This document shows positions 1-45,486 of a DNA stretch of 45,486 nucleotides, piece after piece. The notes under the pieces are model-generated. The model was not told where the DNA came from, ran no database searches, and was given only the letters and a program-made list of their open reading frames with translations. The translations under genes and the position numbers were made by a program. Source of the stretch: Clostridiaceae bacterium (GTDB lineage Bacteria > Bacillota > Clostridia > Saccharofermentanales > DTU023); contig JAAZKK010000061.1 of assembly GCA_012799825.1 (NCBI GenBank), forward strand, positions 1-45,486. Direction: 5' to 3'. The number at the start of each line of letters is the position of its first letter. Position 1 is the first letter of the stretch.

Positions 1-2
1 CC

Positions 3-926
3 GGCGATGTGCTCTACTTTAACGAGGCTACAATTTACAGCGAAAGCGAGCGACGTGAAAAATACTGTTTTACCGGCGTGCTGGAAAACGGCGTTTTCCT
101 TGTCGGAACGGATGTTGCGGCGGGAACATACGATGTTTGCGCAGCAGAGCATTTGAAAGAGGGCGACAAGCCCGTTTGCGAGATCTATGCCGATTATTAC
201 GGCCGTCCCGATCCTGTAAGGAAATATGAGCTGTCCACCGGCTCGGCCGAGGTGACGGTTGCAGACGGCGAGTTTATCCTGGTGGATCATGCGGTTATTA
301 TGGCAGACCCGCTCTCTCTTACGTCGAAAGAAACAAACAAGGAAGAGCAGAAAGAAACGAATAAAGGAGAACAGAAAGAAACGATGAAGAATAATGAAAT
401 GAACTTTGCGGAAGGTTTCGTTGCCAGCGAAAGCCCGACGATTTTTGTAGATATCCTCATGGACAGCGGCGCTCACATTGTACTGGAGCTGGATGCTGAC
501 GCGGCCCCGATCACGGTGGCCAATTTTCAAAAGCTGGTCGGTGAACATTTTTATGACGGCATTATCTTTCACCGCATTATCGCCGGCTTTATGATTCAAG
601 GTGGCGACCCTGACGGGATTGGGACGGGCGGCTCCGATGAGAACATCAAAGGCGAGTTTGCCGCAAACGGCGTCGACAATCCGATCGCGCATGAACGCGG
701 TGTCATTTCGATGGCGCGGGCAAACGACTACAATTCTGCGAGCTCGCAGTTTTTCATTTGCCACGATGACGCGCCGCACCTTGACGGCATGTACGCTGCG
801 TTCGGCAGGGTGGTAAGCGGCATTGAGGAAGTTGACCGCATCGCGTCACTTCCAACTGACCATTACGACTATCCCGATACGCCGCCTGTCATGGAGCGTG
901 TCTTCTTCGTCGAGCACGTTGGCTGA
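3..926 (+). CDS. Cyclophilin-type peptidyl-prolyl cis-trans isomerase with an extra N-terminal domain; 5' end cut by the window edge
   Basis: Cyclophilin motifs FHRIIAGFMIQGGDPDGIGTGG and SSQFFICHDDAPHLDGMYAAFGRVV. The frame is open to the window edge (GDVLYFNEA...). Confidence 0.9.
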   Translation, partial: GDVLYFNEATIYSESERREKYCFTGVLENGVFLVGTDVAAGTYDVCAAEHLKEGDKPVCEIYADYYGRPDPVRKYELSTGSAEVTVADGEFILVDHAVIMADPLSLTSKETNKEEQKETNKGEQKETMKNNEMNFAEGFVASESPTIFVDILMDSGAHIVLELDADAAPITVANFQKLVGEHFYDGIIFHRIIAGFMIQGGDPDGIGTGGSDENIKGEFAANGVDNPIAHERGVISMARANDYNSASSQFFICHDDAPHLDGMYAAFGRVVSGIEEVDRIASLPTDHYDYPDTPPVMERVFFVEHVG

Positions 927-1242
927 AGGGAGAGCAAAGTATCCATCACCTATCTGCCGGCGGTATCGTCTTCGTTGAACGTGTGGGTTGATGGCTGATC
1001 GCCACTTGGTCACCTCTACCGTCACATCATGTCCTTTTCGTCGAGTACATGTAGAAGACCATGTGTAACGAACAATACACTCGATATGTATCAAACGACA
1101 CATAGCGGCTCCTTTTCTTGCGGTTCAACTCAGCGAGGCGTATGCTTTGACTAACATGACTTTTTAAGCGCTCGGGACAGCGCTTAAAACCGTCCCGCAG
1201 AGTGCACCGGGCGTTCGATCATGGTGCCGAAGGAGTATAAAA

Positions 1243-2364
1243 ATGAAAACGAAAAAGAGGAAAACGCTGCTTGTGACGGCGCTATTGATAGCACTTCTGA
1301 TGATGGCGTCCGCTTGTGCGAACACAACGACGCCGGATGATACATCGCCATCTGAGACAGTAACGTCAAGTACAGCGACAGAGGCAATAGTTCCGGACGT
1401 GACAGAACCGGAAACGACGGAACCCGAAACGACAGAACCGGACGAATCTTCGCCGCCTTCCGGCGATAAAGTCGAATTGAACATAGTAGGACTCAAGGGC
1501 CCGACGAGCATGGGACTTGCGCCGCTTGTCCTTTCCGCTGCGGATGGAGAAGAGACGTTTGATATCAGCTTTTCTGTTGTCGGCGCGCCGACCGATGTGG
1601 CTCCATTGATCGTCAAAGGGGAGGCCGATCTCGCAGCCGTTCCCGCTAACCTTGCCTCTGTGCTCTACAACAAAACAGAGGGCGGCATATCGGTGGTTTC
1701 CGTGAATACGCTCGGTGTTCTCAATATTGTTGAGCGCGGCGAAGAGGTCACGACGCTCGCAGATCTCAAAGGCAAAACCGTTTATGCGTCCGGTCAGGGC
1801 GCGGTTCCCGAGTATGTATTTAACATGCTTTTGGAGAAAGAAGGGCTTGACCCGTCGAGTGATCTTGACATCGAGTGGCTGGCAGAACACACGGAAGTTG
1901 TGTCCAATCTGGCGGCGAATGATGGATCGGCCGCTCTTCTGCCGCAACCTTTCGTCACAGTCGCGCAACAACAGCTTGAAGATTTGAGAGTTGCGATCGA
2001 TCTCAATACGGTCTGGGAGAGCAATATGGGAGATGCAGGCCTCATCATGGGGGTTCTTGTCGCTCGAAATGAAGTCATCGAGGCTCATCCTGAAGCGGTT
2101 GCCGATTTTGTAAAGCGGTATGAACAATCGATTGCGTTCGTCAACGACAACCCGGAAGACGCATCTAAAATGATTGAGCAGCTCGACATTTTCAAGGCGG
2201 CGATTGCACAGAAAGCGATCCCCCATTGTCACATACATTTCATGACAGGTGAACCGATGAAGACTTCTCTTTCAGGGTTTCTCGATCTCCTATACGATGT
2301 CGATCCGAAATCGGTCGGCGGAGAACTGCCGCCGGATGATTTCTACTATTCGCCCAACCGGTAA
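1243..2364 (+). CDS. ABC transporter substrate-binding lipoprotein (SsuA/NMT1-like)
   Basis: Lipobox-like MMASACAN, Thr/Glu/Pro spacer, periplasmic-binding fold (GPTSMGLAPLVLSA...ADLAAVPANLASVLYN); followed by permease/ATPase. Confidence 0.85.
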   Translation: MKTKKRKTLLVTALLIALLMMASACANTTTPDDTSPSETVTSSTATEAIVPDVTEPETTEPETTEPDESSPPSGDKVELNIVGLKGPTSMGLAPLVLSAADGEETFDISFSVVGAPTDVAPLIVKGEADLAAVPANLASVLYNKTEGGISVVSVNTLGVLNIVERGEEVTTLADLKGKTVYASGQGAVPEYVFNMLLEKEGLDPSSDLDIEWLAEHTEVVSNLAANDGSAALLPQPFVTVAQQQLEDLRVAIDLNTVWESNMGDAGLIMGVLVARNEVIEAHPEAVADFVKRYEQSIAFVNDNPEDASKMIEQLDIFKAAIAQKAIPHCHIHFMTGEPMKTSLSGFLDLLYDVDPKSVGGELPPDDFYYSPNR

Positions 2365-2376
2365 AGTGCTGTCGAC

Positions 2377-3981
2377 GTGAAACCTGATCGGAGAAAAAAC
2401 AGAATTTGGTATAGCTTGGGAGGGGTGCTGCTTTTACTTGTTGTTTGGCAGCTCCTCTCTCTTTTTTCAGGAACAAAATTCCTGTTGCCGCCGCCGCGAG
2501 ATGTAGCAGTGCGATTTGGTCAGCTTTTTACTGAAAAAGAAGGCTGGCTTGCGGTCATTCAGTCGGGAGAACGCATCTTGCAAGGCGTCTTCCTATCTGC
2601 GACAGTCGCGGTTATCCTCGCTTTTGTCGCGTGGCGCGTAAAGGTTATGCAGCGGCTGATCGCGCCGTTTGTACTTCTCATGAAGACCGTGCCGATCGTC
2701 TCCTTCATCCTGATCGCCCTATTCTTTCTGGGAAATCAGGTGTTGACAATATTCATTTGCGGGCTGGTCGTTTTTCCTATGGTCTATGAGAGCGTGCTCG
2801 CCGCTTTATCAGGCGTTAGCCATGAACTTCTTGAGATGGCGCACGTTTTTTGTCTTAAAAAACGCGACACGCTCCGATTCATTATCGTTCCTTCATGTCG
2901 AGATCCGTTTCTCGCCGCAATGAGCGTCGCGATCGGCATGGCTTGGAAAGCCGGCGTTGCTTCCGAAGTTCTCTCTCTTGCCAAGCCGTCCGTCGGCTGG
3001 CACCTCCACGATTCTCGCCTGTACCTTGACATGGAAGGACTGCTTGCGTGGACGCTTGCGATTGTGCTTTTATCTTTTATCTCGGAAAAACTGATCATCT
3101 TTGTGTTGTGCCGGGCGATGTCTTACGTTGGCCGCAAGCTCCCGGAAAAGACAAAACGCATGGCCCGTTCGGCGGAAGAGAAGTCTGCTGATGATGTCGG
3201 AAAGCAGTCAGCAGAAGACGTCGAAAAGAAACCGGCATCTTTAGAAATGACAAAAGGTGCGATAGATGTGAGTAATTATGTGCTGTCGGGCGATCAGGCA
3301 GTTGCCTTGTCGGACGATATGGCGTCGAAAGTGACTCGTCGTGATCCTTCCAAATATGCGAACGGAACGGGTCATTCTGCTGTAATCACGATCGACGGGC
3401 TCGACAAAGCCTTTGGAGAGACCGTTCTATTCCGACAATTTTCGGCAGTGTTGCCGCTTGATCGCCCCCTCATTGTCAACGGCGCATCCGGATCAGGAAA
3501 AACAACCTTGCTCCGTATGCTTGCATCGCTTGAGCGTCAGGATGTCGGTGTTATTTCAGGCGTTCCGGCAAACGGTCGCTTCGTCTTTCAGGAAAATCGT
3601 CTGATTCCACAACTTTCCGCGCGCGACAACATCCGCGTAGTTTTGCCGGATTACGACGGCAACCGTGCCGACGCGTTGCTTCAGCGCCTGGACTTGTCGG
3701 ATGTTAGCGATCAACCTGCCGCATTGTTGTCAGGCGGAGAAAAACGTCGAGTGGCGATTGCGCGCGCCATAGCGCCTAAGTCGGGCATCCTTTTTCTCGA
3801 CGAACCTCTTCGCGAACTGGATGAAAAACGCGAGACGGAGGCCATCCGTCTGATTTTGGACGCATTTACGCAAGCGCCTGTCATTCTCGCCGCACACGAT
3901 GTGCGCCTGATTGACAAGTTTAAAGCACGGGTGCTTACGCTTGAACGAGTTCAAGACGCAAGCGCGGAAGAAACGACATAA
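2377..3981 (+). CDS. Fused ABC transporter permease (SsuC/TauC-like) and ATP-binding protein in one polypeptide
   Basis: GTG start. N-terminal TM permease (LLMKTVPIVSFILIALFFLGNQ...); C-terminal Walker A GASGSGKTTLLR, signature LLSGGEKRRVAIARA, Walker B ILFLDEPL. Confidence 0.88.
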   Translation: MKPDRRKNRIWYSLGGVLLLLVVWQLLSLFSGTKFLLPPPRDVAVRFGQLFTEKEGWLAVIQSGERILQGVFLSATVAVILAFVAWRVKVMQRLIAPFVLLMKTVPIVSFILIALFFLGNQVLTIFICGLVVFPMVYESVLAALSGVSHELLEMAHVFCLKKRDTLRFIIVPSCRDPFLAAMSVAIGMAWKAGVASEVLSLAKPSVGWHLHDSRLYLDMEGLLAWTLAIVLLSFISEKLIIFVLCRAMSYVGRKLPEKTKRMARSAEEKSADDVGKQSAEDVEKKPASLEMTKGAIDVSNYVLSGDQAVALSDDMASKVTRRDPSKYANGTGHSAVITIDGLDKAFGETVLFRQFSAVLPLDRPLIVNGASGSGKTTLLRMLASLERQDVGVISGVPANGRFVFQENRLIPQLSARDNIRVVLPDYDGNRADALLQRLDLSDVSDQPAALLSGGEKRRVAIARAIAPKSGILFLDEPLRELDEKRETEAIRLILDAFTQAPVILAAHDVRLIDKFKARVLTLERVQDASAEETT

Positions 3982-4107
3982 AACAGGGTTTGCCAGAATC
4001 AGTTGGCAGTCTATGATCGGATGTTAAACACGATCAAAACGACACGAGACCGGGACGAAATAGAATCATGTCGTAGTTTCGAGTTTGCGCATCACGCGCG
4101 AACAACA

Positions 4108-6045
4108 TCACTGTTCCTTAATCGTTCCGTCATGGAATGCTTCAATAAGTTCGCGCAAGTCTTCGATTTGCGCGTTGATTTCTTTGCCTAAGTCCGTGTT
4201 ATGTACCATCAGGCGTTGCGGCATTGGCTCCATGATGTGCAAGCGTGGTGTATAACTTCCCATATCGTTTTCAATCGTCTGGTAGTCGTGGTGTTCGGCG
4301 AGCGCCAGATGATGAGAGTTAAAGATCAGCGTGTAGCCGTTGATGCCTGTGCGTTTCTGATACGCTTTGGCCAATCCGCCGTCAATGACGTAGAGACGTC
4401 CGTTGGCTTTGACGGGCGTTTCTCCGCTTTTGACGGGAACATGGCCGTTTATGATGCGCGAATTATCGGGATTGAGCCCAAAATCGGCGAGGATCATCTT
4501 GCACGTCTCCTCTTGCGAAGAAAATGTGTAGTAGGGATCATAGATCTCTTTACGAATCGCCTTATCTTCTACGAAGAAATTTTCAAATGTTGACATCTGG
4601 CTTTTTCCGAACATGGGGGATTCCGAACCGCACCAGAGATACCACAACTTGTCTGCGGCGTCTGAAGTGTGATCCGCCAAGCGGCCTTGGAAATAGGCCT
4701 CTCTAATCTTGACGTTTAGGATATCTAAAAGAGCGCGTCCCTTATAGGTTTTGCCATCGACTGCAACCGATCGCAGTTCCCCTTCTTTGGTCAGCGGGAT
4801 GCAGCCGTGGAAAAGCAAGTTGCGGTTGACGATTTTGTAGGTGCTTCCTTTCTCGTACAGGAATCGGACGTGACGGTGGAGCGGTTCGCTGTGCTTGAAC
4901 GAGACCGCGATATTGTACATGACGTCTTCCTCATCCTTTGTGAGGCGGAGCGGATCGTCAGGATCGATGGTCGGGAAGTTCGTATCGAGCAACGGATAAC
5001 GTTTGTCGCCGACAACGTATTCGCCAGTTTTGAAATCCACGTTTTTAAGCACATTCCGCTGAGCCATGTTCCATTCGGGATGGCGCTCGAGCATTTGGCC
5101 TTCCAGCTTAAACTGAATGATCGATATGGCTTTATGCATGCGGGCGGCTTGGTCGTCATCAATCAATGCCGCTTTCGGCAAATCATAATGGTGTACTTTG
5201 AAACGTTCGCAGGGATCATCGCCATATACTTCCGCTGCGAACGATGAAAGGGGTCGCAGATTAATTCCGTAGCCGTCTTCCATGAAGTCGAAAGAATTAT
5301 ATGCGATGCCGATGCGGACAACGATGGCCATACAGGGTTCATTTCCTGCGGCGGCGCCCATCCAAACGATGTCGTGGTTGCCCCATTGGACGTCGACGTC
5401 CGAGAACTGCATAAGTTCTTCCATGATGCGATGCGGTCCGGGGCCGCGGTCAAAAATGTCACCCAGGATATGGAGTGTGTTGACGCAGATATCCTGCACC
5501 ATGACACAGAGTGCTTCGATGAAGGTGAAAGCGGCATCTTCCTCAATGACGAACCGAATCATATCGTTGATGTATGACTTTTTATTCTCATCTCGGAAGG
5601 CAAACAGTAATTCGGTAATGATATCGGTGTATTGTTCCGGAATTTTTGAAGAAATTGCGCTCCACGAGTATTTTGCGCCGATATGGCTGACAAGCGCGAT
5701 CAGGCGATAAATCGTAATGGCCAACCAGTCCGGCTCAATTCTGCCTGATGATTTCAGGATCGACAGAACACGCTTCGGGTCGTAGATCAGGTTGGCTAGC
5801 TGGTTCTGCTCATTTTGTGTCAGCTCATAGGCAAAGAGCTCTGATATTTTGAGCCGGATATTGCCTGACGCGCTTCGCAAAATGTGAATAAACCCTGTAT
5901 CTTCGCCGTGCAAGTCTGAGAAAAAATACTCCGTGCCCTTGGGAAGTTCGTTGAGGGCACGGAGTCGGATGATTTCAGCACGAGCCGCCTTCGCTGTCGG
6001 AAAACGCTCTGCTAACATGTTTAAAAATTTGATGTCATTTTTCAT
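4108..6045 (-). CDS. fbp: Fructose-1,6-bisphosphatase class III
   Basis: FFSDLHGEDTGFIHILRSASGNI, HILGDIFDRGPGPHRIMEEL, WGNHDIVWMGAAAGN; about 645 aa, typical of the class III family. Confidence 0.93.
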   Translation of the reverse strand: MKNDIKFLNMLAERFPTAKAARAEIIRLRALNELPKGTEYFFSDLHGEDTGFIHILRSASGNIRLKISELFAYELTQNEQNQLANLIYDPKRVLSILKSSGRIEPDWLAITIYRLIALVSHIGAKYSWSAISSKIPEQYTDIITELLFAFRDENKKSYINDMIRFVIEEDAAFTFIEALCVMVQDICVNTLHILGDIFDRGPGPHRIMEELMQFSDVDVQWGNHDIVWMGAAAGNEPCMAIVVRIGIAYNSFDFMEDGYGINLRPLSSFAAEVYGDDPCERFKVHHYDLPKAALIDDDQAARMHKAISIIQFKLEGQMLERHPEWNMAQRNVLKNVDFKTGEYVVGDKRYPLLDTNFPTIDPDDPLRLTKDEEDVMYNIAVSFKHSEPLHRHVRFLYEKGSTYKIVNRNLLFHGCIPLTKEGELRSVAVDGKTYKGRALLDILNVKIREAYFQGRLADHTSDAADKLWYLWCGSESPMFGKSQMSTFENFFVEDKAIRKEIYDPYYTFSSQEETCKMILADFGLNPDNSRIINGHVPVKSGETPVKANGRLYVIDGGLAKAYQKRTGINGYTLIFNSHHLALAEHHDYQTIENDMGSYTPRLHIMEPMPQRLMVHNTDLGKEINAQIEDLRELIEAFHDGTIKEQ

Positions 6046-6422
6046 GGGAAACCTCCACATTCCGGCTCATTCAAAGCCTCTTTCTTAGAAACTGTTTAAA
6101 CCGTTCCGTTCAACATCGAAAAACGCTTTTGTTCTCATGAAACGGTGCTGTTCATAAAATTCCGCAATTTCGAAAACTGCGTAGTATTCATTACGAGTTA
6201 TTTGCTTTATCAACAACCCCGCACAGTCGTAAGACAATTGTTTATGGCGCCATCTTGCAGTCGCGGGGAAAGCTTCTATGCGGCTGACGCCTGCGTCGAC
6301 AACCTCAAGACTCTTTTCATGATCAATTTCATAGTACCACAGCGCCATTGCCGTACGACACGATAAACGAGCAAGATATCTATTTGGACATTGTTGTCGA
6401 ATGCGAATTGACGGGCTTGCAA

Positions 6423-6908
6423 TTATATCTCCACAATATGCACCGCATTTCCATGCTCTTCGATGAGATCCAATAAGTCCTTGACGTTCAGCCATACGGT
6501 CGCTGTATTGTCGTTCGGGTGACATCCGATTCGTGCATTTCTCTCAAGAAAGCTTTTATCTAAATAAAATTCAACGCGTATTTCATCGTCATTGAGCAGC
6601 CCTAAGGGTGTGACTGAACCGGGTTCCAGCTTCATAATGTCAAACAGATCATCGCCCGATGCGAAGCTGAGCGGTTTCGTTCCGTGCGCATTTCTAAAAG
6701 CTTTCAAATCAACACGCTTGTCTCCTCGTACGGTGATCAAGTAGTAATTTCTCTTTTTCTTGTCGCGAACGAAAAGGTTTTTCGCATTGTCTTCAGGGTA
6801 AGGCAGATCAATTTCAGCCCATTCGTCCATGTTGTAAACGGCTTTATGCTCAGTTGCTTCGTAAGAAATTCCCTTTTCGTCAAGGAAATCATATATCTCT
6901 TTTTTGTT
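6423..6908 (-). CDS. YbaK/ProX-type aminoacyl-(prolyl-)tRNA deacylase
   Basis: MNKKEIYDFLDEKGISYEATEHKAVYNMDE...NLFVRDKKKRNYYLITVRGDKRVDLK...GSVTPLGLLND matches the PrdX/YbaK family. Confidence 0.88.
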   Translation of the reverse strand, partial: NKKEIYDFLDEKGISYEATEHKAVYNMDEWAEIDLPYPEDNAKNLFVRDKKKRNYYLITVRGDKRVDLKAFRNAHGTKPLSFASGDDLFDIMKLEPGSVTPLGLLNDDEIRVEFYLDKSFLERNARIGCHPNDNTATVWLNVKDLLDLIEEHGNAVHIVEI

Positions 6909-7507
6909 CATGTTTTTTACCTTCAATTTCTAGCAAGTCATAGCACGAAAACGGCTACTCCATTTTTTTTATTATCCTTATCGAATCTTCAGCCACCCAT
7001 TCCCCTGCTACTCATTTCCTGTTGTCCGTCATCTGCCGGCATTACGCGATTAAAGACAAGTTCTTTTACGATACATGGCATCAATGTGATTGCCATGTAT
7101 GAAGATGTGTAATCTATTCTGCCACAATCCGGAAAATGATTATCTTACAATTCTGATATCGGAAAATGCTGCTCATCTCATTTGCGCTCGAGCTTATACT
7201 TTATCGTATTGTTTATTTTTCTAGGGTCAATATTTTAATTATAGTTAAATACTGCAAGGACTATGCTTTGAAGACATGCTTATAGTCTTGGCGGATCGTT
7301 GAATGAATTTCGATTGACATGACGATTGCATTAAGATGTGATATGAAGATATAGGCAGAATAGCAAAATAGTAAGAATATCGTATGAAGAGACAGGCAGG
7401 ACAACAAGTTAGGATGAACATCGAAGGAAGAAACTGAAGAGTCATTTCCTGCCAGGGAATCAAGAGGGAAGGCCGGCGATGTTATTGCCGAACAGGAAGG
7501 TGCGACA

Positions 7508-8098
7508 ATGAAGTTAATTTTGGCCAGCCAGTCGCCAAGGAGGCGTGAACTGCTGGCGATGACGGGGTTTTCGTTTGATGTTGTGCCTGCGTCATGTGAT
7601 GAGCACCATGTTATAGAAATGCTTGACGATAAGAATTCGCCGACGCATGTCGTTGAGGCGCTGTCTTTTGCTAAGGCGACGCGTGTTCTGGAAGATAATC
7701 CGGATGCGATCGTGCTCGGAGCGGATACCGTCGTGAGTTTAGACGGTGTGTTTTACGGGAAACCGGAGGATGAAGCGGACGCGCGGAGAATGTTGCGAGA
7801 ATTGGCCGGAAGGACACACCTCGTGGCAACAGGTGTTACGATCCTGACAGGCTCATCGTCGGAAGTTTTTTCGGTATTGTCGGAAGTAACGTTCTATCCC
7901 TTGTCATCCATTATAGAATCGCTCATTGATCGTTACGTCGCAACAGGTGCACCGCTTGACAAGGCCGGCGCGTACGGCATCCAAGAGCTGGGCGGTCTTC
8001 TCATCTCAGAGATACAAGGCGACTTTTTTTCTGTAATGGGTTTGCCGGTCGCTGAAGTGTATCAGCGGCTCGCCCCTTTTGCCCCGTTTGACCGGTAA
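7508..8098 (+). CDS. maf: Maf family nucleotide pyrophosphatase
   Basis: LILASQSPRRRELLAMTG, VLGADTVVSLDG, YVATGAPLDKAGAYGIQELGGLL. Confidence 0.95.
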   Translation: MKLILASQSPRRRELLAMTGFSFDVVPASCDEHHVIEMLDDKNSPTHVVEALSFAKATRVLEDNPDAIVLGADTVVSLDGVFYGKPEDEADARRMLRELAGRTHLVATGVTILTGSSSEVFSVLSEVTFYPLSSIIESLIDRYVATGAPLDKAGAYGIQELGGLLISEIQGDFFSVMGLPVAEVYQRLAPFAPFDR

Positions 8099-8315
8099 AC
8101 GGAGTATTTGCTGCCCCTATTGTCGGCTCGTATCACGGTTGCGCTTTATCTAAATATCTAAGGCGCCCGTATTAGCGAAGTAGGCGCCTAGATTAGCGAA
8201 GGATGGATAGATTTGTTTGCCGTGACGGGCGGCAGAATGAGGACGCGTCCTCGCGAAAGTCAATGCAGTGGGCGTATGTTCGTTGCTATTACATTTCGTC
8301 GCACTCAAAATGCGA

Positions 8316-10286
8316 TTAATAATCCGTCTCGAATTTGTTGACGATTTTCCAGTTTGAAAAGTCGTTGGCATCCCCGATGATCTCATAGGTAAGCATGTGA
8401 TTCTTCGGCCTTGAGTAAAGTCGATGGTGAAGGTAGCGCGCGTTGATTTCCGTCTCAGGGACATCAAAATATGATCGTCCGAGTGATTCGTATGGAAGGC
8501 CTGCTTCCACATTAAGAAAGGGCCTCAAGTTATCGGTCGTCACAGGCGCCCGATTGACGACAAGAGGTGTCCCGCCGGCGCCGCGCGGTTTGACAAAGAG
8601 GGCTGTCACAATAGGTCGGTCAAGAGGAAAAAAATCATCTTTCCTTGCGCCGTGATCCCCTGTAATGATGATGGTGCTGTCGTTGTATTTTCCCAATCTT
8701 TTCAGCTCGGCGAGATAATGAAACACGATGTGGAAACTGCCCTTTGTCTGTTCGATCACATTTCTTTTCCCAACGACAGCAAGTTGCGCCGTTGCATCCA
8801 TAACGTAGGGCTCGTGCGGTCCCTGTAAGTGAATATAAGCAAACCGATTTCTTGACCCTTCGATCGAAAGGCCGTTTTGTGACAGTTTTTCGAAAAACTG
8901 GATATCATCGGTAATGTAAGGTGCTTGCCCCGATGTCGTGTAGACAAGGCTGCTGAATCTATCCGACGACGTCCAGAAAATAGGCTTTAGCAGATAGGGC
9001 GCATAGCGGTATGCCGTAAGCTGGAGAACTTCTTGCAGCGCACGGCGCTGATCAACACGCAGTTCCTGATGAATAGCGTTTTGAACGGTAGGCTGAAGAT
9101 CTTCAATCTTAGAGTAAGTGTAGCCTTTTTCCATATACATCGTAATTGTGTATCCTTCGTCGCGCAAATTCGGAAGAAATGTAGACGTTTGCCAGGCTTC
9201 TTTCATATATGAAGGTGTTGGTCGATCAAAAAAGTGATGCTTTCCGGTGAACATGTTGGGCACCGAAGGAAAAGTCTGACTGTAACACGACAGGTTGTTT
9301 GTAAAATGTGTAAATCCGTCGAGATGATCGAAATAATGCGGATTTTCTCTAAGCAATGCATTAATGTAGCAATTGTCAAGGCGGTCAAGTAACAGGATCA
9401 CGATGTTATGTTGAGGAGCGATGTCATATATGCCGGCGTTCGAAAGATAGCCCTCCTCTCCTTTCAATGAGGGCAGGCGCGATGAAAGCGATACCATAGC
9501 GATCAGCTGAACTGCGACGAGAAGTCCGGACAAAGCGCGAAGGGCGATGGCCCATAGTTTTCTTCCAAAATAACGGAGCACAAAAGGAATGGCGAAAAGG
9601 ACGATCGTAATGATCGTATTGACGATCCGTTCTTGGGTGTAGTCTTGCCATTCGATGGCATCGCCTGTCAGATTTCCGAGGGAACCGTTGAGAAAGTTGG
9701 CTTGGATGTAGCCCGTAAATACGGTGCCGAACACAAGCGAGACAACAAGATCAAATATGCGGCCTCTGAAAATCAGCAAAATCCCGGACATCGCCAGAAG
9801 AACGATGACGAAAAGGAGCGTAACCGTTCCCGCGATCTGTGAGAAAACAAAGGGGATCGAATCCGTGTTCAGCGCGAAAACTTCAAAAGTACTGAAGAAA
9901 AAATAAGTGAAGGAAAAGGCGATGCTAACGAGCACAGCGGTTAATAAGCGATTCTTGAACGGACGATCTTCTTTAAGCAGAGGGGCGCCGCGATTGGTGC
10001 GACGCGGATGCTTTACAGATGGTTCGACCACGATCCACAGCGGAGCGGCTGATTCCTTTGTAGCTTTTTTCTTAGTAAACAAACGTACAAAAAAACCTGA
10101 CAAGTGCACATATGCGTTCATCAGTGACATGCGAAGACGGCTGAAGAACAGGCCGATCGTGACGCCGAGCGTGATAACAACGGCGGAGATCAGCTGAATG
10201 AGGTACGTCGTCGTCGCAGGGTCGATGTAGCAGCGAATTATAAATCCTGATTGATCCGACAGCACGTTTGCCATCCAGTCCATCAT
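8316..10286 (-). CDS. Membrane sulfatase / LTA-synthase-like phosphotransferase
   Basis: N-terminal TM helices, then alkaline-phosphatase-fold motifs NIVILLLDRLDN, FPSVPNMFTGKH, IITGDHGARKD. Confidence 0.82.
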   Translation of the reverse strand: MMDWMANVLSDQSGFIIRCYIDPATTTYLIQLISAVVITLGVTIGLFFSRLRMSLMNAYVHLSGFFVRLFTKKKATKESAAPLWIVVEPSVKHPRRTNRGAPLLKEDRPFKNRLLTAVLVSIAFSFTYFFFSTFEVFALNTDSIPFVFSQIAGTVTLLFVIVLLAMSGILLIFRGRIFDLVVSLVFGTVFTGYIQANFLNGSLGNLTGDAIEWQDYTQERIVNTIITIVLFAIPFVLRYFGRKLWAIALRALSGLLVAVQLIAMVSLSSRLPSLKGEEGYLSNAGIYDIAPQHNIVILLLDRLDNCYINALLRENPHYFDHLDGFTHFTNNLSCYSQTFPSVPNMFTGKHHFFDRPTPSYMKEAWQTSTFLPNLRDEGYTITMYMEKGYTYSKIEDLQPTVQNAIHQELRVDQRRALQEVLQLTAYRYAPYLLKPIFWTSSDRFSSLVYTTSGQAPYITDDIQFFEKLSQNGLSIEGSRNRFAYIHLQGPHEPYVMDATAQLAVVGKRNVIEQTKGSFHIVFHYLAELKRLGKYNDSTIIITGDHGARKDDFFPLDRPIVTALFVKPRGAGGTPLVVNRAPVTTDNLRPFLNVEAGLPYESLGRSYFDVPETEINARYLHHRLYSRPKNHMLTYEIIGDANDFSNWKIVNKFETDY

Positions 10287-10294
10287 AAGACATC

Positions 10295-12820
10295 CTATTC
10301 CTGTGTGTGTTCGCACGCGTTGTCTAATACGGTGTGATTTTGGCTTTCTGTGGCCGTCGAAGGTGCTGTGACCTGCGTAGTCGCATCGTGTGGATCAGAA
10401 AGCTCTTTACCATCTGTTGTCTGAGTAGCGTTCTCATGACTGTTTGACATGTCAATGTCAACCACTAAGTCGTCAAGCAGGGCGAGAAGCCATGTTCCGC
10501 GCGGATGTATTTGCTTATGATCCGGCTTGACACGTTCGCGAAGGCGTTGTTCAATGCTCTGCCTGATCATATCGTCCTGTTGATCGCGCATACGTTTCAG
10601 CAATGAATTTAAGCGCTGCTCGATTTGATCCAGATATTCATTTTGCGATTTTGGTGTCGACAAAACGGGCTGATCGGCTTGAGGAGCCTCGTTTGAATAC
10701 ACTGTCTTTAAATCGCTCGCATCCGTTGCGGATTTACTCCGGTTCCTGTGCTGTGAATTCGATTGTTGCTTGTTCATAAAACTCCTTGTTTTAAGCGTAT
10801 TCACGATGTAGGAGCCTCCGCCTTGTGCTCCATAGCCGACATCGAAGATGTTTTGCTGAACGACTTCCGCGATGTGTTCTCGATAGAAGTCTTTGCGTTC
10901 CAGTAGATCTGCGACGACAGCGGGCAGCAGAACGAGATGATCGGTGTCAAGCGAGATGCCGATCTCATCGCGAAGCGATATATCCAACGGAACGCAGGGG
11001 ATCTTTTGATAGTTCGGGTTCATGATTTTCATTGGCGTATTGATGAAAAGAGACGGTTTTTTTGTCGCGTAGGAGAATTCATTGGCGATCGTAGACCAGT
11101 CCGTTATGACCAGATCTGCGGTATAGACGGTCTCGCTTGACGCGAACGACGTCTGAAACTCGAATGCATCGCCGGAATCGCTGTATTGACGGATCAAGGC
11201 ATTGACTTTATCGGGAAAACGTTTCACGAACTCGGGATGTGGGCGCGCAATGACATGATAACCAGCATCAAGCAGCGGACGGATGACTTCATCCGGGCAA
11301 AGTTCAAGGATGTTGTATTTTTGCCACGAAGGGGCGATGAGGATTTTTTTCGGATCGTTTTCAATGTCGCCGAGCGCATCTGCCGCTTTCAGCATGGAGT
11401 CAAGCAGCGGATATCCCGTTTTGACTAATTTTTTTGGCGGAAGATTGTAGATGCGTTCTGTTTCGCGCACTTCCCGGATGTGGTTAGGTCCGTAGCAGAA
11501 AATCGTGTTAAAGTGGTCTAGCGCGCCTTCTCGCAGCATGAGGTGCAGGCTTGTCATCCCGTGGTCAAGGTAGATGTACTCGATGTCTTTCCGGACGAGC
11601 GAGCGTTTGATCTGATATTTTTCAAGATCGGGCATCGTCATCACGACCATATCGGCGTCCATCAGCATCATGAACTGAATAAGCGCGATCGGGCCGATAT
11701 AGTACGTTTGTATGCGCGGATTGTCTTTTTTGAAAATTCGGTCGTTGATGTCGCTTGTGACGTAATGGATGACAAGATCCGAGTGATTGAGCACGTAATC
11801 AATGAATCCCTCAAAATATTTGTAATAACCGCTGCTTTCAGCATAGAAGACAAGCCGCTTATCCTTTGTTTTCATAAAGCGTTTTTTGTCGGCGCGCTGA
11901 GCGCGGCGCTTCTTGGCATTGAGGGCGCGCTGTGCCCGCTTTTCTTCGCGTGTGAGGTGCGGTTTCTCAACGTGCTTGAGGTTGTCGGCGTAGGTTCCCG
12001 GATCGTAGATTATATTGCAGAGCGCCTGAACGGGGATTGACATCAAGTTGCCGCTAATCCAGTAAAGTCCTACACCGCACGGCAAAATAGCGGCGAAAAA
12101 GGCGGAGAACGCCACGAGGAAAATCGTCATGCCCCAGCGGCTCGCGGCGCTCTGTACACGCTGCAGTACATTGGCGCGGTTTTGATAGATGCCGAGGAGC
12201 AGCGCGCTTGCTCCGGAAAGGATAGGGTAAAGAACGGTGACGGACGCAAGGCGCGGGACTTCCGCCATATTTGTGCCGAGAAAATGAAGATCCATCTGAA
12301 GGATCTTGTCTAGTCCTGACAGCTCCGTAAACAGCGCCGGATTCGCTTGTGCCGTCTCAAGAACGGAAAGTTCCGCTCCGGTGCCCATCGCTTCGGGCGT
12401 CGTGCTGAGAAAACGCGCCGTTTTTTCTACAAAAAGGGCGATAGTTTCTGTGTCAAGATGCAGTAAATGCTGCATCGGATGGTAAATGACGTTGATCAGC
12501 CCGAGGATGATAGGGATTTGGATTAAGAGCGGCAGCATGCCCTTAAGCGGACTGTAACGCTCTTTTTTATAAAGCGCTTTTTGCATTTCAGCGATTTCAG
12601 CGCTGTTGCCGTCGTAACGCCGACGGACGTCCTCAAGAAGAGGGCGCAGTTTAATCATTGCGATCGAATTTTTCTGCGATATCAGCGACAGAGGAAACAT
12701 GATGATTTTTGTAAAGAGCGTGAAGAGAATAATGGAAACGCCGTAATTACCGACAAGCTGCCAGCAAAAACGCATCACATATCCCAGCGGTATTCCAAAT
12801 AGCGTGTTAATGATGTCCAT
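10295..12820 (-). CDS. YidC/Oxa1-family membrane insertase domain fused to a CDP-glycerol:glycerophosphotransferase (TagF/TagB-like) domain
   Basis: N-terminus MDIINTLFGIPLGYVMRFCWQLVGNYGVSIILFTLFTKIIMFPLSLISQKNSIAM (YidC2-like); after a basic linker, YIYLDHGMTSLHLMLREGALDHFNTIFCYGPNHIREVRE...APSWQKYNIL...VIARPHPEF...LVITDWSTIANEFSYATKKPSLFINTPMK. The ORF track extends to 13069 from a GTG; the natural start is probably the internal ATG at about 12820. Confidence 0.87.
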   Translation of the reverse strand: MDIINTLFGIPLGYVMRFCWQLVGNYGVSIILFTLFTKIIMFPLSLISQKNSIAMIKLRPLLEDVRRRYDGNSAEIAEMQKALYKKERYSPLKGMLPLLIQIPIILGLINVIYHPMQHLLHLDTETIALFVEKTARFLSTTPEAMGTGAELSVLETAQANPALFTELSGLDKILQMDLHFLGTNMAEVPRLASVTVLYPILSGASALLLGIYQNRANVLQRVQSAASRWGMTIFLVAFSAFFAAILPCGVGLYWISGNLMSIPVQALCNIIYDPGTYADNLKHVEKPHLTREEKRAQRALNAKKRRAQRADKKRFMKTKDKRLVFYAESSGYYKYFEGFIDYVLNHSDLVIHYVTSDINDRIFKKDNPRIQTYYIGPIALIQFMMLMDADMVVMTMPDLEKYQIKRSLVRKDIEYIYLDHGMTSLHLMLREGALDHFNTIFCYGPNHIREVRETERIYNLPPKKLVKTGYPLLDSMLKAADALGDIENDPKKILIAPSWQKYNILELCPDEVIRPLLDAGYHVIARPHPEFVKRFPDKVNALIRQYSDSGDAFEFQTSFASSETVYTADLVITDWSTIANEFSYATKKPSLFINTPMKIMNPNYQKIPCVPLDISLRDEIGISLDTDHLVLLPAVVADLLERKDFYREHIAEVVQQNIFDVGYGAQGGGSYIVNTLKTRSFMNKQQSNSQHRNRSKSATDASDLKTVYSNEAPQADQPVLSTPKSQNEYLDQIEQRLNSLLKRMRDQQDDMIRQSIEQRLRERVKPDHKQIHPRGTWLLALLDDLVVDIDMSNSHENATQTTDGKELSDPHDATTQVTAPSTATESQNHTVLDNACEHTQE

Positions 12821-13009
12821 ATCGAGTTTGCCACCTCTTCGACCGCACGATACGCACTCTGCAGAGCAACTCCTGCCCTGCAGCGCAAAAAAGATCGAGG
12901 TTGATTGTGTATTGTGCGAGAATCTCCCACTTCTTTGTCGTCGAGGCGGTGTCATCCTGTTTTGTTTATAGAGACATTCTCTTCTTAAAATAGAAACTTG
13001 TAAAGAGTG

Positions 13010-13061
13010 TGTTTGCAAATTGTAAAAAACATGTTTGCAAATTGTAAAAAATATGTATAAT
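13010..13061 (+). promoter_or_regulatory. Two abutting 22-bp direct repeats running into a TATAAT -10-like element; candidate LicA-side promoter/operator
   Basis: TGTTTGCAAATTGTAAAAAA(C/T)A at 13010-13031 and 13032-13053, followed by TATAAT at 13056-13061. Confidence 0.5.
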
Positions 13062-13284
13062 AGTTCCACTATATTTAGATCAAGCTGTGGTCAGCGAGAT
13101 CAGATATCTCTTCGCTGAAAATCGCAGATGAGATGCCGCACATGCTGTCCGCAAGATGTTGGAGGCTTTTTTGTTGAATATCGCAGATGAGATACTCTTC
13201 GTTTGCGATTTACAGACCCGGTGAGGCCTTTATCTAACTAGACGGGAAACGAGAAGAAGGTATCGCATTTCTGTAAAGAAGCGC

Positions 13285-14199
13285 ATGAGCGAGGAAAAAC
13301 ATATGGCAATGGAAAAATTATCAAAGCGTGACCGTTCTGAGCTCAGCAAACTTCAGGAGCTTGCGTTGCCCGGTGCGCGCATCACCGATGTTGAGCGGCT
13401 CGGCGGACTGACAAATCGTTCTTTTCATGTGTTTACCGATCAAGGTGAATTCGTTTTTCGGCTTCCCGGTGAAGGAACTGAGAGCTTGATTGATCGTAAT
13501 GATGAAAGGATCAGCACCTTTTTGGCCAGCGATCTCGGCATCGATACGGAGATCGTGTATTTCAACGCCACAACCGGGCTTAAGGTGAGCCGCTATCTCG
13601 ATCAAGCGGTGACAATGAACGCGACGACACTGCGCGATCCTGAAAACATTATCCTTGTCGCGGAAATCCTGCGCAAACTTCACGATTCCGGTCAAGACAC
13701 CGGCATTGTCTTCGATATCCTGGATATGGCCATGCATTATGAAAAAATCATCCATGACGGTGGTCTTTACTTTTTTGATCGATATGAAAATGTGCGCGCC
13801 TTGGTCATCGATCATCTTGAAAAGGGACCGGATCGTCCAAAAGTTACGTGTCACAATGACCCGCTGTGCGAAAATTGGATTAAAAGCGGGGATCGCATGT
13901 ATCTTGTGGACTGGGAATATGCCGGCATGAACGCGGCGTCGTGGGATCTTGCCGATGTGTCTATCGAGGCGGCGTATGGCAACGATGAAGACCAACTGCT
14001 TCTAACAGCGTATTATGAGGGTTCGATGACGGAGGAAGAGTGTGCCGATTTCGCCCTCAACAAGATATACATCGATTTTCTTTGGAGTTTGTGGGGAAGA
14101 GCGCGTCAGGTGTACGAGGGCGAGCCCATGCGCATATATGCCGATTATCGCTACAACCGCCTTCTTAAGAACATTTCGGCCGTCCGCTTTTTGTCGTAA
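13285..14199 (+). CDS. Choline/ethanolamine kinase (LicA-like) / aminoglycoside-phosphotransferase fold
   Basis: RLGGLTNRSFHVFTDQGEFVFRLPGEGTESLIDRNDE, VTCHNDPLCENWI, YLVDWEYAGMNAASWDLAD. Confidence 0.88.
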   Translation: MSEEKHMAMEKLSKRDRSELSKLQELALPGARITDVERLGGLTNRSFHVFTDQGEFVFRLPGEGTESLIDRNDERISTFLASDLGIDTEIVYFNATTGLKVSRYLDQAVTMNATTLRDPENIILVAEILRKLHDSGQDTGIVFDILDMAMHYEKIIHDGGLYFFDRYENVRALVIDHLEKGPDRPKVTCHNDPLCENWIKSGDRMYLVDWEYAGMNAASWDLADVSIEAAYGNDEDQLLLTAYYEGSMTEEECADFALNKIYIDFLWSLWGRARQVYEGEPMRIYADYRYNRLLKNISAVRFLS

Positions 14200-14300
14200 A
14201 AGATGATGCCATAGAGCGCATATAGAGACGCTAAAGTACGTCGATGCTCTCAAAAATAGTGGCGAAAAAACAATAAAGCGCATGGAGGGATGCTTCTCTC

Positions 14301-14618
14301 ATGAACACATCTTCAACAAAGCAGAATGCTTCTTTGGGCGCGCCTGAAAGACGTTCCGATGGCGAAAGCGCGGGATTGCGCGCTAATAATACATCTTCGA
14401 GCGCGCCTGAAAGACGTTGCGATGACAAAAGCGCTGGATCGCGGGTCGAAAACACATCTTCGAGCGCGCCTAAGAGGCGTGCGATTCCGTCATGGTTTCG
14501 CTTAATTGTATTGGTTTTAGCAATTTTTCTTGTGCTCGTTGGCATAACGCAAGGTGAGGTCTTGACTGTTTTAATCAAAGCGACCCACCTATGCCTAGAG
14601 TGTGTCGGCATCGGCTAA
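14301..14618 (+). CDS. CD1871A-family-like small membrane protein with a C-terminal CxxC-like motif and a repetitive N-terminal extension
   Basis: C-terminus WFRLIVLVLAIFLVLVGITQGEVLTVLIKATHLCLECVGIG; located directly upstream of a membrane 4Fe-4S protein, as expected for the family. Confidence 0.75.
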   Translation: MNTSSTKQNASLGAPERRSDGESAGLRANNTSSSAPERRCDDKSAGSRVENTSSSAPKRRAIPSWFRLIVLVLAIFLVLVGITQGEVLTVLIKATHLCLECVGIG

Positions 14619-14681
14619 CGTCGAGCGTGCGATCGGCTTCTTAAGAAGGTATCAACGAATTTAGAAAGGCGCTGGCGTAAG

Positions 14682-15755
14682 ATGAATCAACAGCATGTTC
14701 CAGATCTTAAGGAGAAGGTAGCAATTCCATCCGAGCAACACTTGAAATGCAGCGCCTTCTCCGGCGAAGATATTCGTAGAGGGGCTGCCGGAAAGGCTGA
14801 CACCCCAAAAAAGTCTTTCGAAAAACCGGATATCCGCAAAGGACCTGCCCGAAAAAGCGAAAAAAAGAGAAAGCCTCTTCGTCTTCGGCGCGGCTGGATA
14901 CAGGCTGTAGCGACGCTTCTTTCCAATATTCATCTGTCCAACTTTATTAAGGGACGCGTTCATCAGGGGCCACTCAAGCAAGTTTGCGTGCCGGGACTCA
15001 ACTGCTACTCGTGTCCCGCGGCCACAGCTTCGTGCCCGGTTGGCGCATATCAAGCCGTCGCCGGTTCGCCGAAACATAAATTCTCTTTCTACATCGTTGG
15101 TCTTTTGTCGATCTTCGGCGTGTTTATGGGGCGTTTCATCTGTGGGTTTCTTTGTCCTTTCGGATGGCTCCAAGATCTTTTGCATCGTATACCTTTGAAA
15201 AAGTTCAGCACGAAAAAAGTCAAGCCGCTCCGTTATGTGAAATATGTCATGTTGTTTTTTGTCGTCGGGCTTATGCCGGTCTTATTTGCGAATGTCGTAG
15301 GGATGGGGGAACCGTACTTCTGTAAATACGTCTGTCCGCAAGGCGTCCTCGAGGGAGGAATTCCTCTCGCCATCGCCAACCCCAGCATTCGTGCGGCATT
15401 AGGTTTTCTTTTTTCTTGGAAAACCGGTATTCTCGTTGCCGTCGTCATCTTGTCGATCCTTTTTTACAGGCCGTTTTGCAAATGGCTGTGCCCCTTAGGC
15501 GCGTTTTATTCCTTCTTTAACCGCGTGTCGTTCTATCAATACCAAGTTGATTTTGATAAATGCATCGATTGCGGCAAATGCGCGAAAGTCTGCGGAATGG
15601 ATGTCGATATCAGGAAGAATCAAGCGCATCCGGAGTGCATACGCTGCGGCGAGTGCGAAAAAGCCTGCCCGACCGGCGCAATCTCACATCACTTTCACAT
15701 TTTTAAGAAAAAAACGACCGCAACTTCCCATCAAGATCAAAAGCGCACAACATAA
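14682..15755 (+). CDS. NapH/NosR-type membrane 4Fe-4S binding protein
   Basis: CPLGAF and CGFLCPFGWLQDLLHRIP motifs in a polytopic context; C-terminal dicluster CIDCGKCAKVCGMD...CIRCGECEKACPTGAI. Confidence 0.88.
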   Translation: MNQQHVPDLKEKVAIPSEQHLKCSAFSGEDIRRGAAGKADTPKKSFEKPDIRKGPARKSEKKRKPLRLRRGWIQAVATLLSNIHLSNFIKGRVHQGPLKQVCVPGLNCYSCPAATASCPVGAYQAVAGSPKHKFSFYIVGLLSIFGVFMGRFICGFLCPFGWLQDLLHRIPLKKFSTKKVKPLRYVKYVMLFFVVGLMPVLFANVVGMGEPYFCKYVCPQGVLEGGIPLAIANPSIRAALGFLFSWKTGILVAVVILSILFYRPFCKWLCPLGAFYSFFNRVSFYQYQVDFDKCIDCGKCAKVCGMDVDIRKNQAHPECIRCGECEKACPTGAISHHFHIFKKKTTATSHQDQKRTT

Positions 15756-16034
15756 CAAATTTGTAGATACGGTTATGGGAATAAAAGTTCCATCACAGGC
15801 AATCAAATCTCCCTTGATCAAATCAGGGTGGGTGATTTGCCGAAGGATACACATCTACAAATCTTCAAATGTTTTCCCATTTTGAAAGGAAAACAGCAAC
15901 GGCGATTTTGGCTAAACGTGGAATGATCCTGATTTTGAAAACTTTCAACGCCACAGTGTTTTTGTTTCCAGCTTTTCACATAGCGTTGTACAGTGCGACA
16001 TGAGTTTTTATCACCGATTTTTCCCTATAATCTG

Positions 16035-16073
16035 TTGACAGCACGTAAGAGGTGAAGGATAATTAACGTTATC
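16035..16073 (+). promoter_or_regulatory. Sigma-70/A-like promoter with a TAACGTTA palindrome next to the -10
   Basis: TTGACA (16035-16040), 17-nt spacer, GATAAT (16058-16063), then TTAACGTTATC. Confidence 0.55.
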
Positions 16074-16107
16074 TGAATAAATATTCACAAGAGAGGAGGG
16101 AATATCT

Positions 16108-16647
16108 ATGGCACAACAGGAGAATTTTGAGACAAAGCGATGTCGATTCGAAGAGAAGATCGGGCTTCATGAAGACATCACAAAAGAGGATTATATCAAT
16201 GCGCTGGAATCTGCCAACCGCGACCGGGCGCTGTACGCATGGTTCCTTTATAAAAAGCTGAAGGAACTGTATCCGGAAGTCGATGCGCAGAAGGTCTTTA
16301 CGGAGGCTATTTATGAATACGGGGTGACGCGTGCCGGAGCAGAAAAAAATCTGAAGACTGCGAGCGAGGTTCTGCTGGACCAAACTTCGAAGGCAGGTAT
16401 GCTCGTTTTCGACCAGACAATCACAGAGCTTGGTGAAGAAAGTGCGGAAAAAACGATGAAGAACTGTCCACTCGTCAATGCGCTTCGCGCGGTTGGCGCT
16501 GAGGATGCGGAGATCGAAAATTTCTGCAAACATATTTTCTTTGCAGGAGATGACGGTCAAATGACCGCTTATCCCGGGTATAAAATCAGTTTTCCGGAAA
16601 CACTTTCCGACGGTGACACTTGCCGGATGTGCATTGACCGGATCTGA
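16108..16647 (+). CDS. L-2-amino-thiazoline-4-carboxylic acid hydrolase (ATC_hydrolase) family-like protein
   Basis: C-terminal pattern CPLVNALRAVGAEDAEIENFCKHIFF...GYKISFPETLSDGDTCRMCIDRI resembles the ATC hydrolase family. Confidence 0.65.
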   Translation: MAQQENFETKRCRFEEKIGLHEDITKEDYINALESANRDRALYAWFLYKKLKELYPEVDAQKVFTEAIYEYGVTRAGAEKNLKTASEVLLDQTSKAGMLVFDQTITELGEESAEKTMKNCPLVNALRAVGAEDAEIENFCKHIFFAGDDGQMTAYPGYKISFPETLSDGDTCRMCIDRI

Positions 16648-16805
16648 CAAGCCGAAACCCGAAAGAAATATAGAAGATAATTAAAGAGGAGCGTGGAGAT
16701 CCTTAGTGAACCCGGACAGAGTGTCCGAAAACTCTCCATTTTGACCCGGATGCGGAATGTGTCATAGCTCGTGTCCAATCTATAAGGTGTACTTCATTTT
16801 CTTGA

Positions 16806-16858
16806 AAACAAAAAGCCCAAAGCGCCTGGCATGACGGCGTTTTAGGATAAATTGTGGA
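16806..16858 (-). repeat. Copy of the tRNA-Gly trailer/terminator sequence, inverted relative to the copy at 40185-40236
   Basis: Minus strand TCCACAATTTATCCTAAAACGCCGTCATGCCAGGCGCTTTGGGCTTTTTG versus plus strand at 40185 TCCACAATTTGTCCCAAAACGCCGTCATACCAGGCGTCTTGGGACTTTTTTG. Confidence 0.75.
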
Positions 16859-16877
16859 AACGTAGGAGGGATTTCTC

Positions 16878-18275
16878 ATGTATTTGGCAATTATTCTTAT
16901 TTACCTTGCCGCTGTTTTCGCGATCGGCATTTATTTCTCAAAGAATGCGCAAAACAGCAAAAGTTTCTTGTCCGCGAAAGGACAGATATCGTGGTACGTC
17001 AATGCAGGTACCCTGATTGCGACGTACGTCGGATCCGGTGCCATCATGGGCGGCGCGTCGCTGGCTTTTACGAGTGGTTACAACGCCATTTGGCTCTACG
17101 CTGGTGGCTGGCTCGCCATTCTCGCGCATGTTCTTCTCTATAAAAAGATCAAGAAGCTTAGCGGCTCAACCGTCAGCGAACTGATCGGCAACCGTTACGG
17201 TGACACGGCGCGTCTCATCTCCGCACTGATCATCATGGTCGCTGAGACTTCAATCGTCGGTTATAATCTGAAGAGTATCGGCGTTATCATCAATACCATC
17301 ACAGGTATGAATGTAAATGTCGCGGCAGTTATCGCTACGATCTTCATTATCCTTATCACAGTGGTCGCAGGCCTTGTCTCGGTCGCTTACACAGATTATG
17401 TACAGTCCATCATTATCATTGTTTCGTTCATCATTGCAATACCGGCTATCATCAATGCCGGCGGCGGACTTTCTAACATCATATCTCGGCTGCCGACAGA
17501 ATACTTTAATCCTCTCGGTTCATTTGGAGGAATAAGTTACATCCTTTCAAGTATGTTGCCGACGTTCTGCCTTGTGTTCATGTCACAGAGCTTCTGGCAG
17601 CGTTTCGCTGCTGCAGGAAGCAAGAAGGATCTGCTTAAAACAGTCATTACTTGGCTCATCGGCGTTGTGACGATCTCGCTTCTTATCATTACGTTCGCGA
17701 CCTTCGGCAAAGCGGCTGCCCCGGATGCAACAGCAGATTCGATCGTAATTTACCTCGCGAAAAACATTCTTCCAACACTTGTCGGTATCCTGATCCTGGT
17801 GGCGACAACGTCGATTTTGGTAACGACGGCAGATTCGTACCTGCTGGCCTCAACCTCCGTTTTCATGAACGATCTATATAACCGTTACATCAACAAAAAC
17901 GCTGACGAAAAGAAGAAGCTCCTCGTCAGCCGTATAAGTGTTGTCGTATTCGGCATCATCTCGTTCGTTCTGGTCACATTCTTTCCGACGATTCTCTCCA
18001 TGGTCTACTTCGCGTACACGATGGAAGGCGGCCTGATCGTTGCCATGATTGGCATCTTGTTTTGGAAGCGTGCAACACCCCAGGGCGGCGTTGCGGCTAT
18101 CGCGACAGTCTTTGTTGTCACGATCCTGTGGGAGATCTTCAAGCCGTTCGGCATTGCGACGATTTTCGCGACGTTGATCTCAGGTACGGCGGTCCTAGTC
18201 ATCGTGAGCCTACTAACACCGCCGCCGGAACAGAAATACATTGCCTGTTTCGAGGAGAGTGGGGACGATGAATAA
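16878..18275 (+). CDS. Sodium:solute symporter (SSS family)
   Basis: Multi-TM protein; YLAIILIYLAAVFAIGIYFSKNAQNSKSFLSAKGQISWYVNAGTLIATYVGSGAIMGGASLAF and TTADSYLLASTSVFMNDLYNRYI are typical SSS motifs. RBS aggaggg. Confidence 0.9.
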   Translation: MYLAIILIYLAAVFAIGIYFSKNAQNSKSFLSAKGQISWYVNAGTLIATYVGSGAIMGGASLAFTSGYNAIWLYAGGWLAILAHVLLYKKIKKLSGSTVSELIGNRYGDTARLISALIIMVAETSIVGYNLKSIGVIINTITGMNVNVAAVIATIFIILITVVAGLVSVAYTDYVQSIIIIVSFIIAIPAIINAGGGLSNIISRLPTEYFNPLGSFGGISYILSSMLPTFCLVFMSQSFWQRFAAAGSKKDLLKTVITWLIGVVTISLLIITFATFGKAAAPDATADSIVIYLAKNILPTLVGILILVATTSILVTTADSYLLASTSVFMNDLYNRYINKNADEKKKLLVSRISVVVFGIISFVLVTFFPTILSMVYFAYTMEGGLIVAMIGILFWKRATPQGGVAAIATVFVVTILWEIFKPFGIATIFATLISGTAVLVIVSLLTPPPEQKYIACFEESGDDE

Positions 18276-19503
18276 AAACGCATTTGTCATAAAAGCCGAA
18301 GGTATTTACGACGGAACGCGCACGGCCATGCGGCGGGGCATGGCCGTCGCCGTAAAAGATGGTGTGATTGAAGCGATCGTCCCGTCCAGTGCGGTTGCGT
18401 CTTTTGAGGAAAAAGGGTACTTGATCCTTGATGAAAAAGGTAAATATGTGATTCCTGGGCTTATTGACGCGCATGTCCATCTGGTGCTTCCAGGCGATGG
18501 TACGGCGGCTGAAGACGCGCTTTCACGTCCAATCTCCGTAACGGCACAGACGGTGCGTGAGAATTGTGCACAGGCTCTTTCTCACGGTATTACGACACTT
18601 AGAGACTGCGGTGGTCTAGCGGACGTTCTTTTCTACGTCCGTGATGAGATCAGGAGAGGAGAGATCAATGGGCCGAACCTGATCCTCAGTGGCGCGCCGC
18701 TTACGTCTCCGAAGGGACACACTTGGTATTTCGGTGGCGAGGTTCGGACGCCAAAAGAAGCGCGGGAAAAAGTACAGGAGCAGATAAAAGCCGGTGCCGA
18801 TTTCGTGAAGCTGATCGCAACAGGCGGAGGCACGCGGGGTGTGGTTCAGTCTGATCAGATGTTGACGAATGAAGAAATGGCAGCGGCTTCGGAAGAGGCC
18901 GAAAAAGAAGAGACTTACGCGACGGCACATGTCTGTACCACCGTGACTGCACGCGCAGCAGTAGAGAGCGGCGTGCATATGCTGGAGCACCTGATTCTTG
19001 CCGATGCAAGCAACACACTTGCTTTTGACGAATTGCTCATTGAACAGATCGCGAATAAAAAGATTCCGGTCGCCCACACGATGAGCGTCCTGAAACTTTC
19101 GATCGCGAAATACACGACACTCGGCAGAGCGCTCACTGAGCAAGAGCAAGCGGAATACGACATGCTTCGCCGCTTCGATGAGACGATTGATGAGGGTTTC
19201 CGAAGAACATGCAAAGATCTAGTCTATATACCGGCTACGGATTCCGGATGGCGTTCGTCGTCGTTCGGCTCTCTTGCGGACAGCATGATCCCGATGGAAA
19301 GGCTCGGGCTTTCAATCCCGGGAGTTCTGTATTCGGCTACTGGGCTTGCGGCAGATGTTCTGCGCAGGGAAGATATCGGGATTCTTTCGGAAGGAAGACG
19401 CGCAGACATCGCGGTGCTTGATGCCGACCCGTTCGAAGATCTCGACAATCTTAAGAAAGTGAGCCTCGTCTTCAAAGACGGAAAAGAGGTCTTTAGAGCC
19501 TAA
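18268..19503 (+). CDS. Amidohydrolase family protein (metal-dependent; imidazolonepropionase/Xaa-Pro dipeptidase-like)
   Basis: VIPGLIDAHVHLVL, GADFVKLIATGGGTRG, ATAHVCTTVTARAAVESGVHMLEHL, AADVLRREDIGILSEGRRADIAVLDADPFED. Confidence 0.88.
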   Translation: MNKNAFVIKAEGIYDGTRTAMRRGMAVAVKDGVIEAIVPSSAVASFEEKGYLILDEKGKYVIPGLIDAHVHLVLPGDGTAAEDALSRPISVTAQTVRENCAQALSHGITTLRDCGGLADVLFYVRDEIRRGEINGPNLILSGAPLTSPKGHTWYFGGEVRTPKEAREKVQEQIKAGADFVKLIATGGGTRGVVQSDQMLTNEEMAAASEEAEKEETYATAHVCTTVTARAAVESGVHMLEHLILADASNTLAFDELLIEQIANKKIPVAHTMSVLKLSIAKYTTLGRALTEQEQAEYDMLRRFDETIDEGFRRTCKDLVYIPATDSGWRSSSFGSLADSMIPMERLGLSIPGVLYSATGLAADVLRREDIGILSEGRRADIAVLDADPFEDLDNLKKVSLVFKDGKEVFRA

Positions 19504-19514
19504 GGAGGAAAGTC

Positions 19515-20453
19515 ATGAGCGGTAAGAAAACGGAAATTCTTAAATATAAAGCTCCGGATGGAAACACGATCCGCTTTCCGGTCGCTACGATCGAGGGTGC
19601 GCAGGACGGTCCACATTTTGTTATCACTGCGGGCATTCATGGTTGCGAATACCCAGCGATTGTTTCTTCGATCGATTTCTTTAAGAAGACGGATCCGGCA
19701 GATGTGAACGGGACGATCACGATCGTAACAGTCTGTAGCATGGACGCCTTTGAACAGCGCAGCCCGTTCGTCTCGCCTGCGGACAAGGTTAACCCGAACC
19801 GTGTTTTCCCGGGAAAGGCAGACGGCACCTACACGGATGTTTTGGTCTATCATCTTTTCAACGACATCATAAAAGGAAGTGATTACCATCTCGACGTCCA
19901 CGGCGGAGACTTAGTGGAATACCTGGATCCGTTCAGCATGTATCACAAAGGATCCGACGAGACAGTCAATGCAAAGTCGAAAGAGATGGCGGAATATTAT
20001 GGTTTCACTAACGTCATAGAGACGTACGGAGATGGTGCGTGGCCGGACAAGGGTACGAATTATGCGAATTCGAGCGAGCATGGCATTCCGAGTGCGATCG
20101 TCGAGGCAGGTAACACGGGCCTCCTCGAACCGGAATTTGTCGAGCTGCACGTAAAGGGCATCGAGAATGTACTGCGCCATTTTGGTGTGCTTGTAGGAGA
20201 AGCCGATAAGCCCGGTGCGATCCGATATTACAAAGATTTCAAATGGCTCTATTCGCCGATTCAGGGAATTTACAGAAGAACGGTGGAAGTCGGCGCAGAA
20301 GTGACCGAAGGACAACCGCTCGGCGTGATCGAGAATGTTTTCGGTGATAAGCTGGCGGACGTCAGCGCGAACGCAGCGGGACGTATTGTTTTCCTCACGG
20401 CAAATCCCTCAATCGCGGACAACGGCCTCCTCATGGGGATTGCGCAGAGCTGA
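19515..20453 (+). CDS. Succinylglutamate desuccinylase/aspartoacylase (M14-type) family deacylase
   Basis: FVITAGIHGCEYPAIVSSIDFF (HxxE), NPNRVFPGKADGTYTDVLVYHLF, DYHLDVHGGDLVE. Confidence 0.88.
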   Translation: MSGKKTEILKYKAPDGNTIRFPVATIEGAQDGPHFVITAGIHGCEYPAIVSSIDFFKKTDPADVNGTITIVTVCSMDAFEQRSPFVSPADKVNPNRVFPGKADGTYTDVLVYHLFNDIIKGSDYHLDVHGGDLVEYLDPFSMYHKGSDETVNAKSKEMAEYYGFTNVIETYGDGAWPDKGTNYANSSEHGIPSAIVEAGNTGLLEPEFVELHVKGIENVLRHFGVLVGEADKPGAIRYYKDFKWLYSPIQGIYRRTVEVGAEVTEGQPLGVIENVFGDKLADVSANAAGRIVFLTANPSIADNGLLMGIAQS

Positions 20454-20742
20454 CAAAACCCGGGAAACAGCAAAAAGGACAGATAAAAAACAGTTAAAAG
20501 GGACAGGGCTGCTTCGTTTCACTGGGCGGCCCTTACTTGTTCTCTGATATCTTATGCTGATATTCATCAAATAAACATAAACATAAGCTACAATATCTCG
20601 ACTCATCTCAATATCTTCAACAAATCGAATTATTGCGCGCGAAGATTTATGTCCATCGAGGCAGATGTTACGAACTGCAATCGATTTACCCATCATTATT
20701 AAACGACGATTCGTTTCAAGATTTCAAATACTCGAAAGGACG

Positions 20743-21525
20743 ATGAACAACGTGAAAAAAATACAGAATAGAAAAAAGCTAAAAAAGGCCGGGGTTTTGT
20801 TCCTTGCGCTTGTTTTAATATTTGTGGCGGCAGCCTGCGATCAAAAAAATGTGGAAAAACCTGTTCTTTCAGACACAAGGGAACCGGCAGGGACACTTGA
20901 TCAAACCGTTACGAGTGATCCGGTAGTTGAGACGGATCCGGTAGACGTGAGTGAACCGGCAGATGCAAGTGATCCGGTGGACGTGAGTGAGCCCGCAAAT
21001 GTGACGGATCCGGCGGACGCGAGCGAACCTACGGACACAGATGATCCACAAGTTAACAAACTGCCGCTATTCCCGTCGTTTACGACAAAAGATCTTGACG
21101 GGAATACGGTGTCGAGTGATCTTTTTTCTGAAAATGCCGTGACCGTCGTGAATTTGTGGTTTACGGGGTGCATCTATTGCGTAAACGAAATGCCGACCTT
21201 AGAGCAGGTTTATCAATCATATGGCGACGAACCGGTTCAATTCATCAGCATTTGTGTCGATCTTGGCTTCGCAGAAGGTGCTGATGTGCAAGCTCGAGAT
21301 ATCGTCGAGAGCACCGGTGTGACTTTTCCAACATTGTGGCCAGGAGATGTCGACACTGAATTCGGTCAATTTTTGTACTCCATTTTTGCTTTTCCGACGA
21401 CGGTTATCGTCAATCGTCGAGGAGAGCTCGTCGGGCAACCGATTGAAGGGGCAATTATGGGTGAATCCGCAGAGAACTATCTCAAAGGTCGTATTAACGA
21501 GGTTCTGGCGGCCGATATCCCTTGA
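20743..21525 (+). CDS. TlpA/redoxin-like thioredoxin-fold lipoprotein with a DP/EP-rich spacer
   Basis: Signal with FVAAACDQ lipobox; spacer DPVDVSEPADASDPVDVSEP; VTVVNLWFTGCIYCVNEMPTLEQVYQ...FPTTVIVNRRGELVG. Confidence 0.88.
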   Translation: MNNVKKIQNRKKLKKAGVLFLALVLIFVAAACDQKNVEKPVLSDTREPAGTLDQTVTSDPVVETDPVDVSEPADASDPVDVSEPANVTDPADASEPTDTDDPQVNKLPLFPSFTTKDLDGNTVSSDLFSENAVTVVNLWFTGCIYCVNEMPTLEQVYQSYGDEPVQFISICVDLGFAEGADVQARDIVESTGVTFPTLWPGDVDTEFGQFLYSIFAFPTTVIVNRRGELVGQPIEGAIMGESAENYLKGRINEVLAADIP

Positions 21526-21680
21526 CCTTAAGATCTCAAGGTCGCACTGACGAGACATTCCCGACCGATATCTCTTGACCTTAAGATCTCAAGGTCGCAC
21601 CGATGAGACATTCCCGACCGATATCTCTTGACCTTAAGATCTCAAGGTCGCACCGATGAGACCTTCCCGACCGATATCCC
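21512..21680. repeat. 53-bp tandem repeat, three units (starts 21512, 21565, 21618) plus a partial at 21671; each unit has an internal near-palindrome
   Basis: CCGATATC(C/T)CTTGACCTTAAGATCTCAAGGTCGCAC(T/C)GA(C/T)GAGAC(A/C)TTCCCGA repeated; GACCTTAAGATCTCAAGGTC is palindromic except for two positions. The first unit overlaps the TlpA-like stop codon. Confidence 0.93.
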
Positions 21681-22001
21681 CCGATCATTATGATTTAGGC
21701 TTAACGGTGCACCGACGTTTGAGAGCGCGATGGCGCGCAGGGAGACAAATCAACAGATTGTCCAAGCGTATCCAAATCCAAATGTATTATTCCTGTATGG
21801 GAGAAGCGTATAACCTCGCATACCGCTCTTGTTCGGATCGGTACGAGATGTTCTCCTGTTCGAGAAGTCGTTGGCGTGCAGGCGGATCCATAAAGCGATT
21901 TCCTCCATTATTGTTTGTTTTACAGAAGAAAAAGAACAGGTACAATAGAGCAAAGATACTAGATGTATTTTTATATATGTATACGGTGGGAGGATATAGT
22001 C

Positions 22002-22769
22002 GTGCAAACGCGAGTGACATTTATTTATGATTACAAGAACATTGATATTCCGGAGCCTTTTCTGGAGCTGAAGATACCGGATGTAGAAACGATTGTTAAT
22101 GTGCAGTGCGAGGCGCTCGCACGAAAACACAGCAAAATACAGCTGCCTGCAGGACAACCGCATGTGCTTACCGATGAGATGGTGAAAGCGGAAGAGATTC
22201 CGGGCATTGAAACGGTAGATAGTTATAAAGAAGCGCTGTCGTATGAATTGCCGATCACACTGGTTTCTGAGCATGCGCATATGCTTTTGATGAATTATCT
22301 GATTCCTCAACTCGTTCAGCGCAGCACGTTTGAAATTAACGATGAAGAGGCGACACAGGCAGGCAAAGACTATTACGCAGTTTTTGAAGATAATGCGAAA
22401 CAAAAAGGCCTGTCTTTGCAAGAGGCCGCTCGCAAGCACTTCGGTCCAAATCTTGATGAGGGCGCAGTACGGCAGCATCTGTTTTTGCTCGGTCGAACAA
22501 ATTTCATGTTCCGCATTCTAGCCGGTGAATATTTGCGTCGTCAGGGACAAACGTTCGATATTGCCTCGTACTCGGGCTATGTCAAGGATATGGTCAAAAT
22601 GTCCAATGCGACAGAAGAGAAAGTGCGCGAGTTGGTGCCGCTTAATGTCTATATGGACGAGGTTCCTGCTCTTCTCATGATGGACGAGATGACGGCATGG
22701 CTCGCTCCCAAGATCGCCATCAAAACAGACGAAGACGACACCGAGAAGGAAGATCAAACAGAAAAGTAA
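22002..22769 (+). CDS. Protein resembling the trigger-factor C-terminal/SurA-like chaperone domain, without ribosome-binding or PPIase domains
   Basis: RBS gggagg and GTG at 22002. Helical sequence EALSYELPITLVSEHAHMLLMNYLIPQLVQRSTFEINDEEATQAGKDYYAVFEDNAKQKGLSLQEAARKHFGP...; acidic tail. Confidence 0.5.
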   Translation: MQTRVTFIYDYKNIDIPEPFLELKIPDVETIVNVQCEALARKHSKIQLPAGQPHVLTDEMVKAEEIPGIETVDSYKEALSYELPITLVSEHAHMLLMNYLIPQLVQRSTFEINDEEATQAGKDYYAVFEDNAKQKGLSLQEAARKHFGPNLDEGAVRQHLFLLGRTNFMFRILAGEYLRRQGQTFDIASYSGYVKDMVKMSNATEEKVRELVPLNVYMDEVPALLMMDEMTAWLAPKIAIKTDEDDTEKEDQTEK

Positions 22770-22887
22770 GACACTCGCCTCACAATGGGTTTTATGCATT
22801 CACTGTTTGCTAATGACATGAAGCGCAATTGTTTGACAAGAAGCACTCTCCACTGCAGCGTCCCCTCTTTTGCTGTGAAGTAGATAA

Positions 22888-23537
22888 CTAATCGCTGAAT
22901 CCATCGATCGTATGAGGATAGACTCCCGTCATACTTGCTTCTGCAAGAATATGCCCTTGAATAGCATCTTCAAAGGCTTCTTTTGTAAAGCCGTTTTGCA
23001 AATCGAGCATCGTGTCTAGAGCATAGACAGTAATGACATAAGTGTGCGGCTTATCCGGCGGCATTGGCCCCCCGTAGCCGATAGTTCCGAAATCATTGGT
23101 TCCCTGTATCATCTGTTCCGCCCATTCTACGCTGGCATTCTCGGGAAGATCAACGGTTTCAAGATTTACGACCATCCAGTGTACCCATTCGTATCCGGCA
23201 ATCGGTACGGAATCCGGGTCGGACATCCGGATGGCGAAAGATACTGTCTCGGCCGGCGCACACGTTGCCTGCAGAGGAAATGAGCGCGTTGGAACATCCT
23301 CCTCAAGCATCTCGCCGAACTTTCCATACTGCGGCCAGATTTCTCCGTCAACGATGTCTCTGCTGCTTACGATCATTTCCTTTTCACCCTCTGCCAGTTC
23401 CAAGGCGCGGTTCACAGCCTCCAGTATAGGAAAGCTTCCATCCACATATTTGGCGTCGAAGGAGTCTGCGACGTGTTGGAACAAGCTGTGAGCAGGATGA
23501 GTGCGAATACCACTATTACCGTGATTATTTGTTTCAT
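22888..23537 (-). pseudogene. PEBP/YbhB-YbcL-like (Raf kinase inhibitor-like) lipoprotein; signal peptide and mature domain lie in different frames
   Basis: ORF 22888-23484 has MIVSSRDIVDGEIWPQYGKFGE...SFAIRMSDPDSVPIAGYEWVHWMVVNLE (PEBP). Upstream ATG at 23537 encodes MKQIITVIVVFALILLTACSNTSQTPSTP out of frame with it. Confidence 0.65.
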
Positions 23538-23667
23538 TTTGAGACCTCGCTACATTTTGGCACCTCGCATGGTTGTTAATGAACAGGCACTTATTTTACA
23601 TTGCTATTACGACGTTGTGAGGGTCGTAGTACGTAGTACTTATAGGATAAGCCTAAGCAAAAAGTAT

Positions 23668-24624
23668 TTAGCCTGCGTTTAGTTTGGCGGATAGCCTCTC
23701 CAACATGTCTTTTGTCGTCGCTGCAAGATCGTAGTCCGGTTCCCAATCCCATTCCTCGCGAGCACAGCGATCGTCCATGCGATTTGGCCAAGACTCCGCA
23801 ATCGCCTGGCGAACAGGATCCACATCATAAGTCAGTTCAAAATCGGGAATGTGTTTTTTGATCTCTTTGGCGACATCCTCAGGTGCAACACTCATGGATG
23901 CGATATTGAAACTATTGCGGTGCTGCAATCTGGCAGGATCCGCTTCAAGGAGCATGGTGATCGCCTTGAGGCAGTCAGGCATGTAAATCATGTCCATCTT
24001 AGTGCCTTTGGCGATGAAACTCGTGTAGCGGCGGTTTTTCACGGCTTCATAGAAAATATGAACGGCATAATCGGTGGTGCCGCCACCGGGCATCGCCATG
24101 TGTGAAATGATGCCGGGAAGACGAATGCCGCGCGTGTCTACACCGAACTTCGTATAGTAATAGTCTGAAAGCAATTCGCCGGCGACCTTTGTGACGCCGT
24201 AGATCGTGTTTGGTCGCTGAATCGTGTCTTGTGGTGTCATGTCTTGCGGCGTGCTCTTGCCAAAAACGGCGATCGAGCTCGGTGTAAAGACTTGCAGGTG
24301 CTTTTCGCGCGCTACTTCCAGAACATTGAACAAGCCGATCATATTGACGTCGAACGCCCGTTGGGGATTTTTTTCTCCGACAGCGGACAAAATGGCGGCA
24401 AGATGGATAATCGTGTTGATTTTGTACTTATCACAGAGTTCAGCCATGCGATCGGCATTCAGAACATCGAGGACTTCAAAAGGGCCGCTTTCCATGACTT
24501 CGGAAGGACCTTTTATACTGCAATCCGTGGCTAACACGTTATTGCTTCCATATCGATCACGAAGATGAAGTGTAAGCTCAGTGCCGATCTGTCCAAGACA
24601 TCCCGTCAGCATGATTTTTTTCAT
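23668..24624 (-). CDS. NAD-dependent epimerase/dehydratase, short-chain L-threonine 3-dehydrogenase-like
   Basis: KKIMLTGCLGQIGTELTLHLRDRYG, NPQRAFDVNMIGLFNVLEVAREK, PSSIAVFG, TIYGVTKVAGELLSDYYYTKFGVDTRGIRLPGIIS, YMPDCLKAITMLL. Confidence 0.85.
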   Translation of the reverse strand: MKKIMLTGCLGQIGTELTLHLRDRYGSNNVLATDCSIKGPSEVMESGPFEVLDVLNADRMAELCDKYKINTIIHLAAILSAVGEKNPQRAFDVNMIGLFNVLEVAREKHLQVFTPSSIAVFGKSTPQDMTPQDTIQRPNTIYGVTKVAGELLSDYYYTKFGVDTRGIRLPGIISHMAMPGGGTTDYAVHIFYEAVKNRRYTSFIAKGTKMDMIYMPDCLKAITMLLEADPARLQHRNSFNIASMSVAPEDVAKEIKKHIPDFELTYDVDPVRQAIAESWPNRMDDRCAREEWDWEPDYDLAATTKDMLERLSAKLNAG

Positions 24625-24805
24625 CGTCTAAACCCCACAAATCTCCGAATAACATATTCCGAGATTATTATCGCATGTGACACCTCTATTAGAATGCTCT
24701 CTCACGTTGCACATTTTAGCACAGCAACGACACCGAAATTATACATTTACCCCGCGAGTGTTAAGCAAAAGGCATTTTTTTGTGGAAAATCATCAAATTT
24801 AGCTC

Positions 24806-24834
24806 TTGCATTGCGTTTACTTTAACGTTAAAAT
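24806..24834 (+). promoter_or_regulatory. Promoter of the lacI-family/alpha-glucoside operon with an overlapping LacI-type operator
   Basis: TTGCAT (24806-24811), 17-nt spacer, TAAAAT (24829-24834); perfect palindrome TTTAACGTTAAA (24821-24832) between and overlapping these elements. Confidence 0.72.
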
Positions 24835-24862
24835 AACATCACTAATCGGGAGAGCCAAGATA

Positions 24863-25921
24863 ATGAGGAGACAAGTCAGCATAAAAGATGTGGCATCGGA
24901 GGCGGGTGTTTCGGCATCGACGGTGTCTTATGTGCTCAATGAAAATCCAAATGTCACGATCAGCGCTGAGACGCGTGAGCGCGTATTGTCCGCAGCGCGC
25001 GAGCTCAACTATGTTCCCAATCAGGCTGCCAGGACGCTTGGCTCCAGCAGGGTTATGGGGATGACAGAATCGAAACTGATCGGCATAGTTATTCCTCAGA
25101 CGGAGCCGGAGCACTATGGCGCCAGACTCATGTTCAGCAATCCTTTTTACAGTTCCTTTTTGAGCGCACTTGAACTGCCGATACGCAGCGCAGGTTATCA
25201 TCTGATCGTTTCCGGAACAAATCCCGGACAGAGTTATTTTGAGATTGTCAGAAGTCGTGCGCTCGACGGCGTGATTATTCTCGGCATGTATCCTTCGGAT
25301 GACGAAGAGGAGTACATAAGCTTTAATGTTCCGACCGTTCTTGTCGACTGTTATGGGTGTGACGGTCGTTTTTTCTATGGCGTGAATACGGATGACTACA
25401 AGGGCGGGTATTTGGCGACGCGCCATCTTCTTGAGCGCGGTCACCGAAAAATTGCCCTCGTGACAGGACAGCTTAAGGAAAACGGGGTCAATGTCCTGCG
25501 TTATCGCGGATACTGTGATGCCCTTGAAGAGTTCGGGGTTAGACCCGATTCCTCACTTGTGTTCGCGGGTTATGTCGGATTCGAATACGGGGCGGAAGCT
25601 GCACGTGAAATGGCCGCGAATATGAATAACATATCGGCCGTATTTGCGACATCGGACATAACGGCCATCGGCGTCATGAACGGGTTTCGCGCGAACGGAA
25701 TTTCAATTCCGAAAGATGTGTCGCTTATTGGCTTTGATGACATAGAATACGCGAGTACGTGTTACCCGCCGCTTACTACAATTCGCCAAAATATCGAGGA
25801 AAAAGGAAAACGCGCTGCCGGTCTGATTTTAGCAGCAATCAGCAACCGCAATTTGCCGCGAGTGAAAGAGATTATCGGTCTGGAGCTCATCGAGCGGGCG
25901 ACAGTCAGGAGTCTTGTATGA
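24863..25921 (+). CDS. LacI-family transcriptional regulator
   Basis: VSIKDVASEAGVSASTVSYVLNENPNVTISAETRERVLSAARELNYVPNQAARTL; GVMNGFRANGISIPKDVSLIGFDD. Confidence 0.95.
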   Translation: MRRQVSIKDVASEAGVSASTVSYVLNENPNVTISAETRERVLSAARELNYVPNQAARTLGSSRVMGMTESKLIGIVIPQTEPEHYGARLMFSNPFYSSFLSALELPIRSAGYHLIVSGTNPGQSYFEIVRSRALDGVIILGMYPSDDEEEYISFNVPTVLVDCYGCDGRFFYGVNTDDYKGGYLATRHLLERGHRKIALVTGQLKENGVNVLRYRGYCDALEEFGVRPDSSLVFAGYVGFEYGAEAAREMAANMNNISAVFATSDITAIGVMNGFRANGISIPKDVSLIGFDDIEYASTCYPPLTTIRQNIEEKGKRAAGLILAAISNRNLPRVKEIIGLELIERATVRSLV

Positions 25922-28563
25922 AAATCGTGCACGTGCCGAGCGGACTGTTTCCTCACATAGAAAGCGGCTTTGAGAGAACGCCGTACCTTGTTACTGGCGG
26001 AGAGAGTGTCGTCATTGGTTGCCGATTGGAGGGTGATCAGGCGACATGTGTCCTGATGGAAGTCAGAGATTCCCGTGGGACGCATAAGATTACGGGTGAA
26101 TGTTCAAGGCCTGATGACGGCGATCGCCGGTACTATCGTTTCGTCTACAAAACGGATGCGAATGACAGCGCCTTTGCTTATCGCTTCCTTGTCGGCGATG
26201 AAGATGGCGGACGTTGGTATGAGTGTCCGCTTTTGAGTGAAGTCATACTTCAACCGGTTCAAGCGGATTTCTGCGATGGCGGCGCCGTTCTGACATACAT
26301 GTGGCAAAACCATACGTATCGTCTTGAATTTTTCGCGTCAGCATCGCTCAAACTCTCTTTTTATCGCTACTTTAACGTTAAAGTAGCGCCTGAGATTGAG
26401 GGCAGCACCTCTCTTTTCTCCATAGCGAATGATGGCGGTGTGCTCTCCATTCTTCACGATAAGAGAACAGTCATGCGCATGGATCCCGCTCCGACGCTGC
26501 TGGTCGACGCCGAGGGGCATGTTTGCCATTTCCGTTTCAGAGCAGATATAGCAGGCGAGGCTTTATACGGGCTCGGCGAGAAGTTCGATGCCGTCAACCA
26601 GCGCGGCAAACGGCCTATCAATTATGTGGTCGAGAAATTCACGCATCAGGAAGACAATGCGTATCTGCCGATTCCCTTTGTGTTCACTGATGCGGGCGTT
26701 AGTTTTTATTTGAAAAATACGTATCCGTCGAAGTTTGATTTCACGGGAAAGACCGAAGAAGGTTGGGCTCCGATGGAAGTATCCGGTATCTGTCTCGATG
26801 AGGAGCATTTCTTTGAAGCCATTATTGGCGCGGGCAACCCGGACTTTCTTTTGAAACAACACAGGATAGAGACGGGAGAAGCCGTTTTGCCTCCGCGGTG
26901 GGCATTCGGGCCATGGATGTCGTCGAATGGATGGAACACGCAACGCGAAGCATTAGAGCAGATAGCAGCGATGGATGCCGCCGGTATTCCGGCGACCGTC
27001 ATGGTTCTCGAAGCGTGGAGTGATGAGGAAACGTTCTACATCTGGAATGGAGCTGAATATACGCCGCGCAATGACGGAAGCGCCTTGCGTTATACCGATT
27101 ACACCTTCCTGCAGGACGGACCTTGGCCGAATCCGAAAGATTTTTGCAAACAGATAGCAGATAGAGGATTGAAGCTGATCCTCTGGCAGATTCCCGTGAT
27201 TAAATACGAGGCGAAGCCGCACGGAAAGCAGCTTGATCTCGATGAGCAGCATGCAATCAGGAATCGCCTTTGCCTGATGAATGACGATGGAAATGCTTAC
27301 CGCATCCCGGAGCTATGGTTTTCGAAATCGTTAGTTCCTGATTTTACTAATCCGGAAACGTGTCGCTGGTGGTTTGACAAACGCCGCTATCTCGTTGAAG
27401 AACTCGGCGTTTCCGGCTTTAAGACGGATGGCGGCGAGTTTCTGTTTGACCCTGAGAGCCGTTCCCATGACGGCAGAGGGATGATGGAACTCCACAACGC
27501 CTACCCGAATCTCGTGGCGAGTGCCTACCACACCTTTATCGATGAGACGGCAGGGAAAGGGCGCGGTGTCACTTTTAGTCGCGCCGGTTTTACAGGCGCG
27601 CAAAAGTTTCCGATTCACTGGGCAGGAGACCAGGCGTCCAATTTCTCCGAGCTGAAAGCCCAACTGACGGCAGGACTTTCTCTGGGGCTTTCCGGCGTGC
27701 CGTTCTACGGTTTTGATCTCGGCGGATTTGCCGGTGTTCCGCCATCGACGGAACTCTATCTTCGTTCTGCTGCATTTGCTGCCTTCGCTCCGATCATGCA
27801 GTTTCATTCCGAACCTCGTACCGGTCAATTCGGCATGGAGGAACGAGAGCACTGGAATAACGACAGAAGTCCTTGGAATATGGCGGAAATAAACAGAGAT
27901 GACAGAATTATTCCAATCTATCGGTTATTTGCGAATGTCCGCATGAATTTGCTGCCGTATATCTGGCAGGAAGCAAAGCATTGTGTGGAAACGGGACGGC
28001 CGCTCATGGCTCATCTGATTTACGACTTTTTTGAAGATGCTCGTGTCAGAGATGTTGAAGACGAATATCTCTTCGGACGTGATTTGCTCGTCGCTCCCAT
28101 CATTGAGGAAGGCGCTGCGGCGCGTGCGGTATATCTGCCTTCCGGCAGTTGGTATGACCTATGGGCAGGAGAAAAGTATCAAGGCGGAACGGAGATTGCC
28201 TGCACTTGCGATCTTGACCGGATTCCTGTTTATCTTCGTGACGGTGCCGCTGTCGCTTTAAATCTGAATGATCGTCTGGTGATGGGAAGCCTCGATAAAA
28301 CGGGCTGCATCGGTAACGCGATCGACCGATATGAGAATCTCGCTTTTCTCCTTGCGGGCGAACGTGGAGAGAGCGCGTACACAGACGATTTGGGAAACGA
28401 TTTTGTACTCGTCTGGGGCGACGGGCAAGTCTCCGTGAAGGGAAAACAGTCCGTGCCGGTGACCGTTTTCCATCCGGAATTGCGTCATGTCAATAGGCAA
28501 GGGTACTTTTTTGGTCGTGCAGTTCCGGGTCTTTCGGTGGAATTTAAGGGGGATAGAAAGTGA
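25918..28563 (+). CDS. Glycoside hydrolase family 31 (alpha-glucosidase/xylosidase type)
   Basis: ATG overlaps the lacI stop (ATGA). GLGEKFDAVNQRGKRPINYVVEKF, GFKTDGGEFLFDPESR, HWAGDQASNFSELKAQLTAGLSLGLSGVPFYGFDLGGF. Confidence 0.92.
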   Translation: MKIVHVPSGLFPHIESGFERTPYLVTGGESVVIGCRLEGDQATCVLMEVRDSRGTHKITGECSRPDDGDRRYYRFVYKTDANDSAFAYRFLVGDEDGGRWYECPLLSEVILQPVQADFCDGGAVLTYMWQNHTYRLEFFASASLKLSFYRYFNVKVAPEIEGSTSLFSIANDGGVLSILHDKRTVMRMDPAPTLLVDAEGHVCHFRFRADIAGEALYGLGEKFDAVNQRGKRPINYVVEKFTHQEDNAYLPIPFVFTDAGVSFYLKNTYPSKFDFTGKTEEGWAPMEVSGICLDEEHFFEAIIGAGNPDFLLKQHRIETGEAVLPPRWAFGPWMSSNGWNTQREALEQIAAMDAAGIPATVMVLEAWSDEETFYIWNGAEYTPRNDGSALRYTDYTFLQDGPWPNPKDFCKQIADRGLKLILWQIPVIKYEAKPHGKQLDLDEQHAIRNRLCLMNDDGNAYRIPELWFSKSLVPDFTNPETCRWWFDKRRYLVEELGVSGFKTDGGEFLFDPESRSHDGRGMMELHNAYPNLVASAYHTFIDETAGKGRGVTFSRAGFTGAQKFPIHWAGDQASNFSELKAQLTAGLSLGLSGVPFYGFDLGGFAGVPPSTELYLRSAAFAAFAPIMQFHSEPRTGQFGMEEREHWNNDRSPWNMAEINRDDRIIPIYRLFANVRMNLLPYIWQEAKHCVETGRPLMAHLIYDFFEDARVRDVEDEYLFGRDLLVAPIIEEGAAARAVYLPSGSWYDLWAGEKYQGGTEIACTCDLDRIPVYLRDGAAVALNLNDRLVMGSLDKTGCIGNAIDRYENLAFLLAGERGESAYTDDLGNDFVLVWGDGQVSVKGKQSVPVTVFHPELRHVNRQGYFFGRAVPGLSVEFKGDRK
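26365..26388. promoter_or_regulatory. Perfect 24-bp palindrome matching the promoter operator; candidate auxiliary intragenic LacI-type operator
   Basis: CGCTACTTTAACGTTAAAGTAGCG equals its own reverse complement and contains the ACTTTAACGTTAAA core found at 24819-24832. Confidence 0.75.
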
Positions 28564-30362
28564 ATTACTTTGTTACAGGCAATGAATATGTCAGTTTGCC
28601 TACGATTCGCGAGGATAACGCGGCGGTAGAATCCATCACCTTTCTTCATATGGGCGCGAAAGGAATGATAGAACTTGCCGGAACAAGCGATGTCCCGCTC
28701 CTGATTCCTGTCGTTTATTTCAACGGGAAGGAGATCCCGTTTGAAGATATTCGATGGGAGCGCCGTCACTACTGGATTCCGCAGTTTTCTGCACGCGCCG
28801 GACACCTCGTCATCGAAGGCGTTTATCTTGCTCCTATCGGTGAGCGCGGCTTTGGGATACGCCTCGCGGTGAGCGGGGACACCGAAGAAATCAACTTCGG
28901 CATTAAAGGCTGTTGGGGAAAGACTTTTCATTCTATAAACGAAAGCAAACTCATTGACACTCCGAAATATGCATACGAAAGCGGATGGAATCACGCCTTT
29001 GTCATGGATCAGCGCGCAGGGTTGCCGCTTTTAGCGTTTGCGCCTCTTTACACAGAACATCCGGAAAAATGCTCTGTTGAATGGTACTACGCGCAGTCGG
29101 GCGACGACATCACTTTTCAATTTACTGAGCATGCCGATAAAAATCGCGAATTTGTCCTTTGGTTTGGGCTCGGTTTTGAGGAAGTGGCTGCGGCCACGAG
29201 TGCTAAAGAAATGTTCCGCCATGGCTGGGATGTGAAGATAAAGGATACAGAAGACTGGCTGGCGACGCGCGAGCGTACGGTCGGTGATGCTGCTCTGGAC
29301 GATATCTTGAACCTCAATCTCTTTTTCAGTTATTTCTTTGGCGGCGGAGAGACTCTTGATACGGAGGAGTTTGTCCTAGTGACATCCAGAAGTCCGCGTT
29401 ATTACGTGAGCGCGGCTTACTGGGACCGCGACAGTCTATTGTGGAGTTTTCCCGCCATACTGCTTGCCGATCCTGAGACGGCGCGACAGATGTTGAATTA
29501 CGTATTTACACGGCAGATCCGCAATGTCGGCATCCATTCGCGTTACATCGACGGAACTGTGCTGGAGCCGGGGTTTGAACTTGATGAGCTGTGCGCTCCG
29601 GTCATCGCGCTTGCCCGCTACGTTGAGGAGACCGATGACCACTCGATATTAAAGAACGAGGCCGTTCGCGCAGGGATTGAAATTATCTTGAAAAAACTTG
29701 CCTCGAAGCGTCACCCTGAAATCGGTCTTTATGAAACATTTCTTCAGCCCACGGACGACATGCGGACATATCCTTACTTAACCTACAACAACGTGCTGGT
29801 GTGGTATATCCTGAAGAAATTGTCGACACTATATCCCGAATACGAACATCTTGAAATAATGGCAGAACAAGTTAAGTCAGCTATTTTACAGCATCTCATA
29901 CAAGAAAAAAACGGCAGGGCGATGTTTGTTTGGTCTTCCGATCTTGAAGGCGGCTGGGATATCTATGACGAACCTCCCGGCAGTTTACTGCTTCTCCCTT
30001 TCTACGGTTTCTCTGAATTGGAAGATCCCGTATGGAAAAACACAACGGAAGTCATTCGCCACAGGGATTACGAATTTTCATTTGCCGATTACCCGATCGC
30101 AGAAATCGGCTGTCGTCATGCGCCCTATCCTTGGGTTTTGAGCATTGCCAACAGTCTTCTTTCCGGCGAACGCGAGAAGGCAAAGCGTCACCTCATGCTC
30201 TGTCGTTTTGACAACGGCATTGCATGTGAAAGCGTGGATCCCGTTACAGGAGAGAGCCGGACAGGAAACGCGTTTGCCACGTGTGCCGGCTTTCTGGCTT
30301 TTGCCATTGACACTGCATTTGATGGCAAACGAGTAAATGAATCGGAGGAGGTATCGTCTTGA
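28560..30362 (+). CDS. Six-hairpin ((alpha/alpha)6) glycosidase-like protein
   Basis: PRYYVSAAYWDRDSLLWSFPAILLADPETARQMLNYVFTRQ...PGFELDELCAPVIALARYVEETDD...LYETFLQPTDDMRTYPYLTYNNVLVWYIL; sits between GH31 and GH65 genes with overlapping starts and stops. Confidence 0.7.
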   Translation: MNYFVTGNEYVSLPTIREDNAAVESITFLHMGAKGMIELAGTSDVPLLIPVVYFNGKEIPFEDIRWERRHYWIPQFSARAGHLVIEGVYLAPIGERGFGIRLAVSGDTEEINFGIKGCWGKTFHSINESKLIDTPKYAYESGWNHAFVMDQRAGLPLLAFAPLYTEHPEKCSVEWYYAQSGDDITFQFTEHADKNREFVLWFGLGFEEVAAATSAKEMFRHGWDVKIKDTEDWLATRERTVGDAALDDILNLNLFFSYFFGGGETLDTEEFVLVTSRSPRYYVSAAYWDRDSLLWSFPAILLADPETARQMLNYVFTRQIRNVGIHSRYIDGTVLEPGFELDELCAPVIALARYVEETDDHSILKNEAVRAGIEIILKKLASKRHPEIGLYETFLQPTDDMRTYPYLTYNNVLVWYILKKLSTLYPEYEHLEIMAEQVKSAILQHLIQEKNGRAMFVWSSDLEGGWDIYDEPPGSLLLLPFYGFSELEDPVWKNTTEVIRHRDYEFSFADYPIAEIGCRHAPYPWVLSIANSLLSGEREKAKRHLMLCRFDNGIACESVDPVTGESRTGNAFATCAGFLAFAIDTAFDGKRVNESEEVSS

Positions 30363-32539
30363 AGCCAACTCGCATCACATCTTGGCATATTTCCTGCGGA
30401 TCTGACACCGAGCGCAGTCTTCGTGAGAGCATTTTTTCAATCGCGAACGGATACATTGGGACGCGCGGCTTCCGACCGGATGAACGCGGAAAACACGCGG
30501 CATGGCGGTCGACCTTTATTTCCGGCTTTTATGAATACATCCGTCCGGGGATTACCGATTTAGTCAATCAGCCTGATTTTTCGGCGATGGCACTTCGCTT
30601 GAACGGAGAAGACACGGAAAGTATGCACGTCTTTGACTTCACACAGTCGCTTGATATGAGCTGTGGACTGCTTGAATGGAGCTTTTTTCTAGAATCTCGC
30701 GATGGTCTCAGGACAAAGATTAAGATGGAGAAATTCATCAGCATGGCCAATCGTCACATTGCGGCTTTACGTATCTCAGTCATGCCGGTGAATTGGAGCG
30801 GTTCTCTTTATCTGGAAACAGGGATCGATGCTTCCGTTCAAAATTTGCCGATCTCCGACAACCAGCTTCATAACAACATCGAGTTTGTTCAAATGTGGAA
30901 CATACCTGAGATAAAACCAATAGACGGCGGTGCGGTGCTGACGGCTAAGACGTTTCCGTCACATCGGCAAGTGACGATGGCCTATGTGCTCAATGCCGAT
31001 GAAAATGCGGCGCTGACAACTGATGACTACAGTGTGACGAGTGTGCTGGAGACAACGTTAAAGTGCGGAACATGCTGGCAGGCGGAGAAGCTCGTCGCCG
31101 TCGCATGCTTTCGGGACGGAGACAGTGAAAATATCGCTCGAAGCGAGCTTGAACTTATTCGCCATGAGAGCTTTGACGCACTTCTCGACCGGTCAAAAAA
31201 AGCATGGGGCAGGTTGTGGGAGACAAGCGATGTTGTCTTGGAAGGAGACGAAACTTGGCAGGGCGGCGTCCGCTACATCATTTTTCAGCTTCTTCAGGCA
31301 GCTCCTCGCCACGATCCGCATGCGAGCATCGGGGCTCGCGGGCTGACTCACGGACGATACAAGGGCTGTTATTTCTGGGACACGGAGATCTACATGCTCC
31401 CGATGTTCACGATGACACAGCCGGAAATCGCAAAGAATCTGCTTCTTTACCGCTACAACACTCTGCCCGACGCTGTGAAAAGCGCGAAAAACTTTTCCGC
31501 CAAGGGGGCGCGGTACTCTTGGATGGCGTCTGATACAGGATTTGAACAATGTGAGACGTGGGATACTGGATGCTGTGAGATACACGTCACGGCGGATATT
31601 GCGTTTGCTTTCGGAAAATACACGGCAAGTACCGGCGATGATCAATTCCTCTGTTGCTATGGTACAGAGCTCTACATACAGACGGCACGCTACTGGGTCG
31701 ATCGGTTCAACTACAGCGCGAAAGAGGATCGCTATCACCTTCTTTTTGTGAAAGGCCCCGACGAATACTGCGGCGTGACAAGCAACGATTTTTATACGGT
31801 GAGCATGGCAAGGCAAAATCTCCGTCTCGCAATCGACGCCGTATCCGAGATGAAGCAACGCTGGCCCGAGGAGTGGCAAGATCTCTCCTCACGTCTTTCG
31901 TTCAACGACAACGAGATTGCGGTGTGGCAGAACATCATTGATAAAAGTGTTCTTACTTTCGACGAAAAGCGCGGTCTTTGGTTGCAGGACGTGACTTTTG
32001 AGTATATGGAGCCTCTTGACATCAAGAAGGAAAAGGACGGCGACAAGCCCCTCTATCTTAGGATTGGCTACGACCGCCTTCAGAGGTACCAAGTGTTGAA
32101 GCAGCCGGCCGTGTTAATGTACATGGCTCTTTGCCCCGAAGATTTTTCCAAAGATGAGATTGAAACGGCGTGGAATTACTATGAGCCGAAAACGCTCCAC
32201 GATTCGACGCTCAGTTTCGGAATACACGCGCTTGTCGCATCAAGACTCGGGAAAACGCCTGAAGCCGTTCGGTATTTTGAAAAATCACTTTTTCTCGATC
32301 TTTTCGACTTAATGAATAATACGGGACACGAAGGCATCCACATGGCATCCCTTGGCGCGTCATGGCAGGCTCTGATTTTCGGCTTTGGCGGGTTATCGCA
32401 TGACGGAGAATACTTCAAAGTGGTGAGCAGATTGCCGGAACAGATACATGCCATGCGTTACCGATTCTTTTTTAAGGGACATCCATACGAGGCGGAAATA
32501 AAACAAGGTGATGATCCTATTATCAGGGAATTGACGTGA
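30359..32539 (+). CDS. Glycoside hydrolase family 65 (maltose/kojibiose/nigerose-type phosphorylase)
   Basis: ESIFSIANGYIGTRGFRPD, GARGLTHGRYKGCYFWDTEIYMLPMF, KGPDEYCGVTSNDFYT, LRIGYDRLQRYQVLKQPAVLMYM, HEGIHMASLGASWQALIFGFGGL. Confidence 0.93.
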   Translation: MKPTRITSWHISCGSDTERSLRESIFSIANGYIGTRGFRPDERGKHAAWRSTFISGFYEYIRPGITDLVNQPDFSAMALRLNGEDTESMHVFDFTQSLDMSCGLLEWSFFLESRDGLRTKIKMEKFISMANRHIAALRISVMPVNWSGSLYLETGIDASVQNLPISDNQLHNNIEFVQMWNIPEIKPIDGGAVLTAKTFPSHRQVTMAYVLNADENAALTTDDYSVTSVLETTLKCGTCWQAEKLVAVACFRDGDSENIARSELELIRHESFDALLDRSKKAWGRLWETSDVVLEGDETWQGGVRYIIFQLLQAAPRHDPHASIGARGLTHGRYKGCYFWDTEIYMLPMFTMTQPEIAKNLLLYRYNTLPDAVKSAKNFSAKGARYSWMASDTGFEQCETWDTGCCEIHVTADIAFAFGKYTASTGDDQFLCCYGTELYIQTARYWVDRFNYSAKEDRYHLLFVKGPDEYCGVTSNDFYTVSMARQNLRLAIDAVSEMKQRWPEEWQDLSSRLSFNDNEIAVWQNIIDKSVLTFDEKRGLWLQDVTFEYMEPLDIKKEKDGDKPLYLRIGYDRLQRYQVLKQPAVLMYMALCPEDFSKDEIETAWNYYEPKTLHDSTLSFGIHALVASRLGKTPEAVRYFEKSLFLDLFDLMNNTGHEGIHMASLGASWQALIFGFGGLSHDGEYFKVVSRLPEQIHAMRYRFFFKGHPYEAEIKQGDDPIIRELT

Positions 32540-32646
32540 GGGATGGTGCTAGGAACAGAAGCAGATAATGACAGGTTGAGCGTGTATCAGTAAAGGTAAT
32601 GGAGAGTTGAGAATATCAACAAAAGAAATGGAGGTGAGAAAAAGCG

Positions 32647-32740
32647 GCGGCTTGCACAGTCCTGTAAAAACATGTGCAAACCGCGGCAAACGACAACCAA
32701 GGAAGGCTCGTTTTGCGCTTTTATCTTAAGTAAAACGAGC
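32647..32740 (+). other. Two successive stem-loops between the GH65 and SBP genes
   Basis: GCGGCTTGCACA(32647-32658)/TGTGCAAACCGC(32673-32684), one mismatch; GCTCGTTTT(32706-32714)/AAAACGAGC(32732-32740), perfect. Confidence 0.65.
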
Positions 32741-32777
32741 AGATAAATCAATGAAACTGTTTAATGGAGGAAAACTA

Positions 32778-34082
32778 ATGAAAAAACTATTGTCACTGAT
32801 CGCATGTCTGCTCATGGTGGCGCTGTTATTAACAGCTTGTGCCACCGGGAATGGCAAATCAAGCGATACACAAGGAACGGACAAAATCAAAGAGCCGGAA
32901 CAATCTACACAGAAACAGGTCGAGGAACCAGTCACAATCAAGTATTGTAACTTCAACTCGTCAGGAGGCAATGAGGAAACGCTACAAAAAATGGTTGAAG
33001 CGTTTCAGAAAGATTATCCCAACATCAAGGTAGAAGTTGAGACCATAGGTTATAACGACTACTTTACGCAAATGCAAACACGCGTTGCCGGAGGCACGGC
33101 TCCAGATTGTTATGAGCTTAACATTGAAAACTTTGCAGCGTATGCTAATAAAGGGCTGCTTGCCGAAATCACTGACGCCGACGTGGATACGCTTAATGAA
33201 ACAGCGCTCAACGCGTTCAAAGTGAACGGCAAACAGTATGGATTGCCCGCAAGCTTTTCTAATGTCATTCTGATCTATAACAAAGATTTGTTTGATCGTG
33301 CTGAGATCGCCTATCCGACTGACGACTGGACGCAGGATGACGTTCAAGCTGCGGCCGCGGCGATCCGAGCACTCGGGGATGATATCTTCGGGATATGGCA
33401 GCCTATTACGTATAACGAGCTCTTCAAAGTCGTTGTGCAGTATGGCGGAAGTCTTCTAAATGAAGACAAAACAGCGTTTACCATTAATTCACCGGAGAAC
33501 ATTAAGGCAACAAAGGTACTTGTCGAACGTGTTCTTGTAAGCAACGTGCAGCCTACAGAAGTTCAAGCAGGGGGAATGGGCGACTGGGATATGTTTATGA
33601 GCGGCCGCCTCGGCATGATTCCTACAGGCATTTGGGCGTTCAACACGTTTACGGAAAACTGCGATTTCGAGTGGGATATTGTTGTTGAACCGGGAAGCAC
33701 ACAGAAGGCAACACACTTCTTTTCCAACTGTGTGGTCATGAATCCGAAGACAGAGCATCCTGATGCCGTCGTCGCTTGGCTTTCATGGCTGACTTCAAGT
33801 ACTGCATCCGCAGATATTCGTCTCGAAGCAGGCTGGGATCTGCCAGCACTAAAGAATATGGACGATTTGTCGGCCTATCTCGAAATCACACCTCCAGACA
33901 ATCGTGAAGCTGTGTTCAAGAGTCTTGATTATCTGGTAATGCCCCCGGTAATTGAGGATTATGCGATGATGAGCGATATCATCGGGCAAAAGCTTGCAGC
34001 AGCCGTCTCCGGAGACATAACGGTTGAGGAGGCACTCGATCAGGCACAGAATGAATGTGAAGCTAAGATTAAGCTGAATTAA
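32778..34082 (+). CDS. Sugar ABC transporter extracellular substrate-binding lipoprotein (CUT1)
   Basis: MKKLLSLIACLLMVALLLTACATGNGKSS; VEAFQKDYPNIKVEVETIGYNDYFTQMQTRVAGGTAPDCYEL. Confidence 0.93.
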   Translation: MKKLLSLIACLLMVALLLTACATGNGKSSDTQGTDKIKEPEQSTQKQVEEPVTIKYCNFNSSGGNEETLQKMVEAFQKDYPNIKVEVETIGYNDYFTQMQTRVAGGTAPDCYELNIENFAAYANKGLLAEITDADVDTLNETALNAFKVNGKQYGLPASFSNVILIYNKDLFDRAEIAYPTDDWTQDDVQAAAAAIRALGDDIFGIWQPITYNELFKVVVQYGGSLLNEDKTAFTINSPENIKATKVLVERVLVSNVQPTEVQAGGMGDWDMFMSGRLGMIPTGIWAFNTFTENCDFEWDIVVEPGSTQKATHFFSNCVVMNPKTEHPDAVVAWLSWLTSSTASADIRLEAGWDLPALKNMDDLSAYLEITPPDNREAVFKSLDYLVMPPVIEDYAMMSDIIGQKLAAAVSGDITVEEALDQAQNECEAKIKLN

Positions 34083-34090
34083 ATCCAACG

Positions 34091-34129
34091 ATTCTTCGGG
34101 GGAGAGGTTTGCTCTCTTCCCCGGAGAAT
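34091..34129 (+). other. Strong intercistronic stem-loop between SBP and first permease
   Basis: ATTCTTCGGGGGAGAG-gtttg-CTCTCTTCCCCGGAGAAT, not followed by a strong U-tract. Confidence 0.7.
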
Positions 34130-34137
34130 ACTCATCG

Positions 34138-35082
34138 GTGAGCAGAGGAATGAAGTTTAGAAGCAGGAAACAGCGATCGCGGTCTTTGGGGCAGGATGGG
34201 CTCTTGGTAGCTTCTCCGTTTTTGTTACCGAGTCTGATTGGTTTCGCTGTATTTTCTTTTCTTCCTTTACTGATTTCGATTCTGATCAGTCTCACCGATT
34301 GGAACGGACTCGATGAACTGACGGCCAAAGGCTTTTTGCACGACCATTTCATCGGTCTTGATAATTACAAGAGTATTTTGCAAAGTGATGAATTTTGGAA
34401 GGTCCTGAAGAATACGGGACTCTACATTGTCTTGTATCTTCCGTTGATGCTTGCAGTCTCCATTGCGATCGCGCATCTCTTAAGCAGGCCGCGAAAGGGC
34501 GTCGGTGTGTTCCGCGTAATTTATTATATTCCGGTTCTGACGTCTTGGGTCGCGGCTTCCTTGATTTGGAAATCCGTTCTTTCACCAAAATATGGAGCAA
34601 TTAACAGTGTCCTCGAGATATTTGGGATACAGGGACCGGGGTGGCTCTTAGATGAGCGATGGGCGATGCCGGCTATCGTTCTTGTCTCTGTCTGGAAAGA
34701 CATGGGTTTTTTTGGTCTCATCTTACTTTCCGGGATGGTCGGAATTAATAAAAGCTACTACGAGGCCGCCGAGATTGATGGCGCGGGCGGTTGGACCAAA
34801 TTTTGGAGAATTACGCTTCCGCTGTTAACGCCGGCCATATTTTACGTTCTTATCGTTAGCCTCATCAATTCATTTCAGCTGTTCCCGCAGATCATGATTA
34901 TGACAGACGGCGGTCCGAACGGAGCAACACAAGTTATGGTCGAACGTATTTATAAATACGGGTTCCGTTACTACAAAATGGGTTACGCATCGGCGCTATC
35001 GTGGATACTCTTCTTTATCATTATGGTTTGCACGATGATTCAAATGCGTGGACAAAAGAAGTGGGTGAACTTTGACACATAA
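34138..35082 (+). CDS. Sugar ABC transporter permease (MalF/UgpA-like)
   Basis: GTG start; INKSYYEAAEIDGAGGWTKFWRITLPLLTPAIFYVLIVSLINSFQLF (EAA motif). Confidence 0.93.
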   Translation: MSRGMKFRSRKQRSRSLGQDGLLVASPFLLPSLIGFAVFSFLPLLISILISLTDWNGLDELTAKGFLHDHFIGLDNYKSILQSDEFWKVLKNTGLYIVLYLPLMLAVSIAIAHLLSRPRKGVGVFRVIYYIPVLTSWVAASLIWKSVLSPKYGAINSVLEIFGIQGPGWLLDERWAMPAIVLVSVWKDMGFFGLILLSGMVGINKSYYEAAEIDGAGGWTKFWRITLPLLTPAIFYVLIVSLINSFQLFPQIMIMTDGGPNGATQVMVERIYKYGFRYYKMGYASALSWILFFIIMVCTMIQMRGQKKWVNFDT

Positions 35083-35899
35083 GAGAAAGTACAATTCAAC
35101 GTTCTATTACATAATTGCTATTCTCATTGCAGTTATCTCCATGGTGCCTTTTTTCTGGATGATTGCTACATCTTTGAAGGCAAGAGGCGCGTTGATGGCT
35201 ATCCCAATAGAGTGGATACCGAAAGAGCCGACGTTTGCTGCCTACATCAAAGTTTTTTCACGTTTTCCTTTTTTAAAAACGATTGGCAACAGCCTTTATA
35301 TTTCTATTGCCTACACACTGATTACGCTGATTTCCGCATCGATGGCTGCCTTTGCTTTTGCAAAAATCAAGTTTCCGAAAGCTGAGTTGTTGCTGAAATG
35401 CTTTTTAGCGACGATGATGATTCCTACACAAGTGACGATGATTCCGCTTTTTGTGGTCATGAATCGACTCGGATGGATCAATTCATTCGGAAGTGTCATT
35501 TTGCCGTCTATTTTCCGTCCGTTTGCCATGTTCCTTTTGGTCCAGCAGATGCGGACAATACCGGATGATTTTTTGAATGCCGCACGCATTGACGGCGCGA
35601 ACACATTTCAGGTTTACCGCCACGTGGCGCTTCCTCTTTGCGTTCCAACACTTGCGACGCTGTCCATCACAACATTCATGGAATCGTGGAACGATTATCT
35701 CTGGCCGCTTCTGATGTTAACCGATAAAACAAAAATGACGCTTCCTATCGCTCTTTCGACGCTAAACGGACAATATGCGACAGAATACAATGTCCTCATG
35801 GCGGGAAGTTTAATTTCCATGATTCCAATTATTCTCGTTTATATTTTCGCTCAGCGCTCTTTCAAAAGCGGAATGATAGCAGGAGGAATTAAAGGTTAG
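35072..35899 (+). CDS. Sugar ABC transporter permease (MalG/UgpE-like)
   Basis: DDFLNAARIDGANTFQVYRHVALPLCVPTLATLSITTFMESWNDYLWPLLM. Confidence 0.94.
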   Translation: MTHKRKYNSTFYYIIAILIAVISMVPFFWMIATSLKARGALMAIPIEWIPKEPTFAAYIKVFSRFPFLKTIGNSLYISIAYTLITLISASMAAFAFAKIKFPKAELLLKCFLATMMIPTQVTMIPLFVVMNRLGWINSFGSVILPSIFRPFAMFLLVQQMRTIPDDFLNAARIDGANTFQVYRHVALPLCVPTLATLSITTFMESWNDYLWPLLMLTDKTKMTLPIALSTLNGQYATEYNVLMAGSLISMIPIILVYIFAQRSFKSGMIAGGIKG

Positions 35900-36057
35900 T
35901 CTGCCTACATTCGTCCGATGCAGAGCCTTTTGAGGAAACTGAATGTCAGAGCAAACCGGACTGCGGAGAGTACGAGTTGTCCGATTTAAACTCGCATATA
36001 GCCTCTATTGAAGTCAGGTTTTTGATTTGAGTTATTTCAAGCGGCGGGAGAATATTC

Positions 36058-36690
36058 ATGACCATTCGTGCCGTCATTTTTGATCTTGATGGAGTTTTAA
36101 CATCAACAGACCGTTTTCATACGGAAGCTTGGCAGGCCACTTGTGAAAATTGGGGGATCCCCTTTAGCGTGTCTTCAAGTGATAAATTGCGCGGTGTCAG
36201 CCGCAAAGAAAGTGCGTTAATCATTCTTCGAGAAGCAGGACTTTCGCTATCAGAAGAGGAATTTGAACGCTTTTCCGACGAGAAGAACAGACTGTTTGTT
36301 ACTCTTCTTGATTCAATGGGAGAGGGTAATGTTTTACCCGGTGTTAAGGCGCTTTTGCGGGAGTTAAAACCGCGCTACCGTCTCGCCGTCGCATCGTCAA
36401 GCAGAAATGCAGTAAAAATACTGAAAAGAACGGGTCTTATGCCATTTTTCGAGGTAATTGTTGACGGCACGATGATCCGGTGTTCAAAACCAGATCCTGA
36501 AGTATTCCAAAAAGCTGCTGACGCACTCGGCATTCCATACGATGAATGCCTAGTTGTTGAAGATAGCATAGCGGGGGTTAGTGCCGCGTTCAAGCTGGGT
36601 TGCCCGGTAGCCGGTGTTGGTTCTGCAAGTGTAGCGAGCGGGGTAACTTATTCGCTGGCTGAAACTAAAGAACTTGGGGATATTCTTTGA
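36058..36690 (+). CDS. pgmB: Beta-phosphoglucomutase (HAD superfamily)
   Basis: AVIFDLDGVLTSTDRFHTEAWQATCENWGIPF, LRGVSRKESALIIL, LAVASSSRNA, CLVVEDSIAGVSAAFKLGC. Confidence 0.92.
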   Translation: MTIRAVIFDLDGVLTSTDRFHTEAWQATCENWGIPFSVSSSDKLRGVSRKESALIILREAGLSLSEEEFERFSDEKNRLFVTLLDSMGEGNVLPGVKALLRELKPRYRLAVASSSRNAVKILKRTGLMPFFEVIVDGTMIRCSKPDPEVFQKAADALGIPYDECLVVEDSIAGVSAAFKLGCPVAGVGSASVASGVTYSLAETKELGDIL

Positions 36691-36828
36691 AAGCCAACTA
36701 TTTTGCATGGTCATAAGATCGAAATTATACATTCACCATTATATTATTTATAGGGTAGAATAGAGAAACAGTATGACTTTCGACAAAAAAGAGAAAAAAT
36801 GCTCGTCATACTGTCTACAGGAGCGCCC

Positions 36829-38169
36829 ATGAAAAAATTAAATGCAAAAAAAATTAAACGGCACATGTTAAAAACGTACGCGTTTTGGCAGGTTGACGAA
36901 CGTTTTCTTATGGTTTATCCGGATAAGAACATATTGAGTAAGGCCGGACTTGATGAATTGCCGGAGACCGAAAGCGGCTATTTGGCGTTTGTATTCCTTG
37001 ATGACACCATGAAAGTAGCGTTCATTGGGGAAGTCGACCTCGAAACACAGGAGTACGAGTATTTTCAGGAAAACAAAGCGCTGGTTGCGGAGGCATCGTC
37101 CATCGATACGATGCTGGTGATGCTTGTCAAACCAACGCGTGAACTTGTGCAACACCCATTTGTGAGAACGGTTCTTGATTTCCACGAGTCCAACGTGTTG
37201 TATCGAAGCACGTTGACCGTGCGCGCTATCGATCCGCTGCGCGATTCGCTCCGTCCCGAAATTTTGACGGCATGCTACGTAAAGAATGAAGCCGACTACG
37301 AGCAACAGTACTCTGACGCGGTCGCTGAGTATGTGACGGCACGTGAAGAAGCTGAGGCGGCAGCGGCAGAAAAACGGGCTCTGGAAGACGCCAAAAAGAA
37401 ATCATCTGGCAAGAAGAACTCAAAGAAAAAATTGGCAGCAGAGGTCGATCAGACAGGTGACGAAGAAGAGGATTTTCCGCAACATCCGGATGTGCCGAAA
37501 GATGCCTTTGTTTTTGTCAAAATCCGAGATCTCAGTCCGGCGAACAAAGGAACGTGGCGAGCTGTCCTCATGGAGGATCTTCCGGGGACAAAGAAAAAGA
37601 TGGATGACGATATCACGGTATCGCTCGTCACAGTGGAAGAAGAAAATAGCAAGACGTCCATGCTTTTTCTACATCCGGACGCACCTGTTGAAGATACAAA
37701 GATTCACACCCAGTCGTATAAGCCGAGGCGGCTGCCCTGGCGCATTGCGTATGAGCTCAAATGTCCGAACGGAGATTTTGACGAAATATTCTATCTTGGG
37801 CGCAGCGGAGAAGACAGCCTGATGTTCCGTAATATTCTGGACGATATTCGTGAAGGCAAAATGGATCCGTCCATGGTGATCTCAATGGTTCAGCGCGATG
37901 ACGGCGAAATTGATTTTTCACGCGAGCTCTACCGCTGTAATTCGTGTGGCACGATGGAAGTTATGCGTCGCGTCCGTATGGTTTATCCCGACGCGACACA
38001 GTCTACAACATACCGCTGCCCGAAATGCGGCGAGCGCACGTCTTTTGTAAAACGCACGCACATTGCCTCGCTAAACTGTCCTGAATGCCGTGAACCGCTG
38101 AATCTCATGGCTGAGAAAAACTGGAGCGGGGTCTTAGATCCGCAGTCGGAACCGGATAACTGGCGCTGA
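36829..38169 (+). CDS. Hypothetical protein with Lys/Ala-rich coiled linker and C-terminal zinc ribbons
   Basis: YRCNSCGTMEVMRR...YRCPKCGERTSF...LNCPECREPL (three CxxC pairs); RBS aggagcgccc-ATG. Confidence 0.7.
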   Translation: MKKLNAKKIKRHMLKTYAFWQVDERFLMVYPDKNILSKAGLDELPETESGYLAFVFLDDTMKVAFIGEVDLETQEYEYFQENKALVAEASSIDTMLVMLVKPTRELVQHPFVRTVLDFHESNVLYRSTLTVRAIDPLRDSLRPEILTACYVKNEADYEQQYSDAVAEYVTAREEAEAAAAEKRALEDAKKKSSGKKNSKKKLAAEVDQTGDEEEDFPQHPDVPKDAFVFVKIRDLSPANKGTWRAVLMEDLPGTKKKMDDDITVSLVTVEEENSKTSMLFLHPDAPVEDTKIHTQSYKPRRLPWRIAYELKCPNGDFDEIFYLGRSGEDSLMFRNILDDIREGKMDPSMVISMVQRDDGEIDFSRELYRCNSCGTMEVMRRVRMVYPDATQSTTYRCPKCGERTSFVKRTHIASLNCPECREPLNLMAEKNWSGVLDPQSEPDNWR

Positions 38170-38186
38170 TGTCGGGGGGTGCGATC

Positions 38187-39524
38187 ATGACGAAAACAGA
38201 TTATCTTCAACTGCTCAAGGAAGAGCTTGTCGAAGCTCTTGGCTGTACTGAGCCGGCCTGCGTCGCTCTTGCGGCGGCACACGCGCGTGAACAGGTCGTA
38301 CTCGCTCTGAATGATCCGTCCTCAGGTGATTTTCTCAACGCTGATCAGATCGAATCCGTCGATCTTTATTGCAGCGTCAATATTTATAAAAACGCGATGG
38401 GCGTCTACATCCCCGGCACAAATGACATGGGTGCCGCGATGGCAGCCGCTCTAGGTGTTATCGCAGGCAAAGCCTCCCGCGGGCTTCAGGTTCTCGAAAA
38501 CATCAGTAAGTTGCAGATTAAAGAAGCTCGACAGCTTTGCAAATCCGACAAAGTCAAGCTGCATCCGGCACCGTCGTGTGAACCGACACTCTATGCGGAA
38601 GCAGTCGTTCGCGCGAAAGGACATACGGGGCGAGCAGTCATTTCTTGGAAACATGACATGATCGTGCTCCTTGAGCAAGACGGTAAGCCGACATTTCAAT
38701 TCTGTCCTGAAGAGCAGGATTTATCCGGCTCCATCAGTGAACAGGACCTCACAGAGATTTGGGACTTTGTCTCTTCGGTCGACCTTGATGATCTTTCGAT
38801 CATTCGCGAAGCCATCCGTCTCAACGAGATCATCGCCGAAGAAGGCCTTAGCAAGAGTTACGGCCTTGAAGTCGGTCGAGCCATCCTTGAAAAAAATAAA
38901 CTTCCCGCCTTCGCCAAGAAGTCACTTGGTCCCGCGTTCTCCGACTATTGCGCCGCTCGCACGGCGGCGGCGGCCGACGCAAGAATGGCAGGGTCGACGC
39001 TCCCTGTCATGGCCAATTCAGGCAGCGGAAATCAAGGTTTAACGGTGACCGTAAGCGTGACGGCGGCCGCAAAATACCTCGAAAGTTCGGAAGAAGAACT
39101 CATCCGCGCTCAGACATTAAGCCAACTTGTGGCCATTCATATCAAGCAGAGTTTCGGTCGTCTTTCACCTCTATGCGGCGCGACTGCTGCCGCTGTCGGC
39201 GCTTCTGCCGGCATGGTCATGTTGTTAGGCGGCGGTCTCGATCACGTCATCGCAGCCGTCCAAAACATGTTTGGCACGGTGACCGGTATGATTTGCGACG
39301 GCGCAAAACTCGGTTGCGCCCTCAAAGTCGCCTCTTGCATTTACGCTGCCGTACAATCTGCCCTTGTCGCCATGCGCGGCAAAGAAATCAAACATACTGA
39401 CGGCGTCATAGAATACGATGTCGAAAACACCATCCAAAATATGGAGCGCATCTCAAAAGAAGGCATGTTGCACATGGACGATCTCTTGCTGAACATCATG
39501 TTGAACAAGAAGCAAACCCCTTAG
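38187..39524 (+). CDS. L-cysteine desulfidase / serine dehydratase alpha-like (UPF0597, CyuA/YhaM-type)
   Basis: EALGCTEPACVALAAAHARE, NVYIPGTNDMGAAMAAALG-like region, MANSGSGNQGLTVTVSV, LSPLCGATAAAVGASAGMVMLLGG, MICDGAKLGCALKVA. Confidence 0.9.
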   Translation: MTKTDYLQLLKEELVEALGCTEPACVALAAAHAREQVVLALNDPSSGDFLNADQIESVDLYCSVNIYKNAMGVYIPGTNDMGAAMAAALGVIAGKASRGLQVLENISKLQIKEARQLCKSDKVKLHPAPSCEPTLYAEAVVRAKGHTGRAVISWKHDMIVLLEQDGKPTFQFCPEEQDLSGSISEQDLTEIWDFVSSVDLDDLSIIREAIRLNEIIAEEGLSKSYGLEVGRAILEKNKLPAFAKKSLGPAFSDYCAARTAAAADARMAGSTLPVMANSGSGNQGLTVTVSVTAAAKYLESSEEELIRAQTLSQLVAIHIKQSFGRLSPLCGATAAAVGASAGMVMLLGGGLDHVIAAVQNMFGTVTGMICDGAKLGCALKVASCIYAAVQSALVAMRGKEIKHTDGVIEYDVENTIQNMERISKEGMLHMDDLLLNIMLNKKQTP

Positions 39525-39640
39525 CAGGCAGGCCAATTGATCTTCTAAAATAAGAAGAAAACTCCTTCAACAGGCAGGGCAATAGATCTTCTGCACAAGA
39601 CGAAACATAGAAATTGCATTCCAGCCTTCGCACACTTAGA
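39504..39640. repeat. 45-bp tandem repeat spanning the CyuA-like stop codon; two clear units (39504, 39549) and a degenerate third (39594)
   Basis: AACAAGAAGCAAACCCCTTAGCAGGCAGGCCAATTGATCTTCTAA versus AATAAGAAGAAAACTCCTTCAACAGGCAGGGCAATAGATCTTCTG. Confidence 0.8.
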
Positions 39641-39967
39641 AATACCTGAGGCAATGATTTTGACGTTCTTTGATTTGTGGCGCGAAAGCTTGTTTTGCGC
39701 ATTAAATATTGCCTGAGACCATTTTCTAACGTGCTTCGTTTCATGGCGCGAATCCGTTCATTTGCAATTGAAAATTACTTGTTACTAGTCTTGGTATTCT
39801 TCCTGTCCCAAAATCAATGCAGTGCGCATCAAAAGATGCTTTTCGGTAAACACAAAAAAGAATTGACAAAAACGCCGAAGTTGCGATAACGTTGATCATG
39901 CGATATCGATAACATCTTGTCCTGCCCATCGCTTCATGGAGTGATCATGTTGGATCTGTTTTCGAGT

Positions 39968-40057
39968 TGATGTTGCCGACAACATAGATGTTGTCGGCGG
40001 CAGAGAAGTTATCGGTAGTAGAGATGTTGTTGGCAGCATAGATGTTGCAGGTGGCAG
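39968..40057. repeat. 18-bp degenerate tandem repeat, five units, including a 24-bp inverted repeat
   Basis: TGATGTTGCCGACAACAT / AGATGTTGTCGGCGGCAG / AGAAGTTATCGGTAGTAG / AGATGTTGTTGGCAGCAT / AGATGTTGCAGGTGGCAG; GCCGACAACAT-ag-ATGTTGTCGGC at 39975-39998. Confidence 0.75.
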
Positions 40058-40114
40058 ATGCGGTTTCCCGGTGAAGCCCATTTATCGCAGATTAATAGCA
40101 CATAGTTTTTACAA

Positions 40115-40188
40115 GCGGGTGTGGTTCAATGGCAGAACGTCAGCTTCCCAAGCTGAAAGCGGGGGTTCGATTCCCCTCACCCGCTCCA
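40115..40188 (+). tRNA. tRNA-Gly, anticodon CCC, CCA encoded
   Basis: GCGGGTG-TG-GTTCAATGGCAGAAC-G-TCAGC-TTCCCAA-GCTGA-AAGCG-GGGGTTCGATTCCCC-T-CACCCGC-T-CCA folds as a cloverleaf; anticodon loop TTCCCAA. Confidence 0.95.
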
Positions 40189-40194
40189 CAATTT

Positions 40195-40236
40195 GTCCCA
40201 AAACGCCGTCATACCAGGCGTCTTGGGACTTTTTTG
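40195..40236 (+). terminator. Intrinsic terminator of tRNA-Gly
   Basis: GTCCCAA-AACGCC-gtcatacca-GGCGT-CTTGGGAC followed by TTTTTTG. Confidence 0.88.
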
Positions 40237-40432
40237 TGCCAAAAAAAACGCAAAAAAATTAGGTCGACGTACTCAATCTTGATTGCAAGAGGGGGTCATA
40301 CAAATAAAACATGTTAAAATCTTAAATAAAGTGACCATTTGGCAACAAAATGTAATTATCAGCATTGGTCACAGACAGATCACAGACAGATGATTGTTAT
40401 CAATGGAACTTATGAGAGCGAGGAATGGGAAA

Positions 40433-40717
40433 ATGTATATACCAAAACCGGTCGATACGAGTGACATTGTTTTATCTGAAGAACTTCTTGCGTTAACGGA
40501 ACTAATCGCAGAAAACGTGCACGATGTTTGGGCAGCCGGCAGGATTGCCGAAGGATGGGTATACGGAGATGTGAAGGACGAGGCGAAAAAGACAACGAAT
40601 TTACTTGTACCCTATGCCGAGCTTTCGGAGAGCGAAAAAAACTATGACAGAAATACTGCGCTAGAGACTTTAAAACTGATACTTAAAATGGGTTTTGATA
40701 TCACAAAAGCATCATGA
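40433..40717 (+). CDS. RyR (ryanodine-receptor repeat) domain protein
   Basis: MYIPKPVDTSDIVLSEELLALTELIAENVHDVWAAGRIAEGWVYGDVKDEAKKTTNLLVPYAELSESEKNYDRNTALETLKLILKMGFDI closely resembles bacterial RyR-domain proteins. RBS gaggaatggg. Confidence 0.88.
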   Translation: MYIPKPVDTSDIVLSEELLALTELIAENVHDVWAAGRIAEGWVYGDVKDEAKKTTNLLVPYAELSESEKNYDRNTALETLKLILKMGFDITKAS

Positions 40718-40726
40718 AAGGATACT

Positions 40727-41632
40727 GTGATTATGGTAGAAAAATCCATCAAGATATTCTTCGGATCATCGATTGTTGAGTTTCAAAGAGAACGAATATC
40801 AATCGAGCTTTTCATTCGGCGCATAAGCGCTTTGCTTGAGAAGCAGTGCAAAATCAGGCTTGAACCACTCTTCTGTGAGGCCTTTGACGACGCGCTTTTT
40901 TTGACACGGAAACAAGACGAATACAATGAAAAATTACGCGACAGCGACCTGAGCTTTTTTGTTTTCTATACGCGCGCTGGACAATTTACGGTTGAGGAGT
41001 TTGAGGAGGCGATTAGAGCTTTACGAAAACACGGTAAACCGAAGATCTATGTTTTTTTTAAAGAAACGACCGCGGATAAAGCGATAGATCAGAGTCTTAA
41101 AGACTTTCGTAGACAATTAGAAGAAAAACATAAATATTATGGCGGTCATTTCAGCAATGTTGATACGGTAAAATTCCGGATTCTCCAAGCACTGACGCTT
41201 TTGAGTGAGGGTCGCATCAATTTAAGGGTGGAAGCGGGGAAATGCTGGATCGACGGAGTCGAAATTAGGGAAAAGGATCTGTCATTAGGAAAAGTGACGG
41301 AGTTTGCCAATAACGCGACGTTACAGAATATGAAAAAGGAGCTAGAAGAGGTCAGTCTAAAATGCCATGCTGTCAAGGCTCAAGATGTCGTCGGCAAGTT
41401 AGATGATCAGGCGAGGGAAGAGGACACCCAGCTGTTAGCGAAACGACAGTCTTTGGCGGACAACATTGAGGAGATTGAAAGACAGATCTTTGAGATGTCG
41501 CTTGGTATAAGCCGTGATATTGTGAGAGATGAAATGACGGCACGCCAGCGGGCGGCTTATGCGTTATTTGAAAAGGGAGATTACAAGGGTTGTCTTCACA
41601 TCCTTGATCCTGCAGGACCTGATGATGAATAG
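40727..41632 (+). CDS. TIR-like/DUF4062-like N-terminal domain protein; truncated paralog of the next gene
   Basis: IKIFFGSSIVEFQRERISIELFI...YNEKLRDSDLSFFVFYTRAGQFTVEEFEEAIRALRKHGKPKIYVFFKE aligns with IRIYLGSSLNEFDEEREEIELFI...YNEKLLESDLSFFIFFTRASRHAVEEFQKASEAFRLSGKPKVYVYIKE of the downstream ORF. Domain naming is tentative. Confidence 0.75.
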   Translation: MIMVEKSIKIFFGSSIVEFQRERISIELFIRRISALLEKQCKIRLEPLFCEAFDDALFLTRKQDEYNEKLRDSDLSFFVFYTRAGQFTVEEFEEAIRALRKHGKPKIYVFFKETTADKAIDQSLKDFRRQLEEKHKYYGGHFSNVDTVKFRILQALTLLSEGRINLRVEAGKCWIDGVEIREKDLSLGKVTEFANNATLQNMKKELEEVSLKCHAVKAQDVVGKLDDQAREEDTQLLAKRQSLADNIEEIERQIFEMSLGISRDIVRDEMTARQRAAYALFEKGDYKGCLHILDPAGPDDE

Positions 41633-41705
41633 ATGAATATAAGAGGCAAAAGCGCCAGAGGCTAGAAGAAATCAAAGCGTTGTTTGAACGGGGAGGTTAC
41701 GGTTA

Positions 41706-44700
41706 ATGAGTGAGAAAAACATTCGGATCTATTTAGGATCGTCGTTGAATGAATTTGATGAAGAACGTGAAGAGATCGAACTCTTTATCCATCGAACCAG
41801 CGTATTATTTGAGGAGCGGTACAAGATAAAAATCGTTCCACTTTTATGTGAGACCTTTGAAGACGCGGTCTCTTTTTCCCGGGAGCAAGCCTATAACGAA
41901 AAACTTCTTGAGAGCGATTTGAGCTTTTTCATCTTTTTCACGCGTGCAAGCAGACACGCTGTTGAGGAATTCCAGAAAGCGTCGGAAGCCTTTAGATTGT
42001 CCGGCAAACCGAAGGTCTATGTCTACATCAAAGAGGTATCTGCTGATGAAACGGTAGAAAAGAGCATCTCAGATTTCCTATCGGAATTGGAAGATACGTA
42101 TCAGCACTACTATGGTCGCTTTAGTCATCTTGACACAATAAAATTACGTATCCTCTTGGCTCTCTATCACTCGAATGACAAGTTTTTCGAGCTCAAGGTA
42201 GAGTCGGGCAAGTGTTTGGTAGACGGAGCGGAGTACCTATCCCTTTCAGGCGTGACAGAATTTGCCAACAATGCGAACTTGCAGAAGATGAGGTCGGAGC
42301 TGGAACAGATCAACCTGAAGTACTATGCCTCAAAAGCTCAATATGCAACCGGAGCACTAGACGATCAGGGCATAAGGGACTACGCAGGTCTTGCCGCGAA
42401 GCGACAATCATTACTCGATGAGATCGAGGAGCTTGAAAAACAAATCTTCGAGATGACACTTGGTATGAGTCGTGATATGACAAGAGGTGAAGTGACGGCA
42501 CGTCAGCGAGCGGCCTATGAACTCTTTGAAAAGGGAGATTACGAGGGCTGCCTTCACATTCTTGATCCGGTAGAAATGGATGACGAATACGAGAGACAAA
42601 GACGCCGGAAGGAAGAAGAAATCAAGGCACTGTCGTCACGCTACATCCGCGAATACCGTACGAGGATAGAGATCTTAGAGGCGATGGTGGACTATGCCGG
42701 TCGATTTGAAGAGATAACTGCTTGCTACGAGAAGATCGTCAAGGTAGCTTTTACTGATAGGGTTGAGCTCGACGCTGTCTACGCATATGCATCTTTCCTA
42801 CATAACCAGAATAGAACACAACGAGCGATCGAAGTGGCGGAGAAACTTGAAAAGCTATACGCTGAAGAGGGATTTTCAGCGGAATACCGAGCTAGCTTAT
42901 ACATTCTTCTGGGAATTTTTCACCATAACCAAAATAGGCCTAAAGATGCAGAGCGATACTTTATTCTGTCGAAGGAAATCTATGACCGTTTATCGCAGAA
43001 AGATCCTGACCGCTATGAAGCGGCTTTTGCCGCTACTTGCCAAAACCTGGGGAAATTTTACAGTGATCGAGGCCAGCCTAAAGAAGCGGAACGGTACTAT
43101 TATCGGTCGAAGGAAATCAGGGAGCGTTTATCACAGAAGAATCCTGACCGCTATGAAGGGAATCTTGCCTGCATTTGCAACAGCCTAGGACTTTTCTGCA
43201 GTAACCGAGGCCAGCCTGATGAAGCGGAACGGTACTATCTTCGGTCGAAAGAAATCTTCGAGCGTTTATCGCGACAGGATCCTGACCGCTATGAAGCGGA
43301 TATTGCGATGACTTGCCACAACCTAGGCAATTTATATAGTAATCTAGGTCATCCTGATGAAGCGGAGAGGTGTTACCTTCAGTCGAAGGAGCTCTATGAG
43401 CGTTTATCGCAGAGGGATCCTGACCGCTATGAAGGTAATCTTGCTTTGACTTGCCACAATCTGGGGTTTTTATACTATAACCAAGGCAAGCCTGATGAAG
43501 CGGAGCGGTACTATCTTCGGTCGAAGGAGATCTTTGAGCGATTATCGCAGAAGGATCCTAGACGCTATGAAGGGGATCTTGCTTTGACTTGCAACAGCCT
43601 AGGATTTTTCTGCCGTAACCAAGGCAAGCCTGATGAAGCGGAGTGGTACTTTCTTCGGTCGAAGGACATCTATGAGCGTTTATCGCAGAGGGATCCTGAC
43701 CGCTATAATGCGGATCTTGCCAGAATTTATAACAATCTGGGCAATTTCTATAGTAACCGAGGTCAGCCTGATGAAGCTGAGCAATACTATCTTCAGTCGA
43801 AGGAAATCAGGGAGCGATTATCGCGGAGGGATCCTGACCGCCATGAAGCGGTTCTTGCCAGCATTTGCAACAATCTGGGAGAATTTTACTTTAACCAAGG
43901 TCGTCCTGATGAAGCGGAAAGGTGCTTAATTCAGTCGAAGGACATCTATGAGCGATTATCGCAGAGGGATCCTGACCGCTATGAAGCGGTTCTTGCCAGC
44001 ATTTGCAACAATCTGGGAATTTTATACGATAACCAAGGCTGTCCTGATGAAACGGAGAGGTGCCTAATTCAGTCGAAGGAAATCAGGGAGCGATTATCGC
44101 GGAGGGATCCTGACCGCTATGAAGCAGATCTTGCCTTGACTTATAACAATTTGGGGGCTTTATTCCAAAACCAAGGCCGTCCTAATGAAGCGGAGCGGTA
44201 CTATCTTCAATCGAAGGAAATCTTCGAACGTTTATCGCGGAGGGATCCAGACCGCTATGAAGCGGATCTTGCCAGTATTTGCAACAGCCTAGGCGTTTTT
44301 TATAGTGACCGAGATCAACCTGATGAAGCGGAGCAGTGCTATCTTCAGTCGAAGGAGATCAGGGAGCGATTATCTCGGAGGGATCCAGACTGCTATGAAG
44401 CGTCTCTTGCCGATATTTGCAACAATCTGGGAGATTTTTACTTTAACCGAGGCCGTCCTGATGAAGCGGAGCGGTCCTATCTTCAGTCGAAGGAAATCAG
44501 GGAGCGTTTATCGCGGAGGGATCCTGACCGCTATGAAGCGGATCTGGCTTTGATTTGCAACAATTTGGGCAATTTCTATAGTAACAGAGGCCGTTCTGAA
44601 GAAGCTGAGCGGTACTATCTTCAATCGAAGGAAATCAGGGAGCGTTTATCGCGGAGGGATCCTGACCGCTATGAAGCGGATCTTGCTTCGACTTGCTTCA

Positions 44701-45362
44701 ATCTGGGGGTTTTATATCATGAGTATGGCCGTTCTGAAGAAGCTGAGCGGTACTATCTTCAATCGAAGGAAATCAGGGAGCGTTTATTGCAGAGGGATCC
44801 TGAACGCTATGAAGCGGATCTTGCGGCAATTTGCTACAATCTAGGCAATTTCTATAGTGGCCGAGGCCGTCCTGATGAAGCGGAGCGATACTATCTTCAG
44901 TCGAAGGAGCTCTATGAGCGTTTATCGCAGAGGGATCCTGAACAGTATAAAGCGAATCTTGCGATGACTTGCAATAATCTGGGGGTTTTATACTATAACC
45001 TAGGCCGTCCTGATGAAGCGGAGCGGTGTTATCTTCAGTCGAAGGAAATCAGGGAGCGTTTCTCGGAGAGTGATCCTGAACAGTATGAAGCGGATCTTGC
45101 TTCAACGTGCAACAATCTGGGGGTTTTATACGATAGGCTAGGTCGTTCTGAAGAAGCGGAGCGCTCCTATCTTCAATCGAAGGAAATCAGGGAGCGTTTA
45201 TCGCGGAGGGATCCTGACCGCTATGAAGCGGATCTTGCGGAGATTTGCAACAAACTGGGAGATTTTTACTTTAAACAACGCCGACTTGCGGAAGCAGCAT
45301 GGCTTTTCATTCAGTCGAAGGAGCTCTATGAGCGTTTATCGCAGAGGAAACCCGGTTCGTAA
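41706..45362 (+). CDS. TIR-like/DUF4062-like domain followed by coiled-coil region and about 18 kinesin-light-chain-like TPR repeats (1218 aa)
   Basis: Open frame throughout; repeat consensus NLGxFYxNxGRPDEAERYYLQSKEIRERLSRRDPDRYEADLAxICN, 46 aa. Confidence 0.85.
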   Translation: MSEKNIRIYLGSSLNEFDEEREEIELFIHRTSVLFEERYKIKIVPLLCETFEDAVSFSREQAYNEKLLESDLSFFIFFTRASRHAVEEFQKASEAFRLSGKPKVYVYIKEVSADETVEKSISDFLSELEDTYQHYYGRFSHLDTIKLRILLALYHSNDKFFELKVESGKCLVDGAEYLSLSGVTEFANNANLQKMRSELEQINLKYYASKAQYATGALDDQGIRDYAGLAAKRQSLLDEIEELEKQIFEMTLGMSRDMTRGEVTARQRAAYELFEKGDYEGCLHILDPVEMDDEYERQRRRKEEEIKALSSRYIREYRTRIEILEAMVDYAGRFEEITACYEKIVKVAFTDRVELDAVYAYASFLHNQNRTQRAIEVAEKLEKLYAEEGFSAEYRASLYILLGIFHHNQNRPKDAERYFILSKEIYDRLSQKDPDRYEAAFAATCQNLGKFYSDRGQPKEAERYYYRSKEIRERLSQKNPDRYEGNLACICNSLGLFCSNRGQPDEAERYYLRSKEIFERLSRQDPDRYEADIAMTCHNLGNLYSNLGHPDEAERCYLQSKELYERLSQRDPDRYEGNLALTCHNLGFLYYNQGKPDEAERYYLRSKEIFERLSQKDPRRYEGDLALTCNSLGFFCRNQGKPDEAEWYFLRSKDIYERLSQRDPDRYNADLARIYNNLGNFYSNRGQPDEAEQYYLQSKEIRERLSRRDPDRHEAVLASICNNLGEFYFNQGRPDEAERCLIQSKDIYERLSQRDPDRYEAVLASICNNLGILYDNQGCPDETERCLIQSKEIRERLSRRDPDRYEADLALTYNNLGALFQNQGRPNEAERYYLQSKEIFERLSRRDPDRYEADLASICNSLGVFYSDRDQPDEAEQCYLQSKEIRERLSRRDPDCYEASLADICNNLGDFYFNRGRPDEAERSYLQSKEIRERLSRRDPDRYEADLALICNNLGNFYSNRGRSEEAERYYLQSKEIRERLSRRDPDRYEADLASTCFNLGVLYHEYGRSEEAERYYLQSKEIRERLLQRDPERYEADLAAICYNLGNFYSGRGRPDEAERYYLQSKELYERLSQRDPEQYKANLAMTCNNLGVLYYNLGRPDEAERCYLQSKEIRERFSESDPEQYEADLASTCNNLGVLYDRLGRSEEAERSYLQSKEIRERLSRRDPDRYEADLAEICNKLGDFYFKQRRLAEAAWLFIQSKELYERLSQRKPGS
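42895..45362 (+). repeat. 138-bp coding tandem repeat array, about 18 units
   Basis: The phrase GGATCCTGACCGCTATGAAGCG recurs every 138 bp (for example about 43002 and 43140); 17 full units and one partial counted in the translation. Confidence 0.93.
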
Positions 45363-45423
45363 TTAGAGCCTACTGCGCAGGCATCAAATGCTTGAGATAA
45401 GGCGATTAGCGGTTTATATCCAG

Positions 45424-45486
45424 TATAATAGGTGCAAGCAAAATGCAGGATATTGAGGAAAACCCTTGCACTTGGAGGATCTATGA
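45424..45486 (+). promoter_or_regulatory. TATAAT-like -10, 5' hairpin and RBS leading to the start codon of a gene at the window edge
   Basis: TATAAT 45424-45429; GTGCAAG (45432-45438)/CTTGCAC (45465-45471); GGAGG then ATG at about 45483. Confidence 0.45.

Follow-up and report, generated by a model that had tools for sequence, protein, structure and literature searches.

A predicted operator within the GH31 gene of a lacI-headed sugar operon is kept in 16 operons while the encoded amino acids change

In the Clostridiaceae bacterium GCA_012799825.1, a perfect 24-bp palindrome of the LacI operator type lies within the coding sequence of a glycoside hydrolase of family 31 (GH31), the second gene of an operon that begins with lacI. 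This location raises the question of what an operator-like sequence does inside a gene. The stretch of DNA analysed here (contig JAAZKK010000061.1, 45,486 nucleotides, hereafter the window) had been read from its letters as probably holding an auxiliary operator, used either for DNA looping or for roadblock repression.

The operon is encoded on one strand in the order lacI, GH31, GH125-like, GH65, ABC binding protein, two permeases, and β-phosphoglucomutase-like protein (Table 1). Several of these genes have overlapping start and stop codons, and the ATG of the GH31 gene overlaps the stop codon of lacI on the same strand. The HAD protein at the end of the operon scores slightly below the cut-off of TIGR01990 (188.9 versus 189.4 bits) and above that of TIGR02009. 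From what is known of these families, the operon looks like a system for the uptake and hydrolysis or phosphorolysis of an alpha-glucoside. Searches across the order, the class, and relatives have revealed that the lacI-GH31 operon is rare, and no description of it was found in the open-access literature. Elsewhere in the window, positions 21512-21680, directly behind the ORF 20665-21525, hold a tandem repeat (3.2 copies, unit length 53 bp) with the inverted repeat GACCTTAAGATCTCAAGGTC in each unit, and a 1218-aa ORF (41706-45362) contains 16.8 copies of a 138-bp (46-aa) repeat at 42951-45269.

Table 1. Predicted genes and regulatory sites of the lacI-GH31 operon in the window.
Feature	Position	Strand	Basis or remark
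Putative sigma-70-type operon promoter	24806..24834	+	TTGCAT, 17-bp spacer, TAAAAT; consensus reading only
Promoter operator (predicted)	24819..24834	.	ACTTTAACGTTAAAAT; overlaps -10 box; identical in sister species L011
LacI-family repressor, 352 aa	24863..25921	+	Pfam PF00356, PF13377; PDB alignment to LacI 3-328; ortholog alignment
GH31 glycoside hydrolase, 881 aa	25918..28563	+	PF01055, 216.6 bits
Intragenic operator (predicted), perfect 24-bp palindrome in GH31	26365..26388	.	conserved 16-bp core 26369-26384 (ACTTTAACGTTAAAGT)
GH125-like glycosidase	28560..30362	+	PF06824
GH65 family phosphorylase/hydrolase	30359..32539	+	PF03632, PF03636; NF010380 domain
ABC sugar-binding protein	32751..34082	+	PF13416
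Two ABC sugar permeases	34138..35899 (34138-35082, 35072-35899)	+	PF00528
Beta-phosphoglucomutase-like HAD protein	36058..36690	+	TIGR01990, TIGR02009

The sequence CGCTACTTTAACGTTAAAGTAGCG is identical to its own reverse complement at exactly the position given in the original prediction, and no other perfect palindrome in the window is as long (the next longest have 18 and 16 bp). It encodes GH31 residues 150-157 (codons CGC TAC TTT AAC GTT AAA GTA GCG) and lies 452 nt into the gene, in the transcribed region downstream of the promoter, where a roadblock operator has to be. Its core shares 15 of 16 bases with the promoter site; the core of the promoter site at 24821-24832 and the distance of exactly 1550 bp between the two centres have both been confirmed. 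The promoter site had been placed between the hexamers TTGCAT (24806-24811) and TAAAAT (24829-24834), and this position holds except that the site does not merely lie between them, since it covers the -10 box. This promoter is absent from the list produced by an automatic promoter scan of the window. The outer CGC/GCG of the palindrome is not conserved, as the sister species shows CAC...GGG, which indicates that the predicted functional core is of 16-20 bp and not of 24.

Operators of the LacI family are palindromes of 16-22 nt with a central CG (PMC4052901). The internal site has this form, being an even palindrome of 16-20 bp with a CG centre that is found in all 16 internal sites compared below, and it is accompanied by a LacI-family gene in the operon and by a matching promoter site. 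A terminator-like stem with a T-rich tail is also found 10 bp behind it (26398-26413).

When up to three mismatches are allowed, ACTTTAACGTTAAAGT has two matches in the window; the expectation from shuffled sequence is 0.16, and a count of two was reached in 0 of 100 shuffles. Given the protein and the codon usage of the gene, the probability of a perfect 24-bp palindrome at these codons is 8e-5, and palindromes of at least 24 bp appeared in 0 of 1000 codon-shuffled genes. In the whole genome (2.31 Mb), the internal and promoter sites are the only matches with zero or one mismatch. The further near matches that were examined fall within a MazG/NUDIX-like ORF, behind a gyrB/parE-like ORF, or within a citF-like ORF (names read by eye from the translations). 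A wider regulon was considered, and no further target is evident among these matches; because they lie in or beside unrelated genes, the regulator looks local.

The comparison of orthologs comprises 16 operons: 11 close ones from six clades (the window and L011-L020) and five from a seventh clade (L048-L052). The sequences are mostly metagenome-assembled genomes, and those within a clade are related and not independent. All 11 close lacI-GH31 orthologs hold an operator-like 16-mer at the same GH31 codons: ACTTTAACGTTAAAGT (window, L011), ATTTAACCGATAAAAT (L012), ACTTAAACGTTAAAGT (L013), ATTTAAACGTTAAAAT (L014, L016), ATTTAACCGATAAAGT (L017), ATTTAACCGTTAAAAC (L020), ACTTAAACGTTTATTT (L015, L018), and ACTTATCCGATAAAGT (L019). 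Since the proteins are only 48-58% identical between the six clades, silent sites should be close to saturated between them. The peptides encoded at the aligned site vary (YFNVKV, NLTDKI, DLNVKV, NLNVKI, HLTDKV, NLTVKT, YLNVYL/NLNVYL, and NLSDKV).

These orthologs have been scored with a motif built only from non-coding sites of the other clades, the promoter sites being chosen automatically. Under this motif, the internal site ranks first in all 11 GH31 genes, and synonymous codon shuffles reach the observed score in 0 to 126 of 3000 cases per gene (79 of 3000 for the window gene taken alone). Third-position identity at the site is 0.74, versus a mean of 0.39 (SD 0.10), and both this value and the conservation of nucleotides over amino acids (z 4.6) are the first of 707 five-codon windows. 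In two GH31 genes with high third-position GC, the sole TTA among all leucine codons falls in the site (83 codons and GC3 0.89 in L016; 71 codons and GC3 0.78 in L018). The internal sites of L015 and L018 are weaker and less symmetric matches, with scores of about 14, and the promoter sites of L015, L017, and L018 are less clear than the others.

In the seventh clade, at 38-46% identity (39-46% for GH31 compared with the others), the internal sites ACTTAAACGTTCAAGT, ACTTAAACGGTTAAGT, ACTTAGACGTTTCAGT, ACTTAAGCGCTTAAGC, and ACTTAAACGTTTAAGT appear at nt 507-531 of the gene. In the alignment this is some 26 residues downstream of the position used by the close orthologs, and the reading frame differs as well (L-K/R-R-x-S). 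Promoter partners are present too, for example ACTGAAACGTTTAAGT. Codon shuffles reach the observed score in 0 of 3000 cases in four of the five genomes; in L051 they do so in 401 of 3000, which is not significant alone. The gene content behind GH31 differs in this clade, and the promoter and GH31 sites are still the main motif matches of each locus. The curated motif used for these and the locus-wide scans includes choices made by eye.

Across all 16 operons, the promoter copy of the motif overlaps or closely follows the lacI promoter, the internal site lies about 410-530 nt into the gene behind lacI, and the spacing between both sites is 1499-1675 bp. The internal site shows no variation at positions A1, T3, T4, C8, G9, and T11. 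Promoter and internal sites are alike within clades (permutation P 0.012), with a modest co-variation. Motif scores of at least 13 are few elsewhere in the loci (one each in lacI of L017, GH65 of L011, and the binding-protein gene of L057). GH31 relatives outside the lacI-GH31 operon (L021-L026) hold no such site in GH31. A third operator-like site is found just behind GH65, before the binding-protein gene, in L013 (11581), L014 (11663), L016 (8515), L017 (11797), and L020 (11788), and is absent from the window. The same interval of L011 contains a 75-aa lacI-like C-terminal fragment (11757-11981), perhaps a decayed second repressor, while L021 shows a near operator match, ACTTTAAGGTTAAAGT, at 9017, away from its GH31 genes and on a genome piece without a lacI homolog.

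The pattern named in the original prediction as speaking against it was that of orthologs which drop the site and keep the amino acids. The opposite has been found, as an internal site is present in all 16 operons despite changes in the amino acids and, in one clade, in position and reading frame. The 16-bp motif is held at the DNA level, and the internal site very probably serves as a genuine auxiliary operator at which transcription of the enzyme genes is stopped. That it is a real operator of the operon's own LacI-type repressor is predicted with high confidence.

A palindrome arising from protein constraint or codon chance (Y/L-F/N-V-K), with no function in the DNA, is highly improbable. 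The peptide is permissive, and the shuffles of the window gene alone do reach the score at times; however, the motif stays while the amino acids change, third-position identity peaks at the site, rare TTA codons are used there in GC-rich genomes, and the seventh clade (clade G) carries it in another column and frame. An AlphaFold model of GH31, mediocre overall (mean pLDDT 69) and of low confidence in this segment, shows only that residues 152-163 probably form a loop. This explanation has been rejected by the ortholog, shuffle, and third-position tests. Even more improbable is an RNA hairpin in the GH31 mRNA, serving as a processing or attenuation element: the window transcript gives a stem of 10 perfect base pairs and a 4-nt loop, but outside the window and the sister species no perfect stem is seen, other sites such as ATTTAACCGATAAAAT being asymmetric, and the motif also covers the -10 box, where it would be mostly untranscribed. 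The hairpin has been rejected for its lack of conservation among orthologs. It is very unlikely that the site serves another DNA-binding protein or that it controls a promoter lying within lacI/GH31. The local repressor is the predicted binder: each operon shows the motif together with a lacI promoter site, and GH31 relatives outside the operon lack it. The internal promoter has been discarded because the window shows no promoter-like excess, its scan giving fewer promoter-like sites than shuffles.

The remaining question is how an operator at this place would act. Looping, in which repressors bound to the promoter and internal sites touch each other as in lac O1-O2 or GalR OE-OI and thereby repress initiation more strongly, is rather doubtful as the main mode of action. 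Two matched sites lie on one DNA, and their spacing stays within 1499-1675 bp although the internal site moved in one clade. Against it stands the structure of the repressor, whose residues 4-347 align to residues 3-328 of E. coli LacI and which ends at residue 352: the LacI-style tetramerisation segment, required by a looping operator of the lac O2 type, is missing, and none of the 16 ortholog repressors has a C-terminal tail of LacI length. This rules out LacI-style tetramers, not every kind of looping; GalR is an example of the dimeric LacI-family repressors that are able to loop. For a loop to form here, dimers would have to contact each other, or a helper such as HU would be required. A nearer partner within lacI would be possible and is never seen, and a looping partner would have no reason to avoid lacI, whereas the internal site always follows the lacI stop codon (16 of 16 operons).

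The absence of the tetramerisation segment and the position of the site beyond lacI in every operon favour a roadblock over lac-type looping. Of the original prediction, the auxiliary reading thus stands, and of its two modes the roadblock fits better. Taken as a whole, the explanation that we consider fairly likely is a cognate operator combined with an elongation roadblock that spares lacI; if the operator is real, the roadblock is probably its main mode, while looping between the two sites would be a possible but unlikely one. As long as the inducing sugar is absent, dimers of the repressor at the promoter site would block initiation and also set the level of lacI, while a second dimer on the intragenic site would stop the polymerases that escape the promoter. 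Leak transcription would then still yield repressor, but not full-length GH31 or the products of the genes behind it, and the sugar would release both sites. Roadblocking has been documented for PurR, GalR, CcpA, and LacI (PMC10310618, PMC4132739), and LacI can cut downstream transcription by >80% (PMC4132739). In lacking a tetramerisation segment, the repressor resembles PurR and CcpA.

Among known systems, E. coli lac O2, located about 400 nt into lacZ, is likewise a LacI-family operator inside a glycosidase gene and auxiliary to a promoter operator. Unlike in lac, the repressor gene here heads its own operon and is flanked by the two sites, the spacing is about 1.55 kb instead of about 0.4 kb, the repressor has no tetramerisation segment, and the site is kept down to about 50% protein identity, with another position in one clade. 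The gal operon of E. coli also has two operators, OE and OI, with the internal one in the first structural gene; they are separated by about 114 bp and form a loop with HU, and galR is encoded outside the operon, whereas here the repressor gene is within it. The PurR site in E. coli purB, where another LacI-family repressor acts by roadblock, resembles the predicted system in combining a repressor without tetramerisation segment with a site in coding sequence (PMC4052901, PMC10310618), but PurR is a global regulator and purB is not linked to it, while the site described here belongs to the repressor's own operon and has a matched promoter operator. CcpA of B. subtilis, another LacI-family protein from a Firmicute, has roadblock sites downstream of the transcription start, e.g., in sigL (PMC10310618); in contrast to this global protein, the repressor studied here would be a local sugar regulator without a clear further site in its genome.

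Coding regions hold less than 1% of the LacI-family sites that have been catalogued, and the proven cases named are lacZ and purB (PMC4052901). The internal site would join this rare kind as a new and deeply conserved case, in an unusually well conserved setting. Its presence in 16 operons, at about 410-530 nt of the second gene, points to an undercount of such sites, as the survey of LacI-family sites restricted its motif search to the range from -400 to +100 relative to gene starts (PMC4052901). The operons also provide a comparative set for asking when selection favours a roadblock over looping, and a clear case of a regulatory site that constrains, or re-enters, protein-coding sequence. 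A dimeric LacI-type repressor encoded first, with an operator kept just behind it in coding sequence, may tentatively be regarded as a standing architecture of autoregulated sugar operons. If this is true, motif searches limited to -400 to +100 miss such operators, leak transcription can renew the repressor while the roadblock keeps the enzymes from being made, and selection for the site would be strong enough to alter the host protein or to bring the site back elsewhere.
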